Of a DNA stretch of 64,000 bases, positions 1 through 64,000 are shown in pieces; position 1 is the stretch's first letter, and each line of letters begins with the position of its first letter. The notes beneath the pieces are model-generated. The model worked only from the letters and a program-made list of their open reading frames with translations, was not told where the DNA came from and did not search any database. The translations under genes were made by a program, and so were the position numbers. The DNA comes from Phycisphaerae bacterium (GTDB lineage Bacteria > Planctomycetota > Phycisphaerae > UBA1845), in contig JAJDDY010000069.1 of the NCBI GenBank assembly GCA_029260075.1, positions 1-64,000 on the forward strand, in the 5' to 3' direction.

Positions 1-1
1 A

Positions 2-205
2 TGCTGCGCACTGCCGGACCACCCCGAATCCCAAGCCACCGCTCTGACCACTCAATCGTCCCGCCGCCTCAGCGACAAAGCCAATCTCAGCACACCAACC
101 CCAACACGCAAACCGCGTGCCGAACAGGATTGGGGTGACCCCTCTTTCCGGGCTGCGATGGTTCGGAAATCGATTCGTTGCGCAAACAACGGAGAATACA
201 TCTGA
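2..205 (+). CDS. 3' end of an unidentified gene cut by the window edge
   Basis: Reading frame 2 is open from the first bases to a TGA at 203-205, and the next gene starts with ATG on the following base (TGA-ATG). That spacing is typical of translationally coupled genes, so this is probably the C-terminal 67 residues of an upstream gene in the same operon as the HprK-like kinase. The tail is hydrophilic, rich in Ser, Thr, Pro and Arg, and shows no motif I recognise. In related loci the gene before an HprK-like kinase is often a PqqD-like or nucleotidyltransferase protein, but nothing here proves that. It could also be chance open frame in GC-rich DNA. Confidence 0.4.
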   Translation, partial: CCALPDHPESQATALTTQSSRRLSDKANLSTPTPTRKPRAEQDWGDPSFRAAMVRKSIRCANNGEYI

Positions 206-1081
206 ATGCACGAGTATTCCTTTTCAATCGGGGTCGTCGACGTCACGCTTCGCACGCCCTATCCACGACTCGTTGACGACTTTGTGTCGATCTACGATGC
301 CTACCGGCTCGCGACGGCATCGCCAGACTCGATGCTTATCGAACTCGACGCTCGTCACGCGAGACCCTGGGCTCGCGGTCCCTTTGTTCTCCGAAGCACC
401 ACGCTGCCCGATTTCGAGGTCGTCCGCCGTGGCGAGTTGTTGCCGCACCTTGAGTGGTTTATCAACTGGCATGTCATTGAGCGGCTGCCGACCTATATCC
501 AGCTTCATGCCTCTTCTGTCGCTATCGGCGGCAAGGCGCTGCTGATGCCCGGGGAATCCGGGAGCGGCAAGACCACCCTGACAGCGGGACTTCTTGCGCG
601 AGCGTGGGACTATCTTTGCGACGAATTTGCACTCATTGATCCGTCGCTCGGCTTGGCGCATCCGTTTCCTCGCGCGCTGTGCATCAAAGAAGGCTCCTTC
701 GACGTCGTACGAAGCCTCGGTCTGCCGCTGCGCCGCAAGATGGCGTACCAAAAACCAACAAAGGGACGCGTCGGGTTCCTCAGTCCGCTCGATACCGGAG
801 GGCAACCGGTGAATCCGCCCGCGCCGGTTCGGTGGATCGTGTTTCCCAAGTACATCGCCAACGTTCCACCCGTTCTTCACGCCATCTCACACGCGGAGGC
901 CGTCTACGAAATGGCCCGCCAGTGTTTCAACGTTAAGACGCACGCCGATCGGACGATCAAGCTCCTCGCGCGAATGGTTCGCGGCGCCACGTGCTTTCGA
1001 CTAGTGTCGGGAAACATCCACGCGACTTGCGATGTTATCGAGAACCTCTGCATCCCATCGGGTACCCGGCAGGCAGGTTGA
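206..1081 (+). CDS. HprK-related P-loop kinase-like protein
   Basis: This 291-residue protein has a clear Walker A motif, GESGSGKT at residues 116-123, followed by an acidic DEFALID stretch near 139-145. The arrangement matches the C-terminal kinase domain of HPr(Ser) kinase relatives. The N-terminal HprK domain is absent, as in the small HprK-related kinases found beside PqqD-like proteins and in exosortase/exopolysaccharide loci. Residues 1-100 form an unassigned alpha/beta region. The substrate is unknown; canonical HprK phosphorylates Ser46 of HPr, but no HPr gene is visible. The start follows the upstream TGA directly. An EpsI-like and a TPR gene lie 4 kb downstream, which supports a role in the same surface-polymer locus. 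The fold assignment is firm and the role is inference. Confidence 0.75.
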   Translation: MHEYSFSIGVVDVTLRTPYPRLVDDFVSIYDAYRLATASPDSMLIELDARHARPWARGPFVLRSTTLPDFEVVRRGELLPHLEWFINWHVIERLPTYIQLHASSVAIGGKALLMPGESGSGKTTLTAGLLARAWDYLCDEFALIDPSLGLAHPFPRALCIKEGSFDVVRSLGLPLRRKMAYQKPTKGRVGFLSPLDTGGQPVNPPAPVRWIVFPKYIANVPPVLHAISHAEAVYEMARQCFNVKTHADRTIKLLARMVRGATCFRLVSGNIHATCDVIENLCIPSGTRQAG

Positions 1082-1234
1082 AGGACTTGCCCGCATCGTC
1101 GGGCAGGCGCACGCCGACGCGTCACCCACTGTGTCAGTTGTTCTTCGGATTCCGAGCTACCCGTTGGCTCCCAGTCGGCGCAGTTTCAGATCAGCCCCGG
1201 CGCGCCTCGCGGTCCTCGTCGCGATTCTGCTTGA

Positions 1235-1831
1235 CTAGCTTCCCGGAAATCGAGCTTGCCACGCTCCCAAGTCCTTCAGATCGATATCACCGTCGTTATC
1301 GAAGTTAACAATTGCGCAGCCGACGCGTTGAGTGGCCCATGGCGTTAGCCGTGCGGAGGCTCATTGGGGCACTGAACTCGTATCCACTACCTCGGCCGAC
1401 GCGGAACACGCATGCCAAATTCCACTCCTCACAACAGCCACGACAGAGCATTAGCTGCCGGAGCCGGCGGCGAGCACGTCGATGTCCCCGTCGCCATCCA
1501 CGTCTGTCGCGAACACGGACTGGGGAATGATCGCCGCTGTCGAGATCACCCGCTCGGTGAAGCTTGGGGGGGAACCGCCGTCGCTTTCGTACCACGCGAT
1601 CTTGTCGTCAGCGAATGACGCGGAGAAGACGTCGATATCTCCGTCGCCGTCCAAGTCCGCCGCGAAGACGGAACTGGCCCCGTCTGCTGTGGTGGAAATC
1701 ACGCGCTCGATGAAGGGCATGTCTTGAGCCCGGGCGGGCAGTGCCCCCGTCAGAATCACGGCGATACCCGCGAATGGGATCAATACCCCGAGCGGACCCA
1801 AGACGGCACGCGGACTCGCAACCTCGACCAA
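1235..1831 (-). pseudogene. Decayed secreted FG-GAP/VCBS repeat protein with EF-hand tail
   Basis: The open part (1451-1831, 126 residues) has a signal-peptide-like N-terminus ending near ALPARAQ and then two FG-GAP/VCBS calcium-binding blades, each with DLDGDGDIDV or DVDGDGDIDV. A TAA at 1451-1453 stops it abruptly. In the same frame, but behind this stop and a second one near 1361, the sequence ends with a typical planctomycete EF-hand/dockerin-like tail, NFDNDGDIDLKDLGAWQ, and a TAG at 1235. Full-length relatives have many more blades, so internal blades were probably lost. A degenerate copy of the repeat with core GTGGCCCATGGC (about 1331-1370) sits inside the gap. I read it as a gene remnant, possibly still making a short secreted product. 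Confidence 0.6.
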
Positions 1832-2324
1832 CGACCCTGCTCTTACTTAGGTGTGTCTCACAGTGCGCCTCCCAACGTGCTTGATATGCTTTGTCGTGCG
1901 ACGATTTCTCGACCCGAACACGCCCACCTGAATGTCGTCGCGATCGTTCGGTACGCTCCGGCATGCACGCAGCCGTCATCGTACGAAAATCGGCGTGTCC
2001 GAGTCAAGGGATTTCGGGTCGATCATGTGACGGAATTGCGGCAAAAACCGCTCTTTGGGGTCCGCTGGAGCCGCAGCTAAATATGTGATGCCCCTGGTGC
2101 CCGTCCAACGATCGCCGTTCTGCGAATTTCTTTTCGCCGTTGGCGTACGTCCACCGAAGCGGTGGTTGGTTTCCGGAGTCCGCGCCTGTGACATTTCGGA
2201 ATCGGGCGAATCACTCGGTGAGATTGGCGGGGCGACGGTTGGCGCGTGGCGCCCGACGCTGCTATACTCGGGCGGAAACGTCACGAGATCATGCTAGGCG
2301 TGTGCGAGCGTACTAAGGGATTCG
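1832..2324. other. Intergenic region without a supported gene
   Basis: About 490 bases separate the FG-GAP remnant (reading left) from yggS (reading right). A 102-codon minus-strand frame covers 1976-2284, but it has no recognisable motif or ribosome-binding site and I do not call it. The region should hold the promoter of yggS. A purine-rich AAGGGA at about 2314-2319 is the likely Shine-Dalgarno sequence for that gene. Confidence 0.4.
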
Positions 2325-2330
2325 TTGCGA

Positions 2331-3098
2331 ATGATGAAGCGTAAGCTGGCGGAAAACTGGAAGCGTGTTGAGCAGCGAATTAACGACGCCTGCGATCGCG
2401 CCGGGCGGAAAGCGTCGAGTGTCACGTTGGTGGCGGTGACCAAGTACGCCAGCCTCGACATCCTCCGGGCGCTCGTCGAACTCGGCGTGCCGCATCTTGG
2501 CGAAAGTCGCGTTCAGGAATTCACCAAGCGCGCCGGATTCATCAACGAGTGGCTTATCCGTCGCGCTCGCGATCCGCAGGCGACGGCACGTCCTCGACCC
2601 AAGTGGCACATGGTGGGTCACCTTCAGCGCAACAAGGTCAAGTCCATACTGCCGTGGGTTGATCTGATCCATTCGGTCGACAGCCTCCGGTTGGCTGAGG
2701 AAATCGACGCTCAATCGGAAAGACTCGATCGCGTGACGCCGGTGCTCCTGCAAGTCAACGCGGCTGATGAGCCGGGGAAGAACGGCGTCGCCGTAGCCGC
2801 CACCACACATCTGGCCGAGCAGATTTGTTCACTCGATCACGTCGAGCTGCGCGGCTTGATGACCATGGCGCCGCTCAGCGACGATCCCGAAAAACCGCGC
2901 TACGTGTTCGGGCGGGCGCGTGAACTGTTCGACGAAGTGATTGGCGATCGCATGGGCGGTCCGGCGTTCCAAGAACTTTCGATGGGTATGAGCAACGATT
3001 TCGAGCAGGGCATCGAAGCGGGCGCGACGCTGGTGCGCGTCGGCTCGGCGTTGTTCGAAGGCATCGAACTTGCACCTCAACCAATATCCGCTGAGTAG
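2331..3098 (+). CDS. yggS: YggS-family pyridoxal phosphate homeostasis protein
   Basis: A 255-residue protein of the PLPBP/YggS family, a cytosolic PLP-binding single-domain TIM barrel (alanine-racemase N-terminal fold) that buffers free pyridoxal phosphate; it is not itself an enzyme. The PLP lysine lies in VAVTKY near residue 38. Other family signatures are GESRVQEF, WHMVGHLQRNK, LRGLMTMAP and the C-terminal SMGMSNDFEQGI followed by VRVGSALFEG. The length is close to the usual 230-250. A TTG at 2325 would add two residues; ATG 2331 or 2334 fit better behind the AAGGGA at about 2314. It stands alone, followed by repeat DNA. Confidence 0.93.
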   Translation: MMKRKLAENWKRVEQRINDACDRAGRKASSVTLVAVTKYASLDILRALVELGVPHLGESRVQEFTKRAGFINEWLIRRARDPQATARPRPKWHMVGHLQRNKVKSILPWVDLIHSVDSLRLAEEIDAQSERLDRVTPVLLQVNAADEPGKNGVAVAATTHLAEQICSLDHVELRGLMTMAPLSDDPEKPRYVFGRARELFDEVIGDRMGGPAFQELSMGMSNDFEQGIEAGATLVRVGSALFEGIELAPQPISAE

Positions 3099-3144
3099 AA
3101 CAAGCCCTATTCGGACAGCTACAACCGGTCAAAGAAGGCTTAGC

Positions 3145-3185
3145 CTCTGGTGTGTCACTGGCTTCCAGCCAGTGATCCGTTAGCG
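3145..3185 (-). repeat. Family C repeat (inverted copy)
   Basis: Reads TGGCTTCCAGCCAGTGATCC, the reverse complement of the motif GGATCACCGGCTGGAAGCC that recurs at 3368, 10307, 15330, 34409, 46605, 48242 and 49699 and in inverted form at 56005. It is non-coding and lies 45 bases after yggS. Confidence 0.7.
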
Positions 3186-3271
3186 ATGATCCGCCATCGG
3201 GGCGAGACGCTTTGTTTGAGAGACGGCGAGCCCGGCCAGACTTGAACCGAATCCACTGCCGATGGGTGCTA

Positions 3272-3412
3272 TCAGCCTGTTGAAGAAAGCTGGCGTTCGA
3301 TCGTGCCACAGCGATGTCACCGGTGACGATGGGCTGCGGCCCCATTAACAGAGGGAAATCGCCGATGGATCACCGGCTGGAAGCCGGGGCCACACTTTTT
3401 CAACGGGCTACT
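3272..3412 (+). repeat. Family D MITE-like element, copy 1 (carries a family C motif)
   Basis: A unit of about 140 bp that begins CAGCCTGTTGAAGAAAGCTG and ends TTTTTCAACGGGCTACTG, so its ends are imperfect inverted repeats of about 15 bp. The inside includes GAGGGAAATCGCC and the family C motif. Related copies lie at 10211-10350 and, inverted, at 55987-56126. The right end supplies the TAG stop codon of the neighbouring minus-strand acetyltransferase gene. There is no coding capacity, so any movement would need a transposase supplied in trans. Confidence 0.75.
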
Positions 3413-4175
3413 GTGAATCGCTCGCTGCGATGATCGATTCCATAACCTCCGCGCGACCTGAGATGGGGCGGGACATTTCCGGGACGAGCCAGCCGTTGAG
3501 TTCGGCGGTTTTCTGAATTGACTTCACTTCTCGAGCGGGCACGCCCACCACTGTCGACATGGGCGCCACGTCGTCTATGACGACCGCCCCCGCGCCGACC
3601 ACAGCCTCATACCCGATCCGCAAGCTTTGGATGATGGTCGCACCAATTCCGATAAACGCGCCAGACTCAACCGCAACACGTCCGGCGAGGCGCGATCCGG
3701 GGCAAATGTGTGTGGCTGTCCCGACGAGCGTTTCGTGATCGACGATGCATCCCGTGTTGAGGATGACCGAATCGCCGATTTGGCAATGAGCACAAACCAA
3801 CGCCCCAGCGGAGATGACGATGTTGCGGCCGAGCGTTACGTTGCGGGCTACGTTGGCGGACGGATGAATGGCGTTGATGAGTTCGAACCCGATCGATTCG
3901 ATTTCGTCGGAGAGGGCACGACGTACGCCGTTGTCGCCGATCGCAACGATGGCATGGCCAACGCCCAATCGGTCCCGTAGCGCCGGAAGATCGTTCGGCG
4001 TACCAAGCACCTCGATCCCGTCGATGCGCCGCCCGATCATTTCGGGATTGGAATCGACGAATCCGACAGCCTCGTAGATGGCGGCGCCGCGTAGGATGTC
4101 GAGCACCACACGACCATGCCCACCGCAGCCAAGAATCACACACGTCTGTTTTGATCGGGTCTTGTCGTTCTGCAT
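3408..4175 (-). CDS. NeuD/PglD-like sugar O- or N-acyltransferase
   Basis: A 255-residue protein with the two-part NeuD/PglD architecture: an N-terminal Rossmann-like domain with GCGGHGRVV binding the sugar nucleotide, and a C-terminal left-handed beta-helix of hexapeptide repeats (INAIHPSANVARNVTLG, VICAGAL-type turns, VVGAGAVVIDDV, VVGVPAREV). The likely catalytic His lies in VDHETLVG. Family members transfer an acetyl group from acetyl-CoA to nucleotide-activated or polysaccharide sugars. The ATG at 4175 has GGGAG ten bases upstream; a TTG at 4196 would add seven residues. The stop codon lies within the end of a family D repeat. Its setting beside exopolysaccharide-type genes suggests surface glycan modification; the exact sugar is unknown. 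Confidence 0.85.
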   Translation of the reverse strand: MQNDKTRSKQTCVILGCGGHGRVVLDILRGAAIYEAVGFVDSNPEMIGRRIDGIEVLGTPNDLPALRDRLGVGHAIVAIGDNGVRRALSDEIESIGFELINAIHPSANVARNVTLGRNIVISAGALVCAHCQIGDSVILNTGCIVDHETLVGTATHICPGSRLAGRVAVESGAFIGIGATIIQSLRIGYEAVVGAGAVVIDDVAPMSTVVGVPAREVKSIQKTAELNGWLVPEMSRPISGRAEVMESIIAASDSQ

Positions 4176-4552
4176 GACAATGGCCACTCCCGCCAATGTG
4201 CCGCCATGAAGCTCGCGAAACGATCGCGAGCACTGTCAGCGCACACCAACACCGCATGCGGATATCGGACAACAAACGCTCCAACTACACAAAAAACGGA
4301 GCGAATGGCGGCGAAACGGCGATACCAGTATAGGCCGGCGTGATTACGGGTCAGGATCCACCGCGAAGCCGGCGCTCGTATCGCGATCGGCTACGCATGG
4401 AACCCGGCCAACCATGACGTCCCGGCAATAGGACCGACGGGATCGAATCCCGCGACGCTGTTCTGCCGATTTGACGTTGTGAGCAGATGTATGCGAGCTT
4501 TTTGGACGTGTCCGCGACTTGGACACCGTGCCGTCGTAGAATCTTCCGAACC

Positions 4553-5353
4553 ATGAACGTACCGACGCTAGCCAAGCCGAGCGAAGTGGCCACCTCGTCA
4601 CCACGCGTGGTCACGCGACCCTTCCTCATCGCGGTTGTGATGCTTGCGATCACCGGCGGTCTCGCAGGTCCAGCCGCAAATTGGTTGGGCATCAAACAGA
4701 GCAAGAAGACGCTGCCGCTCAAGGCGATGTTGACCACGCTGGGCGAGGAGGCCATCGCTCCATACCGGGTGATCAACCGCTATGTGCTCCCACCGGAAGT
4801 GGTCGAAGCTTTGGGTACGAGAGACTACATCTATTGGCAGCTTGTGGACACGAGCGTCGAAAAGGGCGACCCATTGCAACACGCCACGCTCTTCGTCACG
4901 TATTATTCCGGCGGGTCGAACATGGTCCCGCATACGCCGGACGCTTGTTTCACCGGCACGGGCTATGAAATAGCCCAACCGCATGAGAACATTACGCTTG
5001 CGATGCCCGCGCTTGGCGAACACGGCGAGGCGAAACCGATCCCCGTCCGTCTGTGTACGTTCATGAAAACCGCCGTGTTCGATCATGAAAAAGTGTCCGT
5101 CCTTTATACGTTTGGGTGCAACGGTCGATTCGCCGCCACGCGACATCTCGTGCGTGTGCTCGTCCACGACCCCACAAACACGTACGCCTACTTCAGCAAA
5201 GTGGAAATAAGTTTCCCCGGCGCAACGCGAGCCCAAAGCGTCGAGGGAGGTCGAAAGTTACTTAACATTGTGCTACCGGTATTGAAGGAGCGACACTGGC
5301 CCGATTTCGACGCGGCGGAACGCGCCGCTGACAAGGACAACGCCACGACCTAG
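4553..5353 (+). CDS. EpsI/DUF3485-like exosortase-associated protein
   Basis: A 266-residue protein with one N-terminal membrane segment (about residues 24-45, FLIAVVMLAITGGLAGPAA) and a large extracytoplasmic domain. The central YYSGGSNMVPHTPDACFTG matches the EpsI/DUF3485 signature (a run like VPHxPDxCxxGxG), a family found fused to or beside exosortases and involved in exopolysaccharide export or processing. The frame extends 22 codons upstream, but ATG 4553 places the membrane segment normally. It reads toward the giant TPR gene 254 bases on, with a family A palindrome between. No exosortase gene is in the window. The family call is good; the biochemical function is unknown for the whole family. 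Confidence 0.8.
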   Translation: MNVPTLAKPSEVATSSPRVVTRPFLIAVVMLAITGGLAGPAANWLGIKQSKKTLPLKAMLTTLGEEAIAPYRVINRYVLPPEVVEALGTRDYIYWQLVDTSVEKGDPLQHATLFVTYYSGGSNMVPHTPDACFTGTGYEIAQPHENITLAMPALGEHGEAKPIPVRLCTFMKTAVFDHEKVSVLYTFGCNGRFAATRHLVRVLVHDPTNTYAYFSKVEISFPGATRAQSVEGGRKLLNIVLPVLKERHWPDFDAAERAADKDNATT

Positions 5354-5383
5354 TACGCTGTCACGAATCGAGTGAGGGACTTA

Positions 5384-5467
5384 CAGAGCCGCGCCCGCAA
5401 GGAAGCGGAGGTTTGAGAACCGGTTGTGATAGCTTGACAACGCTCCCCCACGGTCGCGGCTCGGCTC
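5384..5467. repeat. Family A palindrome, copy 1 (divergent)
   Basis: The left arm AGAGCCGCGCCCGCAAGG and the right arm CCACGGTCGCGGCTCGG form the stem shared by 14 intergenic copies in the window (consensus arm GAGCCGCGACCGTAAGGGA). This copy is shorter and lacks the outer arms. It lies between the EpsI-like gene and the TPR gene and may form a strong hairpin in RNA from either strand. Confidence 0.65.
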
Positions 5468-5607
5468 GGGTCGGACGAACCCGTCATTTGAGGGGAGCCG
5501 AATGTGGCGCTGCCTTCTTGGGAGCGGCACCTACACATGGGATAAGGAACGTCGTTCCGACCGCCAATTGAAACCGTGAACCGTCTTACGGCAAGGATTT
5601 CGCCAGC

Positions 5608-8600
5608 ATGGCCAAGAAACGTCTCAACAAGAACCTCATCATCTCGCTGACGCTGTTTACGTTCGTGATGATGATCGTAGTTTCGGCATTGATGATCCGA
5701 CAATTGCGACTGCGCGACCCGCAACACTTCGTGGAGCTCGCCGAGCGGTATGTAGAGCAAGAGGAATGGAGGACGGCTGCGCTGTTCTACAAGAAAGCGT
5801 GGGCACGCGGGCACGATGCGAGGCACCTCGTCGCACTCGGCGATGCGCTCTTGCACGATGGGTCTGTTCGCATGGCGCGAGAGGCGTGGGCGACAGCCTT
5901 GGTCAACCAGCCGGACCTGACGGAAGCGCACCACCGTCAACTCGAACTGGCGCTCGAAGTCGCCCGGTTGTACGGGCGCGACAAGGACTGGCAGTACGTC
6001 CTTGAAACGGCCGAGAAGTTTTCAGCATCCAACGTCGATGCGACCGATGAAGACCGAGCCAAGGCCGCCCACGCGATCGGTTTGGCCCAAACAAAACTCG
6101 TACACTTCGGTGCCGGAGATGTGGCACTTGGAGAGACATCGCTTCGTGAAGCGTTCGACCTTGCGCCCGACGTCGTCGATTACGGCATCGATCTCGCGAC
6201 ACACTACGGCGCGCGAAACCGCCCGGAAGAAGCAGAACGCCTCTATCAGAATCTGACAAGTCGGTTCAGCGAACCGGGTGCGGACGCCGCCAAGGTACGT
6301 ACCGCATACGCCGAGTTTCTAGCCGGGGTCGATCGCTTTGACGACGCACGACCGGTTTTCGAAGAAGCCAAGACGCTCGCAGGATCAGACACGGACGCTG
6401 CGCTTGCGGCGCAATTGGGGCAGGCCCGCGCGATCTCGCAGCGGTGGATGATTCTCTATCGTAGCGAGGAGAAACCGCCGTCGGCTGAAGCGCTGTTCAC
6501 AGAAGCCGAAGAGTTGTTACAAAGCTGTGTGGCGCTCGACCCCGAAGGTTACGACGCCTACCAGCTATTGGCCGCACTCTACGGCGTCGCCGGTCGCCAT
6601 GAGGACGTACTGCGTGTTTGCGACGACCGATTGAGCCGCGGTCTAAATCGCAAAGGCGTGGCCGCCACGCGCAACCGCCTTAACGCGCTTCGACTGATGA
6701 TGTTCGCCTCGGATTCCTGCCTCACCCTCAGCACGACGGAAGACACGGGCGCCGCCACCGACGCGGAGCGTCTGGCGTGGCTTGATCGAGCCGACAAGTA
6801 TGTCGCGACGGCACAGGGTGAATTCAGCGATCACCCCCGTGCGCTGAGTCAGTCCGGGCGTATCAAACTTGCACGCGGACTCGATCGACAGGCGTTGGAA
6901 GACTTTCGCCGCGCCGACGACGCCTACCGTAGCTATGGCACGGTCGACTGGAGAAACAAATTCCTGCTGGCCCAACTCCACCTGCGCATGAACGAAGCAG
7001 GCGCCGCGCGCGAAGTGCTTGAGGACGTGCTCATCGGTCCCAATCGGCGTAGGGCGGCCGATCTGAAGATTTGGCTCCTATACGCCCAAACCCTGCTCGC
7101 CTGTGATGAGCAGGATCGCGCCTTAAACGTCGTCGAGCAAGTGCTGGCGGCAAGCCCAACGCACGCGACCGCCCTTCGGGTCAAGGCCGCGATCTTGGAG
7201 CGTCGCAATCGACCGGGGCAAGCCGGTGAGATTCTGGCCGGAGGAGATGGTGACGAATCCATTGTCGCCATCCTCGCGGCCCGCGAGTTCTCGCTTAATG
7301 GCCAGGACACTGAGGCCATCAACGTTCTACGCGAGGCATTGACGAAGAACCCGGCCGACCTGCGCCTAGTGACCGCGATTGCACGCGGGCTGGTGCAACT
7401 CGACAAGCGCAATGAGGCGCAGCGCATTATCGAAGCCGCGATGGTCATCGATCCGGAAAACCGCGAGCTGAAAATCCTGGCTGTGGCCACGCGCACAGGG
7501 CTGTCTCCGGAACAGCGAGATCAATCGTTGCTCGACATTATCAATACGCTTGACGACCCATATCAGCGATCGTTGGAATTGGTCGGGTTCCACCTGAAGC
7601 GTAACCAAACGGAAGAGACGCTGCGTGCGGTCGAAGACGCGCTGGAACACCTACGTTCCAAAGACACACCGCTCGCAAGGAAGGCAACAATTGCTCACCA
7701 TCGAGCGTTGCTACAAACCAAGCTCAGTGCGGCCGCGGTGCTCGACGACGCCGAGGGCATGGCGTCGGCGCGCGATGAGGCTGCGACGTTCGACGTCGAC
7801 GGAGCGGGTGGCCAATCGATGCTCGGTATCTACCACATGCTCCGCCGCGAATATGTATTAGCCGCCGGCGCCTTCGAGTCGGCGCTGGCCGATCAGCCGA
7901 CCGACGCCCGTACGCTCGCGTATCTTGGGCAATGTCATCTTGTCTCCGGTCGCCCCGACGAAGCCAAACCGCTCCTTGAGCGGGCGGTGCGTAGCAATCC
8001 GAAAGAAGGTCAAGCCCACAAGGGGTTGGCCATGCTCGCCAAGGCGCGGGACGATCAAGACGCCTACGAAGCGGCGATGGAGCAGTGTCGAAAACTGATC
8101 GGAAACGATCCTTGGGTGCAAGGGGAACTGCTGAATCTGGAAGACGAAAAACACCCGACCGCAGCTATGGCCCTCCGCGAGAAGCGCTATGCGGAAAACC
8201 CCGATGATATGGTGAACCTATCGCACCTGGCTGCGCTTGTCGCGTCGACCGGGGATGTCGACAAGGCGGACAACTACTATGCGAAGTGGCTCGAGCAGCA
8301 ACCGGACGACCGGCGTGCGCTCATCGCCGTCGCCAACCACTATCGCCAAACGAACCGCCCGCAACGATCCCTCGACCTGTTCACGAAATACGCTGACACA
8401 CGTACGTCACCCGGGGAGCGGGCCAACGCGCAAATCTTGATCGCATCGCATTACCTAAGCCTCAAAGACTTGGACCAAGTTGAACGCACATTACGCAGCG
8501 CCGCCGCAATTGAAGAAACGTTCGAAGTGGTCAACACGATGGCGGAATACTTCCTGCGCCAACGGGACCGTCCGGATGAAGCGTTGCCCTGGCTGGACAA

Positions 8601-10167
8601 AGCGGTCGTCAAAGCCCGCGAAGAACAGCGGCCGGAGCTCGCCACGGCGATGGCGATGCGCGTCGCCTGCCTGTTGCACCGCGCCGTCAACGACCTACCG
8701 AAAGCCCGCGTGGCCGTAGATGAGCTGCTCACCGCCTTTCCGAACAATCCGCGCGGCTTGTTGCTTAGCGCCGACGTCTACGGGCGAATGGGCGACATCG
8801 ATGCGGCCATGGAAACGCTCACGGACTATCTTCGGGACCACCCCGCCAGCGCCGTTGCACTGTTCCAGCGAGCGACGCACCTGGTTACTGACGGGCGTGT
8901 GTCACAAGCCATCAGCGACCTGGAAACCATCAAACGACACGACCCGGTGGCGCTCGAGCTCCGCCCGAGACAACTGCTGGCGCGTCTGAAACGACAGACG
9001 GGTCGACCGGAAGACGCCCTGCGAGAGCTCGAATCGCTCGTTGCGGACGCGCCGGATTCCGATTCGGCCTTGGAGATGCTGGTCCAAGCCTATCAACAGG
9101 CTGGTCGATGGCAGGACGCGGAGCGCGTGGTCACGGCGCGAATCAATCGCGACAGCGCCGATCCGCATTCGCGATGGTATGTAATGCGAAGCCTCATCGC
9201 GATTGTCGGATCTGACGCGTCCAAGGCGTTGGCCGACGCCCAGCGTGCGTTCGAAATTGATAAGCGCTCCGACAACGCGATGCGTTTTCTGCTCGACGTG
9301 TACGCCAAGGTCGATCGCGCTGCGGATGGCGTCCGCTACTTTGATCAAAACGCCTCGGCGAAGATATCGGCGTCGACACGATCCAAGTACGCTCTGTTGC
9401 TGGCGAAATCCGGTCGGCCTGATGACGCCATCGCGCAGTTTCGACGTGCGATGAACGAGGCTGTTCGATCTGAACCGGACGCCCGCGCTCTGATCATCAT
9501 CGATGTGCTTGCGGCGTTTCCTTCCGATGAAGCCACGCAACGCTTTGCGTCGAACCAACCCACCGGACCGCTGAGCACTGCGAACAATCGAATCCTGATG
9601 CGTCTGCACCAAACGAGCGGAGACTACGACCAAGCGATTGCGTTGGCAGAGAATCTGCTGGACCGGTCGACGAACGACGCCGAACGTGCCGACCTTCAGC
9701 ACGCACTCGGAGATTTCATGCAAGCGTCGGGACGCTCGCTGGACGCACGTCGCGCCTACGAAGAATCGCTCAAGTATCAACCGCAAAACTGGATCGCCCT
9801 CAACAACTTGGCCTACCTGCTGTCCGACGTGTTGGATGACAACGCCACGGCGCGCGACTATGCGAAACGGGCGGTCGAGATATCCGAAAACGCGTCCACG
9901 CTCGACACGCTCGGATGGATCTACGTCGGACTGGGCAACTTTCGATCTGCCATCGCCGAGCTTGGCCGAGCGATTCAATTCGCGCCGGACAGTGCCCTCG
10001 CCTACTACCACCTGGCCGAAGCCTATCGCCGTGCCGGTCGGTTCGATCGCGCGCTCGACGTGCTCAAAGGGGCGTCTCGGTTGGTGGACAACGGTGTCAA
10101 CACGGAACTTGCCGAACAGTTCAGCGAGACGATATCGCGGGCACAGAGCGGGAACGTTGATCCATAA
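5608..10167 (+). CDS. Giant membrane-anchored TPR-repeat protein
   Basis: A 1519-residue protein. Residues 8-30 (LIISLTLFTFVMMIVVSALM) form a single N-terminal membrane anchor, and the rest is almost entirely tetratricopeptide repeats, for example ALAYLGQCHLVSGRPDEAKP, ALNNLAYLLSDVLDDNATA and LAYYHLAEAYRRAGRFDRAL. The repeats at the C-terminal end are canonical; the middle is more divergent. TPR proteins of this type (compare PrsT of PEP-CTERM/exosortase systems, about 900 residues) act as periplasmic scaffolds for exopolysaccharide export. The EpsI-like gene just upstream supports that reading. No enzymatic domain is visible. The length is unusual, and a long open frame on the opposite strand over its 3' third is only a shadow of codon bias. 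Confidence 0.85.
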   Translation: MAKKRLNKNLIISLTLFTFVMMIVVSALMIRQLRLRDPQHFVELAERYVEQEEWRTAALFYKKAWARGHDARHLVALGDALLHDGSVRMAREAWATALVNQPDLTEAHHRQLELALEVARLYGRDKDWQYVLETAEKFSASNVDATDEDRAKAAHAIGLAQTKLVHFGAGDVALGETSLREAFDLAPDVVDYGIDLATHYGARNRPEEAERLYQNLTSRFSEPGADAAKVRTAYAEFLAGVDRFDDARPVFEEAKTLAGSDTDAALAAQLGQARAISQRWMILYRSEEKPPSAEALFTEAEELLQSCVALDPEGYDAYQLLAALYGVAGRHEDVLRVCDDRLSRGLNRKGVAATRNRLNALRLMMFASDSCLTLSTTEDTGAATDAERLAWLDRADKYVATAQGEFSDHPRALSQSGRIKLARGLDRQALEDFRRADDAYRSYGTVDWRNKFLLAQLHLRMNEAGAAREVLEDVLIGPNRRRAADLKIWLLYAQTLLACDEQDRALNVVEQVLAASPTHATALRVKAAILERRNRPGQAGEILAGGDGDESIVAILAAREFSLNGQDTEAINVLREALTKNPADLRLVTAIARGLVQLDKRNEAQRIIEAAMVIDPENRELKILAVATRTGLSPEQRDQSLLDIINTLDDPYQRSLELVGFHLKRNQTEETLRAVEDALEHLRSKDTPLARKATIAHHRALLQTKLSAAAVLDDAEGMASARDEAATFDVDGAGGQSMLGIYHMLRREYVLAAGAFESALADQPTDARTLAYLGQCHLVSGRPDEAKPLLERAVRSNPKEGQAHKGLAMLAKARDDQDAYEAAMEQCRKLIGNDPWVQGELLNLEDEKHPTAAMALREKRYAENPDDMVNLSHLAALVASTGDVDKADNYYAKWLEQQPDDRRALIAVANHYRQTNRPQRSLDLFTKYADTRTSPGERANAQILIASHYLSLKDLDQVERTLRSAAAIEETFEVVNTMAEYFLRQRDRPDEALPWLDKAVVKAREEQRPELATAMAMRVACLLHRAVNDLPKARVAVDELLTAFPNNPRGLLLSADVYGRMGDIDAAMETLTDYLRDHPASAVALFQRATHLVTDGRVSQAISDLETIKRHDPVALELRPRQLLARLKRQTGRPEDALRELESLVADAPDSDSALEMLVQAYQQAGRWQDAERVVTARINRDSADPHSRWYVMRSLIAIVGSDASKALADAQRAFEIDKRSDNAMRFLLDVYAKVDRAADGVRYFDQNASAKISASTRSKYALLLAKSGRPDDAIAQFRRAMNEAVRSEPDARALIIIDVLAAFPSDEATQRFASNQPTGPLSTANNRILMRLHQTSGDYDQAIALAENLLDRSTNDAERADLQHALGDFMQASGRSLDARRAYEESLKYQPQNWIALNNLAYLLSDVLDDNATARDYAKRAVEISENASTLDTLGWIYVGLGNFRSAIAELGRAIQFAPDSALAYYHLAEAYRRAGRFDRALDVLKGASRLVDNGVNTELAEQFSETISRAQSGNVDP

Positions 10168-10210
10168 CAACCTGATCGTCCGCAACGACTCAGGCACTCC
10201 GCGCACGAAT

Positions 10211-10350
10211 AGCAGTCTGTTGAACAAGGCTGGTATTCAAGTGCGTCGCCGCGAATCCGCTCGTGACAACGCGCTGCATCCGCGTCAAAAGGGGGAAATC
10301 GCCAATGGATCACCGGCTGGAAGCCGGTGCCACATTTTTCAATAGGCTGA
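10211..10350 (+). repeat. Family D MITE-like element, copy 2
   Basis: Begins AGCAGTCTGTTGAACAAGGC and ends TTTTTCAATAGGCTGATAG. Inside are AAAAGGGGGAAATCGCC and the family C motif GGATCACCGGCTGGAAGCC. It lies 45 bases after the TPR gene and is the closest match to the inverted copy at 55987-56126, including the segment TTCAAGTGCGTCGCCGCGAA shared in modified form. Confidence 0.8.
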
Positions 10351-10543
10351 TAGGCGTGATTCGTACGCGGCGGATCGTCGCTCTACCGTAATGCACACGC
10401 TGGAACGAGATTCCGAGCCCAACGCGCACAAAGACGAAGTCCTTGTCGACGTTCTTCGGACGTGCGATACTGGTCGTAACGCCACAATAGCGACCGAAGG
10501 TGCCAACGACAGCCCACTACGGGCCCGGTAGACTCCACCGATC

Positions 10544-11800
10544 ATGCTTTGGATTTCACTTGTCCTGTTGCTTGTCTGCTCCGGCGTCATCTCCGCTTCG
10601 GAGACGGCGTTGTTCGGGTTGAAACAGCACGCGCTGCAGTCGATGAGCCGGTCGGATCGCGCCCTGCATCGTCGCGCTGCCCTTCTGATGCAGCGTCCCC
10701 ACCACGTGCTCATGAGCGTGCTCATCACCAACACCGCGGTCAACGTCGCCATTTTCGCGATCGCATTTTTCGCGCTGCGCCAACTTGGCGACTTACATGC
10801 TTGGATTGCGATGTCCGCGGGCTTGCTGACTCCGATGGTCGTCATTGTTGTCGGCGAGATGGTCCCCAAAGCCCTTGCGCTGAGTCGACCGGAGCTCTTC
10901 GCCGCGCCGGCTGCGTTGGTGGTGGGCAGCATGCTCGCGCTGCTCGCCCCGATACTGCACGTCATGGATCGCTGGATCATCGCACCAATCACAAGGCTCC
11001 TTGCTCCGGGTGTCGCGACCGGGCGGGCGGTGACCACCGACGAACTGAAGCTGCTCGTGGAACAGTCTGCGGGCGAGGGCGTCATCAACGAAACCGAGAA
11101 CGGCATGTTGCAAGCGATCGTCGCGCTAGGCGATGTCAGCGTGCGCGAGGTTATGACCCCGCGCGTCGACATCCGCGCCGTGTCGATCGACGATGATCGC
11201 ACGACCATGCTTGAAATGATGCGCACGACCGGCCGGAGACGCATCCCGGTCCGCGGGCGCGACCTCGACGACATTCGCGGCGTAGTCTACGCACGCGATT
11301 TTCACCTGAACCCCAGCACGCCGCTCCGGTCCTTGCTACGGCGCGTCCACTTCGTTCCTGAACAAGCCAACCTGATCCAACTGATGCGATGCTTTCGAGC
11401 GGGCGGTACACACCTCGCGATCGTCGTCGACGAATTCGGCGGTTCGGTGGGGCTGGTAACCGCTAAGGACATGGTGGCGTGGATTGCGGGCGACATTTCC
11501 GACGAGGGATCGCCCCAACCAGAGCACCCCACTGAACAAGTGGACGAGAACACCTACCGCCTTTCCGGAAGCTTGAGCGCCCGCATTTTGGCTGAGCGGT
11601 TTTCGGTCGGCGACATCGAACCGCATGTCGACACCGTAGCCGGGTTGATTCTCACCAAGCTCGGTCGCGTGCCAAAAAATCACGACGAAATCCGCATCGG
11701 CAACCTGACGTTGGAAGTCGAGTCGATGCGCAATCATCGGATCGAACGCGTGCTGTTGCGGCACGCGGACGAGTTGATCCCGAACGCGGGGGCGGAATAA
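10544..11800 (+). CDS. CNNM/HlyC-CorC family membrane protein (DUF21, CBS pair, CorC_HlyC)
   Basis: A 418-residue protein with the full CorB/TlyC layout: a DUF21 (CNNM) membrane domain with about four helices (residues 1-175, including VCSGVISASETALFGLK and the conserved GEMVPKALAL), a CBS pair (about 200-320, VREVMTPRVDIRAV and FGGSVGLVTAKDMVAWI), and a C-terminal CorC_HlyC domain (about 335-415). Homologues are linked to magnesium efflux; the old haemolysin label is historical. The stop codon overlaps the start of the next gene by one base (TAATG), so two related membrane proteins are coupled and may form a heterodimer. Start ATG 10544; the first helix begins within a few residues. Confidence 0.9.
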   Translation: MLWISLVLLLVCSGVISASETALFGLKQHALQSMSRSDRALHRRAALLMQRPHHVLMSVLITNTAVNVAIFAIAFFALRQLGDLHAWIAMSAGLLTPMVVIVVGEMVPKALALSRPELFAAPAALVVGSMLALLAPILHVMDRWIIAPITRLLAPGVATGRAVTTDELKLLVEQSAGEGVINETENGMLQAIVALGDVSVREVMTPRVDIRAVSIDDDRTTMLEMMRTTGRRRIPVRGRDLDDIRGVVYARDFHLNPSTPLRSLLRRVHFVPEQANLIQLMRCFRAGGTHLAIVVDEFGGSVGLVTAKDMVAWIAGDISDEGSPQPEHPTEQVDENTYRLSGSLSARILAERFSVGDIEPHVDTVAGLILTKLGRVPKNHDEIRIGNLTLEVESMRNHRIERVLLRHADELIPNAGAE

Positions 11801-12789
11801 TGCTGGTCCTCGCTTTGGCCATTGCGATCGTCGGCCTGTTCTTTTCGGGGTTCTTCTCCGGCGTCGAAACAGGGCTCTATCGCTACAATCGTCTTCGCCT
11901 CCATCTCGGCGTACGCCAGCGACAACCAGCCTCTCTGCGACTTGAACGTGTGCTACAGGACGAACCGGGCGCGCTGTCGGTGGCGCTGGTTGGAACCAAC
12001 GTCGCGAACTATGTAACCACGACCACGGTAGCCTATCTGTTTGCCGAATTGCTCGGCCTCGGCGAGGGAAACACTGAGCTCTATACGGTCGTCATCGTCA
12101 CCCCTATCGTGTTCGTGTTCGGAGAGACGGTGCCGAAAAACCTGTTCCGACTTCACGCCGACACCTTGATGACGCGCGGCAGCTATCTACTCGCGGTGTT
12201 CAATCGTCTCTTTCGGATGACCGGCGTGGTCTGGTTGTTGACGGGATTGGCTGCGGCCATTAACCGCGGCGCCGGATTGGATTCCGAAACGCGCTCAGGG
12301 TTTGAAGCCAAGCGCCGCGTGGCGCGAATGTTGCAGGACGCGCTCGCCCAGCGCACCACCGCACCGGACCAATCGGACCTGATCGATCGCGTGTGTCGAA
12401 TTTCGGAAACGCCTGTCCACGCCGTGATGGTCCCGCGTAACCGCGTTCAGGTGATCGCGGCCACAACCAGACAGCGCGAGCTACTCCGTATCGCCCGGCG
12501 CACCGGATACGCCCGGCTGCCCGTGTTCGATCGACGCCCCCACCGCATCACCGGTTTGGTGCGCGTGGACGACCTGCTTCAATCCGACGATTGGACGACA
12601 ATCGGCGAGCAGGCCGAGCGGGCGAGGGTCATCCGCCCCCACGAAACGGTAGCGTCCGCCATCGCGGGATTGCAGCGAAACCGACAATCCATGGCCATCG
12701 TGACCGACCGCGGCGGGCAAATGCTCGGCATCGTCACCCTCAAGGACCTGCTACGCGAGGTTGTGGGCGACGTCGCCGAGGACGTTTGA
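11800..12789 (+). CDS. Second CNNM-type membrane protein lacking the CorC_HlyC domain
   Basis: A 329-residue paralogue of the gene before it: DUF21 membrane domain (residues 1-175, FFSGFFSGVETGLYRYNRLR and the conserved GETVPKNLFR), then a CBS pair (about 205-325, VHAVMVPRNRVQVI and GGQMLGIVTLKDLLREVVGD). It ends straight after the second CBS motif, so the CorC_HlyC domain of the upstream partner is missing. The ATG overlaps the previous stop by one base. Such unequal tandem pairs suggest a heteromeric transporter in which one subunit carries the regulatory C-terminal domain; that is inference. Likely substrate: divalent cations such as magnesium, by family. Confidence 0.87.
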   Translation: MLVLALAIAIVGLFFSGFFSGVETGLYRYNRLRLHLGVRQRQPASLRLERVLQDEPGALSVALVGTNVANYVTTTTVAYLFAELLGLGEGNTELYTVVIVTPIVFVFGETVPKNLFRLHADTLMTRGSYLLAVFNRLFRMTGVVWLLTGLAAAINRGAGLDSETRSGFEAKRRVARMLQDALAQRTTAPDQSDLIDRVCRISETPVHAVMVPRNRVQVIAATTRQRELLRIARRTGYARLPVFDRRPHRITGLVRVDDLLQSDDWTTIGEQAERARVIRPHETVASAIAGLQRNRQSMAIVTDRGGQMLGIVTLKDLLREVVGDVAEDV

Positions 12790-12919
12790 AACCCGACCGA
12801 CTCCGTCCTAATATAAGACGAGGCGTAGCCGTATGGGGAAAATCGGCTGCCGACGACGGTGGGGGGTCCGCGACGGACTCTTCCGGGGGATTCAATCCGC
12901 TCGTCCATTGAAACGCGAA

Positions 12920-13040
12920 GAGCGTGTTTAGAAGGGTTGTTTCGAACCGAGCCGCGACTGTGAGGGAGCGGTTTTCGCACTTGAAACCGGACCGCTTCCT
13001 TACGGGCGCGGCTCTAAAAGAGACTTCTTAAACACGTTCG
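12920..13040. repeat. Family A palindrome, copy 2
   Basis: One of the best examples. Outer arms AGCGTGTTTAGAAG and CTTCTTAAACACGTTC pair with each other, and inner arms GAACCGAGCCGCGACTGTGA and CTTACGGGCGCGGCTC pair around a loop with CGCACTTGAAACCGGACC. Total about 120 bp, no coding capacity. It lies between the CNNM pair and the secreted cysteine-rich protein. Confidence 0.85.
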
Positions 13041-13217
13041 AAGAGCCAATCCCAGTGCGGTGAAACATCGGTGTCTCGCCGGTGTGGTCACGGACTGAAA
13101 GCGCACGCTGCACGTATTGTTGGATTGAGCTTTCGGCAAGAACTACGCATTTGACGAAGCCACCGCGCGCCGAAATCCGTCGACGTAGCGGGTGTGGCAA
13201 CTTGGGAGCATAGAGCT

Positions 13218-15224
13218 ATGGGCCAACCGATCGGCGTCGGCGCGCGACGCAACACGACAACCTTCACACACGCGATGGTTCGGAGTGGAATGATCCTCGT
13301 ACTTCTCAGCCTACCGCTACGCGCTGGTGAACCCAGTAAGGAAACCAAGCGTCTTCGAACCGAGAGCACCGCGACGTCGCTCGCCGTCCGCTTCGCCGGC
13401 ACGCCCATCGACGCGACCAACACTCCCGTCTTACAGGTTGCTTTGACGGACGGAACCAGCAAGTACATTATGTCCGATGGTCAGACGATCACAGGATCAA
13501 CCGCGGGTGTTGTCGAGTGCGGCGTGAATACCTACGCCGATCCGAACGTGTTCAGCGAAGACCCCGTCCTTCGTGAATTGCTCGTTCAAGCAGGTATGGC
13601 TGAAGGGGAAACCGCGTGGGCGACATTTGAACTACCCGCTGCGCGCTTCCCCATCACGCTCGAGTCCATGGAAATCATCTTCGCACAGAACCATGGTAAT
13701 CCGACGACCACGGGATGGTCACTGTTGATCTGGGACGGACCGCCGGACAATCGAGGGTTCCCCGCAGCGCCGGACGTCACGTCTGATGGGTCGATCGTTC
13801 CGCACGTCTCCCTACCCGCCCCCAACACGGCCCGAGCCACGATCCTTCGCGTCGTCATCGATCCCGCAGACCCGGAACCGATCCTCATCTTCAACGACAC
13901 CGGGACGAACATGTTCTCGATCGGGTTCCGTATTGAAAGCCTGAACAATCCGCCGGAGTCCCCCTGCACCGACGCTCCGGATCCTTTGACCAACGCCTTT
14001 CCCACGACGGACAACGACAGCGTGTCCTCACTGACGGGCAACTGGCTAGGCGCGCTGGGGTGCGGCGGGTTTTGCGACGGAATCAATCAGTTCGTCGATC
14101 TGCCCCTCCTTCTATGTAGACCGTCCGGCGATTGGACAATTCGGGCGACGTTCTCCTGCACGTTCATCGGAGCTTGCTGCGACGTCGACGCGGCCTGCAC
14201 TGACGACGTGTCCAGCCTCGAGTGCGCGGCCAACGGGGGCACGTTCATGGGCGACGCTAGCACCTGCGGTACGCTCACGTGCCCCGCGCCGATTGGGGCT
14301 TGTTGCTTTCAGGGCGTATGTCTTCCAGATAATAAACAGCCGCTATGCGAGGCGCTGGGTGGGGTCTACCTCGGCAACGGAACGAACTGTAGCGGAACGA
14401 ACTGCAGTCTTGGGGCGTGCTGCATGCCCGACGGTTCGTGCGACGACTTGATCGACCTGCAATGCGTCGGCGCCGGCGGCACGTTCGAGGGCGCGTCGAC
14501 CTCATGCGCCACAGCCAACTGCCCGCAACCGATCGGTGCCTGTTGCATCGACGGGATCAGCGGGCCGATTTGCTTTGAGAACCAGCCACGTGATTCTTGC
14601 GAAGCGATCGGTGTTTTCAACGGAGCCGACAGCACCTGCGTACCCGATCCGTGCCTCGCGTCCAACTGCCCGACCGCTACGATCATATCGTCCGTGCCCG
14701 CATCCGGTACGATAGACGCGAGGCAACCGCATCCACTGAACGACAACACTACGGCTTTGGGAATCGGGTCCGCCAATGAACCGATCGTCATCGACTTGGG
14801 CGCAGCCGGCGCTGAAGCCTGCTTTGTGCTATGCGAAACCGTTGAGGATACATCGCGCGGCGCTAACGGCATTCAATCAGCAACAGACATCGGCGGCGGC
14901 GTCTACGAGATCGTGCTCCGGCAACCGATCACACCGGGTGGCGTAACAACGATTCGATACCTAAGCGACAACAGTACCGTGCAGTTCGCCGCACTCCCAG
15001 GTGACAGCAACGCCGACTCCGTGGTCAATCCCACCGACGTGGCGTTTATTGTCCAAGCGTTGACCGGTACACTGGCCGCGCCCGACGCGATATTGAGTAT
15101 GGATTTGAATCGAAGCGGACAGGGAACCCCAGTCGATATGCTCACAGCCATCGATCTGATTAACGGTGGCGGTGCGTACGACGTGTGGTTCAATCAGACG
15201 CTCGTAACCGTTGGGTGTCCGTAA
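13218..15224 (+). CDS. Large secreted protein with GACC cysteine-rich repeats and dockerin-like tail
   Basis: A 668-residue predicted exported protein. A hydrophobic segment (MVRSGMILVLLSLPLRAG) near residues 20-37 acts as signal peptide or anchor. Residues about 45-320 are an unassigned planctomycete-type domain. Next come four cysteine-rich repeats of about 40 residues, each opening GACC and containing six Cys (GACCMPDGSCDDLIDLQC is one). The end carries an EF-hand/dockerin-like region: GDSNADSVVNPTDVAFIVQA and MDLNRSGQGTPVDMLTAIDL. ATG 13218 follows GGGAG at 13205-13209; a GTG at 13194 and an ATG at 13275 are alternatives. The cysteines probably form disulphides outside the cytoplasm. Function unknown; adhesion or scaffold roles are guesses. 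Confidence 0.75.
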   Translation: MGQPIGVGARRNTTTFTHAMVRSGMILVLLSLPLRAGEPSKETKRLRTESTATSLAVRFAGTPIDATNTPVLQVALTDGTSKYIMSDGQTITGSTAGVVECGVNTYADPNVFSEDPVLRELLVQAGMAEGETAWATFELPAARFPITLESMEIIFAQNHGNPTTTGWSLLIWDGPPDNRGFPAAPDVTSDGSIVPHVSLPAPNTARATILRVVIDPADPEPILIFNDTGTNMFSIGFRIESLNNPPESPCTDAPDPLTNAFPTTDNDSVSSLTGNWLGALGCGGFCDGINQFVDLPLLLCRPSGDWTIRATFSCTFIGACCDVDAACTDDVSSLECAANGGTFMGDASTCGTLTCPAPIGACCFQGVCLPDNKQPLCEALGGVYLGNGTNCSGTNCSLGACCMPDGSCDDLIDLQCVGAGGTFEGASTSCATANCPQPIGACCIDGISGPICFENQPRDSCEAIGVFNGADSTCVPDPCLASNCPTATIISSVPASGTIDARQPHPLNDNTTALGIGSANEPIVIDLGAAGAEACFVLCETVEDTSRGANGIQSATDIGGGVYEIVLRQPITPGGVTTIRYLSDNSTVQFAALPGDSNADSVVNPTDVAFIVQALTGTLAAPDAILSMDLNRSGQGTPVDMLTAIDLINGGGAYDVWFNQTLVTVGCP

Positions 15225-15277
15225 CTGTTTGGACAGCGTCCGGCAGATGAGCGTCGATCTCGGCACGGCGGCGGCGC

Positions 15278-15360
15278 CGATTCGACTCCCCCACGGCTAA
15301 AGCCATGGGCCACCCGGGCATTGCTAATGGGATCACCGGCTGGAAGCAGGTGCCACACTT
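15278..15360 (-). repeat. Family B half-element joined to a family C motif
   Basis: TTCGACTCCCCCACGGCTAA followed by AGCCATGGGCCACCCGGGCA is one arm of family B (other copies at 22373, 23154, 39622 and 50909). It runs directly into GGGATCACCGGCTGGAAGC, the family C motif. Together with the 110 bases that follow it fills the gap between the secreted protein and the convergent propeller gene. Confidence 0.7.
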
Positions 15361-15469
15361 CGTCGCACTACTTCACGACAGACTCGCCTATTCACAGCGG
15401 CGTTGCCTATTCACAACAGCACTAATGGAACTCGGTCGAAGCGATGATCCCACACTATCGAGCTATCGT

Positions 15470-16780
15470 TTAGCCCAGGTCAAGGGCCATGATGTGCTTT
15501 CGGTCGCGCACATATAGCGTCTTGCCGACGAGCGTTGGCGGAGCCCAGGAGAAATCGCCGGCTACTTTGCTCTTACAATGTACGGTGAAACCTTTCGGCG
15601 TCGGCGTAGCCAGCGCAAGCGTGCCGTCGGCGGCAAGGATGATCACCATATTGCCCACGTTGAGGCATGTGGCTTTCTTGAATCCGCGTTCGCGCCAGGC
15701 GACCTTGCCCGTGGCGAGTTCCATTCCCATGAAGAACGTCGGGCCGAAGTCTCCACTGCTCGCGTACATATGGTCTCCGATACGCACGGCGTTGCCGTGA
15801 AGGATGCGCATCTTCCGACTGTACCAAAGTTCTTCGGCTGTGGTCTTTCCGTCTTTGCTGGTAAGACGTACCGCACGGGCGCCGGAATCGTAAGCGGCCG
15901 AACAGAATAGTGTGTCCTTGCCGTTCCAAACCGGCGTGGCGATGTTCTCATCGTATTGCGTGCGATGGGGCACGCCCCAAAGTCGCTCGCCGCTTGCAGG
16001 ATCAAGCCCGGCCAGTTCAGAGGCCATAAACAGGACGAGTTGGTCGTGACCGTTGAACCGAATGAGTATGGGCGACGAGTAAGTACTGGTATGTTTCGTG
16101 ATCTCGAAGTCTCGATTCTCCCACACCAACGAACCGCTCTCTTGATCAAAGGCCATCAGGCTCTGCTGTTGACGCTTGTCCTTTTCGTCCGTACTTCCGG
16201 ACACCTTGCGCCCGACGGGGAGTATGATCGTATCGCGATACGCGATGGGGCTTGACGAAAAGCCGAACCCTTGAAGGAGGGCGTCGTACTCTTTCATCAT
16301 GTCGTGCTTCCAGATGATGCGCCCGGTCTTCTTGTCCATGCAATGCACCACCGATCGCGTGCCGACGGTGTAGAGATGCGAACCGATGATCAATGGCGTG
16401 GCATACGGCCCCGGGCCATAGCTCGACATGTCCGGAGTCACCGGCGTCTCCGCGCGATGCTCCCAGATCGTCTTACCCGTTTTCGCGTCCATCGCGATGA
16501 TGAACTCTTCCTTACCGGTACGGTACATAGTGTACAAAACGCCGTCGTCGACAAGAATGGTGGAGTATCCGTCGCCCAGCTCACGCTCCCAGAGTTTGTT
16601 GGGACCGGACGCCGGCCACTGCTTGGCGAGCCCGGCGTCGGCGACGCTGAAATTCCGATCGGGTCCGCCCCATTGCGTCCACTGCCCCCAACCCTGCGTT
16701 GGATTGAGTCCTACCGAAAGCACGACAATGCCCAAGGCACTCATGAACGATCTGTGGCCACTTCTCATCCGCGTATCCAT
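15470..16780 (-). CDS. Secreted PQQ-like beta-propeller protein, paralogue 1
   Basis: A 436-residue exported eight-bladed-type propeller of the PQQ-binding-like (BamB/quinoprotein-like) superfamily. A signal peptide ends near NPTQGWGQ and leads straight into WTQWGGPDRNF, the hallmark start of these proteins. Blades carry the repeated pattern AMDAKTGKTIWEH, CMDKKTGRIIWKH, AFDQESGSLVWEN and the closing IMALDLG. There is no heme motif and no catalytic dehydrogenase signature, so it is probably a binding or scaffold protein, not an alcohol dehydrogenase. The open frame extends 59 codons further upstream, but these run through a family A palindrome, so ATG 16780 is chosen. First of four tandem paralogues of almost equal size. 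Confidence 0.85.
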   Translation of the reverse strand: MDTRMRSGHRSFMSALGIVVLSVGLNPTQGWGQWTQWGGPDRNFSVADAGLAKQWPASGPNKLWERELGDGYSTILVDDGVLYTMYRTGKEEFIIAMDAKTGKTIWEHRAETPVTPDMSSYGPGPYATPLIIGSHLYTVGTRSVVHCMDKKTGRIIWKHDMMKEYDALLQGFGFSSSPIAYRDTIILPVGRKVSGSTDEKDKRQQQSLMAFDQESGSLVWENRDFEITKHTSTYSSPILIRFNGHDQLVLFMASELAGLDPASGERLWGVPHRTQYDENIATPVWNGKDTLFCSAAYDSGARAVRLTSKDGKTTAEELWYSRKMRILHGNAVRIGDHMYASSGDFGPTFFMGMELATGKVAWRERGFKKATCLNVGNMVIILAADGTLALATPTPKGFTVHCKSKVAGDFSWAPPTLVGKTLYVRDRKHIMALDLG

Positions 16781-16796
16781 ATCGATCTCTCTCTTA

Positions 16797-16921
16797 GAGC
16801 GTGTTTGAAGAGTCTCTTTCAGAGCCGCGACCGCAAGGAAGCGGTGCGGTTTCAAGTTCAAGAACCGCTCCCTTACAGTCGGCGCTCGGTTGGATACAAG
16901 CCCGCCTGAACACCTTCTTAG
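16797..16921. repeat. Family A palindrome, copy 3
   Basis: Starts AGCGTGTTTGAAGAGTCTC, inner arms AGAGCCGCGACCGCAAGGAA and CCGCTCCCTTACAGTCGGC, and ends GAACACCTTCTTAG. It lies between propeller paralogues 1 and 2 and reads through as false N-terminal codons of paralogue 1. Confidence 0.8.
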
Positions 16922-16943
16922 GGTCGGCGCGTGATAGGCTGCG

Positions 16944-18254
16944 CTACGATTTTCCAAGATCCAATGCCATAATGTTCTTGCGATCGCGAACGAATAGGGT
17001 CTTGCCGACGAGCGTCGGCGCTGCCCACGCGTAGCGTTCCGCCACCTTACACTTCGACAGAACGGTCATATCCTTCGGCGTTATTTTGGCCAAAGCAAGG
17101 TGCCCGTCTTCGTCGAGAAGGATGAGCTTGCCGTCGGCGTACACACATGTCGACTTGGAAAACCCGCGCTCGCGCCAAGCTACCTTCCCCGTATCGGCGT
17201 GGATGCACATGAAGAACGCCGGACCGGAGTCGCCACTAGATCCGTAAACATACTCGCCGAGTCGTATCATGTTGCCATGATGAACACGCATCTTCCGCGT
17301 ATACCAGACTTCGTTCGTAGTGGTCTTGCCGCCGGACTTGGTCAACCGAACCATGCGACTACCCGAGTCGTACGCCGACGAACAGAACAACGACTCCTTG
17401 CCGTCCCAAAGCGGCGTAGCCAAGTTGGCGCCGGCAGGTTTGAACTCGTGACGCCATAACAGTTCTCCCGACTTGGGCTTGACGCCGATCATTTCCTCCC
17501 GCATCAAGAACACGAGCTGTTCCTCGCCTTTGAAATTGATCAAGATGGGAGAGGAATGCGTGATCGGATCGTCCTGACTCTTCCATATCGGGCTACCACT
17601 AATTTGATCGAACGCGATGAGCGATTGGCCGTTAGCCGGCCCGTCGCCCTCGGAATCCGTGTCATCGCCGGATCGATCGCGGTCCACCGGCACGATGAGC
17701 GTGTTCTGGTAGGGAATGGGGCTGGCGCTGTAGCCTCGAACAGAAACCTTGGTTCCGAATTCAGAGACGAGGTCGTGCTTCCATAGAACCTTGCCGTTGG
17801 TCTTGTCGAAACAGTGGAAGACCATGTTCGTGCCGATGGTGTAGAGGCGATCCTCGACCACGACCGGCGTGGAGTTCGGACCCACGCCGAATTGCATCAG
17901 GAGGCCCTTGGTGGGGGATGGGTTCTTGTGCTCCCAGATCGTCTCGCCCGTCTTGGCGTTGAGCGCGACGGTGAACTCGTCTTCACCCTGACGGTACATC
18001 GTAAACAACCGACCGTTGTCGACGACGATCGTTGCGTACCCGTCGCCCAATTCGCGATGCCACAGCTTGTTCGGTCCGGCGTCAGGCCACGAGTCGGCCA
18101 GCTTGTCGGACTTCACCATGAAATCTCGGTTCGGACCGCCCCATTGGCTCCACTGAGCCCGTGCGGGTTGAAGTTGAACCGATGACGCGATAGCACAAAG
18201 AGCGGCCACAACCAAGAACCGGTCGAACCGAGCACGCGAGAGTCGTGTGATCAT
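16944..18254 (-). CDS. Secreted PQQ-like beta-propeller protein, paralogue 2
   Basis: 436 residues, the same length as paralogue 1. Signal peptide FLVVAALCAIASSVQLQPA with cleavage near ARAQ, then WSQWGGPNRDFMVKSDKLA. Shared landmarks with the neighbours are KLWHRELGDGYATIVVDNGR, LFTMYRQGEDEFTVALN, GETIWEHK, VWYTRKMRVHHGN, VAWRERGFSKSTCV and a terminal LFVRDRKNIMALDLG. The sequence similarity and equal length indicate recent tandem duplication. It is likely periplasmic or surface-exposed; ligand unknown. It starts 37 bases after the end of paralogue 3, so the array may be one transcript apart from the palindrome between copies 1 and 2. Confidence 0.85.
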   Translation of the reverse strand: MITRLSRARFDRFLVVAALCAIASSVQLQPARAQWSQWGGPNRDFMVKSDKLADSWPDAGPNKLWHRELGDGYATIVVDNGRLFTMYRQGEDEFTVALNAKTGETIWEHKNPSPTKGLLMQFGVGPNSTPVVVEDRLYTIGTNMVFHCFDKTNGKVLWKHDLVSEFGTKVSVRGYSASPIPYQNTLIVPVDRDRSGDDTDSEGDGPANGQSLIAFDQISGSPIWKSQDDPITHSSPILINFKGEEQLVFLMREEMIGVKPKSGELLWRHEFKPAGANLATPLWDGKESLFCSSAYDSGSRMVRLTKSGGKTTTNEVWYTRKMRVHHGNMIRLGEYVYGSSGDSGPAFFMCIHADTGKVAWRERGFSKSTCVYADGKLILLDEDGHLALAKITPKDMTVLSKCKVAERYAWAAPTLVGKTLFVRDRKNIMALDLGKS

Positions 18255-18291
18255 CTACATTCCCTTTCCAGCAAGAACGCGTTGTCGCAGA

Positions 18292-19590
18292 TCAACCGGA
18301 GGTCTTGCCGTCCGACGTCCGCCCGGTCAGATCAAGGGCCATGATGTTCTTCTTATCGCGTACGAAGAGCGTTCCGCTGTCTATGGTTGGTACTGTCCAC
18401 GCCACCTTGTCGAGCAAGGGCACCTTGGCATGCACGGTCAGCTTCTCGGGCGTCACCGTCGCCAAACCAAGCTGACCATCTTCATCCAGAATTATCATCT
18501 TGCCGTCGGCGTACACACACGTGGCTTTGGCGAACCCGCGTTCGCGCCAGGCGATCTCACCGGTCTTGATATTGATGGCGGAAAAGAAGCTCGGACCCCG
18601 TGATCCGCTGGACCCGTACACATAGTCGCCAATGCCAACTGACGTCACGTGATAGAGCTGGATTTTCTTCGTCGACCAAATCTCTTCAACGCTGGTCTTG
18701 TCACCGCTAGGCGTCAGCTTCAAACCGCGCGATCCGGGGCCGTTCGAAGAAAGGAACAGCGTGTTGCTCTCTTCGTCCCACGTGGGCATGCACACGTTCT
18801 GCTTCCATTGGTTCTTAATGCCATACTGCCACTTGAGGTCGCCGTTTGTGGGATCCATGCCGATCAGCTCCGTGGCCATGAACGTGACGAGTTGATCCTT
18901 GCCACCCACCTTGATGATCTTCGGCGTCGAGTAGCTGTTTTCGAAGGATTCGCTCTTCCATGCGGTCTTCCCGGTTTCCTGATTGAACGCCACAACGCTG
19001 GCACCCTTGCCACCCACGAGGATGATTACGGTGTCGCCGTACGCGATGGGGCTGGATGAATAGCCGTGGTTAAGTTTGTTGCCCTTGAAGCTGCCCCAGA
19101 GATTCTTCCCCCAGAGTTTCTTGCCATTCGTTTTGTTCAGGCAATGCATTTTTCCGGAGACGCCGATCGTGTAAATACGATCGCCGACGATAAGCGGCGT
19201 GGAACGGGGTCCGCGACCGAACTGATCAACGTGACCATTGGCCGGTTGGTTGTTGTATTTGTATTCCCAAACCGTCTCACCGGTATCAGCGTCCATGGCG
19301 ATGACGACTTCCTTCTTGTCGGCCTTGTCGCGATACATCGTGTAGAGGCGACCACCGTCCGCAAGGATGGACGAGTAGCCTTCGCCGAGTTCACGCGTCC
19401 AAAGCTTCTTCGGGCCGTCCGCAGGCCAGCTATCCGCCAGGCCGGTGGAATCAGACTTGAAGCTCTGTTGAGGTCCGCCCCATTGCGTCCATTGGGCGCG
19501 GGCTTCGGTGGCCATCAATGGGAACGCACCAACGATCAACGAAAGCGTCAAGGCCCGGTATGTGCGAACTAAATGGTGTTGTTGCTTCAT
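18292..19590 (-). CDS. Secreted PQQ-like beta-propeller protein, paralogue 3
   Basis: 432 residues from ATG 19590. The signal peptide RALTLSLIVGAFPLMATEARA leads into QWTQWGGPQQSFKSDSTGLA. Blade signatures include AMDADTGETVWEYK, CLNKTNGKKLWGK, AFNQETGKTAWKS and INIKTGEIAWRERGF. The end (FVRDKKNIMALDLTGRTSDG) is slightly longer than in its paralogues. The open frame continues 51 codons upstream without support, and the signal peptide decides the start. No PQQ-dehydrogenase residues or c-type heme. Its role with the other copies is unknown; differences between copies are concentrated in loops between blades, as expected if they bind different partners. Confidence 0.85.
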   Translation of the reverse strand: MKQQHHLVRTYRALTLSLIVGAFPLMATEARAQWTQWGGPQQSFKSDSTGLADSWPADGPKKLWTRELGEGYSSILADGGRLYTMYRDKADKKEVVIAMDADTGETVWEYKYNNQPANGHVDQFGRGPRSTPLIVGDRIYTIGVSGKMHCLNKTNGKKLWGKNLWGSFKGNKLNHGYSSSPIAYGDTVIILVGGKGASVVAFNQETGKTAWKSESFENSYSTPKIIKVGGKDQLVTFMATELIGMDPTNGDLKWQYGIKNQWKQNVCMPTWDEESNTLFLSSNGPGSRGLKLTPSGDKTSVEEIWSTKKIQLYHVTSVGIGDYVYGSSGSRGPSFFSAINIKTGEIAWRERGFAKATCVYADGKMIILDEDGQLGLATVTPEKLTVHAKVPLLDKVAWTVPTIDSGTLFVRDKKNIMALDLTGRTSDGKTSG

Positions 19591-19661
19591 CGTGTCATAT
19601 TCTCCTGTCAAATGGCCCAACAGGCTCGAACACCTGTCGCATGAACGTCTATTGTGAACAA

Positions 19662-20927
19662 CTAGCGCCCAAGATTCAGCGCCATGATGGTGTTCTTTCC
19701 ACGCAGGTAGAGCGTTTTGCCCACGAGCGTCGGCACCGTCCAAGTCTGCGACTTGAACAACTGCACGTTGGATCGAACTTCGTATTTCTCTGAACTCGCG
19801 TTGGCTAAGCTCAGGTTTCCGTCCTCGTCGAGCGCGATGATCTTACCGTCCGCGTGCAGCAGCATCGACTTCTTGAACCCGCGCTCGCGATACGCGATTT
19901 CGCCGGTCTTGGCGTCGATGGCGGTCATGAATGAACCGCTGTCCGATCCTGCGCAACCGATCAGTTGATTACCGACAGGCAACACGTTGCCCTGTCCCAC
20001 GCCCATCTTTCGGTTGGCCCAGATTTCGTCGACAGTGGTCTTGCCACCGGCGTCGGTCAGCTTCAACACGCGACTACCCGCTTCTCCGCCGGCTGTGACG
20101 TACAGGTGCCTGTTCTTCGCATCCCACAGGGGCGAGGAGATGTTCGTCCGCCATTGGTTCTCATGTTCATGCGACCACTTCAGATCGCCGGTCTCGACAT
20201 CGACCCCAACCACGGCGCGATCGTGGAGCAACACAACCTGATACGTCTTGCCGACCTTGATGACCAACGGCGACGAGTAAATGTTTTGGAAATCCTGACG
20301 CTTCCAAAGTAGGGATCCGGTGTCGAGATCAAACGCCATCATGCCGCATCCCTCGCCACCGACGGCCACAATTAATTTGTTCTCATGGGCGACCGGACTC
20401 GATGAAAACCCGTAGTGGGGAGGCTTGGCTTGGTACTCCCCCATCAGGTCGTGCGACCAGTGGGTCTTGCCCGTGGCCTTGTTCAGGCAGGTGAGGCGTC
20501 CGGCGAACCCGACCGTATAAATGCGATCGCCCACGACGAGCGGCGTAGAGTTTGGACCCGTGCTGTAGCGCGTCCGGACACCCTTCGGCAGCGGCGCGCT
20601 GTACTTGTGCGACCACACGGTCTCGCCATTCTTAGCGTTCAGTGCAACGATGAACTCGTTATCGCCCTCGCGGTACATCGTGAACAGACGTCCCCCATCG
20701 ACCACTACCGACGACAAGCCGGCACCGAGTTCGCGGCTCCAAATCTTTTCAGGACCAGCGTCAGGCCACTTGTCGGCGAGGCCTTTGGAATCGCTCATGA
20801 AGTCACGGTTCGGACCACCCCATTGCGACCACTGACCGAAGGCCGTCGAACCCATCAGCATGAGCGAAGCCGCACCGACGGCGCTAAGCAAACGGATGGT
20901 TCCCTGGTTACGAATTGTTCGCTGCAT
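19662..20927 (-). CDS. Secreted PQQ-like beta-propeller protein, paralogue 4
   Basis: 421 residues from ATG 20927. Signal peptide LLSAVGAASLMLMGSTAFG, then QWSQWGGPNRDFMSDSKGLA. Blades: ALNAKNGETVWSHK, CLNKATGKTHWSHDLM, AFDLDTGSLLWKR, GVDVETGDLKWSHEH and the end LYLRGKNTIMALNLGR. The start is chosen by the signal peptide, since the frame runs 63 codons further up. The four copies 1-4 share gene order, direction, length and the repeated phrases on both ends. Probably periplasmic, function unknown. Confidence 0.85.
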   Translation of the reverse strand: MQRTIRNQGTIRLLSAVGAASLMLMGSTAFGQWSQWGGPNRDFMSDSKGLADKWPDAGPEKIWSRELGAGLSSVVVDGGRLFTMYREGDNEFIVALNAKNGETVWSHKYSAPLPKGVRTRYSTGPNSTPLVVGDRIYTVGFAGRLTCLNKATGKTHWSHDLMGEYQAKPPHYGFSSSPVAHENKLIVAVGGEGCGMMAFDLDTGSLLWKRQDFQNIYSSPLVIKVGKTYQVVLLHDRAVVGVDVETGDLKWSHEHENQWRTNISSPLWDAKNRHLYVTAGGEAGSRVLKLTDAGGKTTVDEIWANRKMGVGQGNVLPVGNQLIGCAGSDSGSFMTAIDAKTGEIAYRERGFKKSMLLHADGKIIALDEDGNLSLANASSEKYEVRSNVQLFKSQTWTVPTLVGKTLYLRGKNTIMALNLGR

Positions 20928-21075
20928 CAGCTTCGTCTCCTCTCGTAGGGCGGGTGTCGCATCGACCCCGCATTGATCCGACGGCCACTCGGCCCATTGA
21001 CCACGTTTTTTATCAAAGCGCGAAACCGGCCTGCGTACAATCAATGCGCAGGCGTCAAAGGCGCGAGCCGCCCGA

Positions 21076-22272
21076 CTAGTCCTTACGGTCCCGCTTCGAT
21101 CCGGCACCGAAAGCATAAATCACACCATCCTCGTTGCCAATAATCAATCGCCCCCCAGCTACCGCCGGCGACGCACTCACCGGCGCCCCTGTATCGAAGC
21201 GCCACTTTTCTTTTCCCGTGCTCAGGCTGAGTTCGTAGATGCGCCCATCGGACGAGCCCACGAACACGCGATCGCCCACGACGACGGGGGATGAATCAAC
21301 CCGCCCCTTGGCCACGAATGTCCAGAGCGCCTTACCGGTTTTCGCGTCGAGGGCACGAATTCGCTTGTCCCGCCCGCCTACGACCACTTTGTCAGCCACG
21401 ACAGCCGCTGAGGCCATGAACGGAAACTCACGATCCTTGTCGCGATAGACCCACAGGGTCTGCCCGCTACGCCAGTCGACGGCGAGAATATGGCTGCCGT
21501 AGGTGCCGATATAGGCGTGCGATCCGACGATGGCTGGTGACGCACCCGCCACCGATCCCATCGTGATTTCGCGGATAGACGTCCCGTCGGCCAGCTGAAG
21601 AACATGTAAGAACTCGTCACACCCGGCTACGAGCACCGCGCCGTCGACAATGGCCGGTGTACCGTGTACGCGACCCGCTGTTTCGAATTTCCACAACAGC
21701 TTGCCGTCGTTCGCCGAAACGCAATAGACGAAACCATCGTACGACCCGAAGACCACTCGGTCGCCGACGTGGTTTGGCGACGAGTTGATCTGCGCTTCGC
21801 TCGCAAAGGTCCAACGACCCTTACCAGTATCGGCGTCGACGCCGTGCAACACACCGCCATCATCACCAACCAACACGAGATCACCGACAACAGTCGGAGA
21901 AGACCGAACCATCTCCCCGGCCTTGTACTTCCACTTCAGCGTCCCGGTGGCGGCGTCAAGAGCATAGAGAAACTCATCGTCACACCCCACATACACCGTG
22001 CCGTTGGCGATTGCGGCTGAGGAAATTACGGCCTCCGGGGCATCGAATTTCCAGATCAGTTGAAGCTTGCCCGGCAGCGACGATCGCACGACCCCGGTAA
22101 GCGCCGGACCGCCGCGGAACATCGACCAGTTAGGACTGGCGGCAGGCTTCGTATCGGATTCACCAGCGAAAGTGATCGACGACGTAACGAAGACCGTCGC
22201 CAACACGATGAGCGAAACCGCCAGTCGTCGCATCCTCCGCGCCACTTCATGATGTGCTGAGTCATTGATCAT
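21076..22272 (-). CDS. PQQ-like beta-propeller protein of a different subfamily (BamB-like)
   Basis: 398 residues. A signal peptide (RLAVSLIVLATVFVTSSITFAG) is followed by NWSMFRGGPALTGVV and about seven short blades built on the pattern SSPxVVGDxVxVGxxDGxxYAxDxxTGxxxWxF, for example YALDAATGTLKWKYKAGEMV and SSPVVVGDRVFVGSSDGRIY. These blades are shorter and more regular than those of the four copies next to it, so it belongs to the YncE/BamB-like repeat type rather than to the tandem family. ATG 22272 is used; ATG 22233 at the signal peptide is possible but has its GGAGG touching the ATG. Function unknown; no lipobox was seen. Confidence 0.8.
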   Translation of the reverse strand: MINDSAHHEVARRMRRLAVSLIVLATVFVTSSITFAGESDTKPAASPNWSMFRGGPALTGVVRSSLPGKLQLIWKFDAPEAVISSAAIANGTVYVGCDDEFLYALDAATGTLKWKYKAGEMVRSSPTVVGDLVLVGDDGGVLHGVDADTGKGRWTFASEAQINSSPNHVGDRVVFGSYDGFVYCVSANDGKLLWKFETAGRVHGTPAIVDGAVLVAGCDEFLHVLQLADGTSIREITMGSVAGASPAIVGSHAYIGTYGSHILAVDWRSGQTLWVYRDKDREFPFMASAAVVADKVVVGGRDKRIRALDAKTGKALWTFVAKGRVDSSPVVVGDRVFVGSSDGRIYELSLSTGKEKWRFDTGAPVSASPAVAGGRLIIGNEDGVIYAFGAGSKRDRKD

Positions 22273-22372
22273 TACGATGTCATAGTCGAAAGTCAGAACT
22301 CGACGAACCAATACCCCTTCGCACTATTTGTCGAACCAATTCGCGTTATCCTCAATGTGGCTTCAGCCGAGA

Positions 22373-22566
22373 CCGGGTGGCGTCTCTTCAGAGGTGGGGA
22401 CGTCGAATCCGCTACAGCCAAAACCATACGCCATGCACCGAGCCGCGCCCGTGAGGAAGCGGTCCATCAGCGAGGCAAGAAACACTCCCTCACGGTCGCG
22501 GCTCGGCTCATCGCAAAGTCCGATCACCGCCGGTCCTCTGACACATCTTCTCGCACACGTTCTTAG
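22373..22566. repeat. Family B half-element followed by family A palindrome, copy 4
   Basis: GGGTGGCGTCTCTTCAGAGG with GGACGTCGAATCC is a variant of family B. It is followed by a family A copy (22437-22566) with arms GAGCCGCGCCCGTGAGGAAG and TCCCTCACGGTCGCGGCTCG and the end ACACGTTCTTAG. The TTA within this end is the stop codon (TAA on the minus strand) of the EamA-like gene. Confidence 0.75.
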
Positions 22567-23030
22567 TTCGGCTTAAAGCGCAGCGCCACCGCCGCGCCCA
22601 CGGCCGCAAGGAGAATACCGAAGTAGAACCACACGCTCGGGGGTTTCGCCGGGCGCGACCATACCATGGCTACAATCGTGTTTACGATCGGCGCGCCCGC
22701 AAAGACCAGAGGGGCCACATAAATCGGCTTGCCGCCGTATTTCATAGCGAACACAATCCCCAACGCCCCGATGGCCCCGAGGATTCCCGCGTACGTGGAC
22801 ATCGACACGCCCTTGCTCGGAAAGTCGAGCGGTTCAGTCTTGGCTACGAACAGATAGCCGAGCACGGCTATCGACACGAGCAGGTAGGCCAAACCCACGA
22901 ACAGGAAAGCCCGCAGCGCGCTGTTGCCACCCAAGGCCGACTGCCCATGGTGCAGCGTAGGCACGTACGCCCCCCAGCAGAGGATCGTCAAGACGACAAA
23001 AAACGGCCAAAGCTTTTCACTGTGTTCCAC
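22563..23030 (-). CDS. Small EamA/DMT-like membrane protein
   Basis: 155 residues with four to five predicted membrane helices: WPFFVVLTILCWGAYVP (6-22), ALRAFLFVGLAYLLVSIAVL (38-57), YAGILGAIGALGIVFAMKYG, IYVAPLVFAGAPIVNTIVAM and WFYFGILLAAVGAAVALRF. The layout is that of a half-size EamA (drug/metabolite transporter) unit, since full members have ten helices, so it would act as a dimer. The substrate is unknown. Its stop codon is provided by the end of a family A palindrome, which suggests that the element inserted at or trimmed the 3' end. Confidence 0.75.
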   Translation of the reverse strand: MEHSEKLWPFFVVLTILCWGAYVPTLHHGQSALGGNSALRAFLFVGLAYLLVSIAVLGYLFVAKTEPLDFPSKGVSMSTYAGILGAIGALGIVFAMKYGGKPIYVAPLVFAGAPIVNTIVAMVWSRPAKPPSVWFYFGILLAAVGAAVALRFKPN

Positions 23031-23153
23031 CAGGATCGCCCCACGAAATAGCCGCCGAATTCAGTCCGCGCGGCGTCAGATGTTTCTAGGTGCTACGTGT
23101 TCCACCTAGCCAAGTACAAGAACCAGTGCTATGTCAACGGTCATCGACGGGTT

Positions 23154-23238
23154 GGGTGGCCCATGGCTCTGCCCGTGGGGGACACGAATCGATGTTGGAT
23201 TCGACTCCCCCACCTCTGAAGAGGCGGGCCACCCGGGC
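23154..23238. repeat. Family B inverted repeat, complete copy
   Basis: Two arms face each other: GGGTGGCCCATGGCTCTGCC with GTGGGGGACACGAATC on the left, and GATTCGACTCCCCCACCTC with GGCGGGCCACCCGGG on the right, around a short centre. Total about 85 bp. It lies between the EamA-like gene and the GYD-domain gene; the rest of this 300-base gap holds nothing recognisable. Confidence 0.75.
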
Positions 23239-23334
23239 CTGTTCAATCCCTCAAAGCAATGCTGACATTGCACAAGAACGCTCCGATCCAAACGAATCGA
23301 CACGGCGTTCATCCAAAAATGCAGCACGCCCCAA

Positions 23335-23625
23335 CTATAAGTTGGCTACGACTTTCTCAAACTCACCTGGATCCAGTGCCCGCAACATGCTCGTTCGGAC
23401 ATTACCGCCGCGCGCCAATCGAAGCACCAATGCGGCCGCCGTCACTTCGTCGGGTGCGTTCAGCACAATGACGCCGTCGTACGACCCGAGCGTCCAATAG
23501 CTTGCTTCAACCTTGGCGCCGACTTGATCCGCTTCGGCGGCAAACTCAGCCGCCCGAGCGACCGAATCCTTAACTGCCGCTGCACCTTTTTCCGTAAAAC
23601 TCACCAACACGACATAACGATTCAT
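23335..23625 (-). CDS. GYD-domain protein
   Basis: A 96-residue cytosolic protein of the GYD-domain family (small alpha/beta barrel proteins, PF08734 type). It has the expected opening MNRYVVLVSFTEKGAAAVKD, the core YWTLGSYDGVIVLNAPDEV around the family signature G-x-Y-D, and the end TSMLRALDPGEFEKVVANL. Family function is not known. A GTG four codons upstream is an alternative start; the ATG at 23625 matches relatives and has AAAGG about eleven bases upstream. Monocistronic, with repeats on both sides. Confidence 0.85.
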   Translation of the reverse strand: MNRYVVLVSFTEKGAAAVKDSVARAAEFAAEADQVGAKVEASYWTLGSYDGVIVLNAPDEVTAAALVLRLARGGNVRTSMLRALDPGEFEKVVANL

Positions 23626-23684
23626 GATCTCAATCACCTTTCATACAACTCCGCGCGGTACTGCAGGGCACGGACCGACACACG

Positions 23685-23812
23685 GGTGCGCGAAGCCTCT
23701 TGCCGGGCCGCCCGTGAGGAAGCGAGCCGGGCTCGCGCGCAAGAAACGCTCCCTCACGGTCGCGGCTCGGTTCGTCTCGAACCCTCTGACACACTTTCTC
23801 GCACAAATTCTA
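23685..23812. repeat. Family A palindrome, copy 5
   Basis: Left part GCCGGGCCGCCCGTGAGGAA is degenerate; right arm CTCCCTCACGGTCGCGGCTC and tail CACTTTCTCGCACAAATTC match copies 4 and 10. It fills the gap between the GYD gene and the thioesterase gene. Confidence 0.7.
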
Positions 23813-23855
23813 ACACACAGATTCCAGTTCCGCGCTACGACGCTTCACCGAACGG

Positions 23856-24281
23856 CTACGCTTCCAACATGCCGCGCAAATCGCCGGGAATCGGAATCGG
23901 CTGAAACCGATCTTCAACGATCGCACAGCATACGGCCGTAACCCGCCCGAGCGCCAATCGCGTTTCGTCTCGACGAAAATCGATCTCGAACGTCACCGAC
24001 CGATTGCTCACCTTCACAACCGAAAGCATCAGGGCTAGCTCATCTTCGAATCGCGCCGGCGCGGAAAACTCGCAACTGGCCGCCACGCGAGGCCAACTGA
24101 TTTCCTGTGCCCCGTTCCGAGCGAGAACGCTGGTGCCCTTTGATCGCCAAAACGCATGCTCCACTTCTTCCATCATGCGGTAGTAGTTGGCGAAGTGCAG
24201 AATCCCGGCCATGTCCGTCTCGGCAAACTGCACGCGCCGGGTTGTCTGAAACGTTGCCGCCATGTCATCCACATTCCGCAT
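23856..24281 (-). CDS. Hotdog-fold acyl-CoA thioesterase (4HBT/YbgC type)
   Basis: 141 residues with the 4-hydroxybenzoyl-CoA thioesterase signature RVQFAETDMAGILHFANYYR near residues 17-36, where the Asp of ETDMAG is the expected catalytic residue, followed by the long hotdog helix (MMEEVEHAFWRSKG). It probably hydrolyses an acyl-CoA or aryl-CoA thioester in the cytoplasm. An alternative start at ATG 24263 removes six residues. It lies downstream of the transporter, separated from it by a family A palindrome, and reads in the same direction as the chorismate-lyase operon, so a role in releasing a 4-hydroxybenzoyl-type thioester is attractive but unproven. Confidence 0.85.
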   Translation of the reverse strand: MRNVDDMAATFQTTRRVQFAETDMAGILHFANYYRMMEEVEHAFWRSKGTSVLARNGAQEISWPRVAASCEFSAPARFEDELALMLSVVKVSNRSVTFEIDFRRDETRLALGRVTAVCCAIVEDRFQPIPIPGDLRGMLEA

Positions 24282-24308
24282 AGTCTGTCGGACAAGACCG
24301 TCTTAACC

Positions 24309-24425
24309 GCGTGTTTGAAAAGGACTGTTGCGGACCGAGCCGCGACCGTACGGGAGCGGTTGTTCGCCTCGCACATAGGCCGCTCCTTTACGGTCGCGCC
24401 TCGGGAAGCCCCGGTGTTGGACACC
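24309..24425. repeat. Family A palindrome, copy 6
   Basis: Starts GCGTGTTTGAAAAGGACTG; arms GACCGAGCCGCGACCGTACG and GCTCCTTTACGGTCGCGCC; ends TTGGACACCCTCAAAG. It separates the thioesterase gene from the SSS transporter gene and ends 11 bases from the transporter stop codon. Confidence 0.8.
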
Positions 24426-24436
24426 CTCAAAGTTCA

Positions 24437-26131
24437 CTACGACTCAGCGCCGGTTGACGCCACCAATTCCGGGACGTCACATTCGGCACGCAGTGACGGC
24501 GGCTTACCGAAGAACTTCTCAATCGTCGCACCGGACGGCCCTTGGGTCATCAACGACACAACCACCATCGCCAACGTAGAAATCCCCACCATGCTCGCCG
24601 CCGGCATCATGCCCAAGACGAGGTATTCCCTGTTCGCACCATAGCCCGACTGCGCGAAGAACCACATACACGCAGCCCCGGCGCTCAATACACACGCATA
24701 CGCCCCTGCTTTGGTTGCCCGTTTCCAATAGACGGCCGCAAACACAAGCGGGAACAGGCTGGCGAAACCACTAAAGCACCATACCGCCATTGTGAACACA
24801 CTTCTTGTCTTGAACTTGACGGCCACAATGTACGTCACCACAACAATGAGCACCACAAACACACGACCCCAGATAACCTTCTGGCGATCCGACAACTTGT
24901 CATGGCCGATGTAGTGGCCCACGATGTCGTTGGTGAAGATGCTGCCGACGCACAGAAACTGCGAGTCAAGACTCGACATGATGGCGGCAAGAATTCCCGC
25001 GGTCAGCAAGCCGCCCAAGAGGGGCCCCGCCATCTTCTTCACCAGAATCACCAGAACGGCGTTGGGGTTACTCCACCCCGCTGGAATAACCGGTTTGCCT
25101 CCCATCACCGCAGAGGTAGCCCAGACCCCGATCAACACACAGGGCACCCATACAATCATGATCATGAGCGGGTGGGCGATCACCGATAGTCGAAAAGATT
25201 TCGCGGATCGCGCCGTAAGCCAATGTTGGAAGAGGTGCGGGAACATACCCACGCTGAGCGGAATGAACAGATAGCTCCAGAATGCGAGCTTCGACAAACC
25301 CTTCGGTTCCATCGGCTTGATAACTGCGATCGTCTTGTCCGCCTCCCACGCCGCCAATCGCTCTTGATATTGCGCGACGTCCGCCTCCGACACCCCGGCT
25401 TGGAGTCGCGTCGGGTTGTACTGCTCGACAAGCTGCGTCGCCTTGTCCATCCCGCCGAGCTTGTTGGCGATCACAAAGAACGTCACACAACCGAGAATCA
25501 TGAAGACGATGGTTTGAAACGCATTCGCCCAGGCTGTACCGCGCACCCCACCGAAGAACACATAGATCATAACGACGAGGCAAATGACGGCGGCGCCAAG
25601 CCAATAGGGAACCGAGCCGTTGAGTCGTGCCACTTCATTGGGGAAAAAATCGGGGAACGCACCGGCGGTGATACCCTGAACCACCGTGCCCGAACTGATC
25701 ACTCCGATCAAGAGATAGGGAATGACCAGCCCAACCAGCATCGGGAAAAGGACCAAGCCGATTTTGTCCGACTCGAATCGGTCGCGAAAGAACTGAATTT
25801 GCGTGACGTATCCGTATCGCGCGCCGAACGACCAGAGCTTGATTCCTACTAAGAAGAAACAGGCGGAGTGAATAATTCCCGACGAAGACGCCATCCGACC
25901 GTACACGCCTACGCCGCCGGCGAACGCTTCACCACTGCTGCCCACGAGCGCGAAGGCGGTCATGGTCGTGCCGAATAGGGACATCAACAGAAGAAACGGA
26001 CCGATTCCGCGAGACGCAAGAAAAAAGTCTGCGGCCGTACCTCGGAAGAACCTGCTGCTGAACAAACCCAAACCCAGCAAGAGCGCGAGGTAACAACTGA
26101 TTACGATGACCGCAGTTAGACCCGCACTCAT
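24437..26131 (-). CDS. Sodium:solute symporter (SSS family)
   Basis: 564 residues with 12-13 predicted membrane helices and SSS-family landmarks: the N-terminal YLALLLGLGLFSSRFFRGTA, FFLASRGIGPFLLLMSLFGT, VFFGGVRGTAWANAFQTIVF (the typical GGxxAVxWTD-type region) and ILAAIMSSLDSQFLCVGSIF. It would import or export an organic solute with sodium at the cytoplasmic membrane. Its start overlaps the DUF3311 gene by four bases (ATGA), and it is the last gene of a tight operon with the flavin enzyme, chorismate lyase and radical SAM gene. That position suggests the solute is a precursor or product of the pathway; the substrate cannot be read from the sequence. Confidence 0.9.
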   Translation of the reverse strand: MSAGLTAVIVISCYLALLLGLGLFSSRFFRGTAADFFLASRGIGPFLLLMSLFGTTMTAFALVGSSGEAFAGGVGVYGRMASSSGIIHSACFFLVGIKLWSFGARYGYVTQIQFFRDRFESDKIGLVLFPMLVGLVIPYLLIGVISSGTVVQGITAGAFPDFFPNEVARLNGSVPYWLGAAVICLVVMIYVFFGGVRGTAWANAFQTIVFMILGCVTFFVIANKLGGMDKATQLVEQYNPTRLQAGVSEADVAQYQERLAAWEADKTIAVIKPMEPKGLSKLAFWSYLFIPLSVGMFPHLFQHWLTARSAKSFRLSVIAHPLMIMIVWVPCVLIGVWATSAVMGGKPVIPAGWSNPNAVLVILVKKMAGPLLGGLLTAGILAAIMSSLDSQFLCVGSIFTNDIVGHYIGHDKLSDRQKVIWGRVFVVLIVVVTYIVAVKFKTRSVFTMAVWCFSGFASLFPLVFAAVYWKRATKAGAYACVLSAGAACMWFFAQSGYGANREYLVLGMMPAASMVGISTLAMVVVSLMTQGPSGATIEKFFGKPPSLRAECDVPELVASTGAES

Positions 26132-26364
26132 GCTTGGCCTCCGTCGCTTCCGGCGCCGGTCATGGATTCGGTCACGTCTGCATCCACGGGCCAGCAGTAC
26201 TTAACCGCCAGCGCCCACAGCGCCGCCGCCGCCATCGACACACACGCATGGTAGGCAAGCGTGATCGGCAGGAACCCAAACACAAGCCTCGAAGACTCCC
26301 ACCACCAGAAGTCTTGATGGACGATCGTCAGCAGCACGATCAAGACGTACACTGTATTCTTCAT
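26128..26364 (-). CDS. DUF3311-type small membrane protein paired with the SSS transporter
   Basis: A 78-residue protein with two membrane helices: YVLIVLLTIVHQDFWWWESS and LVFGFLPITLAYHACVSMAA. The phrase HQDFWWW followed by LVFGFLPITLAYH is the DUF3311 signature; this family is known as a small partner encoded just before sodium:solute symporters. It overlaps the flavin-enzyme gene upstream and the symporter gene downstream by four bases each, so the three are translationally coupled. Probably a structural or assembly subunit of the transporter. Confidence 0.85.
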   Translation of the reverse strand: MKNTVYVLIVLLTIVHQDFWWWESSRLVFGFLPITLAYHACVSMAAAALWALAVKYCWPVDADVTESMTGAGSDGGQA

Positions 26365-27620
26365 GCCGTAGCCATTCCTTCTGATCCCGTCGTCGCGGGC
26401 TGCGTCACGTGGTCACGCAAGACATCAAACACCTTACCCACATCGTTGTTGAACACGTCGCCGATCAAGAGACGAACGATGTGGTCGCGACATTCGGGGT
26501 GCGCCTTGTTGAACTTGGCGAAGCTGAACGAGCGATCGTAGTACACATGCACGAGTTGCTCAATCAACTGCATTCCCGCAGCCAGTCGAGGCCCGAACGA
26601 ACCCAAGCGGTCGCCGCTGAGATCGCCCGCTTGCAGCGCGTCATGGATCGCATCGGCTGCGAACTCTCCGCTCTTCAGAGCGAGAAAGACGCCGGATGAA
26701 TAGATCGGATCGAGAAAAGCGAACGCATCACCGATCAACACCCACCCGTCACCGGCGACGCGGCGGGCGCGGTAGGAAAAATCGCTAGTGACGAAAGCTT
26801 GACCGACGCGCTCGGCGTCTGCCAAGCGGCGCTCGATGCCCGGACAGTGGCCAATTTCCTCTTCCAACGTCGACAGCGGATCATCTCCGCGACCGGTGAA
26901 CAGATAAGACGGTGGGGCCACCACACCGATGCTCGTGAGGCCGTCGGGCAGTGGAATGAACCAGAACCATCCCTGACGATCGGCCGTCTGAATGATGATC
27001 GTGGCTCCGGCGTTTCGACCTTCGTCGCGTTTTGCGTTTTTGTAGTAGGCGTAGATGGCCCCGTTCTTCAACGTCTCATGCGGCTGACGAATTCCGAGCT
27101 GTCGCGCAAGCAGCGTCGACATACCGGACGCATCCACAACGACCTTGGCGCCGATCGCTTCTGTCGACCCGCGCGCGCCAATGTTCACGCCGACGGCGCG
27201 ATCGCCGTCGAAATTGACGCTCGATACGCGAACGCCCTCGCGCACTTCGGCGCCGTGTTGGCGGGCGTTATCGAGCATCATCTGATCGAATCGGTCACGA
27301 GGCACCTGCCACGTAACCGAGTGCGCACCCGGATCGCGATCGGTAAAGAAATATGGCTGAGAGTCTTTGCCCGAAGCCGACACGAACTGCACGCTCTCTT
27401 TGCGTGGGAAGTTCGCAGCCCCAAGCTTGTCCAACATGCCCAATCGTTGAAACGTGCTGTACGATTCCGGCATCAACGATTCACCAATGTGGTGTCGCGG
27501 CAGGCGATTGGCTTCGAGGATGAGCACGCGATGACCGTGATCCGCCAGCAGCGTACCGACCGTAGCGCCGGCCGGACCGCCACCGATGATGACCATGTCG
27601 TATTGATCAGGATTGGGCAT
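26361..27620 (-). CDS. FAD-dependent oxidoreductase with flavin-halogenase motifs
   Basis: 419 residues. The N-terminal Rossmann motif is GGGPAG at 13-18, followed by IGESLMPES (45-53). Two signatures point to the flavin-dependent halogenase branch of the geranylgeranyl-reductase superfamily: GWFWFIP at 217-223, which fits the WxWxIP motif, and FLDPIYSSG at 302-310, which fits FxxPxxSxG of phenol/pyrrole halogenases. A lysine in FPRKES (K74) is a candidate for the catalytic lysine. It starts immediately after the chorismate-lyase stop and overlaps DUF3311 by four bases. Halogenation of a 4-hydroxybenzoate-like phenol is the favoured role; a plain epoxidase or hydroxylase or a ring reductase is the alternative, since WxWxIP is sometimes kept in non-halogenating relatives. 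Confidence 0.75.
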   Translation of the reverse strand: MPNPDQYDMVIIGGGPAGATVGTLLADHGHRVLILEANRLPRHHIGESLMPESYSTFQRLGMLDKLGAANFPRKESVQFVSASGKDSQPYFFTDRDPGAHSVTWQVPRDRFDQMMLDNARQHGAEVREGVRVSSVNFDGDRAVGVNIGARGSTEAIGAKVVVDASGMSTLLARQLGIRQPHETLKNGAIYAYYKNAKRDEGRNAGATIIIQTADRQGWFWFIPLPDGLTSIGVVAPPSYLFTGRGDDPLSTLEEEIGHCPGIERRLADAERVGQAFVTSDFSYRARRVAGDGWVLIGDAFAFLDPIYSSGVFLALKSGEFAADAIHDALQAGDLSGDRLGSFGPRLAAGMQLIEQLVHVYYDRSFSFAKFNKAHPECRDHIVRLLIGDVFNNDVGKVFDVLRDHVTQPATTGSEGMATA

Positions 27621-28238
27621 CTACGAATCGTCCTTCATGCAGTCGGCTTGGTCTGACGCGTGACCACCGTACGACAAACCGGTGACGATTTCGAGCAGGG
27701 TGATCGCCGGCTTGCCGTCGCAGTGGATCGTTCCCACCCGGCCGTACAAATCACCGTCACCATCGCGATCAAACCCGGTGGGGAGCGCGCGACCGGCTGG
27801 AAAGCGCAGGAACCATTGCGGCTCGATCTGTCGTAGCACGTTTTCGGAAATCAAGATTTCGCCAAGCGGTCGGCGTTGGTCCACGATCGCGGAACGCACG
27901 GCGTTGGACATCAGGGCAAGGTCGATGCGGACTACACCAAACTCGACAACTCTATCCGTGGCGCCCAGCGTGAGCACTATGCTGCGCTGATATACCTGAC
28001 CCTGATGTAGATGTTGCAGCACCGTGAGCTGAGCGGGCGTTCCGTGAAACGCTTCGAGCGTGGTGGTCATGTGGTTTCGATGGACGAGAAGATCGCGCGC
28101 CGGCGCAGGAATTGCGTCCGGCGTAACGAGTTCCCAACATGCGGGCTCGCAATTCGGATCGACCAACCCGTCGGTGAGGCGGGAAAGGGTTTCGTCGAGG
28201 CGAACGACGTCTAATGGTTTGGACCCTGCGACGTTCAT
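27621..28238 (-). CDS. Chorismate pyruvate-lyase family protein (4-hydroxybenzoate synthase)
   Basis: 205 residues of the DUF98/UbiC-like chorismate pyruvate-lyase family, which converts chorismate into 4-hydroxybenzoate and pyruvate in the cytoplasm. Visible landmarks are HMTTTLEAFHG (56-66), an Arg in VYQRSIVL (R85) in the place of the substrate-binding Arg, VEFGVVRIDL (98-107) and RPLGEIL (123-129), whose Glu127 is the expected catalytic glutamate. The length is right for the family. It overlaps the radical SAM gene upstream by four bases and abuts the flavin-enzyme gene downstream. Since no ubiquinone genes surround it, a dedicated secondary-metabolite role is more likely than respiration. 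Confidence 0.82.
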   Translation of the reverse strand: MNVAGSKPLDVVRLDETLSRLTDGLVDPNCEPACWELVTPDAIPAPARDLLVHRNHMTTTLEAFHGTPAQLTVLQHLHQGQVYQRSIVLTLGATDRVVEFGVVRIDLALMSNAVRSAIVDQRRPLGEILISENVLRQIEPQWFLRFPAGRALPTGFDRDGDGDLYGRVGTIHCDGKPAITLLEIVTGLSYGGHASDQADCMKDDS

Positions 28239-29566
28239 GTATAACGAATATCTCGATGCTCGGGTTCGAAGAAACGCGGGAGCAGCGCATCGACGCGAAG
28301 CAATCCGTCGCGCGTTAGAGAAACTTGGTCACCTTCGATCGTCGCCCACCCCTGATCAACCAGCGACGCAAACGCCGAAGCGAACGCGTCAGTAATCTCC
28401 GTGGAGAACTTGTCTCGAAAGTACTTCGCGTCAATTCGCCCCAGTTTCAACTGAAGGATCATTTCACGAATCAGTCGCTGTCGGTCGGTCACGGGTAGCG
28501 CCCGCGCGATGGGCAACTCGCCTCGATCGAGCGCAGCCACGTAGTCGTCCCACTGGTCAAGGTTTTGAAAATGAACCCCGTCGAGGTATGAAAAAGAGGC
28601 GACGCCCGCGCCGATCATGTCCGCGCCGCGCCAGATTGAATCACGGTAGACGAATCGGCCATGGGTCGATGGTTTGACTACGGTATATGCACTCGATACG
28701 CGATACCCCGCCTTTTCAAACGTGCGAAATGCGTAGTCGACCCACGCACGCTTTGTCGACCAATCCGCGACGGACGGCGCCGCGTCGGACGTCTCGCGCG
28801 AAAAGACCGTGTTGAACGGTAGTTCCATCTGATAGACCGTGAGGCTGTCGGGTTCGAGTTCAAGCGTTCTGTCGACGGCCTCTTTCCACTTGGCTTCGGT
28901 ATCGCCCATCATGCCCGCGATCAAATCAATGTTGATCTGGTCAAAGCCCACCTCGCGTGCCCAGTCGTACGCACGAAAAATTTCCGGCGACTTGTGTGCC
29001 CGGCCGTTGAGTGCCAGGATGTCGTCATCGACGTGCTCGATACCCAGACTCAACCGCGTGACGCCGATTCTCTTGATGGCCTCGAGCTTCCCCTTCTTGA
29101 TCGTGCCCGGTTCACATTCGAACGTGACCTCTTTGGCTTGATCCCACGCCCAATGTTCGGCGATGCGACCGATCAGACGCTCAAGTTGTTCACTGGAAAG
29201 AAACGAAGGCGTGCCACCGCCGAAGTAGACGAACTCGAACTCCCGATCGCGCAGGGCGTTTCGCTCGGCATAGAGCGCCGTCTCGCGCGCCAACGCTTGG
29301 AGATACACGTCCACATCGCTCGAATTCTTCTCCGTGTAGACACGGAAATAGCAGAACTTGCACCGCTTGCGGCAAAAGGGAATGTGAAGGTACAGGCCGA
29401 CGGGGCGGGTGTCGCCGCCGACCTCAGATTCGTCAGCCTTCGTGTCCAGCGCCTTCAGCGCAGCCGGCGCGTGGTCCGTCGACCAGACCGAGTACGGCGG
29501 GTAGTTGGAGATGAAGTAACTTCCGACTTCCGTCTTGGCTGTATCGTCAACGATGTTCAACGCCAT
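28235..29566 (-). CDS. HemN/HemW-like radical SAM enzyme
   Basis: 443 residues. The radical SAM cluster is CRKRCKFC (C65, C69, C72), giving the CxxxCxxCxF form of HemN relatives, followed by VYFGGGTPS (113-121), FECEPGTI and a C-terminal HemN_C domain (QLKLGRIDAKYFRDKF onward). Besides coproporphyrinogen oxidase and the HemW chaperone, this family includes methyltransferases and cyclopropane-forming enzymes of natural-product pathways. It is the first gene of a four-base-overlap operon with the chorismate lyase, which argues for a pathway role and against heme synthesis. A 265-base gap without genes or repeats separates it from the alcohol dehydrogenase upstream. Confidence 0.85.
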   Translation of the reverse strand: MALNIVDDTAKTEVGSYFISNYPPYSVWSTDHAPAALKALDTKADESEVGGDTRPVGLYLHIPFCRKRCKFCYFRVYTEKNSSDVDVYLQALARETALYAERNALRDREFEFVYFGGGTPSFLSSEQLERLIGRIAEHWAWDQAKEVTFECEPGTIKKGKLEAIKRIGVTRLSLGIEHVDDDILALNGRAHKSPEIFRAYDWAREVGFDQINIDLIAGMMGDTEAKWKEAVDRTLELEPDSLTVYQMELPFNTVFSRETSDAAPSVADWSTKRAWVDYAFRTFEKAGYRVSSAYTVVKPSTHGRFVYRDSIWRGADMIGAGVASFSYLDGVHFQNLDQWDDYVAALDRGELPIARALPVTDRQRLIREMILQLKLGRIDAKYFRDKFSTEITDAFASAFASLVDQGWATIEGDQVSLTRDGLLRVDALLPRFFEPEHRDIRYT

Positions 29567-29831
29567 AGATCATCCTGCCTGATCATCGAGCCCATGCTAT
29601 CTCTTCGTACCGCCAACATGTACGTCGCGGGCTCGTCACCCAAGCCGAACCACCCGGCGCACATCGGACCGCTTGAAGCCACAAGAGCCGCGATAAGACA
29701 CCGTATGTACGCCCAGCCGAACCGAATCAGTATATCCGACGAACCACGTGTCTACTTTGTAACAAGCTGTCGAATGACCTCGGCGAGACCGTGCGCGATC
29801 ACCAGTGTCGCACAACTGCGTCGGATTCGCG

Positions 29832-31007
29832 TTAGCAGAGCGCCATACTATAGACTTGTAGTAAGTCGTCGGACGTTACCGGCGTGGGGTTGAACCGCGC
29901 CGTCCACTGCTCTGATGCTTCCACCGCAAGGGTCGGAAGCATGTCCGCTGGCACGTCGCAATCGCACAACCGCCGTGGCAACTCCGCTGCTTGCAACATC
30001 GACTCCACACGCACCGCCAACGCTTCCGCATCGACGCCCAGCAGGTCATAAGGATTGTCGCGGCCCCGCGAGTTGAATCTGATTACATGCGGCAGCATCA
30101 CCCCGACGGCCACACCATGCACGATGCCCAAGTGTGCTGTCAGTGGGTTGGCACAGGCGTGCGCCGCGCCGAGCATCGAGCGCTCGATGGCTGCACCGGC
30201 CAGGTGCGCGCCGAGTAGCATGTCCGACCGGGCATCGGCGTCGGTCGCGTTCTTGATCGACAGTTCGAACGAGCGATCGAGTCGCACCCACGCCTGACGC
30301 GTACACTCCAGCGACGAGTCGTTGCGCTTGGTTGTCGCCGCCGTTTCCACTGCGTGCGCGACCGCGTCGATGCTTGTCGCTGCTGCCACACCCCTCGGTT
30401 GCGTCTCGGTCAAATCCGGGTCGAGAATCGCTACGCGACAGGCTGCCTTCTTATCGCCGCAGGCCATCTTCTGATGCGTCGCTGGATCGCTAATCAATGC
30501 GAACGACTGCGCTTCGCTTCCCGTTCCTGCCGTGGTCGGTATGGCGATCATCGCGACCATAGGCTTGGTCGCCTTACCCACGCCCCAATAGTCCGCGATG
30601 CGCCCGCCGTTGGTGTAAAGAAAATTGATCCCCTTGGCGCAGTCCATCGAGCTGCCGCCGCCGAGTCCGACGAGCAAATCGATGTTGTGATGGTGCGCGA
30701 CAGCCACGCCGGCGTCGACATGTTTCGTGGTCGGATTCTCCTCGACGCCGTTGAACACGGTGACGATCATGCCCGCGTCGCTGAGCGAACGAACCGCACG
30801 CTCGACGTGGCCGGCACGCTCGATACCAGGGTCGGTGACCAACAGCACGCGCAACCCGCCTTCGGATTTCGCTTGCGCCCCAACTTGCTCAAGCGTCCCC
30901 GCGCCGAACAACACACGTGGGCGACTGTGTTTGAGGATTTCCGGCAGGGCGTCGACGACGCCTCCGGATGGATCGGGATCGGAACCTGCGGGTTGCGGTG
31001 CGCTCAT
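29832..31007 (-). CDS. Iron-containing (type III) alcohol dehydrogenase
   Basis: 391 residues. The NAD(P)-binding signature GGGSSMD (116-122) and the following PTTAGTGSE are diagnostic for the iron-dependent alcohol dehydrogenase family. Metal-ligand candidates are the Asp of ATSIDAVAHAVET, its His, and two His residues in GIVHGVAVGVMLPHVIRF. It should interconvert an alcohol and an aldehyde or ketone with NAD(P)H in the cytoplasm. ATG 31007 overlaps the stop of the aldehyde dehydrogenase by four bases (ATGA), so the two are translationally coupled and likely share an aldehyde intermediate. The open frame further upstream is ignored because it runs inside the dehydrogenase gene. Confidence 0.88.
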   Translation of the reverse strand: MSAPQPAGSDPDPSGGVVDALPEILKHSRPRVLFGAGTLEQVGAQAKSEGGLRVLLVTDPGIERAGHVERAVRSLSDAGMIVTVFNGVEENPTTKHVDAGVAVAHHHNIDLLVGLGGGSSMDCAKGINFLYTNGGRIADYWGVGKATKPMVAMIAIPTTAGTGSEAQSFALISDPATHQKMACGDKKAACRVAILDPDLTETQPRGVAAATSIDAVAHAVETAATTKRNDSSLECTRQAWVRLDRSFELSIKNATDADARSDMLLGAHLAGAAIERSMLGAAHACANPLTAHLGIVHGVAVGVMLPHVIRFNSRGRDNPYDLLGVDAEALAVRVESMLQAAELPRRLCDCDVPADMLPTLAVEASEQWTARFNPTPVTSDDLLQVYSMALC

Positions 31008-32425
31008 GCCGCCGACTCGGTCTGAAAAGCGCGTTGACGGTACAAGTGCTCGAACAGATTGCCCTCGTGCGGCTGATCCCAGCTCAGCTGCCACGTCGGA
31101 ATCGCACCGACGTTGAGTCGATCGATATTGGTAGACGCCATGAGCGATCGGCGTAATGCAGCGTCATTAGTAATAGCCGAAACGACGAGCGATGGACCGA
31201 TCGCATCCGCCATGTCGGCTGTTGGACATTCGACGACCGATGCGAAGGGGAACAGAAACTCGCGATTGACCAGCGGATGCTCTCGATCTTCGCACCACAC
31301 GGCGGTGGGCAGTAGGTAGGCGATGCGCCCATGCTGAACCAGTCGCGACGAACCACGAAGTTGCTCGGTGATGTCCGTCGCACCGTTGACGCGAAGATCA
31401 TTATCAATCACCGCCGACATGCTCTCGGCCATGGCACGATTGGCGAACGCCGCTACGGATGCGTTCGGATCGTCCACAGGAAGCGCTTCAACATCGGCGA
31501 AGCGTTTGGCCAACGCCTCGGCGATCGCTTGACCATGTCGCGGTGTCCACACCGCCGATGCGTTGATGCACGATCGACCGCCGTTGGCGGCGATGGATGT
31601 CGCGATGAGATCCAGGTGTCGAGACCAGTCGTCGGCCAAGTCGTCCCCAAGAATAATCTTCGAATAGCCCGGGCCGTGAATCTCAACACGCGGATCGTGC
31701 TTCCAAGGATCGGTTGTGGCTGATCCGCCGAACAGCATCGACCGATTCGTCGATCGCAGTAGCTCGCCAGCGCCCGCGTGGTCGGTGGGATAGAAACCGA
31801 ACGCCTCACGCGGCAGGCCGGCGGCGACGAGCGATTCGATAATCCGCAGCGGTGTCCATGGTTCTTCGCGGCCGGGCTTGAGCACGATCGGTGCCTTAAG
31901 TGCGATCGCAGGTAACCAAAGGCCATGCACACCGGGCGAGTTGCTCGGAAGCACCGCACCAAACACGCGTCCCTCGCGAAAAAAGCTCAGCGACCGACCC
32001 TCGTGTGTTCCATATCCCTTATCGATAATGTCGAGATCGAACCCTCGCGTCAGCCCGGCGATGATGACGTCCATATCCGCCAGCACGCGACGAATTTTGT
32101 CGGCGTTGGATCGGCAATACGAAACCGGCATTCCCGTCGTGGCTGATATCTGACGAATGTAATCGTCGAACGATTGCGTTTCATTCCCGCAAGGCAGCCT
32201 GCCGGTCATGAAGAGATCGGCGGCCTTCTTCGCCATCGACAGAATCTCACGCACCGTCAGCGATTCGAGAACCGTGTCATCCATGCGGTGTACGTCGCGC
32301 ACGATCATGCCAACGTTGACCTGACTGACCTCAGCCACAGGCTCGCCGGTGGCGTGGTGAAGCAGCGTCGTATGGCCCACGCTTGTGTAAGCCTTGCCGA
32401 ATCGTAGGGCTGGTATGTGAAGCAC
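31004..32425 (-). CDS. Aldehyde dehydrogenase family protein, probably acyl-CoA reductase
   Basis: 473 residues with an aldehyde-dehydrogenase fold. The catalytic Cys lies in NGGRSCINAS (C286), the cofactor region is VLPSNSPGVHG and VLKPGREEPWTP (K183). The usual ELGG glutamate motif is replaced by EIHGPGYSKI, which resembles the GPGN-type motif of CoA-acylating dehydrogenases, so reduction of an acyl-CoA or acyl adenylate to the aldehyde is likely (inference). The start is GTG 32425 with AAGGAAA six bases upstream. Between an AMP-forming ligase upstream and an alcohol dehydrogenase overlapping downstream it completes an acid-to-alcohol reduction set. Confidence 0.82.
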   Translation of the reverse strand: MLHIPALRFGKAYTSVGHTTLLHHATGEPVAEVSQVNVGMIVRDVHRMDDTVLESLTVREILSMAKKAADLFMTGRLPCGNETQSFDDYIRQISATTGMPVSYCRSNADKIRRVLADMDVIIAGLTRGFDLDIIDKGYGTHEGRSLSFFREGRVFGAVLPSNSPGVHGLWLPAIALKAPIVLKPGREEPWTPLRIIESLVAAGLPREAFGFYPTDHAGAGELLRSTNRSMLFGGSATTDPWKHDPRVEIHGPGYSKIILGDDLADDWSRHLDLIATSIAANGGRSCINASAVWTPRHGQAIAEALAKRFADVEALPVDDPNASVAAFANRAMAESMSAVIDNDLRVNGATDITEQLRGSSRLVQHGRIAYLLPTAVWCEDREHPLVNREFLFPFASVVECPTADMADAIGPSLVVSAITNDAALRRSLMASTNIDRLNVGAIPTWQLSWDQPHEGNLFEHLYRQRAFQTESAA

Positions 32426-32458
32426 GTGCGTTTCCTTATTGCATGTAGTGGCGATGAT

Positions 32459-32842
32459 TCAGATACCGGTAATTATGAAGCTGTACTCAGTCGCCTTGTA
32501 GCCGAAAACCAAGGCACCTATAAAGGTGGCTTGGCCCACAAAAATCGCCAGCGTATTGTTCCGCAATATGCCCACGATAGTAAGGACCAATGAATAGGGC
32601 ACGCAGCCTAGAGCAAGCGAGCGGGCAACGTTGCAAACGAGCCATCCCGAGAACACAAGGTTCGCGGCCTGCACGCTAGTCGGGCGGATGATCCCGCCTC
32701 CCTGCAGGTCCATGATCTCCAGGTTGTTGGTCATGAGCGAAACTTTGAACCAAATCAATGCTGCGAACCCTGTGACTGTGGCTGCGATAGGCGGAACGAG
32801 CCACCTCGTCGCTACTCTACGGACTGTCCTAGTCTCATTCAT
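32459..32842 (-). CDS. Hypothetical membrane protein
   Basis: 127 residues with three to four predicted membrane helices: VPPIAATVTGFAALIWFKVS (16-35), ANLVFSGWLVCNVARSLALG, VPYSLVLTIVGILRNNTLAI and FVGQATFIGALVFGYKATEY. No family was recognised. It lies 33 bases upstream of the aldehyde dehydrogenase on the same strand and may be cotranscribed with it. A family A palindrome separates it from the acid ligase upstream. Its role is unknown. Confidence 0.6.
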   Translation of the reverse strand: MNETRTVRRVATRWLVPPIAATVTGFAALIWFKVSLMTNNLEIMDLQGGGIIRPTSVQAANLVFSGWLVCNVARSLALGCVPYSLVLTIVGILRNNTLAIFVGQATFIGALVFGYKATEYSFIITGI

Positions 32843-32876
32843 GTAACCAACGGTATCGAAACGGGAACAATCTAAG

Positions 32877-33000
32877 AGAGTGCTCGAGAAGGCGTGCTTC
32901 GAACTGAGACGCGACCGTCAGGGAGCGGTGTTCGCACTTGAAGCCGGACCGCTTCCTGACGGGCGCGGTGCTGAAAGCGACGTCATGAACACGTTCTAAG
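32877..33000. repeat. Family A palindrome, copy 7
   Basis: Starts GAGTGCTCGAGAAGGCGTGC; arms GAACTGAGACGCGACCGTCA and CTTCCTGACGGGCGCGG; ends TGAACACGTTCTAAG. It sits between the acid ligase (ending 33054) and the small membrane protein, so it may split one operon into two. Confidence 0.8.
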
Positions 33001-33053
33001 CCAGTTTCTACGCCCGCGCGGACTCGTGTCCATCGCCGCATCCTTTAGTGCCG

Positions 33054-34154
33054 CTAATACACCCCCTCCACAATCGGTTTCGCGAATCCGGAAAACGGTC
33101 GCACGTCGGCAATGCCGTCCCAAGGCCAGCGATCACACGGTGGACAGCGAACGCCTTCGTCGCGCTCCAGGAATCGCGGTAAGAAGAACTCTTTCGTGAG
33201 CGTCGTCAGTCGCGTTCGACCCAGTGCGCCGTATTCCGCAAGTTGATCCGTATTGTCCGGGTCGACCACTTCCATCATCGCCCGTGGGCTTGGGGCGTGA
33301 TAGATAATGCTGTAGTTGTCCACCGGGTCGAACGGTTTGTGGCACGCAAGACCCATAAGCGTGTTGCCATAGGTCGGCACAAAGTCGATCGCACCTTCCA
33401 ACAGTTCCTCGCGTGCGAATCGATGGAACTGAGCGGTAAGCTGAGTGCCACCGCAGAACACGCCTTTGATGCCCATGCGCTTCAGCGATACGCGATCGCA
33501 CAGGGCTTCGAGCAGTTTCGGTGTCGTGAACAAGCATTGAATATTTTCATGAGCCCGCAGTAGCGTCAGCCCCTGATTGACCACGTGGTCGCGGTATTCA
33601 TACATCAGGTCCATGCGGCCGCTCTTGATCAGCTTGACGACCCAGCGCGGATCCATATCGACGGTAAAGCAGATGCCGCCTCGATGTTGACAAAGATGCT
33701 CGACGGCCAAACGGAGTCGGCGCGGGCCCGATGGACCGAGCATCAGCCAATCGGTTCCCTTGGGGAAACATTCATCCGAGAGGGATTCACTGAAGAGTTC
33801 GTAATCAATACGAAAGTCGTCGATGTTGATACGCGCCTTAGGCACGCCCGTGCTTCCACCGGTTTCGAACACGAACACCGGTCGGTCGGCTAGGCCCTTG
33901 GGCACCCATTGACGAACGGGACCGCCGCGAAGCCATTCGTCTTCGAAGGGCTCGAACTTACCCAGATCGTCGTAGCAGTTGACCTCGCGACGTGGATCCC
34001 AGCTAAGCTTCGAGGCATAGTCAAGCCAAAACGGGCAGCCCGTCTTCGGGTCGAAATGCCATTGAACAATCTCGCGCGTGTGCTCATCGAGACGCTTCTT
34101 GGCGGCGGCGACGCGCTGGGCGAGTGATGATGAGGTTTGTTCTGCCACAGTCAA
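33054..34154 (-). CDS. AMP-forming acid ligase (LuxE/PaaK-like)
   Basis: 366 residues. The ATP/AMP-binding loop ETGGSTGVPKAR lies at 97-108, and the later FVPTYGNTLMG is in the place of the family's YG-T-E motif. The protein is short (acyl-CoA synthetases have 430-550 residues) and seems to lack much of the C-terminal domain, as in LuxE-type acyl-protein synthetases. It probably activates a carboxylic acid as adenylate for transfer to CoA, a carrier or directly to the dehydrogenase. Start TTG 34154 with an AGGA seven bases upstream. Substrate unknown; 4-hydroxybenzoate or a fatty acid are the options. Confidence 0.78.
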   Translation of the reverse strand: MTVAEQTSSSLAQRVAAAKKRLDEHTREIVQWHFDPKTGCPFWLDYASKLSWDPRREVNCYDDLGKFEPFEDEWLRGGPVRQWVPKGLADRPVFVFETGGSTGVPKARINIDDFRIDYELFSESLSDECFPKGTDWLMLGPSGPRRLRLAVEHLCQHRGGICFTVDMDPRWVVKLIKSGRMDLMYEYRDHVVNQGLTLLRAHENIQCLFTTPKLLEALCDRVSLKRMGIKGVFCGGTQLTAQFHRFAREELLEGAIDFVPTYGNTLMGLACHKPFDPVDNYSIIYHAPSPRAMMEVVDPDNTDQLAEYGALGRTRLTTLTKEFFLPRFLERDEGVRCPPCDRWPWDGIADVRPFSGFAKPIVEGVY

Positions 34155-34229
34155 AATTCGTCCTTCTTTCTCGACAAACTATTAACTTACGTGCGGTCCA
34201 TTGACTCATTGGGTGACGCATGGCCCCAC

Positions 34230-34440
34230 AGAGCGTATGCATAGGACCGCTGCGAACCGAGCCGCGACCGTAAGGGGGCGGTCTGACTTTTCCGCCAAGA
34301 ACCCCTCCCTTACGGTCGCGGCTCGTTCGACGAAACCCTTCCTAGGCCGTCGAAGGCGCGGTCGGTAGCACGAGCTTCCGATCCCTGCACTACCGCAAAC
34401 CAGCTAACTGGATCACCGGCTGGAAGCCGCGCCACACAAG
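34230..34440. repeat. Family A palindrome, copy 8, with an adjacent family C motif
   Basis: Arms GAACCGAGCCGCGACCGTAA and CCCTTACGGTCGCGGCTCG form a nearly perfect stem. A family C motif (GGATCACCGGCTGGAAGCC) follows at 34409-34428. These repeats take up most of the 311 bases between the acid ligase and the propeller gene; nothing else is visible there. Confidence 0.75.
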
Positions 34441-34465
34441 ATCGTCGGCGGTCGCCGACGATATG

Positions 34466-35926
34466 TTAGCCGCCTTGCAGGGCAAACATCGCTCGCCGAT
34501 TCGTAATGTAGAGCACACCATGAGATGCTACGGGTGTGGTGTACACTGAGTTCACCATATCATTGGTGCCGAGAAGTTTCATCTTCTTCCCGTGCTCCAT
34601 GACAATCAACTCACCATCTTCCGTGCCGAGCATCACCTTGCCGTCTACGACATAGGGTGAACCCCAAATGGCTGAGAATGTGTCGTGACGCCAATAGCGA
34701 CTTCCGGTTTTCACGTCCAAACAATAAAGAAAACCGCTCAGGTCTGCCGCATACAACAGGCCGTCGGCGATGGCCACCGAGGACATAGTGCGGTGAAAAT
34801 CATCGCCGCCCACGTGCCATACGCGTCCGGTCTCGGTAATGTCACCACGCTTCGTGCCGTCAATGGCGTACAGATGACCCACGCCTTCGCCATGCTCAGG
34901 ATCTTGCCCCACAGCGAGGAATACCTTGTTGTCATCGATGACCGGCGTGGCGATGATGGCGTTGCGCGTGCCCCGACCACCGAGAATCCACTTCGAATCT
35001 TTGGGGTTTAGGTCGAACTTCCAAAGCAACTTACCTGTCTTGGGCGCGTAAGAATAACACCAGCCGTCACCCCCTCCGAATACAACCTGTGGCACGCCGC
35101 CGATGATGCCGTACGCCGGGGAAGACCACTGACCGTGCAACACACTTCCACCCGGGTCATTCGCCTCCCACACGATCTTGCCGGTGTGCTTGTTAACAGC
35201 CAGAAAATCCGGAGCGTCGGGTTCGGGAATGTTCAAGTGTCCCTCGTCCACGCCATTGGAGGTGGTTAGAAAAACCAGGTCACCGGCGCCAACCGGCGAG
35301 CACGTGGCTAAGTTGTGAGGAAAAACGTCCAGGTCCGCAAACATATCCAGAACCCAAATGAAGTCGGCGTCTTGTTTATCTTTGTATTTCTCGTCTTTGT
35401 AAGGACCATCGTTCTTACCATCGAGGAAGCCGTTAACGTCTGCACAAATCAACTCACATCGATTGCTGATGTAGTAGAGTCGATCGCCATCGACCCACGG
35501 TGACGAACAGATCCCCTGTTCAGGCCAATCATTGACCCGGCCGGTGGGCATCTTGTCGTGCGTCGCTTGCCAAAGGAGTTTTCCCGTCTTTTGCTCGACA
35601 CAAACCACAACACCCTTGTCGCCCTTGATGCTCGGACGGAGGTGGCCGTTGTTGTTGGTGCCCACGAAAATCTTCCCGTTCGCAACGACTGGATTGCCAT
35701 AGGTCTGTGACCCGAGCGGCACGGTCCACTTGAGGTTTTTCTTGGTTCCGATGTCCCAATCGCCGACAATGTGGCGCTCACCGGAAACCATGTTCCTGTT
35801 CGTCGACCCGCCCCACATGGGCCAATCACCCTTTTTCGCCTTGGAGAGCGGCTCGGCCGATACGACCCCGGTCCAACCGGCGCCAACAAACAACAGCAAA
35901 GCCATCCATACGTTTGTTCTAGTCAT
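34466..35926 (-). CDS. Secreted PQQ-like beta-propeller protein (long-loop type)
   Basis: 486 residues. Signal peptide MALLLFVGAGWTGVVSA followed by GDWPMWGGSTNRNMVSG. Blades carry CVEQKTGKLLWQA, AVNKHTGKIVWEA, SYAPKTGKLLWKF and CLDVKTGSRYWRH; a lysine/aspartate-rich insertion (KNDGPYKDEKYKDKQDADFI) near residues 170-190 is unusual. No dehydrogenase residues or heme motif. It overlaps the 3' end of the next propeller gene by eight bases, so the two are cotranscribed with the acid ligase upstream of them. Its place within the biosynthetic run is odd for a periplasmic protein; function unknown. Confidence 0.85.
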   Translation of the reverse strand: MTRTNVWMALLLFVGAGWTGVVSAEPLSKAKKGDWPMWGGSTNRNMVSGERHIVGDWDIGTKKNLKWTVPLGSQTYGNPVVANGKIFVGTNNNGHLRPSIKGDKGVVVCVEQKTGKLLWQATHDKMPTGRVNDWPEQGICSSPWVDGDRLYYISNRCELICADVNGFLDGKNDGPYKDEKYKDKQDADFIWVLDMFADLDVFPHNLATCSPVGAGDLVFLTTSNGVDEGHLNIPEPDAPDFLAVNKHTGKIVWEANDPGGSVLHGQWSSPAYGIIGGVPQVVFGGGDGWCYSYAPKTGKLLWKFDLNPKDSKWILGGRGTRNAIIATPVIDDNKVFLAVGQDPEHGEGVGHLYAIDGTKRGDITETGRVWHVGGDDFHRTMSSVAIADGLLYAADLSGFLYCLDVKTGSRYWRHDTFSAIWGSPYVVDGKVMLGTEDGELIVMEHGKKMKLLGTNDMVNSVYTTPVASHGVLYITNRRAMFALQGG

Positions 35927-38219
35927 TGCGCGTCACCTGATAGTTGTCGAAGAATACGGATGAACCCGGCTTTCCCGGCCTGGTTCCCTTGGAGTAAGCA
36001 TACAACCCGGGGCTACCTTCGCGGTTGGGACTCGGGTCAATCATCTCAATCATCCACTCAGTCGGTTCCGACTGACCACGTTTCCAAACCTTGGCACGAA
36101 CCACAGCCTGAACGCCGTCGAAATCCACAGTCAACTTGGCGCGATACCACTCGTCGCCATTCCACTCGAACGGTTGCTCAACCTGGACGCGTGGAATAGG
36201 CGAATAACTCACCAAACGCAGTCGCTTCTCGCGGCCGAGCATGATCAACTTGTAGCGGCTGTTGATCAGTCCCATGTCAGAAAGCGCGGGGCGCCGCCCC
36301 TTGCGCGGCGTGGCCATAAGGTCTGCGCGGACGGTATAGCCGACCGGAATCGGCGGACCGCTGAAGGAACGCATCCGGCTATATGGCGCCGAGGGACTCT
36401 TGGCCATCTTGTGCAACACGCGACTTCCATCTTTCTCGATGATCGCCGTGCGCAAGTCGACACCGATCCATCCCGGCGGTTGCGAACCGATCGGCATGGC
36501 ATCGAAATCTTCGTAGATTGGCAGCGACGGACCCACACGTACGCGGGCTTCCGCTTTAAGGCCACCGACCTCCGCCCGCACCACACCGGCAGAAAACGAA
36601 CTGTCGGTGGCTGCTACGAACGAACCAGCCTTGCTGAAACGCCCGGCCACACCGTCTATTGACCATTTGGCGTCGCGCGTTCCGATGGACACACCGTTTA
36701 CATCAAACAAGTGCGCGGCAAACGATTGCTGCTGCCCTGCGGCAAGCGTGACGTCCATGGGGACGATGATCAGGGTCGCGGGTTGGTTTGATTGAGCAGG
36801 CAACTCGGCGGGCATTGGCGGAATGTTCACGACGTACTCAGCCGTCGGCGCCGCGCCAAGACAATAAGTATCGTATGACGTCATGAAATACACGCGATGG
36901 TTGGCAACGATCGGCGATCCGTTGATCTCGATTACGAAGTCGCCGCGATGACCGAATTCCATGTCGTCCAGCAAGACGCACTTGTCCCCCTCGTCTTTCA
37001 GGATTTTGAACTTGCCGTTGACCGAGGCCGCGTAGATGACGCCGTCGGACGTGACCACGGGAGATCCCTTCATCACACGCCCGAGTTTGAATTCCCAATA
37101 TTTCTTGCCGGTCTTGGCGTCGAAGCACATCAGATTGGCCGAGTTCGTGGTGGCGTACAATCGGCCATTGGCAACCGCCGGTGACGCATAGCCGGCCGTA
37201 ACGCCATCGTGCCGCCAAACCACGCCGGTCTCGGTAATGTCGCCCGTCTTGGACGCATCAAGGCAGAGCACGCTACCCATGTCCTTGGAGGCGAGGTTCT
37301 CCTCACTATGTGTAACATAGACGTAGTTTCCGTCGGCAACGACCGAACTGTTGATACCGCGCCTGGCCAGCTTGAACGACCAGACGCGCTCACCGGTTCG
37401 GGCAAGCATGCCGTACACGCCGCCGTCCGCGTTACCCGCAATCAACATCCGTCGTCCGTTGATCACGGTGACGATCGGGGTGGAGTAGGTCGTATCCAAC
37501 GGCTTGCGGCCGGGTTGATTCCACCATTGCACCACCCCGGTCCGCTTGTCGAATGCGACGTATCGGTGGCCGGCTTTATTCTTGCCCGTGCCCCAGTTGG
37601 AGAGGATATAGATATAGCTGATGATCACCCGGTCTTCGTCAATGATCGGCGTGTGGAGGCGTCCGCCATAGCCACTGTACCGACCGAACGACTCGCCCAG
37701 CGAGTGCTTCCAAATCACCTCGCCGGTCTTCCCATCCAGACAGAAAAACTCGCCACCAGTGCCGTGGGCGTAGACGTTGCCCGTTTCGGGATCGCCGACG
37801 ACCGACGTCCAGCCCAGGCGTGCCGCAACGATGTCAGTGTGAAACACGTTGAATCGATGCTGCCAGAGCATCTTGCCGGTGTCGGCATCGAGGCACACGA
37901 CGCGCTCGCCGAGGGTCTTGTTCGCACCAGCCGGCGTGATCGCATACATTCGACCGTTCATCACAATCGGAGTCGTGCGACCGCCTACCGGCGCCTTCCA
38001 GAGAAGGTTGTGCCCGTCCAGAGACCAGCTTGTGACCGGCGCCTTTTCTCGCGTCATCCCGGTTTGTTCAGGCCCTCGCCATGAAGGCCAGTCGTTCGCG
38101 TGCGACAGACCCGACATCGACGCCAATGTAACCACCGATACTGCGGTCACTTTCGCAGCGAAGCGGTTCGAGCAGTCAGCCCGCATGCCGGATGAGTTGA
38201 GCAGAGTCTTTTGCCTCAT
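35919..38219 (-). CDS. Secreted PQQ-like beta-propeller fused to a C-terminal beta-sandwich domain
   Basis: 766 residues, nearly twice the size of the other propellers. After a signal peptide (VSVVTLASMSGLSHA) comes NDWPSWRGPEQTGMT and a propeller to about residue 460 (CLDADTGKMLWQH, AFDKRTGVVQWWNQ, CFDAKTGKKYWEF). A linker with an Ig-like stretch (PMDVTLAAGQQQSFAAHLFD) then leads to a 200-residue domain beginning YEDFDAMPIGSQPPGW and ending VFFDNYQVTR, which looks like a concanavalin/laminin-G or DUF1080-type carbohydrate-binding sandwich. Both ends suggest an extracytoplasmic binding protein. It starts 26 bases after the acid ligase stop and is coupled to the next propeller gene. Confidence 0.83.
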   Translation of the reverse strand: MRQKTLLNSSGMRADCSNRFAAKVTAVSVVTLASMSGLSHANDWPSWRGPEQTGMTREKAPVTSWSLDGHNLLWKAPVGGRTTPIVMNGRMYAITPAGANKTLGERVVCLDADTGKMLWQHRFNVFHTDIVAARLGWTSVVGDPETGNVYAHGTGGEFFCLDGKTGEVIWKHSLGESFGRYSGYGGRLHTPIIDEDRVIISYIYILSNWGTGKNKAGHRYVAFDKRTGVVQWWNQPGRKPLDTTYSTPIVTVINGRRMLIAGNADGGVYGMLARTGERVWSFKLARRGINSSVVADGNYVYVTHSEENLASKDMGSVLCLDASKTGDITETGVVWRHDGVTAGYASPAVANGRLYATTNSANLMCFDAKTGKKYWEFKLGRVMKGSPVVTSDGVIYAASVNGKFKILKDEGDKCVLLDDMEFGHRGDFVIEINGSPIVANHRVYFMTSYDTYCLGAAPTAEYVVNIPPMPAELPAQSNQPATLIIVPMDVTLAAGQQQSFAAHLFDVNGVSIGTRDAKWSIDGVAGRFSKAGSFVAATDSSFSAGVVRAEVGGLKAEARVRVGPSLPIYEDFDAMPIGSQPPGWIGVDLRTAIIEKDGSRVLHKMAKSPSAPYSRMRSFSGPPIPVGYTVRADLMATPRKGRRPALSDMGLINSRYKLIMLGREKRLRLVSYSPIPRVQVEQPFEWNGDEWYRAKLTVDFDGVQAVVRAKVWKRGQSEPTEWMIEMIDPSPNREGSPGLYAYSKGTRPGKPGSSVFFDNYQVTRND

Positions 38220-38245
38220 CGTACATTTCCTGTTGTTGATGATCC

Positions 38246-39553
38246 CTAGTTCGGTCTGTTCGGTTCCGTCGAGCCGCGCCGGGTTAGCCGTCGCGCCTTC
38301 GCTTCAAATCGCGGAAGCGACCCTGGCGAAACCAGCGACACGCGCGGCTTGAAATGGAGACGATCGCGGAACGCCTCGGTCACGCGTTCCGCTAGATCGC
38401 CACACACCGCATCGGCGCGAGGCTCAATCGTAATGGTCAGGCCAGCCATCGCACCGGGTTGGCCCACGTCAAGCGCGAACTCAGCCACGTCGTCGAATTC
38501 ACGAACGATACCCTCGATCGCCGCGGGGAACACATTGTTCCCACGAATCACGAGCATGTCGTCGATCCTTCCCAGGATACCGTGCTTCGCCCGCGCAAAC
38601 CACCGCCCACAAGCGCAACGCTTTCGTATCAGCCGAACCAGGTCGCCGGTGCGGTAGCGGATAAGTGGGCTTCCGATGCGTCCCAAGTTTGTTAGCACCA
38701 GCTCACCCAGTGCGCCCTCAGCGACAAGTTCGGACGTTTCCGGGTCGACGACCTCCGCGATGAACTCGCTCTCCATCACGTGCATCCCGCCTGGGTTCTC
38801 GTCGCACTCGAATCCCCACGGTCCCATCTCGGTCATACCGCCGTGGTCGTACACCCTTGCACCCCACGCGGATTCGATTCGGGTGCGGGTCGCAACGATG
38901 TTGCCGCCCGGCTCACCGGCGACGATTAAGCCGCGGACGGTAGACTGGGCAAGATTAATCCCCTCGTCCTCAGCCACCTCCGCAAACCTTAGGGCATACG
39001 ACGGCGTGCAACATACGATGGTGACGCTGTTGTCGATTAGGTATCGGAGCCGGGCGGTGGTCGTCATGCCGCCGGCGGGAAGTGTGAAGTTGCCGAGCTC
39101 GACCGCGCTGTCGAACGCACCCCAGAACCCGATGAACGGGCCGAAGCTGAACGGAATCATAATCCGGTCGCCGGCTGTCAGATTGGCTGCCCGGTAAATA
39201 ATGCCCCAGCAATGCTTCCACCATGCCCAGCTTTCGGGCGTGTCCAACAACCTAAGTGGCAAGCCTTGGCTGCCGGAGGTCTGGTGCAGTCGCCGATACC
39301 GCTCGATTGGAAAAGTCAGGTTGGTTCCATAGGGTGGGTTGTTGGCCTGGTCCTCCTGAATTTCGGATCGGGTAGTGAAGGGAAGCGAGTCGAAGCCGTC
39401 TGTGGCTGGGTCGAAGGCAAGGCTCTTGTATTTTTCGCGATAGAACTGGTTTCCCCGAAGCACTTCAGCCAAGAGATTCGCCAGCTTGCGCCGTTGAAGT
39501 TGCTCCAACGGTTCACGCTCAAGAATTTCTTCATCTGGGATGAACAGAGCCAT
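38246..39553 (-). CDS. Phenylacetate-CoA ligase-like AMP-forming enzyme (PaaK family)
   Basis: 435 residues, normal for PaaK. The adenylation loop QTSGSQGLPLR is at 91-101, the second motif is YDHGGMTEMGPWGFEC, the third YRTGDLVRLIRK, and the hinge to the C-terminal domain is GRIDDMLVIRGNNVFPAAIE. A CxCGRW pair (KRCACGRWFARAK) resembles the cysteines seen in related aryl-CoA ligases. The enzyme should turn an aromatic acid into its CoA thioester via an adenylate. It is the first gene of the minus-strand run that continues with propellers and the second ligase. Aromatic substrate preference supports a link with the chorismate lyase 10 kb downstream. Confidence 0.87.
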   Translation of the reverse strand: MALFIPDEEILEREPLEQLQRRKLANLLAEVLRGNQFYREKYKSLAFDPATDGFDSLPFTTRSEIQEDQANNPPYGTNLTFPIERYRRLHQTSGSQGLPLRLLDTPESWAWWKHCWGIIYRAANLTAGDRIMIPFSFGPFIGFWGAFDSAVELGNFTLPAGGMTTTARLRYLIDNSVTIVCCTPSYALRFAEVAEDEGINLAQSTVRGLIVAGEPGGNIVATRTRIESAWGARVYDHGGMTEMGPWGFECDENPGGMHVMESEFIAEVVDPETSELVAEGALGELVLTNLGRIGSPLIRYRTGDLVRLIRKRCACGRWFARAKHGILGRIDDMLVIRGNNVFPAAIEGIVREFDDVAEFALDVGQPGAMAGLTITIEPRADAVCGDLAERVTEAFRDRLHFKPRVSLVSPGSLPRFEAKARRLTRRGSTEPNRPN

Positions 39554-39602
39554 CTACTGCGCTTTCCAAGAACACACGGACGGTTCACTTCGTTTCGGTA
39601 GC

Positions 39603-39675
39603 GGCCTGTTGAATAAGTATACCGGGTGGCCCATGGCTTTAGCCTTGGGGGAGTCGAATCGACGGCGTGGCTCGT
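39603..39675. repeat. Family D end fused to family B half-element
   Basis: GCCTGTTGAATAAGTATACC, a family D terminus, runs into GGGTGGCCCATGGCTTTAGC and CTTGGGGGAGTCGAATCG of family B. This composite sits in the 166-base gap between serS and the PaaK-like gene. Confidence 0.65.
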
Positions 39676-39719
39676 GGCTTGGGCCGTACGAAACACGAGT
39701 CGCCACCGGATCGATTGTG

Positions 39720-41054
39720 CTACCGCACCCGCTCAATGCGATCTCGCCCGTTCATATACGGCCGAAGCGCCTCCGGAATCGTCACCGACCCGTCTTCGTT
39801 CTGATACAACTCCAAAAGCGGAATCAAAATACGCGGTGAGGCGATCACCGTGTTGTTCAGCGTGTGGCAATAGTGCAGCTTCTTTGCGCCGTCACGATAG
39901 CGCATCTTCAACCGCCGCGCTTGAAACTCGTGAAAACGTGAGGCTGAGTGCGTCTCGCTGTAGGCTTCGCGCGACGGCATCCACGTCTCGATGTCGAACT
40001 TTTGCACCTGCCCCATCCCCAGATCGCCCGTGCATACATTGACGACACGATAGGGTAGACCCAGCTTCTGGACCACGTCCTCGGCGTTGGCAAGGATTTC
40101 GTCGTGGAACCGCCTGCTTTCAGCCACATCGTTGCGACAGAGCACGACCTGTTCCACTTTTTCGAACAGGTGGATGCGATAGAGACCGCGCGTGTCCTTA
40201 CCGGCTGCTCCCGCTTCACGCCGGAAGCATGTGCTCATAGCGCAAAGCTTGATCGGCAGATCCGACTCACTAAGAATCTCGTCGCTGTAGAACGCAGTAA
40301 GAGGTACCTCGGCTGTGCCGACCAACGACTTGTCGTCCCGCTCACAGAGATAGGCTTGGTCACGCCCGGTGGGGAAATACCCGGTACCGTACATCACCTC
40401 TTCCTTAACGAGCACGGGTACCACCATCGGCGTGAACCCGCGTTCGACCATCATCTCCTGCGCCAACCGCAACACCGCCTGATGCAACAGCGCCCCGTCA
40501 CCCTTGAGCACGTAGTTCCGCGCACCGCCGAGCTTAACGCCGCGCGGTATGTCGACAATGCCAAGTTCCTGACCCAGCTCGACGTGATCTTTCGGAGTAA
40601 AATCGAACGTCCGCGGTTCACCCACGCGTCTGATTTCGACGTTCTCGGTATCATCCTTACCGACCGGAACATCGGCGTGGGCCGGTTGCGGCACGGTGAG
40701 CATGAGGGTCGAAAACTCTGCAAGCGTAGGCCCTTCGTCATCCTCGAGCGCCTTGACCTTCGGTTTTACCTCGGCCAATTCGGCTTGAATCCGTTCCGCT
40801 TCGGCCTTGAGATCGGCAGGCGTCTTACCCTCCGACACAGCCTTCAGGTACGCGGGCGACTTCGGATTGCGCAGCAACCCCACAAGCTGTCCGTTTTCCT
40901 TGACGCTGGTGCGAAGCCCGTCGAGTTCGACCTGAATCTCACGCCGTCGCCGATCCACCTCGATAAGCCGATCCACATCGCAGACGATGCGCTTGTCCAC
41001 AGCCGCCTGCTTGATCACGTCGACGTGGTCACGAATGTATTTGATGTCGAGCAT
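39720..41054 (-). CDS. serS: Seryl-tRNA synthetase
   Basis: 444 residues, a class II synthetase charging tRNA-Ser and tRNA-Sec with serine. The N-terminal half is the long antiparallel coiled-coil arm (about residues 28-100, with RRREIQVELDGLRTSVKENG). The catalytic core shows motif 2 as CFRREAGAAGKDTRGLYRIH and the serine pocket THEFQ-like region. Motif 3 reads TVIASPRILIPLLELYQ, with Ser-Pro where most bacteria have Gly-Val-Gly-Arg-like residues, but the Arg is kept. The end, VTIPEALRPYMNGRD, is canonical. An essential housekeeping gene; it marks the end of the accessory run. Confidence 0.97.
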   Translation of the reverse strand: MLDIKYIRDHVDVIKQAAVDKRIVCDVDRLIEVDRRRREIQVELDGLRTSVKENGQLVGLLRNPKSPAYLKAVSEGKTPADLKAEAERIQAELAEVKPKVKALEDDEGPTLAEFSTLMLTVPQPAHADVPVGKDDTENVEIRRVGEPRTFDFTPKDHVELGQELGIVDIPRGVKLGGARNYVLKGDGALLHQAVLRLAQEMMVERGFTPMVVPVLVKEEVMYGTGYFPTGRDQAYLCERDDKSLVGTAEVPLTAFYSDEILSESDLPIKLCAMSTCFRREAGAAGKDTRGLYRIHLFEKVEQVVLCRNDVAESRRFHDEILANAEDVVQKLGLPYRVVNVCTGDLGMGQVQKFDIETWMPSREAYSETHSASRFHEFQARRLKMRYRDGAKKLHYCHTLNNTVIASPRILIPLLELYQNEDGSVTIPEALRPYMNGRDRIERVR

Positions 41055-41164
41055 AGTCGTCCGTTATGAATCCTATTCTTGTACCGATCGTTGTTCCGAC
41101 ATCGTTGCGGTCGACCGTCAAGCGGTCGGTGACCGCCTCTGAAATGCGGTTTCGTGCGTTGATA

Positions 41165-41569
41165 TTATGGGTAGGGGCCAAGTATTTCCAGGGATAATTT
41201 TCGGGCGAGCAACTTCTGTTCACCCTCTGTTTCGCGGCGGTTTTCAGAACGAAGTCCCGGCAACTCCGCATGACCGGGCCCAGCTTCCTCCGTTGGTCGC
41301 GGTACGACTTCAATGCCTTGGGAGCGAAGGTCACCGGCTCGCAAGACGGCCACGAAGTACTTGCTCCCGCGATCGTTCTGCGCTACTTCTTCTGGCGAAA
41401 CATACTTGGCTCGAAACACGGAGAGCCCTGTTTGATCGCGGTTCTTGTTAGGTCTGAACGCCTCTGGCGAAGCGGGTTTGTCTATGCCTGGACGGTAATA
41501 CTTCTGCGAAACCGGAACGCGCCGGTACAGCAACTCCTCGTCGAGGATCGGTTCAGTACCGTCGGGCAT
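41165..41569 (-). CDS. Conserved hypothetical protein, third gene of the TIGR04255 module
   Basis: 134 residues, no membrane segment. Landmarks are EELLYRRVPVSQKYY, SPEAFRPNKNRDQTGLSVFR, KYFVAVLRAGDLRSQGIEVV and PGHAELPGL. I have a sense that this pattern recurs in unrelated bacteria as a small orphan protein but know no function for it. It lies ten bases downstream of the 141-residue gene on the same strand, and the three genes 41165-42821 form a compact unit between housekeeping genes. Codon use looks ordinary. Confidence 0.65.
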   Translation of the reverse strand: MPDGTEPILDEELLYRRVPVSQKYYRPGIDKPASPEAFRPNKNRDQTGLSVFRAKYVSPEEVAQNDRGSKYFVAVLRAGDLRSQGIEVVPRPTEEAGPGHAELPGLRSENRRETEGEQKLLARKLSLEILGPYP

Positions 41570-41578
41570 AGTCCTTGG

Positions 41579-42004
41579 TCAGAAACCTCTGAAAGACACC
41601 GGAGCCCGCGAGACAAGGCGACAGTCGTCGAAGGTCATCAGCTCCCCCAACCGGCTCGGAAAAATACTAAGCGTTTGAAAACAAGCGCCCGCGTCACGTT
41701 CAAAGACGACTCCGCCCTCGCCATCGGGAACCACTCTGAGGGGCGGAACCCAGCCTTTGTCCTGAAGATACCACGCAACCCGGCAAGCAAGCCTAAGGAT
41801 TTCCAGAGACGGCGGCTCCAGGTCTTCTTCTTCCAGACTCGTCGGATCCAAAATCCAGGGCGTCAAGTACTCATCGATTACTCGCTGCCAGCCATCAGTA
41901 GGGGATGCATGGTCGCGGAACCGGCTAGCTAGCAACTGGTCACCACTACTCGATTGGGGATGGCGCTCTACGAATGACGGCAGTGTTAGTGCGGCTTCAA
42001 CCAT
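41579..42004 (-). CDS. Hypothetical protein, second gene of the TIGR04255 module
   Basis: 141 residues, soluble, unrecognised. The middle (DGWQRVIDEYLTPWILDPTS and LEILRLACRVAWYLQDKGWV) is helical and acidic; the second half (PPLRVVPDGEGGVVFERDAG) is beta-rich. The start overlaps the 3' end of the TIGR04255 gene by eight bases, so translation of the two is coupled. Partner of an unknown function module. Confidence 0.6.
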   Translation of the reverse strand: MVEAALTLPSFVERHPQSSSGDQLLASRFRDHASPTDGWQRVIDEYLTPWILDPTSLEEEDLEPPSLEILRLACRVAWYLQDKGWVPPLRVVPDGEGGVVFERDAGACFQTLSIFPSRLGELMTFDDCRLVSRAPVSFRGF

Positions 42005-42821
42005 CGTTAGTATCCCAATAGGTCTGCGCTTCCGCAGACGTTATGTCCACAAATGTCTGTACGATCACTTCGTGTGCGAGATTCAAGCCTTCGTCGACGT
42101 TCAGGCCATGGTTTCCAGTACCGACAGGCCCTCGGGCGGTCAAGTCGAGTCGAAGCAACTCGCATGCATCGGGAACTGTTCGATGCCCATTCGACAACCG
42201 TACGTGAAGTCGGCCCCGCTTCGGCGCTATTTCAAAGTGCCACTCGCTGCTGATGCTCTCCAACTCCACCGTCCTTGGTTTCGCAACCGGTCCACCCAAT
42301 CCAGGTAAGATTTTGACCCAATCTAGCGGTTCTTCCCAAACCGTGCCTTGTTCGATGTGGTTCACGTAGGTGGCTTCCCATTGATTGGGCCTCGGTGTGT
42401 CAAGTTTATGTTCATCCAGGAATCGCGTGAAAGTTCCCCACACCCGATCAAACTGCGGCCGGACATTTTTGTACCGAGGATAGTCATTTCCGCCTTCACC
42501 GAGCCAGTTATAGAGCAATCGGCCGTTTTGCACTTGGATCAACCCATTGTCATCACTGTGGCGAATTTGAAGCCGTGAAGCCGGATCGTTCGCAGGCTGC
42601 AGCATGTTGCCAAGGCCAGCCCACGATTGTTCGCCCCCGAAGGACTCGTAAACCGGGTCGAGCTTTGGAGCATCATCAACACGCGCCCATTCTTCGCCCA
42701 AGGCGTGCCAGAACGCACCCAAGTGTGCGTTTGTCAGTCCGTTAATGGGGTCAAACTGCACGCCCAGAACGGTTTCGATCACGGGCGGGTTCTTGAAGGA
42801 AAGAGGCGCTACGCCAGCCAT
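41997..42821 (-). CDS. TIGR04255-family protein, first gene of a three-gene module
   Basis: 274 residues from ATG 42821, soluble. The opening, APLSFKNPPVIETVLGVQFD followed by NGLTNAHLGAFWHALGEEWA, matches the sporadically distributed TIGR04255 family, which has no known function and is often found near mobile DNA. The rest includes VQNGRLLYNWLGEGG, KPNQWEATYVNH-type aromatic motifs and GHRTVPDACELLRLDLTARG. The frame runs 21 codons upstream without support. Patchy families in small operons are often defence or toxin-antitoxin parts, but nothing in this sequence proves it. Confidence 0.7.
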   Translation of the reverse strand: MAGVAPLSFKNPPVIETVLGVQFDPINGLTNAHLGAFWHALGEEWARVDDAPKLDPVYESFGGEQSWAGLGNMLQPANDPASRLQIRHSDDNGLIQVQNGRLLYNWLGEGGNDYPRYKNVRPQFDRVWGTFTRFLDEHKLDTPRPNQWEATYVNHIEQGTVWEEPLDWVKILPGLGGPVAKPRTVELESISSEWHFEIAPKRGRLHVRLSNGHRTVPDACELLRLDLTARGPVGTGNHGLNVDEGLNLAHEVIVQTFVDITSAEAQTYWDTNDG

Positions 42822-43006
42822 AGAGCTACCCTTAGGTTCGTGCGTTACGCGGAGACACCCTGGAGACGTCGTCCGAAACCGCACAGTACAATATCGGCAC
42901 GTCGCTACCTACTTATACAACGAGCGACGCCATTGTTCTACCGGCTTGGCTCCAACGATGCGTGAAAACTTGTGCTCTAGCGTCGCGATACACTTCGCCG
43001 CGACCG

Positions 43007-43804
43007 TCATCCCGACTTGCGGATTTCCCGCCGGAGTGCGAACAGTTCCTTGAAGGCGTGCAGAATGACGGCGGGATTAGCACCCGTCTGGGTTCCTGCC
43101 GCACGAGGAAAATGGTGTACGCCGATTTGGCCGACGGTGTAGTTCAGTCGTTTCGCCCGGGCCAACACTTCCGTATCGATCAGGGCGCTGTGCGATTTCA
43201 TGTCGATTTCGTCGAACAGCCGGCGCGGGAAGATCTTGAAGGCGCAATCGATATCGCGAATGCGCATCCCGAACACGAAGTTGACCAGCGTCGTCCAACA
43301 CAGGGCGTTGATTTTGCGAATTAGCGGATCCTGGCGATCGATGCGGTAGGCGCTCACGATGTCGAACTCAGCCATGAGCGGCAGTAGCTTATCGATTTCG
43401 TCGAAATCGAACTGACCATCCCCGTCCGTATAGAAGACCCAATCCTTGACCGCCTCGCGAAATCCACGTTGAAGCGCACCGCCATAACCCAAGTTGGGCT
43501 GATTATGCACGGCGCGCACACGGTCATCCTCCGACGCAAGCCGATCCGCAATCTCTCCCGTTTGATCGCGGCTGCCGTCGTTGACGATAATGACCTCGAA
43601 GTCGTTGCTGATTCGCTCCAGAGTGCGCACGGCCGCCATGGTCGTCCGCTCGACGTTTTCCTCTTCGTTGTAGCAAGGGAAAAACGCACTGATGGACAGG
43701 GGGGATGTGGCTGGTTTGTCACGCAATACGCCGCTCCAATTCGTTCCGCCAAGCGTCAAGCTCGTCCGGTGTTTGGAGGTGCAAGATAGAATCGGCGGGG
43801 GCAT
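43007..43804 (-). CDS. Family 2 glycosyltransferase (dolichyl-phosphate-mannose synthase-like)
   Basis: 265 residues from ATG 43804. GT-A fold: FFPCYNEEENVERT (41-54), VIIVNDGSRDQTGEIADRLA (71-90), and the metal motif YTDGDGQFDFDEIDKL (125-140). C-terminal parts include GMRIRDIDCAFKIFPRRLFD and VGVHHFPR-like GQIGVHHFPRAAG. It transfers a sugar from a nucleotide donor to a lipid phosphate or other acceptor at the membrane. There is no C-terminal membrane domain, as in soluble DPM1 types. The 80 upstream codons of the frame overlap the diguanylate-cyclase gene and are ignored. It follows that gene by 37 bases on the same strand and is probably cotranscribed. Confidence 0.85.
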   Translation of the reverse strand: MPPPILSCTSKHRTSLTLGGTNWSGVLRDKPATSPLSISAFFPCYNEEENVERTTMAAVRTLERISNDFEVIIVNDGSRDQTGEIADRLASEDDRVRAVHNQPNLGYGGALQRGFREAVKDWVFYTDGDGQFDFDEIDKLLPLMAEFDIVSAYRIDRQDPLIRKINALCWTTLVNFVFGMRIRDIDCAFKIFPRRLFDEIDMKSHSALIDTEVLARAKRLNYTVGQIGVHHFPRAAGTQTGANPAVILHAFKELFALRREIRKSG

Positions 43805-43841
43805 TTGGCAACGGACCGTAGCAGCCGGCGTCAATGCGTGC

Positions 43842-45176
43842 TCAGTTGGCCGCGCACGTAGCCAATTGATTCTTACCCTTCCGCTTGGCAAGATACATCG
43901 CCCGATCGGCGTTCTTGACGAGGTCCATACCGGTCGATGCGTTGCAAGTGCTACGCGATGCGACGCCGGCGCTGAGCGAAAGATTGTGCTCCGGACCGTA
44001 CTTCCGCACGTACTGCCCGAAGAGCTTGACCAACCGCTCCACAACTTGCGCCACCGCTCTCGGGTCAGCCTTGGGGATCAGGAGCATAAACTCATCCCCT
44101 CCGTATCGAACCGCATGGTCCCCCGCACGAATCGCACCAGCGAGAAACGACCCGACAAACCGCAGCAAGTCGTCGCCCGCAGCATGGCCTTCGGTGTCGT
44201 TGAAGTGCTTGAAATTGTCGACGTCGATCATCACCGCCGAGAGATCATCGCCGGACTTCTTCGTTCGCTCGAACAACGGATCGAGTTCCTCTTCAACAAA
44301 GGAACGGTTGCGCAGGCGAGTCAACGGATCGATCGTAGCTTGATCCAACGCCCGGCGAAGCTCGCGGTCGAACCCTTTCTCACGAACGCGGAGCTGGTGC
44401 TCCGCCTCGCGTCGAACGCGCTCCACCAACGCCCGACTCTCGCTTCGGTCCTGAAACAGGTCGGCCATAAGCTCCGCCAACGCCGTTGTTTCTTTCCACT
44501 GACCACCGGCGACAAGCAACGGATCAGCGGATTCTTGATCCGCCTCCCGAGCGTTCCGCGCCAGGAGACGCATCGGTACGGTAATCCTGCGATGAAGCCA
44601 TTCCGTCAGCGACCACCACAGAAACACGCCAAGCCCCACGGCGCACGCTGCGAACAGAGCCACACGGCGCGACCAGGAAGGTACCAGGGCATCCGCGCGA
44701 ACCATGACCAAGACCTGCCTCGACGTGGAGACACCTTCACCCAGGAGAGGGGACACGACGCCGGAAATCCGATCTTCCACGCCGTCCATGGATTCCAACG
44801 GGACAAAGTGATTCTCGGACGACAGCAACAACTCAGCCGCACGGTAGAGATCAGGCTGATTGGGATACACAGCCACCAACTCGCCGTACGAGTCGAGCGT
44901 AGCCACGGCCACGAATCGATCCTCGCGCTCTTGAAGTCGACGGACCGAGTCCGAGAGGTCGCCACCAGCGCCCGGAATCAGGGCGGTCGCGCACAGTCGG
45001 CTGTATTGCGCGGTCGCCAACGCTGCGTCGCCTTGCAGCAGCGTCCACGCCCACAGACCGTAGGCAAGGACCGATAGCACGCACGTAGTCATCGCGGTTC
45101 GGCGGAGCTTGCGCGAAAACGCTGCTGTCAACGTCCTGGGATGTGTGTTTCTGGCGATGCTAGTGTCCCCGAACAA
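43842..45176 (-). CDS. Membrane-bound diguanylate cyclase
   Basis: 444 residues. Membrane segments at about 28-47 and 170-193 enclose a periplasmic sensor of about 120 residues; a HAMP-like stretch and a coiled coil (about 240-280) lead to the GGDEF domain. The active site is YGGDEF (GGDEF at 359-363), intact, and the inhibitory RxxD site is present at R350-D353, so the enzyme should make c-di-GMP with product inhibition. Other signatures: DPLTRLRNRSFVEEEL and MIDVDNFKHFNDTEGH. It probably controls surface polysaccharide or attachment, and the glycosyltransferase just downstream is a likely target operon member. Start ATG 45176; the sensor ligand is unknown. Confidence 0.9.
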   Translation of the reverse strand: MFGDTSIARNTHPRTLTAAFSRKLRRTAMTTCVLSVLAYGLWAWTLLQGDAALATAQYSRLCATALIPGAGGDLSDSVRRLQEREDRFVAVATLDSYGELVAVYPNQPDLYRAAELLLSSENHFVPLESMDGVEDRISGVVSPLLGEGVSTSRQVLVMVRADALVPSWSRRVALFAACAVGLGVFLWWSLTEWLHRRITVPMRLLARNAREADQESADPLLVAGGQWKETTALAELMADLFQDRSESRALVERVRREAEHQLRVREKGFDRELRRALDQATIDPLTRLRNRSFVEEELDPLFERTKKSGDDLSAVMIDVDNFKHFNDTEGHAAGDDLLRFVGSFLAGAIRAGDHAVRYGGDEFMLLIPKADPRAVAQVVERLVKLFGQYVRKYGPEHNLSLSAGVASRSTCNASTGMDLVKNADRAMYLAKRKGKNQLATCAAN

Positions 45177-45614
45177 TCGATGCGCCCTCCGGCTAGGGCG
45201 ACGTATCGACCTAGACTAGACCCGCGCTCACCGTGCTTGATTGCACGTGCGATAGCCCGGTTATGGGGCCATACGCGAGGCGCAGGAATCCGCTTGAAGT
45301 GTACGATTAGTTGCCCCGGCAAGCGTAGGAGACACGTTCAGCAGCGAAACCATCGCCTATCGGATGGCAAGCGATCGACTCGTCTGGCGGACCGCACGAT
45401 TTCGGAACACCGAGCGTACCCTCTCGCAGAACCCGACATCCGGCCGGCCGTCACAATCTACAGGGGTCATGCACCCCGCGTCTCCATGGGGCTGTTTGCA
45501 TCCCAGCCGTTTCGGTACCATGGTCGTCCGTGAAGCGGCCGGCTTGTGAACGGCGCCGCAACTTGTGTCTTCAGACGCTTGGGCTGCGATCCTCTTTCTT
45601 GTTGGAGCAGAGTT
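45177..45614. other. Divergent promoter region between the diguanylate cyclase and folB
   Basis: About 440 bases with genes pointing away on both sides. It should hold promoters for both. Open frames on both strands here have no motif or ribosome-binding site. GGAG at about 45604 serves the folB GTG start. No repeat copies were seen. Confidence 0.4.
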
Positions 45615-45983
45615 GTGCCAAACGACAAGGTGTTCATACGCGACCTGTCGGCGCGCGCCATTATCGGTGTCAACGACTGGGAACGTCGCGACAAGCAAGA
45701 GGTGCTCATCAACATCGAAATGAGCACCGATGTTTCGGCCGCAGCGAAGGCCGACGACGTAAACGTCTCCGTCAACTATCGGACCGTAGCCAAGACCGTA
45801 CTGCAACACGTCGGCGACTCGTCAAGATTGACGCTCGAAGCGTTGGGTATGGACATCATCAAGCTCTGCCTGTCGATGGAGCAGGTCGTCGCGGCGCGTG
45901 TCCGCGTCGAGAAACCGGGTGCGGTGCGCTTCGCACGAAGCGTGGGTGTCGAACTGGAGCGTCGGAAGACGGATCTTGCCTGA
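45615..45983 (+). CDS. folB: Dihydroneopterin aldolase
   Basis: 122 residues from a GTG start, the normal size of FolB. The sequence VFIRDLSARAIIGVNDWERR followed by KQEVLINIEMSTDVS and VNYRTVAKTVLQHV is the FolB fold (tunnelling-fold barrel). The conserved Glu in LTLEALGMDII and the Lys in VRVEKPGAVRFA (the catalytic lysine position) are present. It converts dihydroneopterin to hydroxymethyl-dihydropterin and glycolaldehyde in folate synthesis. GGAG at about 45604 decides the GTG start against the longer frame (45546). It overlaps folK by eight bases. Confidence 0.9.
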   Translation: MPNDKVFIRDLSARAIIGVNDWERRDKQEVLINIEMSTDVSAAAKADDVNVSVNYRTVAKTVLQHVGDSSRLTLEALGMDIIKLCLSMEQVVAARVRVEKPGAVRFARSVGVELERRKTDLA

Positions 45984-46536
45984 ACAAGCGTTCATCTCCA
46001 TCGGGTCCAACATTTCCCCCGAAACAAACCTGCCGCGTGCGGTCCGCGCCATGACCGCGCTGGGCCGCGTTGCGGCGGTCTCGCATATCTACGAAAGCGG
46101 TCCGATCGGCGAGCGCGATCAGCCGGACTATCTCAACGCCGCGGCACTGCTCGAAACGGATTGCCCACCGCTGACGCTGCGTAAGCGACTTCGCGAAATT
46201 GAGGCCGAATGCGGTCGCGTGCGAATCGAAGACGCCTACGCCCCACGGACGATTGACCTTGACTTGAGCCTTTTCGGGTCGACGTTGCTGGACACCGAGG
46301 AGTTAACCCTGCCCAGCCCGGACATTCTTACGCGCTCGTTCGTGGCCGTTCCGCTCGCGGACCTGGCTCCGGGTTTTCGACATCCGACTACCGGAGATTT
46401 GCTCTCAGAAATCGCCGAACGTCTCGCGTCTCGCTTCCCCCTGACTCGGCGCGCGGATCTTTCGACCACGGTCAGCGCCCAAGTTGAGCCCGACCAACAC
46501 ACCGGCCACGACAACATGACACCCACCTGTGATTGA
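45976..46536 (+). CDS. folK: 2-amino-4-hydroxy-6-hydroxymethyldihydropteridine pyrophosphokinase
   Basis: 186 residues. The opening PEQAFISIGSNISPETNL is the HPPK start, and the family signatures LNAAALLETD, LRKRLREIEAECGRVR and YAPRTIDLDLSLFG (pterin and magnesium site) follow. It transfers pyrophosphate from ATP to hydroxymethyl-dihydropterin, the next step after FolB. TTG 45976 overlaps the end of folB, so the pair is coupled; the longer frame from 45898 lies inside folB. The last 35 residues, rich in Thr and Asp, have no counterpart in E. coli FolK. No folP or folE is in the window. Confidence 0.9.
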   Translation: MPEQAFISIGSNISPETNLPRAVRAMTALGRVAAVSHIYESGPIGERDQPDYLNAAALLETDCPPLTLRKRLREIEAECGRVRIEDAYAPRTIDLDLSLFGSTLLDTEELTLPSPDILTRSFVAVPLADLAPGFRHPTTGDLLSEIAERLASRFPLTRRADLSTTVSAQVEPDQHTGHDNMTPTCD

Positions 46537-46602
46537 ACCACCGCGTCCCGTCGACTACGCTTTGGGTGTTCTGCGTGGAGTGCGGCACGTCCAGTCCAGT
46601 CA

Positions 46603-46636
46603 ACGGATCACCGGCTGGAAGCCGGTGCCACACAAG
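46603..46636 (+). repeat. Family C repeat
   Basis: ACGGATCACCGGCTGGAAGC continuing to CGGTGCCACACAAGAGC. It lies in the 146-base gap between folK and the dipeptidase gene. Confidence 0.75.
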
Positions 46637-46682
46637 AGCAAGGTCATACATAGCCGGCTGAATGATCGAAAGGGAATGACTT

Positions 46683-47960
46683 ATGTCAAAACTGCCAATA
46701 TACTTTACTGCTCCACTGCTCATAGGCGTCGCGTGCACGCCACCGCTCGGCCGGTCGGCGTACACACCCAACGACTACGCGATGGCGCCGCTTGACTCGA
46801 CCGATCAGGGCTACGAATCGATTCGACTTACGAACGAAGCCCTACGCATCCACCACTCAGCCACACTCGTCGACGGTCACAACGACCTGCCCGGTGAAAT
46901 CCGCACCAAGGGTGAGTCATCGTTCGACAAGATCGACATCTCTCGCTCGCAGCCCAAACTCCACACCGACATCGAGCGACTGCGGCGTGGGGGCGTGGGG
47001 GCACAGTTCTGGTCGGCGTATGTTCCAGCGTCGACGATCAAAGACGGTGGGGCCATGCGGTATGCTCTCGAACAGATTGACTTGATCCACCGTATGGTGA
47101 AGCGATACCCCGACGTGTTCGAGATGGCCTACACCGCCGACGACATCGTCCGAATCCACAGCAAGGGCAAGATCGCGTCGCTCATCGGCGTCGAAGGCGG
47201 TCACGCTATCGAAAGCTCGCTCGGCGCACTACGCATGTTTTACGAGCTTGGTGTCCGATACATGACGCTCACGCATTCCAAAAACACAGCGTGGGCTGAC
47301 TCCTGCACGGATGACCCGGAGTTCGGCGGGCTATCCGACTTCGGTGAAGAGGTCGTTCTCGAAATGAACCGCCTCGGCATGCTTGTAGACATTTCCCACG
47401 TGTCCGCCGACACCATGCGCGACGTGCTACGCATCACCCGAGCGCCGGTGATCGCGTCCCATTCATGTGCCTACGCGATCGCACAACACCCACGCAACGT
47501 ACCCGACGACGTGCTGAAGCTCATGGTCGGAAACGGCGGCGTCATCATGGTCAACTTCTATTCCGGTTTCGTCGACCCCAAAGCTGCGGCCGTGTCGAAA
47601 TCTTATTGGAACACCGTCAACGATATTCGCGCGCGCTACAATGACCCGGAAGAATCGAAGAATGCCGTCGCCGCGTTCCGTAAGGAGAACCCGCTACCGC
47701 GCGGCACGGTCGCCACCGTGGTTGACCACATCGACCACATCGTCAAGATGGCTGGTATCGACCACGTGGGGATGGGCTCAGACTTCGACGGTGTCGATCT
47801 GCTGCCCCATCAACTCGACGACGTGGCCCACTTCCCCTTCATCACGCAGGAGCTGCTCAATCGCGGCTACTCAGCCGGTGACATCCACAAAATGCTCGGC
47901 GGCAATTTGATTCGCGCGCTCCGTGAAGCTGAACAGATCGCCCGTGCGATGAAGCCATAA
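46683..47960 (+). CDS. Membrane dipeptidase-like protein (peptidase M19)
   Basis: 425 residues of the renal dipeptidase family, a TIM-barrel metallopeptidase. Zinc ligands expected by the family are visible: HxD in [11 protein letters not shown] (H66, D68), the bridging Glu in [11 protein letters not shown], and two His in [11 protein letters not shown] and [11 protein letters not shown]. It hydrolyses dipeptides, including D-configured or dehydro residues. A hydrophobic N-terminus ([16 protein letters not shown]) looks like a signal peptide with a weak lipobox around Cys18, so it may be exported as lipoprotein. It stands alone. Confidence 0.9.
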
Positions 47961-48053
47961 CGATTGGTCTTGCTGGGATTTGGCTGGGACGTAACTTCTC
48001 TCTCGGCCCTGCGGAAGTGCATCACCAATAGGGTGTACAAAAAAGGGATTTGA

Positions 48054-48153
48054 CAAACCGAGCCGCGACCGTAAGGGAGTGGTCTTCGCCGACGAAACCG
48101 GATCGCTTCCTCACGGTCGCGGCTCGGCAAGAAGCTTCTCAAGCACGCTCTAA
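48054..48153. repeat. Family A palindrome, copy 9
   Basis: Arms CAAACCGAGCCGCGACCGTA and GCTTCCTCACGGTCGCGGCT, tail TCTCAAGCACGCTCTAAAG. It lies 94 bases after the dipeptidase stop. Confidence 0.8.
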
Positions 48154-48169
48154 AGGGCGCGTGCGAGAA

Positions 48170-48271
48170 GGGATTCACGCACGAGCGAGGGATTCACGCA
48201 CGAGCGCGAGTCACGCGCGGGCGAGCACGAGCGACGGCAATTGATCACCGGCTGGAAGCCGGTGCCACACA
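48170..48271 (+). repeat. Short tandem repeat (GGATTCACGCACGAGC) with family C motif
   Basis: GGGATTCACGCACGAGCGAG appears twice in tandem at 48170-48206 and decays into GTCACGCGCGGGCGAGCACG. It runs into the family C motif at 48242-48271. A related pair (GATTCACGCACCAGCTAATT) lies at 49814-49845. Apart from the repeats, the gap 47961-48398 holds nothing clear. Confidence 0.65.
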
Positions 48272-48398
48272 AGAACAGATGGGGGCGATTGCTAGCTCCT
48301 CCATGCGTTGTTCGCCGGCAACGCGTATAGCAAGTTGCCCGGACGCTTGCAGACGACTATCGTGCCGTAGGAACACTGTCCTTCCTCGGAGCAGAAAA

Positions 48399-49688
48399 AT
48401 GAACGTCAACCGGATCGAACAAGACCCGCCACACGCCGTGCGTATGGATCACGATTCCGCAAGCCTACGACGTCGCGGTCGCGCCGCCGTCGGTCGAGTT
48501 TGCATGGTAGTATCGCTGTTGCTCATCCACGTCGGCCAGCCACAAGCGACGGCTGTAGATTGGCCGAACTTCCGCGGCGTTCGACACGACGGCATCAGCG
48601 ACGAAAAGGGACTGAAGACCTCGTGGACCAACCCAATCCCCATGACGTGGGAGCGTTCGCTGGGCGAGTCATACAGCTCCATGGCCTGCGTCGGCAACCG
48701 CATCTACACCTGCGGAGCACGCGACCAGAAACAGATGGTCTATTGTCTCGACGCCGACACCGGCAAGGTCGCCTGGGAAAAAGCGTTCGCCGGTGAATAC
48801 ACCAACTCATACGGCAACGGTCCGCGTGCCACGCCCACAGTTCGCGACGGACGCGTCTACATTCAAGGCGGTCATGGTCGCCTTGCCTGCCTCAACGCGG
48901 ATACGGGGGCAGAGCTTTGGAGCAAACAATTCGACAAGAGCCACGAACCCACGTGGGGGTATAGCGGATCCGTCCTCGTAGAAGGCGACTTGGCCATCGC
49001 GATCGGCGGTGGAAGCGACGGCTCCATGGCGGCGTTCAACAGGACGACCGGCGAACCGGTGTGGACGTGCGGAAACGACCCGGCCGGATATGCAACACCC
49101 TATCCGTTCACCTTCAAGGATCGCCGGTTCGTCGCGGCGCTGACCGGAAGTTCCATCCTCGTCGCCGACATCAAGACCGGCCGACAGGTGCTACACATTC
49201 CCTGGGTTACGGACTGGAATGTCAACGCAGCCTCGCCGATTTTCCACAACGGCCACCTGCTCATCACTTCCGGCTATCGCACGGGCTCGGGCCTATTCAA
49301 GCTGTCGCTGGACGGCGATAAGCTGGCGGCGGTCACGGTGTGGAAGAACAAGGTGCTGATGAACAAGTTTCAATCGTGCGTGCTGCATGAGGGAAAGCTC
49401 TATTCGAGCGATCAGAAATCCTTCAAGTGCGTCGATTTCATGACCGGAGAACAGGCGTGGGAGCAGAAGCGCGTCAAACACGGAACCGTCACGCTCGCTG
49501 ACGGTTTTCTGTATCTGTTGACGGAAGAGGGCGAACTGCGCATCGGCAAGGCGTCACCCGAAGGGTTCCGACCCACAACCACCGCCAGCGTGCTCAGCGG
49601 ACGCTGCTGGACTGTACCCGTATTGCACCGGGGCCGAATCTACGCACGAAACTTCGATCGTATTGTGTGCTTCGACTTGAGGCCGTAG
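48399..49688 (+). CDS. PQQ-like beta-propeller protein, dispersed copy
   Basis: 429 residues from ATG 48399, with CGGAG about nine bases upstream. A charged N-terminus (SLRRRGRAAVGR) precedes a hydrophobic segment (VCMVVSLLLIHVG), then DWPNFRGVRHDGISDEKGLK. Blades read CLDADTGKVAWEKAFAG, CLNADTGAELWSKQFD, AFNRTTGEPVWTCG and CVDFMTGEQAWEQKR, ending FDRIVCFDLRP. The twin arginines near the membrane segment are loosely Tat-like. It points the opposite way from the other propellers and has a shorter blade set. No heme motif; function unknown. Confidence 0.85.
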   Translation: MNVNRIEQDPPHAVRMDHDSASLRRRGRAAVGRVCMVVSLLLIHVGQPQATAVDWPNFRGVRHDGISDEKGLKTSWTNPIPMTWERSLGESYSSMACVGNRIYTCGARDQKQMVYCLDADTGKVAWEKAFAGEYTNSYGNGPRATPTVRDGRVYIQGGHGRLACLNADTGAELWSKQFDKSHEPTWGYSGSVLVEGDLAIAIGGGSDGSMAAFNRTTGEPVWTCGNDPAGYATPYPFTFKDRRFVAALTGSSILVADIKTGRQVLHIPWVTDWNVNAASPIFHNGHLLITSGYRTGSGLFKLSLDGDKLAAVTVWKNKVLMNKFQSCVLHEGKLYSSDQKSFKCVDFMTGEQAWEQKRVKHGTVTLADGFLYLLTEEGELRIGKASPEGFRPTTTASVLSGRCWTVPVLHRGRIYARNFDRIVCFDLRP

Positions 49689-49696
49689 TGGCGGTG

Positions 49697-49880
49697 ATGG
49701 ATCACCGGCTGGAAGCCGGTGCCACACAAGACTGCGACCAGGGATCACGGGTAGGAATTCGGTGCCACACACCGGAGCTGGGGCGAGAATCCCTGGAACG
49801 CTTGTGCGAGAAAGGATTCACGCACCAGCTAATTCACGCACCAGCGGTTGGAATTCGTGCCACACGAGCAAGGCTATTGC
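49697..49880 (+). repeat. Cluster of family C repeats and degenerate copies
   Basis: A full motif at 49699-49727 (GATCACCGGCTGGAAGCC then GGTGCCACACAAG), a degenerate one at 49742-49773 (GGGATCACGGGTAGGAATTC), and a third around 49850-49866, with the tandem GATTCACGCACCAGC units between. Three related pieces in 180 bases suggest local duplication. Confidence 0.65.
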
Positions 49881-49960
49881 GCAAACGGCAGGCCGACCGC
49901 GATACGTCCTTGTGTCGCGACCGTCCCGCCGTCCGAAAACTGTGTTAGGACGTGCGCATG

Positions 49961-50088
49961 AAGCCTTCTGCCGAACCGAGCCGCGACTGTCAGGGAGCGG
50001 TTTTCGCACTTGCGACCGGACCGCTTCCTCGCGGGCGCGGATCGGGTCATCGCGGACCCTCTAATGTCTCCTCTCACACACGTTATGA
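49961..50088. repeat. Family A palindrome, copy 10
   Basis: Arms GAACCGAGCCGCGACTGTCA and CTTCCTCGCGGGCGCGGAT, tail TGTCTCCTCTCACACACG. It ends 15 bases before the stop of the DUF1579 gene on the minus strand. Confidence 0.8.
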
Positions 50089-50103
50089 GACTTTCTGCGA
50101 GCG

Positions 50104-50673
50104 TTAGCGCACGCGGCGGTACGTCCCTTTCATCTCCATTTTCTTGATCGTGTGCAGCGCATCGGCCCACTCGGAGAGCTCCCAATCGAGCGTATCGTTA
50201 TCAACGACCGTAATCCGATGTCGACCGTAGCTCGTGGTACCATCCAATCCGATACTGCGGTAATTCATATCCCACGTCTTGGACGCCTCGTTGTATCCGG
50301 CCTTCCCGTGTTGCGGATAGCCCCAGTTGTTGAACATGGTCCAGATGTACTGTTTGCTCTTGGGGTTCCAACTCCAGATACCGGCGGCGGTGAAGTCCAT
50401 GTGCGCGCTGTGTGACGAGACTTCGCCACGCAGGCAACGTTTGTCCAGAATCCACGACCACTCAGCCGTCCCGCTCCACGACTTGTCGCGATCAGCGGCG
50501 TTAAGCATTTCCGCCTCCCACGTCCATGACCCGACGAACACGCTGTAGGCATCGAGATCGGGGGCGCGGTCGGGGCGACTGATCGTGGCAAAGTCGACGT
50601 TGGATACGGTGCAGCCAGGAACCATCATAATGGCCGCAATGATCAAAGCGGGTTTCCATTGTTGCTGAGTCAT
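50104..50673 (-). CDS. DUF1579-type lipoprotein
   Basis: 189 residues. A signal peptide ends in the lipobox MVPGC (Cys at residue 21), so it should be an exported lipoprotein. The mature part carries the DUF1579 core: FVGSWTWEAEMLNAADRDKS, GTAEWSWILDKRCLRGEVSS, GIWSWNPKSKQYIWTMFNNW and YGRHRITVVDNDTLDWELSE. Family members are small beta-barrel (lipocalin/calycin-like) proteins of unknown function, common in Planctomycetota. A second DUF1579 protein lies at 56235. Confidence 0.82.
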   Translation of the reverse strand: MTQQQWKPALIIAAIMMVPGCTVSNVDFATISRPDRAPDLDAYSVFVGSWTWEAEMLNAADRDKSWSGTAEWSWILDKRCLRGEVSSHSAHMDFTAAGIWSWNPKSKQYIWTMFNNWGYPQHGKAGYNEASKTWDMNYRSIGLDGTTSYGRHRITVVDNDTLDWELSEWADALHTIKKMEMKGTYRRVR

Positions 50674-50908
50674 GGGTCGGTCTCCATGGGGTCAAGAAGA
50701 TTCGTCGTATGAACGGTACTGGCGCGGAGCATACGGACCGCACGCCCGAAACGCCAGAAAAAAATCGAAATACCTCGGTGGTGCGAACCACGGAGGATCC
50801 GGTACACTCGTGGAATACTTGGCGTGATCACGCGCCGTAGGTTCGACGCGATCACGTGCGATCCACAGACAGGTTGCGTCGTGTGCGGGCTATCGCTCAA
50901 TTAGTGTT

Positions 50909-50992
50909 TCGGGTGGCCCATCTCTTGAGAGGTGGGGGAGTCGAATCCAGCGCCCGATTCGGCTCCCCCACGGCTAAAGCCATGGGCCAACC
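50909..50992. repeat. Family B inverted repeat, complete copy
   Basis: Left arm GGGTGGCCCATCTCTTGAGA with GGTGGGGGAGTCGAATCC, right arm GATTCGGCTCCCCCACGGC with TAAAGCCATGGGCCAACC. The arms pair over about 17 bp. The stretch 50674-50908 before it holds no visible feature. Confidence 0.75.
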
Positions 50993-51129
50993 AGCCACGG
51001 CCAAGCGCAGCGCGGCCATGTACTGCGTGGGTCGACACATGCCCGCGCTTTCGGCTTGGTCACTCGACGCGCAGACGAGGGTCACAAGAGTTCAGTACTT
51101 GGAAGACAGCACCGGACAGAACCGCTCGG

Positions 51130-51252
51130 AGCGTTCTTGGGAAGGGTGGCTTCGAACCGAGCCGCGACCGTAAGGAAGCGGTCCGCTTTCGAGGGCGACA
51201 ACCGCTTCCTTGCGGGCGCGACTCTGAAAGAGACTTCTGAAACACGTTCTTA
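51130..51252. repeat. Family A palindrome, copy 11
   Basis: Starts GAGCGTTCTTGGGAAGG, arms GAACCGAGCCGCGACCGTAA and CTTCCTTGCGGGCGCGACTC, and ends GAAACACGTTCTTAGG. Its right edge is only about 13 bases before the start of the ketosynthase-like gene, so it is likely inside the leader of that mRNA. Confidence 0.8.
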
Positions 51253-51265
51253 GGCAGAGGGTACG

Positions 51266-52255
51266 ATGGGTTCAACTCGTCCAAAACACGAAAACGTCGT
51301 CTTGACCGGATGCGGGTGGGTGACGCCGTTCGCATCCGGTTCCGTTGACGACGTATTGACCGCAGCCAAGACAGCCTCAGCCGACCTGCCGGACGGCACG
51401 GCCTATTGGGCCATACCCGACGATGTGGTCGAACAGTGCGCCGACTTCTCCAAAGAGTTACGATCCGACAAGGCGAGTTGGATCACCGCGTTGGCTGTAC
51501 GCTGCGCACTCACCGACGCCGCGTTGGATTTGACGAAGACGCCGTCGGAGCGCGTCGGGCTGGTCGTCGGCTGTGCGCTGGCCGGTCAGCACGGCATGAT
51601 CACCTTCGCCGACGAAGTGCGCACGCAATCCGCCCGCTTCGTCAGTCCGATCCATTTTCCGCAGACCGTGGGCAACTATGTGGCCGGCGCCCTGTCGCGC
51701 GGCTTCAACATTCGCGGCGCCAATCAAACGCTCGCCGCCGGTGACGCCTCCGGTATCGAAGCCATCCTCGAAGGGGCCCAACTGTTGCGCTCCGGCCGGG
51801 TCGACGTGGTCCTCGCCGGAGGCACCGAGCAATGGTCGGAGCAGCTGGCGATCGGGTTCAGCCAACCCAACCAACGACTTGGCGAAGGGGCGTGCATGTT
51901 CGTCATGGAGCGGGAAGATCACGCCGTCAACCGAAACGCTCGCGTGCTGGGCCGACTAACCGGTGAGTCAGAGGAATATGCGTTGTCATCGACGGCCGGT
52001 TTTCGCGTACCCGGCGCGGTGTTTATCGAGCATTGGATCGGACGCTGCATGGGCGCCGGCGGTGCAGCGGCGTTGGCGGCGGCCATTGGTGCCGTCAATG
52101 GAATGACCGTGCCCATCGTCGACCCGCAAGACGATCAGGCAATCGCCGTACAAGCGGTGCCCGCGACCAACACCAACGATCCCGCTCGCAAGATACGCAT
52201 CGACGCAGGCGACGACCTTGAGAACAAGAGCACACTAACGCTCGTTTGCACCTAA
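51266..52255 (+). CDS. Catalytically dead ketosynthase-like protein (chain-length-factor type)
   Basis: 329 residues, about 90 shorter than a full ketosynthase. It keeps the thiolase-fold N-terminal half (NVVLTGCGWVTPFASGSVDD, SPIHFPQTVGNYVAGALSRG, QLLRSGRVDVVLAGGTEQW), but the nucleophile Cys is replaced by Asp160 in TLAAGDASGIEAI. The HGTGT histidine motif is absent, and the GH-x-x-GA motif reads GRCMGAGGAAAL, with Arg for His. This resembles the non-catalytic chain-length factors of aryl-polyene and aromatic polyketide systems, which act as heterodimer partners of an active ketosynthase. ATG 51266 directly follows a family A palindrome. Two active ketosynthases lie downstream on the other strand. 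Confidence 0.75.
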   Translation: MGSTRPKHENVVLTGCGWVTPFASGSVDDVLTAAKTASADLPDGTAYWAIPDDVVEQCADFSKELRSDKASWITALAVRCALTDAALDLTKTPSERVGLVVGCALAGQHGMITFADEVRTQSARFVSPIHFPQTVGNYVAGALSRGFNIRGANQTLAAGDASGIEAILEGAQLLRSGRVDVVLAGGTEQWSEQLAIGFSQPNQRLGEGACMFVMEREDHAVNRNARVLGRLTGESEEYALSSTAGFRVPGAVFIEHWIGRCMGAGGAAALAAAIGAVNGMTVPIVDPQDDQAIAVQAVPATNTNDPARKIRIDAGDDLENKSTLTLVCT

Positions 52256-52393
52256 CAGAGTGTTCAAGAAGGCTTGCTTGGAACCGATTGCTTAGAACCG
52301 AGCCGCGACCGTAAGGGGGCGGTCTTCGCACTTGAAACCGGACCGCTTCTTCTCGGGCGCGGCTCTGAAAGAGGGTTCCCAGACGCTTTCTAA
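52256..52393. repeat. Family A palindrome, copy 12
   Basis: Starts GAGTGTTCAAGAAGGCTTGC, arms GAACCGAGCCGCGACCGTAA and CTTCTTCTCGGGCGCGGCTC, ends CCAGACGCTTTCTAAGG. A 15-base stretch is duplicated (GGAACCGATTGCTTA then GAACCGAGCC). It begins immediately after the stop of the ketosynthase-like gene. Confidence 0.8.
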
Positions 52394-52434
52394 GGTTTGA
52401 CGGCTCCCGTCGCCTACGCTCTGGTGATCAGTTC

Positions 52435-52650
52435 TCAATCGTCGTCAGGTGGAACTTCGTACGTCTCGTCCGACGGCTTGGCGTCGATCTTGATCAACTC
52501 GTTCAAGTCCTCGTCATAAGCGTATAGCTGTCCGTCGATCACGACGATGTGCTCTCTGTCGTGTCGGCGGCACACACCCATGTTCAACACACACCCCGTA
52601 CTCGAAATCGACATCACAACGGCCATCGCAATCACCAGCGATCTTCGCAT
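52435..52650 (-). CDS. Small lipoprotein
   Basis: 71 residues. Signal peptide RRSLVIAMAVVMSISSTGC with a perfect lipobox (STGC, Cys20), so it should be lipid-anchored. The mature 52 residues are charged (CRRHDREHIVVIDGQLYAYD, ending DETYEVPPDDD) with no recognised fold. It lies between two family A palindromes and is too short to classify. Confidence 0.6.
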   Translation of the reverse strand: MRRSLVIAMAVVMSISSTGCVLNMGVCRRHDREHIVVIDGQLYAYDEDLNELIKIDAKPSDETYEVPPDDD

Positions 52651-52809
52651 ATCGAACCTCCAGGTAACTCACCGTGATTTCACGCCCACGCCGTGACATG
52701 CCGCACCTGAGAGAGTCGGTGCGGCTTGGCGCACTTGTTCAACCAAAGGTTACACCGCTTTCGCATCCCTTGATGCGTCAATCGGTGCGAGTGACAAGAA
52801 AAGACACTG

Positions 52810-52934
52810 GAACGCTGGTGCGAGAGGGCGTCGAGGAAGGCTCTTTCCGAGCCGCGACCGTAAGGGAGCGGTTCGTCTGCGAGGCGAAGATCCACTCCCT
52901 TACGGTCGCGGCTCGGTTCGTAACGGACTGCTAG
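52810..52934. repeat. Family A palindrome, copy 13
   Basis: Arms CCGAGCCGCGACCGTAAGGG and CTCCCTTACGGTCGCGGCTC are the most nearly perfect pair in the window (about 22 bp). The right edge GACTGCTAGG supplies the TAG stop codon of the minus-strand ketosynthase (52931-52933). Confidence 0.85.
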
Positions 52935-54205
52935 GCATCCGGCTGTTGGAACACGATCGCCGAATCGTGACCGGTGAATCCGGTCGACAGCTTGAGCACC
53001 GTACGCACGGGTCGCTCGGTCGCCGTAGTGATAAGCGGAATCGGAAGTTGAACGTTGTCCGGAGAAGTGTGCAGTGTAGCCGCTACGGTCTGATGCTTCA
53101 TACAAAGCAGCGTGCAGATGGTTTCTATGATTCCGCTGGCGGCAAGCATGTGGCCGACGTACGGCTTGAACGCCGTGGCCACCGCGTTTTCGCGCTGCCC
53201 TTTGAGCGCATCAGCTAAGCACGAAGCCTCATAGCCATCGGAGAGTTGGGTCGCGGCGCCGTGGGGCACAATCAAATCAATATCGCCGGCGGTAACGCCG
53301 GCGCTCGTCATCGCATTGGTGATCACCTGAGACAACCGTTGCGCGCGGACATCGGGTATCACCTGTTTCCATCCCTGCTGCGCGAAGGCCCCACCGCGAT
53401 ACACCGCGTAGGGCGTCGCCCCTCTTTGTTCAGCCGAAGCGGCCGATTCGAGCACGATCGCAGCAGCCCCCTCGCCAACGAAGAACCCGGACGCCGTCGA
53501 ATCGAACGGCTTCATACGGTCGTCCGGTACATACAAATCAAGACGGCGAAACCATTCGAGTCGCACGCCTGTGTCGAACGCCTCCCCGCCGACCACGATC
53601 ATCGTATCGGATTGACCGGAACGAATGTGCTGCGCCGCCGCCTCGATCGCAACCGCTCCGGAGGCGCACGCGTTGTGAACGCCGGTCGACAGCCCATGGA
53701 ACCCAAAGGCTTTCCCGATCAAGTGAACATAAACGAAGGGCTGCATAGTGTAGAAGAAGCTCGAGAGCGTGTCGTATACCAGCGGCGGACCGGGCGTTGG
53801 CGGTGGCGTCGAGAACATGCCGAACAACCGAGCGACGGTTTGCTCCGCTCCCGGCGCCTCGAACGCTTGCATCACGCCAATCTTGTTATCGCTCCGGTCG
53901 TACTCGACGCCGGCGTCGTTCAGCGCCAACTCAATCGCCAGCAACGAGTACGCGACGTCGCGATAGCCGGAACAATCCTGCTCGACCAGAAAGCGAGAGT
54001 GACGTTCGAGTCCCGGCACGCGGTCGTCGCCCGGCATCGATGCAATGGCCAACTCGATCGTTCGCCCCAGATCGACCGGGATCACACGTCGCGTCGTCAG
54101 ACTCCGGCGCTGCGAAATGGAAGTCCAAAGGGCATCGTTTCCGGCGCCGATCGACGTCACGGGACCGAGCCCGGTAAGAACCACATCCGTTGGATTCAAA
54201 CTCAT
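52931..54205 (-). CDS. Beta-ketoacyl synthase (FabF-like, catalytic) 1
   Basis: 424 residues from ATG 54205. Thiolase fold with the complete Cys-His-His set: nucleophile C180 in HNACASGAVAIE, H315 in VPHGAATQLSD (a variant of HGTGT), and H352 in YVGHMLAASGII. FFVGEGAAAIVLES is the usual conserved stretch after residue 240. The HGTGT to HGAAT change is unusual but keeps the His. It should condense acyl and malonyl carriers. The long insert at about 130-160 (FSTPPPTPGPPLVYDTLSSF) replaces the usual loop next to the active site. It reads toward the CLF-like gene and shares orientation with the next ketosynthase. Confidence 0.85.
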   Translation of the reverse strand: MSLNPTDVVLTGLGPVTSIGAGNDALWTSISQRRSLTTRRVIPVDLGRTIELAIASMPGDDRVPGLERHSRFLVEQDCSGYRDVAYSLLAIELALNDAGVEYDRSDNKIGVMQAFEAPGAEQTVARLFGMFSTPPPTPGPPLVYDTLSSFFYTMQPFVYVHLIGKAFGFHGLSTGVHNACASGAVAIEAAAQHIRSGQSDTMIVVGGEAFDTGVRLEWFRRLDLYVPDDRMKPFDSTASGFFVGEGAAAIVLESAASAEQRGATPYAVYRGGAFAQQGWKQVIPDVRAQRLSQVITNAMTSAGVTAGDIDLIVPHGAATQLSDGYEASCLADALKGQRENAVATAFKPYVGHMLAASGIIETICTLLCMKHQTVAATLHTSPDNVQLPIPLITTATERPVRTVLKLSTGFTGHDSAIVFQQPDA

Positions 54206-54438
54206 TGTACCTGCCTGCCGCTTGCCCAAGATTCGAACAGATCAACCCTCAGAGGACGCCAGCGTACCGCGAGCATACGGTTTCGTCACGCTAGGCCGAG
54301 TCTGCGATCACCATGTTCGCTCGACCGACGCGCCGCCACGACTAGAGTATAGAATCCATTTTCTCCGGATCACCACAAGCTGGGAAGATACGCATTAACG
54401 GACGTGAGCGCGGGAGACGCGTTGAGTGGAAGCAGCGA

Positions 54439-54575
54439 GCCTGTTGAACAAGTTCGGCACCAGCTTCCGACTGAGCAAGTGCGACACCGGCTTCCAGCTG
54501 AACAATTCCGGCACCGGCTTCCAAATGACCAAATGTGGCACCGGATTCCAGCCGGTGATCCATCAGCGAATGCCC
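54439..54575 (+). repeat. 27-bp tandem array derived from family C/D repeat
   Basis: After a family D end (GCCTGTTGAACAAG at 54439) four 27-bp units follow: 54453-54479, 54480-54506, 54507-54533 and 54534-54560. Each centres on GGCACCGGCTTCCA (or a one-to-three-base variant), and the last one runs into the normal family C continuation CCAGCCGGTGATCCATCAGC. The unit length is a multiple of three, so one frame reads a nine-residue repeat, but no start or ribosome-binding site supports a protein. Confidence 0.75.
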
Positions 54576-54669
54576 CGCTGCCAACGCGGGCAAACCCCGC
54601 TGGCACCGACCGGGGACACCACACCGAATATCAGCGGCGTTAACGGGCGACGATAAGCGACGTGTACGT

Positions 54670-55854
54670 TCAAGCGGCCGAGAGGACAACGCTGGCGTTG
54701 TATCCGCCGAATCCCGCTGAGTTGTTCACGACGTGACGAACGCGCGTCGAACGAACGCCGTCGCGCAAAGCATCCAACGAACATGATTCCAGGAGGTTTT
54801 CCAAGAACCACGTCGGAACGAGCTTCTGGTGTTCGAGACTCAGCACGCAACACGCAGCCTCCACCGCCGCAGCGGCCCCCATCGTATGCCCGGTGAGCGC
54901 TTTGACAGAGCTAAAACTCACGCCGTCCGGAAAGACGCTTTGCATGACCTTCACCTCGATCGCGTCGTTTTGCGGCGTACCCGTTCCGTGTGCGCAGACA
55001 TAATCAATATCACTTGGCTTCAGATCGGCTTCGCACAACGCCTCGCGAACAGCACGGGCCAGTCCATCGCCCTCGGGGTGCGGCCGGGTGGGATGGTAAT
55101 TCTCACTCGTGATGCTCGCCCCAGCCACACAAGCTCGGACCGTAGCGCCGCGTGCCTTGGCCGTCGACTGGCGTTCCAGAACGAACATCACCGAACCCTC
55201 GCCGACGAACAAACCGTCCCGGTCACGATCGAAGGGCCGACAACGCTCCGCAGCCATGACGCGAAGTCTCATGAACCCCAGAAACGCCAACCGGCTGAAT
55301 CCGTCCGCCCCGCCCACCAGCGCGACGTCACAATGGTCATCCAGGAGCATGCGCCGTGCCTTGGCGATGGCCATGTTTCCGGCTGCACACGCCCCGTAGA
55401 GATCTACGCTTGATCCACGAAGAGCGAGGTCGCTGCGGACAGCCTCGGCGATGCAACCGGGGCGACCCTGCGCGATCCTCTTCATGTGGTCCGCAGAAAG
55501 CCAATCTTCGTCGGCGCAACCGAGTTCGGCTTCAATGAACTCCGTCTCGCCCATCGTCGTGCCAACGAGCACCGTGCACCGACCCGGATCGATGGCCGTC
55601 GTGTCAATGCCCGCCGACGCCACGGCATCCCGCGCCGCAGTCACCGCCATGGCCGACGCACGACCCATGGGCCTGCCCACGTCAATCGGCTCGCGCACTT
55701 GGCAGGCGATCCGCCGCGTCAAATCGCTGGTGTCCAATCCGTCTACAACCGCCGCTGCGCTCCGGCCGGCGGACAAGCTATCCCAAAACGCGGCTTCACC
55801 GTTGCCGATCGGTGACACAATCCCCATTCCGGTTATGACGACTTCATCCGACAT
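54670..55854 (-). CDS. Beta-ketoacyl synthase (FabF-like, catalytic) 2
   Basis: 394 residues, full KAS II type. Nucleophile C156 in DLYGACAAGNMAIAKA, H289 in CAHGTGTPQNDAIE, Lys318 in SSVKALTGHTMGAAAAVEA and H323 in the same stretch. Also typical are LFVGEGSVMFVLERQ and the end GFGGYNASVVLSAA. It should extend an acyl thioester with malonyl-ACP. ATG 55854 has a TCGGATG-type context and the sequence begins SDEVVITGMGIVSPIG, as in FabF. The gene is 465 bases upstream of the other active synthase on the same strand. With the CLF-like gene this makes a three-ketosynthase group without a carrier protein beside it. Confidence 0.9.
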   Translation of the reverse strand: MSDEVVITGMGIVSPIGNGEAAFWDSLSAGRSAAAVVDGLDTSDLTRRIACQVREPIDVGRPMGRASAMAVTAARDAVASAGIDTTAIDPGRCTVLVGTTMGETEFIEAELGCADEDWLSADHMKRIAQGRPGCIAEAVRSDLALRGSSVDLYGACAAGNMAIAKARRMLLDDHCDVALVGGADGFSRLAFLGFMRLRVMAAERCRPFDRDRDGLFVGEGSVMFVLERQSTAKARGATVRACVAGASITSENYHPTRPHPEGDGLARAVREALCEADLKPSDIDYVCAHGTGTPQNDAIEVKVMQSVFPDGVSFSSVKALTGHTMGAAAAVEAACCVLSLEHQKLVPTWFLENLLESCSLDALRDGVRSTRVRHVVNNSAGFGGYNASVVLSAA

Positions 55855-55986
55855 GATTTCAAGTCCAACTCAGCATGACAAGTTTCGTGACGCGCGTCAT
55901 CCGCGACGTGCACACAAGATCGATCTTCAGGTCCGCCCGGCAAGTTCAACAATGCAGGAACTGCGACTACGGTAACGCGATGCCAC

Positions 55987-56126
55987 CAGCCTATTGAAAA
56001 AGTGTGGCACCGGCTTCCAGCCGGTGATCCATTAGCGATCTCCCCCTCTTGACGGGGGTAAGTCCCGTCTTCACGTGCGGGTTCGCGGTGACGCGCTTGA
56101 ATACTTGCATTGTTCAACACCCTGCT
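55987..56126 (-). repeat. Family D MITE-like element, copy 3 (inverted)
   Basis: Starts CAGCCTATTGAAAAAGTGTG and ends TTGCATTGTTCAACACCCTG, the reverse complement of copy 2 at 10211. It includes the inverted family C motif CCGGCTTCCAGCCGGTGATC and an internal TCTTGACGGGGGTAAGTCCC. The region 55855-56234 otherwise holds nothing. Confidence 0.8.
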
Positions 56127-56234
56127 ACGGCAACACGATAACCGAAGATGACGCGAACGGATATACGTATCGAAGCAACCCCCCGCCCCCCTGCGCAAGT
56201 CACGAACTAGCGTCAAACCGTTGATCACCCAGCG

Positions 56235-56870
56235 CTACTTCCGCCTCGTGTAAGCGATCTCGATCACCTTGTAATCGTCGCCGGCGTGGAGGTCGATAAT
56301 CTCGAACGTGAAGTGATCCTTACCCGCCGGAACGGTTACATACTTCACCGTGCGACCATGGACACCGAGTTGTGGTTCGTCCATCGTGCCATACATCGTC
56401 ATACGTCCGGTATCCGGATGTCGGGCACCCTTCATTTGCAGCAGTTCGGTGCCCATATTGGAAAACCAAGTGCTGACGTAAAGGTTCTTGTAATTATCAT
56501 AACCCATCATGCCCACACCCTTGTAAGGCATGCCCATCATCGAGCCGGAGTGCTCTTCCATAATCCAGTTGCCGCCAAGCACCGACTTGAACGTCGAAGC
56601 ACCAGTCGACGTCATTGGGTCTGTGCCCGGTCCGCTCATCCATATCTTAGTCACCGTGTCCCACGTACCCACATAGTTCTGCAAATGCTTGTGTGCCTCG
56701 CCCGGTTGCATGAGTTTCATGTACTCCTGCATTTGGGCCATCTCCTCAGTCGACATCGTAGGCATGCCCTCTGCAGGCTTGCCGTCCGAATCCTGAGACA
56801 GTACATGGCTGGTGGCCGCAATACAGAAAACAACCGCAAGGACAGCAATCCCAGACTTCTTCTCGTGCAT
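56235..56870 (-). CDS. DUF1579 secreted protein
   Basis: 211 residues. Signal peptide GIAVLAVVFCIAATSHVLS with likely cleavage before QDSDG, then a Met-rich helix (GMPTMSTEEMAQMQEYMKLM) and the DUF1579 barrel: YVGTWDTVTKIWMSGPGTDP, VLGGNWIMEEHSGSMMGMPY, GYDNYKNLYVSTWFSNMGTE and YTRRK at the end. Homologous in fold to the lipoprotein at 50104, which lies on the far side of the ketosynthase group. Its Met-rich segments (EYMKLMQPGE, MMGMPYKGVGMMGYD) could bind metal, but that is a guess. Confidence 0.82.
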   Translation of the reverse strand: MHEKKSGIAVLAVVFCIAATSHVLSQDSDGKPAEGMPTMSTEEMAQMQEYMKLMQPGEAHKHLQNYVGTWDTVTKIWMSGPGTDPMTSTGASTFKSVLGGNWIMEEHSGSMMGMPYKGVGMMGYDNYKNLYVSTWFSNMGTELLQMKGARHPDTGRMTMYGTMDEPQLGVHGRTVKYVTVPAGKDHFTFEIIDLHAGDDYKVIEIAYTRRK

Positions 56871-57005
56871 GGTTTCGACTCCTCTCAGACGTAGTTTCTA
56901 GTAATCAAGTCCCGCAACGCGACCGTATCCAATCGGTCGGACCAAGTCAACCGACCCGACATTCCCTGCTTCGCTTTTCTTGTGGTTGCATGGTTGCGGC
57001 GGCTC

Positions 57006-57131
57006 AGAGGGTGTCTAAGAAGGCGTGCTTCGAACCGAGCCGCGACCGTCAGGGAGCGGTCTTCGCACGTGAAACCGGACTGCTTCCGGACGGGCTCGGC
57101 CCTGAGAAAGACGTCTCAAATACCCTCTCAG
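57006..57131. repeat. Family A palindrome, copy 14
   Basis: Starts GAGGGTGTCTAAGAAGGCG, arms GAACCGAGCCGCGACCGTCA and GCTTCCGGACGGGCTCGG, ends TCTCAAATACCCTCTCAG. It is the last copy of any family seen before the end of the window. Confidence 0.8.
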
Positions 57132-57457
57132 TTTGAGGCGCAGCGGCTCCTAGCCGAAGTGAAACGTTCGACAGAGGGTCAAGACGCGAATTCGACACAG
57201 ACTCTTTCTGTGAATGTCTTGCTGCTCGATCGGCCTCGCCACCTCGGTTACTACGTTCAGTCCGCTCGGCGTCGCCGCTGTCCTACTCGCGCGGGCTGCA
57301 AGGCGGTCTTGCTACCGACAAGGACACATAGTGGACTTGGCGGGGCCTTGCGCACTGGGAGGCAAATGTATCCGGGACGCGCGCGAATAGTGGTTTGGAA
57401 GAGATGCGCGTTGGACGCGACGTCCTCGATGACTTTGTCGCTCTTGGGAGATTCTCC
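57132..57457. other. Intergenic region before the decayed hydrolase
   Basis: No supported gene or repeat. It should hold the old promoter of the serine hydrolase. A GGGAG at about 57446 precedes the GTG start of that gene. Confidence 0.35.
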
Positions 57458-58879
57458 GTGAACTACGCAAACGCATCCCCGGTTCTTGTCGCCGCGATGA
57501 TCGGGTCAACGTTCTTGATCTTCGCCGATGAGCGCGCGAGCGCCCAGGAATGGAGACAGTATAAGAACGTCGAACAAGCTGGGTGGTCTGTCCCGGAACT
57601 CGACAAGGCTCGACAGTTCGCCGCCTCGATCGGTTCTGCTGCGATCATGATCGTGGATCACGGCAAGGTCGTTCAAGCATGGGGCGCTATCGACCACCCC
57701 TATTCATCCGCCTCCGTACGAAAAAGCATCTATGATGCTACAATTGGTGCAACGCACACGGTCAAGCCCTTTGACATCAACACGAGCCTTGGAGCGTTGG
57801 GGATCGACGATATCGATCCACTAGACCAAGTGGAACTGAGCGCCACCTTCGAACAACTACTTACCGCACGCTCTGGCGTCTATCATCCGTGCGCCTACGA
57901 GACGCCGTCCAATGCAAGGCTTCCGCCGAGTCGCCATTCAGCAAAGCCCGGAACGCGGTGGTACTACAACAACTGGGATTTTAACGTTGTTTGCGCTGCG
58001 TTCGAACAGCTTTCGGGTGAACGGATGCAACAGGCATTCGCCAACCGAATTGCCAAGCCGCTCGGAATGCAGGATTTCTAGGCGAGTCACATCTTCGAAT
58101 GGCTGGAACCACGCGTGTCTCGGCATCCGGCTATCACGTTTCGTATCTCCGCACGTGATCTGGCGCGCATCGGGAAACTCTACCTTCAGCAGGGACGCTG
58201 GAACGACCAACCGATCGTGTCCCCCGACTGGATCGCACAAAGCACGAAACCACACACCGCATTTGCGTCCAACCACTATAGAGGCGCCGGTAATGGGTAC
58301 GGACGCCTTTAGTGGATATTCCCCGCGCGGCCCGAACGCGGTTCGCCCGATCAGTCCCTTCATCGAGTCGCTGCGCGAGGCACCGGTGGACAGACCATGG
58401 CCCTTTTCCCCTATCTCAATGTTCTGGTTGTGCATCTCGCCGATACCGACAACAGTCGGGGAGTTTCCGGTCAAGTAGAAGGAAAACTGTTCGATCTGAT
58501 CATGGGTGCTCGAAAAGACGAACCAACCAGCGGCGCCCCATTGGATCCAGCGCGCATTAAGAAGTTATCTGGAAAACACCCGACGCCCCTTCGTTCTGAT
58601 CTAGCCGCAGTGCCTTCGTCGAGACGCGATGCCCTGGAAGCGCGATACATGTTTTCAGAAACAAGGGGACTTCGACTCTACCAATTCGGCGATCGATTGT
58701 TCGCACAGTTGCTGGGTGTCCCGCTGCCTGACGCGGAACTCTTCCAAGCCTCCGACGGATCACTACGCTCGCCCGTGGCGCCGGTCGTGATCGAGCCAGT
58801 GACTAGTGCCAACGACCACGTTGAGGCCGTGCGCATGACGTTTCGCGGGCGCACGCAAACCGGAAAACGCGCCGACTAA
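57458..58879 (+). pseudogene. Class C beta-lactamase-like serine hydrolase broken by two amber codons
   Basis: One continuous frame from GTG 57458 (GGGAG eight bases upstream) to 58879, about 473 codons, interrupted only by TAG at 58079-58081 and TAG at 58310-58312. Signal peptide ending ADERASAQ; the SxxK motif is SVRK in YSSASVRKSIYD; the YxN motif is WYYNNWDFN. After the first stop the frame goes on as a normal member (SRHPAITFRISARDLARIGK, GRWNDQPIVSPDWIAQS). The second stop follows GNGYGRL, where relatives have a Trp, and the rest includes GTGGQTMALFPYLNVLVVHL. Both ambers need one transition each (CAG to TAG, TGG to TAG), with no frameshift, so decay is recent. The HxG motif reads TGG and may be lost too. 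Confidence 0.75.
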
Positions 58880-59121
58880 CCCCGCGCGCCAACCTACCTC
58901 AAATGACCAACGACTTCACCGAACCCATCACCGCCTCACCATGCGACAACGGAAGCACCAGCGCATCACGATGACAGTCAGCGGAACTGAATGAAGCCAG
59001 TACCTTGTACGAAACCTCTCAATATGTGTACGCTCGTACGACACTCGTCGTCGACGAAACGCGACGACGTGTGGTGTGTTGCGTTGCGTTGCCGATTACA
59101 TTCGCTACACTTACGAATGTC

Positions 59122-59163
59122 GCCACCGTAGCTCAGTTGGTAGAGCAGCGGTTTGTAATCGCT
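59122..59163 (+). tRNA. Truncated tRNA-Thr-like sequence (anticodon TGT), 5' part only
   Basis: GCCACCGTAGCTCAGTTGGT AGAGC reads as the acceptor 5' strand (7 bases), two-base linker and a complete D arm. The next bases AGCGG TTTGTAA TCGCT form a five-pair stem with a seven-base loop holding TGT, although the register leaves no base 26, so the alternative reading is a deleted loop. After 59163 no T arm and no complementary CGGTGGC acceptor strand can be found. It is therefore the 5' part of a tRNA gene. The missing 3' half may lie at the other end of an inserted element. Confidence 0.5.
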
Positions 59164-59182
59164 CCGATGTCGCTTCGACAGG

Positions 59183-59202
59183 CCCTGAAACAGGGGTTTT
59201 TT
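59183..59202 (+). terminator. Rho-independent terminator-like hairpin
   Basis: CCCTG AAA CAGGG followed by a G and six T residues (59197-59202) is a small intrinsic terminator shape, 20 bases after the truncated tRNA. A second hairpin, TGTCG CTT CGACA, lies just before it at about 59169-59181. Confidence 0.5.
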
Positions 59203-59464
59203 CGAGTATTCTCCCTCGTATTCTCCCTCTCGGTAGCCCCAAAAACCATTTTCAAGGCTCGTCTGCACTCGATTATCGCACGCCGACTGCCGCGTGCCAA
59301 CCCGGCGATTACGAACGCCCACGACCCCCTGAACAAGCCGCAAGGACGCCACCGCGACAGCACGCTTTCGCCCGCCTTTTCTCGGCGCATGTGGTTGAAT
59401 ATCAGCCACTTGCTGGACGATATTCGTCCACCTAGCAGGTTGGCGCTACCCGACCGACAGCCAC

Positions 59465-59698
59465 TCAGCATTCGCCATCTGCGGTGAAGAACGCTGTGTC
59501 GAGCCGCGCTCCCTTCTGGCGGAACGCGCGCTCCAGCCCGACCATGAGCTTCGATGCCAATGCTGGTCGTAGTCTGCGCTTGCCGGATAGGAAAAGAGAG
59601 ATGGTTGTGGGGCTGAGACCACTAGCCCGCGAGACCTCGCCTTGGGTTAGGTCGCCGAGAAGCTTCATCGCCATGCGCACGCGGGTTGGATTCATCAT
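59465..59698 (-). CDS. Small XRE-family helix-turn-helix protein
   Basis: 77 residues from ATG 59698 (the frame starts at 59743). The Cro/C1 helix-turn-helix is LTQGEVSRASGLSPTTISLF, followed by LSGKRRLRPALASKLMVGLE. Such stand-alone proteins act as DNA-binding regulators or orphan antitoxins. It is the first gene inside the putative island. No partner gene overlaps it. Confidence 0.7.
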   Translation of the reverse strand: MMNPTRVRMAMKLLGDLTQGEVSRASGLSPTTISLFLSGKRRLRPALASKLMVGLERAFRQKGARLDTAFFTADGEC

Positions 59699-60023
59699 GC
59701 TGTAGGTGTCATGCACGGGTGAGTGCCTACGGATGCGTGCCAAGCATTATCGGATGCCGATACGCACGCGAATCGTTCGCCCTATCCTACGCCCGGACTT
59801 GGTGACCAGCCGTAGCGCATTGACGACGCCCGGTGGCGAGTGGATGCTGATTACCCGGATTGCAAGGTAATGGCCAAGAACGAGCGTGACGCGACGGAAA
59901 AGCGGGCTGGCAAGCTGCTGACGGAGATTACCGCCAAGAAACAACAGTCTTTCACCCCTAGGGTGAAAAGCCACTTGGCAGGCGGTCGCTCGTGGTGTAG
60001 ACTTGGTGTGATGGAGACCGCGA
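59699..60023. other. Gap before higB, possible gene remnant
   Basis: A plus-strand frame here contains AKNERDATEKRAGKLLTEIT and a KKQQS stretch, a charged helix that might be a leftover of a phage or partition protein, but it has neither a clear start nor an end and runs out of frame into higB. The promoter of higB should lie in 59980-60020. Confidence 0.3.
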
Positions 60024-60326
60024 ATGGACTTTCGGTTCTTGGATGCGAAGCTGAAAAAGCTGTATACGAAGGGGACGGGCGCTCGCGGCTACCCGGATGG
60101 CGTCGTCGATTCGTTCCTGCGGAGGGTTCGGACTATCGACGCGGCCAAGGACGAGCGCGACCTCCGGGTTCCAGCCAGCGTTCATTTCGAGAAGCTCAAG
60201 GGCAAGTATGCGGGGAAATGTTCCATGCGGCTCAAGGATCGGTGGCGGCTAATCTTGCTGATCGTCGCCAAGGAGGATCGGAAGGTCGTCGTGATCGACG
60301 AGATCACGCAACACTACGGAGACTGA
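60024..60326 (+). CDS. higB: HigB-like toxin (RelE/ParE superfamily)
   Basis: 100 residues with the RelE/HigB fold: DFRFLDAKLKKLYTKGTGAR, a central FLRRVRTIDAAKDERDLRVP, HFEKLKGKYAGKCSMRLKDR and the C-terminal WRLILLIVAKEDRKVVVIDE. Members cleave ribosome-bound mRNA and are held inactive by the antitoxin. The conserved basic Arg/Lys residues around RLKDRWRL and the His-containing ITQHYGD end are kept. It precedes the antitoxin by four bases, the toxin-first order typical of HigBA. Part of the mobile island. Confidence 0.85.
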   Translation: MDFRFLDAKLKKLYTKGTGARGYPDGVVDSFLRRVRTIDAAKDERDLRVPASVHFEKLKGKYAGKCSMRLKDRWRLILLIVAKEDRKVVVIDEITQHYGD

Positions 60327-60330
60327 GGTT

Positions 60331-61443
60331 ATGACCGAAAAACTGCGACCATTCAGGCCAGTAACACCGGGCGAAATCCTCAAAGAGGAATTAGATGCCC
60401 GTGGTTGGACTCAATCCGACTTCGCCGAGATTCTCGGTCGCCCCATACAAGCGGTCAACGAGATCATCAGCGGCAAGAAAGCCGTCGTTCCCGCGACAGC
60501 CGTGGAGCTATCGCGTGCGATTGGCACCAGCCCGGAGTTCTGGCTGAACCTCGAATCCGCCTACCGCCTCGACCTGCTCCACCACGAGGGCAAGAACAAC
60601 GAGCAGATAGCACGGCGGGCGAAGGTCTACTCGCTCGTTCCGGTCAAAGAGGCAATCAAGAAGGGGTGGATCAAGAAATCCAAGAACCTTGACATCATCG
60701 AACGGGAGGTTTGTCATTTACTGGATATCGACACGGTGAACGACAAGCCCGCGCTCGCCGTCGCCGCCCGCAAGTCCGACCCATACGACGCACTATCTCC
60801 GGGGCAAGTGGCGTGGGTATGTCGCGCGCGGCAAATTGCGCGGAAGAAAAAGGTCAAGCCATTCGACCGCCGCAAGTTCAACGCACAGGTCGCGAGCCTT
60901 GTCGAACTATCCGCCGATGACGACTGTGTGGCACAGGTTCCCAAAGCCGTCGCCAATCTCGGTGTAAGGCTGGTCGTCGTGGAACACCTCCCGCAGACCT
61001 ACATCGACGGAGCCGCTTTCTGGCTCGACGCCAAATCGCCCGTTGTGGCCATGTCCCTTCGCTATGACCGAATCGACTACTTCTGGTTCACGCTCATGCA
61101 TGAGCTGGCTCACATCAAGGAGAACGGCAAGCACGCTGGTCACCTCGACAAGAATTTGGTTGGCCCGTCGGCGGAAGCGCGCGAGGACAAACCCAAGGAG
61201 GAGCAAGATGCTGACGACCAAGCGTGCGAATGGCTCGTGCCGCCAGATGAAGTGGACGCCTTCGTGGCCAAGACCAAGCCGTACTTCTCAAAGGCGGCGA
61301 TCGTGGATTTTGCGGAGAGTATGGCCGTGCATCCGGGGATCGTGGTCGGTCGGCTCCAGCATCTTGGCGTGATCTCTTACAGTCACAGCCGCGCCATGCT
61401 GGTCAAGGTGCGCGAGCGCCTGATGGAGGCGACTGGTAAGTGA
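60331..61443 (+). CDS. higA: HigA-type antitoxin fused to an ImmA/IrrE zinc-peptidase domain
   Basis: 370 residues, far longer than the roughly 100 of normal HigA. Residues 12-75 are the HigA helix-turn-helix (GEILKEELDARGWTQSDFAE, IQAVNEIISGKK). From about 200 the ImmA/IrrE metallopeptidase domain follows, with the zinc motif HELAH (H257, E258, H261) in FTLMHELAHIKENG and a later acidic EEQDADDQACEWLVP (the third ligand region). The protein probably neutralises HigB and represses its operon; the peptidase domain could cleave a repressor or the antitoxin itself. Spacing to higB is four bases. The ligand residues are intact. Confidence 0.87.
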   Translation: MTEKLRPFRPVTPGEILKEELDARGWTQSDFAEILGRPIQAVNEIISGKKAVVPATAVELSRAIGTSPEFWLNLESAYRLDLLHHEGKNNEQIARRAKVYSLVPVKEAIKKGWIKKSKNLDIIEREVCHLLDIDTVNDKPALAVAARKSDPYDALSPGQVAWVCRARQIARKKKVKPFDRRKFNAQVASLVELSADDDCVAQVPKAVANLGVRLVVVEHLPQTYIDGAAFWLDAKSPVVAMSLRYDRIDYFWFTLMHELAHIKENGKHAGHLDKNLVGPSAEAREDKPKEEQDADDQACEWLVPPDEVDAFVAKTKPYFSKAAIVDFAESMAVHPGIVVGRLQHLGVISYSHSRAMLVKVRERLMEATGK

Positions 61444-61444
61444 A

Positions 61445-61741
61445 TCATCGCTGAGCGGCACGGTGCCGATTCCCTATTTCCTTGACCAGCAGCTTGTCCT
61501 GACCTATCAGCACTTTGTCACCTATGAGCGTCCAGAACAATTCGAGCGTTCTTGCGAAATGCTCCGGCTTACTGCCAGCCATTCCTGCGAACTCCTCAAT
61601 AAATTCAGTCGCGCCGAATACTTCGATGACGCCAGATCGAACGAGGAGCGCGAGTCGCTGGTGTACCTTGTGGTCGGTTCGCTCCGAGTCGGCGAGGTGC
61701 GAGATCACATTCGTATCCAAGTAGTAGGCATGTTTACGCAT
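61445..61741 (-). CDS. PIN-domain protein, C-terminally truncated
   Basis: 98 residues. The N-terminal YYLDTNVISHLAD is the PIN-domain opening with the catalytic Asp. The later acidic EFIEEFAG matches the second acidic position. Full PIN toxins are 130-160 residues, so the third and fourth acidic positions are missing. The gene ends one base from the higA stop on the other strand, which suggests that the 3' end was lost when the two segments were joined. It follows a winged-helix fragment by three bases on the same strand. Confidence 0.55.
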   Translation of the reverse strand: MRKHAYYLDTNVISHLADSERTDHKVHQRLALLVRSGVIEVFGATEFIEEFAGMAGSKPEHFARTLELFWTLIGDKVLIGQDKLLVKEIGNRHRAAQR

Positions 61742-61744
61742 CCG

Positions 61745-61855
61745 CTAGTCCTGCCGCCTGATCCACTTGGCTCCGCGGCCCTTGCCTTGCGGCGTGATGA
61801 CGCCCTCGTCGCGCAGTTGTCGCAGCACGACGCGAATCATGTCGCGGCTGATCGC
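61745..61855 (-). pseudogene. C-terminal fragment of a winged-helix DNA-binding protein
   Basis: The minus strand reads SRDMIRVVLRQLRDEGVITP and QGKGRGAKWIRRQD before its stop, a typical winged-helix C-terminus as seen in restriction or Fic-type regulators. The upstream part is lost at the junction near 61853, where a recombinase fragment begins on the other strand. It ends three bases before the PIN start, so the two were probably one operon. Similar C-terminal tails occur in many unrelated regulators, so the parent family cannot be named. Confidence 0.5.
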
Positions 61856-62099
61856 CGGGCTGGCCGAGCTAGAGAGGGAAGCCATCCGGGAGAGGGTCAA
61901 GGCGGGATTGCGTGCGGCGAAGGCACGGGGCGTCAGGCTCGGAAGGAAAGTCGCAGTAATCGACGAAAGAGAAGCCCGCCGGAGGCGGGCGGAAGGGATG
62001 ACGATGCGAGAGATCGCAGAACACTTCGGCATCTCCGTCAGGACGCTCCAGCGCCGTCTGCGGAGGGCGGCAAAAACCCCCTCAAAATCAGACTACTGA
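61854..62099 (+). pseudogene. C-terminal fragment of a serine recombinase (resolvase/invertase)
   Basis: From 61854 the plus strand reads AGLAELEREAIRERVKAGLR and AAKARGVRLGRK, the end of the catalytic domain and linker of serine resolvases, then a helix-turn-helix (AEGMTMREIAEHFGISVRTL) and QRRLRRAAKTPSKSDY to the stop. The first 130 residues with the nucleophile Ser are missing. The abrupt 5' edge coincides with the end of the winged-helix fragment, so this is a recombination scar. It supports a mobile origin for the region. Confidence 0.65.
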
Positions 62100-62245
62100 A
62101 TCGCCGTTTTCTGGCCAGCGGCCAGCAAGGCACATCGATTTCGCACGCCAAAGACTGATGTCTACGTCGCCCCATTTCAAGCGGCGACGGCGGGTTCGCT
62201 TCTTGTATCGTTCAATGTGGTGTCGCCCTGATAAGGAGGGTCGAA

Positions 62246-62563
62246 ATGGCAGTAGTCTTGGTGCACAAACGTCCGGAAGGAGAGATCGTGGTTCAAGCCT
62301 TCGAGAGTTGGACGGACGGCGTCGAGTCGTTCGAGTGCGTCCTGAGCGAGCATTACGGGGACTCACCCAAGAGCACTTGGGATACCGTGGAGTGGGAGGA
62401 CGACGGCGTGCTGGCAGCAGTCGGCGTGGCTGGCGATGTGGTCGTGATGACAACCCATGCGCTGATGCTCGACCCTGACGGACGCTATACTGTGATGCCG
62501 AAGGGTGGAGACCCTTGGCCCATTGCCTCGCGTCGGCGACCCGAAGACGCGCAGAACTCCTGA
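62246..62563 (+). CDS. Hypothetical protein
   Basis: 105 residues, soluble and acidic (AFESWTDGVESFECVLSEHY, STWDTVEWEDDGVLAAVGVA). A strong Shine-Dalgarno sequence, AAGGAGGG at 62233-62240, precedes the ATG by five bases, so expression is likely. No domain recognised. It stands alone in the island. Confidence 0.55.
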   Translation: MAVVLVHKRPEGEIVVQAFESWTDGVESFECVLSEHYGDSPKSTWDTVEWEDDGVLAAVGVAGDVVVMTTHALMLDPDGRYTVMPKGGDPWPIASRRRPEDAQNS

Positions 62564-62927
62564 CGACGCCGATGTCGCCGAGCGCCTGTGACGCAGATAG
62601 GCTTCTCCGAATCGCACCGCACAACAATCCTCTGTTCAGCCTCCAATCTCATCGAGCAACCCCGCCAAGCGAGTAGGCGATGCACCCGACCCAAGGGAAA
62701 AACCGGGGCGGGTCTAGAACCCCGCGGCCCGGAGGTGCTATTCCAGCCCCGGTGTCGGGGGGGCGTTTTCACCCGGCCCACCATGCCAGTAAAACGGGCC
62801 GTAGATTTTCTGGAGTAAGACTATGCAAGGTGCTTGGCTACGCCGTCCGCTTCGCACCTGTCGGGCCAGTAGATAGCGAAGTCGGATCGCCGACGCAGAT
62901 GGGCGTGTTTGATATGGAGACTCAGCG
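62564..62927. other. Gap before rhuM with possible gene remnant
   Basis: A plus-strand frame from 62680 ends with TGA at 62929-62931, overlapping the rhuM ATG by four bases (ATGA). Its last part (YAVRFAPVGPVDSEVGSPTQ) might be the tail of a lost upstream gene coupled to rhuM. GC-rich inverted segments such as CCCCGCGGCCCGG lie around 62720-62760. I do not call a gene here. Confidence 0.3.
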
Positions 62928-63959
62928 ATGACGAAGGATCGACCCAACGACGAACGACCAGCCTCCGAGATCATGCTTTACCAGACGGAGGACGGTACGA
63001 CCCGGCTGTCCGTGCGCCTAGAAGATGAAACGGTCTGGCTGCCCCAAGCCATGATGGCTGAGCTGTACCAGACGACCAAGCAGAATATCAGCCTGCACGT
63101 TCGTAACATCTTATCAGAGGGCGAGTTGGAGGAAGAGTCAGTTGTCAAGGATTCCTTGACAACTGCCGCTGACGGCAAGCGTTACCGTACGATGTTCTAT
63201 AGCCTGCCCATGATTATCGCCGTCGGCTACCGAGTTCGATCCCACCGGGGTACGCAGTTTCGGCGCTGGGCGACCGAACGCTTGAGCGAGTATGTCGTCA
63301 AGGGCTTCACGATGGACGACGAGCGACTCAAGGAAGTTCGCACGCTCGGCACGGACTACTTCGACGAGCTGCTCGAGCGCATCCGCGACATCCGAGCTTC
63401 GGAAAAGCGGTTCTACCAGAAGGTGCGCGACATCTACAAGCTGGCCATCGACTACGACGCGAAGGCTGAGCAGACCAAAGAGTTTTTTCAGATTGTCCAG
63501 AACAAGTTGCACTGGGCGATCACGGGCAGGACGGCGGCGGAGATTATCTCCGAGCGCGCCGATGCTGCGAAACCCAACATGGGTCTGACGGCTTGGAAGG
63601 GTGCGAAGGTGCGCAAGGCGGATGTCACGGTCGCCAAGAACTATCTTGGCAGAGACGAAGTTCAGAGCCTCAACCGGATCGTTACGATGTACCTTGATTA
63701 CGCCGAGTCGCAGGCAGAGCGTCGTCAACCGCTCCACATGCGGGACTGGCGCGAGAAGCTGGATGCATTTCTTCAATTCAATGAGCGTGAGATACTCCAA
63801 GACGCGGGCAAGGTGTCGATGGATGTGGCCAAGACACTTGCGACGGAGCATCACGAGAAGTTCAACAAGCGACGGTTGCTGGAAGATTCTCAAGAGGCGG
63901 ATGAGTTCGACGATGTGGCAAAGCGGATTGAAAAAGAAAGCAAGGAGGACAAGCGATGA
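62928..63959 (+). CDS. rhuM: RhuM-family protein
   Basis: 343 residues of the RhuM (virulence protein RhuM/SdhA-like Fic-neighbour) family. Landmarks: IMLYQTEDGTTRLSVRLEDE, TVWLPQAMMAELYQTTKQNI (a helix-turn-helix-like region), YRTMFYSLPMIIAVGYRVRS, GTQFRRWATERLSEYVVKGF and a long C-terminal helical part (RDIRASEKRFYQKVRDIYKL). The family is common beside type I restriction systems and in genomic islands; its biochemical role is not settled. The ATG overlaps the end of a short upstream frame, and the 3' end overlaps the next gene by four bases (ATGA). Confidence 0.88.
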   Translation: MTKDRPNDERPASEIMLYQTEDGTTRLSVRLEDETVWLPQAMMAELYQTTKQNISLHVRNILSEGELEEESVVKDSLTTAADGKRYRTMFYSLPMIIAVGYRVRSHRGTQFRRWATERLSEYVVKGFTMDDERLKEVRTLGTDYFDELLERIRDIRASEKRFYQKVRDIYKLAIDYDAKAEQTKEFFQIVQNKLHWAITGRTAAEIISERADAAKPNMGLTAWKGAKVRKADVTVAKNYLGRDEVQSLNRIVTMYLDYAESQAERRQPLHMRDWREKLDAFLQFNEREILQDAGKVSMDVAKTLATEHHEKFNKRRLLEDSQEADEFDDVAKRIEKESKEDKR

Positions 63960-64000
63960 ACGCGACGCGGGGCAACGCAATCCGCAATCAGCTACGATTT
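63956..64000 (+). CDS. 5' end of an unidentified gene cut by the window edge
   Basis: ATG 63956 overlaps the rhuM stop (ATGA) and opens 15 codons before the end of the window. AAGGAGG at about 63942-63949 is a good ribosome-binding site. RhuM is often followed by restriction-modification genes, so an endonuclease or methylase subunit is possible, but 15 codons cannot show it. Confidence 0.45.
   Translation, partial: MNATRGNAIRNQLRF

Follow-up and report, generated by a model that had tools for sequence, protein, structure and literature searches.

A Halogenase-Type Flavoprotein Within a Conserved Planctomycete Pathway Predicted to Act on Aromatic Compounds

Gene Content of the Locus

The window (the whole 64-kb stretch of DNA analysed here) carries a gene for a halogenase-type flavoprotein within a run of minus-strand genes that encode predicted enzymes, transport-related proteins, and secreted beta-propellers:

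15470-16957, 16944-18254, 18292-19743, and 19662-21116, minus strand: four tandem secreted PQQ_2 propellers
21076-22311, minus strand: secreted BamB-like beta-propeller (family c4)
22563-23030, minus strand: EamA-like membrane protein (c13), of which the homologue at locus L053 weakly matches EamA
23856-24281, minus strand: 4HBT-superfamily thioesterase (c10), present in at least 8 loci
24437-26131, minus strand: sodium:solute symporter (SSF, c3; Pfam SSF 4.6e-43), present in 27 loci
26128-26364, minus strand: DUF3311 small subunit, with 4-bp overlaps with the halogenase and symporter genes
26361-27620, minus strand: flavin-dependent halogenase-type enzyme (c0), with GGGPAG, K74, WFWFIP (218-223), and FLDPIYSSG (302-310)
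27621-28238, minus strand: UbiC/DUF98-fold protein, by fold and conserved residues a probable chorismate pyruvate-lyase (c2)
28235-29566, minus strand: HemN/NocN-like radical SAM enzyme (c1), with cysteines C65, C69, and C72
29832-31094, minus strand: iron-containing alcohol dehydrogenase (c6; Pfam Fe-ADH 7e-51) in a conserved position, probably converting an aryl aldehyde to the aryl alcohol
31004-32425, minus strand: aldehyde dehydrogenase-superfamily reductase (c8), in an EhpG-like position beside the EhpF-like gene
32459-32842, minus strand: small hypothetical protein between the aldehyde dehydrogenase and the adenylase, with no family match in Pfam or NCBIfam
33054-34154, minus strand: EhpF-like ANL adenylating enzyme (c11), assigned from a phmmer match to EhpF (3l2k/3hgu, 3e-44) and co-occurrence
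34466-35926, minus strand: secreted PQQ_2/BamB-like beta-propeller (c9)
35919-38219, minus strand: secreted PQQ_2 beta-propeller with a C-terminal extension
38246-39553, minus strand: PaaK-like aryl-CoA ligase (4r1l, 5e-59), a possible pathway member

The radical SAM, UbiC-like, halogenase, DUF3311, and symporter genes either abut or overlap by 4 bp, and are therefore very likely co-translated. The same order of these five genes recurs in related planctomycetes, where the iron-containing alcohol dehydrogenase, aldehyde dehydrogenase, and adenylase genes are also found upstream, as they are in Candidatus Uabimicrobium amorphum (L049). A small ORF (c7) occupies the DUF3311 position in 14 loci, and a gene family similar to the PaaK-like ligase (c16) adjoins the halogenase in other loci. 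In L053 and L083, a thioesterase is likewise among the genes that follow the halogenase. Neither the operon nor the conserved core contains a recognised acyl carrier, carrier protein, or fatty-acyl gene, and the conserved neighbourhood has no recognised ketosynthase, LolA, or MMPL exporter. Elsewhere in the window, three beta-ketoacyl-synthase-like genes (one on the plus strand, two on the minus strand) lie between 51266 and 55854, with no LolA or MMPL exporter recognised nearby; the one at 54670 is 33% identical to an aryl polyene ketosynthase.

The Halogenase-Type Flavoprotein

The halogenase ORF runs from 27620 to 26361 on the minus strand, from ATG to stop, and encodes 419 amino acids. Its FAD-binding GxGxxG motif is present as GGGPAG (residues 13-18), with G13, G15, and G18 invariant among homologues. 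The original prediction had matched GWFWFIP (217-223) to the WxWxIP signature and FLDPIYSSG (302-310) to FxxPxxSxG, and had named K74, one of 11 lysines in the protein, as the candidate catalytic residue. These readings hold up: the residues are exact, and in a set of 83 homologous loci from Planctomycetota, Acidobacteriota, and Verrucomicrobiota, K74, W218, W220, and I222 are each conserved in 83 of 83 sequences and P223 in 82, while F302, D304, P305, S308, and G310 show no substitution in any of the 82 sequences that extend over that stretch. Since the chance of finding both motifs in a random protein of 419 amino acids is about 1e-6 (a rough estimate from amino-acid frequencies), and since they are conserved in homologues, a random match does not account for them. 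Two orthologues (G116 C97:2235-3473 and G119 C48:11130-12353) each carry one in-frame stop, reflecting either a pseudogene or a sequencing error.

The Pfam Trp_halogenase model matches the protein at 5.8e-27, and the nearest PDB chains are FasV (2.2e-69), followed by Mpy16, CndH, Bmp2, ChlB4, PltA, and CmlS. In all five of the PDB alignments shown, including those to FasV, Mpy16, CndH (residue 76), and Bmp2, the K74 column holds a lysine, consistent with a putative catalytic role. The top NCBIfam model is CmlS (NF033113); its score of 211.5 bits against a curated cut-off of 900 rejects orthology to CmlS, and orthology to QhpG is likewise rejected (NF049967; 150.4 bits, curated cut-off 240).

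An AlphaFold model of the protein, built from 46 sequences, has a mean pLDDT of 93.4. By VIA-align, this model is closest to FasV (Z 49.7), Bmp2 (48.2/48.0), PltA (48.0), ChlB4 (47.9), and Mpy16 (47.5), with an uncharacterised Cytophaga flavoprotein (3nix) at Z 47.4, whereas the hydroxylases PHBH, PnpA, and KMO reach no more than Z 35.2. Halogenases are thus the nearest relatives by both sequence and fold, with p-hydroxybenzoate hydroxylase, kynurenine monooxygenase, and geranylgeranyl reductases ranking well below them. In a tree with FasV, Mpy16, CndH, Bmp2, SgcC3, and aryl-polyene halogenases, the c0 sequences form one clade with no characterised reference inside it, although Bmp2 and Mpy16 sit on long branches and their exact placement is unsure. 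No assayed member of the clade was found in the literature that could be searched.

Motifs, predicted fold, and the invariant lysine agree with the original assignment of a halogenase-type flavin enzyme. Judged from sequence and model, the gene encodes a flavin-dependent halogenase-type protein that forms its own clade of the PltA/Bmp2/CndH/FasV structural group; the protein adds a new member to an enzyme family already known. In this family, a C4a-hydroperoxyflavin arises from reduced flavin and O2; oxidation of halide then produces HOX, which moves approximately 10 Å to a conserved lysine (PMC10696468). Two flavin reductases (PF01613) are encoded elsewhere in the genome, and none was recognised in the operon.

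Partner Enzymes

The UbiC-like gene ends directly before the halogenase ATG, with no gap between its stop codon and the start, and shares 4 bp with the radical SAM gene. Its product matches no Pfam or NCBIfam model, such that the case for a chorismate lyase is made by its fold and its conserved residues. The predicted model (pLDDT 84) aligns with a DUF98 protein (2nwi; Z 16.1) and with product-bound UbiC (1fw9; Z 11.8); UbiC-related GntR effector domains (PhnF, DasR) also match, at Z 11-12 and lower. Across 33 homologues, R85, P124-L125-G126, R167, and E183 never vary, and R85 and E183 are presumably the counterparts of the catalytic R76 and E155 of UbiC. A PDB profile search with the alignment gave a weak match to 2nwi and spurious matches to Nup50, while a profile search of the c0 loci recovered five UbiC-like genes in Verrucomicrobiota, Acidobacteriota, and a Phycisphaera (including L089). 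The original prediction of a chorismate lyase directly upstream is supported by fold: the gene is real and abuts the halogenase, and its product has a predicted UbiC/DUF98 fold. Release of 4-hydroxybenzoate from chorismate is its probable function, as judged from the model and conserved residues.

Along its entire length, the radical SAM enzyme resembles HemN (1olt, 1e-54), and it has a further match to NocN, a methyltransferase (6e-38). A second HemN-like paralogue, with no halogenase beside it, is present in the window genome (L132, C88, positions 8288-9631), next to genes that by sequence look like those for XdhC, a MobA-like protein, and a molybdenum hydroxylase.

In the EhpF/EhpG pair, EhpF activates the carboxylate of an aryl acid and EhpG then reduces it. 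Residues 24-366 of the adenylase align to residues 22-366 of EhpF (3l2k; 3e-44, phmmer), and in phenazine clusters ehpF adjoins the aldehyde-dehydrogenase gene ehpG (PMC11278526). The combination of an EhpF-like enzyme, an aldehyde dehydrogenase, and an iron-containing alcohol dehydrogenase therefore predicts reduction of an aryl acid to the aldehyde and then to the alcohol. The phenolic substrate that had been proposed for the halogenase is plausible, and the EhpF-like and aldehyde dehydrogenase partners lend support to a phenolic aryl acid in that role.

Distribution of the Pathway

We profiled 244 Planctomycetota genomes using a threshold of E 1e-60 for the radical SAM family. The family occurs in 54 of the 244 (the window's own genome not counted) and the halogenase in all 54, counts that are not independent, as the genomes are related by sequence, although several families hold both states. 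In approximately 18 of the 54, the radical SAM and halogenase genes lie far from each other or on separate contigs. The UbiC-like gene was found in 38 of the 54 and, outside this set, in none of the 244; in the other 16 its match fell below E 1e-10, so the source of 4-hydroxybenzoate is either not universal or not recognised. Among 80 genomes selected for the EhpF-like search (the 54 pathway genomes and 26 others), the gene is present in 53 of the 54, the exception being a fragmented genome that is 80% complete, and in two of the 26: G107 (a weak match, 9e-34) and G120, a highly fragmented genome that has the halogenase and no radical SAM match.

The halogenase is part of a pathway defined by its co-occurrence with the radical SAM and EhpF-like genes, even where these are unlinked. 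Halogenase homologues, some with a radical SAM partner, also occur in Acidobacteriota and Verrucomicrobiota; the conserved pathway, which was not part of the original prediction, reaches distantly related planctomycetes and, in part, acidobacteria and verrucomicrobia. No paper in the literature that could be searched joins HemN, chorismate, and a halogenase, or describes a planctomycete pathway of this kind; the aromatic-compound pathway around the halogenase appears, to that extent, undescribed.

Comparison With Known Systems

PltA, ChlB4, Mpy16, and Bmp2 act on a carrier-bound pyrrole. The present protein shares with them its fold (Z 47-48), the lysine, the WxWxIP and FxDPxxSxG motifs, and a C-terminal region that aligns to about residue 406, but identity is approximately 30-34%, it falls on a separate branch (with the placement of Bmp2 and Mpy16 unsure), and its operon has no carrier gene. 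All the motifs are likewise shared with FasV, the top PDB match (34% identity), CndH, and SgcC3, and the C-1027 plasmid carries an SgcC3-type gene with 38.9% identity to the halogenase over 324 amino acids; these enzymes, however, belong to natural-product clusters of actinobacteria or myxobacteria and lie outside the c0 clade.

The pairing of a chorismate lyase with a halogenase follows the same logic as bmp5/bmp6, in which the chorismate lyase Bmp6 makes 4-hydroxybenzoate and the halogenase Bmp5 acts on it (PMC7918430). Bmp5, however, is a single-component enzyme that yields decarboxylated bromophenols, whereas the matches of the present protein are to two-component halogenases, and the carboxylate seems to be retained and reduced by its partners. 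Similarly, the adenylase adjoining an aldehyde dehydrogenase recalls EhpF/EhpG, with a full-length match, but here the pair stands in a non-phenazine setting with a probable chorismate lyase, a radical SAM enzyme, and a halogenase-type enzyme. QhpG, a halogenase-fold flavoprotein of quinohemoprotein cofactor maturation, also belongs to a system with a radical SAM enzyme, but it acts on a protein tryptophan, the present radical SAM enzyme is of the HemN type, and the halogenase scores 150 of the 240 bits required by the QhpG model.

A halogenase-type gene beside a chorismate-using enzyme is also a feature of aryl polyene, xanthomonadin, and arcuflavin clusters. In the arcuflavin cluster, an annotated halogenase (arcA) adjoins a chorismatase (arcB), and the passages on the structure of its pigment mention no halogen (PMC3949708). 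Aryl polyene clusters, or surroundings that resemble them, harbour homologues of the present halogenase with 35-41% identity; in contrast to the present core, clusters of this type encode ketosynthases, LolA, and MMPL exporters, and their halogenases fall on a separate branch of the tree. An aryl polyene origin was rejected for this gene, as the aryl-polyene-type halogenase of related planctomycetes is a distinct one, found in aryl-polyene-like clusters (L122-L124). In L123 and L124, these genes have lost WxWxIP and kept FxxPxxSxG.

Proposed Chemistry and Alternative Explanations

The reading toward which we lean, with modest confidence, is that of a two-component, FADH2-dependent halogenase acting on a phenol derived from 4-hydroxybenzoate and serving the conserved pathway. 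The UbiC-fold neighbour would release 4-hydroxybenzoate from chorismate, and a stand-alone flavin reductase encoded elsewhere in the genome would supply FADH2. The halogenase would form a C4a-peroxyflavin that turns chloride or bromide into HOX, and K74 would receive and hold the HOX, so that 4-hydroxybenzoate or a derivative is substituted electrophilically ortho to its phenol group. The carboxylate may then be adenylated by the EhpF-like enzyme, reduced to the aldehyde by the adjacent aldehyde dehydrogenase, and converted to the benzyl alcohol by the iron-containing alcohol dehydrogenase, with the radical SAM enzyme contributing one further, apparently indispensable modification. The pathway as a whole probably builds a chlorinated or brominated 4-hydroxybenzoate derivative.

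A halogenase signature alone does not prove a halogenated product, as illustrated by arcA, for which no halogen is reported, and by QhpG, a protein of halogenase fold that dihydroxylates tryptophan (PMC7876137). The enzyme could thus retain the fold and motifs while catalysing another flavin reaction on a phenolic intermediate (hydroxylation, oxidation, or a cryptic halogenation with later loss of the halogen) that leads to a halogen-free end product, a possibility that we consider unlikely. Aryl polyene clusters and the arcuflavin cluster contain halogenase-like genes, and the texts consulted report no halogenated product for them, and the QhpG system, like the present locus, also uses a radical SAM enzyme (PMC7876137). 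The QhpG, LodB, and GoxB models all match the halogenase significantly, at scores below their cut-offs. On the other hand, K74 and WxWxIP are kept over three phyla, whereas the aryl-polyene paralogues in L123 and L124 have not kept the latter, and the predicted fold resembles genuine halogenases more closely than it does any of the hydroxylases. We give distinctly less weight to a genuine halogenase with another substrate (a lipid, a polyene, a carrier-bound intermediate, or a radical SAM product), with 4-hydroxybenzoate a mere co-building block, as in an alichondrichlorin-type ester. Carrier-dependent halogenases are among the nearest fold relatives, and the neighbourhood includes a thioesterase and a PaaK-like ligase, but the conserved core lacks a recognised acyl carrier or fatty-acyl gene, and its conserved adenylase belongs to the EhpF-like family, which is known from aryl acids.

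Secreted Beta-Propellers

Eight of the 17 PQQ_2 genes of the genome lie within the window, seven of them on the operon strand around the operon. These eight PQQ_2/BamB-like propeller genes occupy 15470-22311 (minus strand, with four in tandem), 34466-38219 (minus strand), and 48279-49688 (plus strand). In several families and phyla, a BamB-like propeller gene (homologues of c4) directly precedes the radical SAM gene. Among the matches listed, each pathway genome has at least five strong PQQ_2 matches, with a median of 10 vs. 1, and this excess has a within-family permutation p of approximately 1e-5. PqqC is absent from 243 of the 244 Planctomycetota genomes, and the one match is below the cut-off; the genome that holds the window likewise has no PqqC.

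These observations, with the precedent of QhpG (PMC7876137), a halogenase-fold flavoprotein in a quinohemoprotein cofactor maturation system, raise the idea that co-located secreted PQQ_2 propellers, which have no PQQ at their disposal, receive from the pathway an aromatic ligand or prosthetic group. We regard this as improbable: the association weakens to p 0.05 once five operon-borne propellers are subtracted, and more than 12 PQQ_2-rich genomes lack the pathway. When sulfatases are used as a control, they trend the same way, though less strongly (p 0.10), and the PQQ_2/sulfatase ratio is not significant (p 0.145), such that genome complexity accounts for part of the association. The fuller proposal, that the cross-phylum pathway (halogenase, radical SAM, EhpF/EhpG-like, and UbiC-like) supplies secreted PQQ_2 propellers with a phenolic cofactor or ligand that is halogenated, in bacteria unable to make PQQ, and so constitutes a new quinoprotein-type cofactor system, is a shade less probable still. 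The idea that PQQ_2 propellers generally depend on the pathway is weakened both by the sulfatase control and by genomes that are rich in PQQ_2 yet lack it, and the TIGR04528 "empty quinoprotein" family was rejected as the partner propeller family, with no genome above its cut-off.

Implications of the Conserved Pathway

The conserved pathway is of greater interest than the halogenase itself. Halogenase genes are usually patchy and strain-specific, whereas in many planctomycete families this clade occurs almost without exception together with a radical SAM enzyme and a pair of aryl-acid reductase genes. From this co-occurrence, a halogenated phenolic metabolite is predicted to be widespread in phyla for which very few metabolites are known, and the pathway offers candidate enzymes for the halogenated 4-hydroxybenzoate products already seen in planctomycetes. 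As Candidatus Uabimicrobium amorphum SRT547, a named strain with a complete genome, is among the matches, a metabolomics test should be feasible. In three loci from Acidobacteriota and a Phycisphaera (L083, L053, and L062), a glycosyltransferase gene comes after the halogenase, with one for an FtsX-type permease farther along, which hints that the product is glycosylated and exported.
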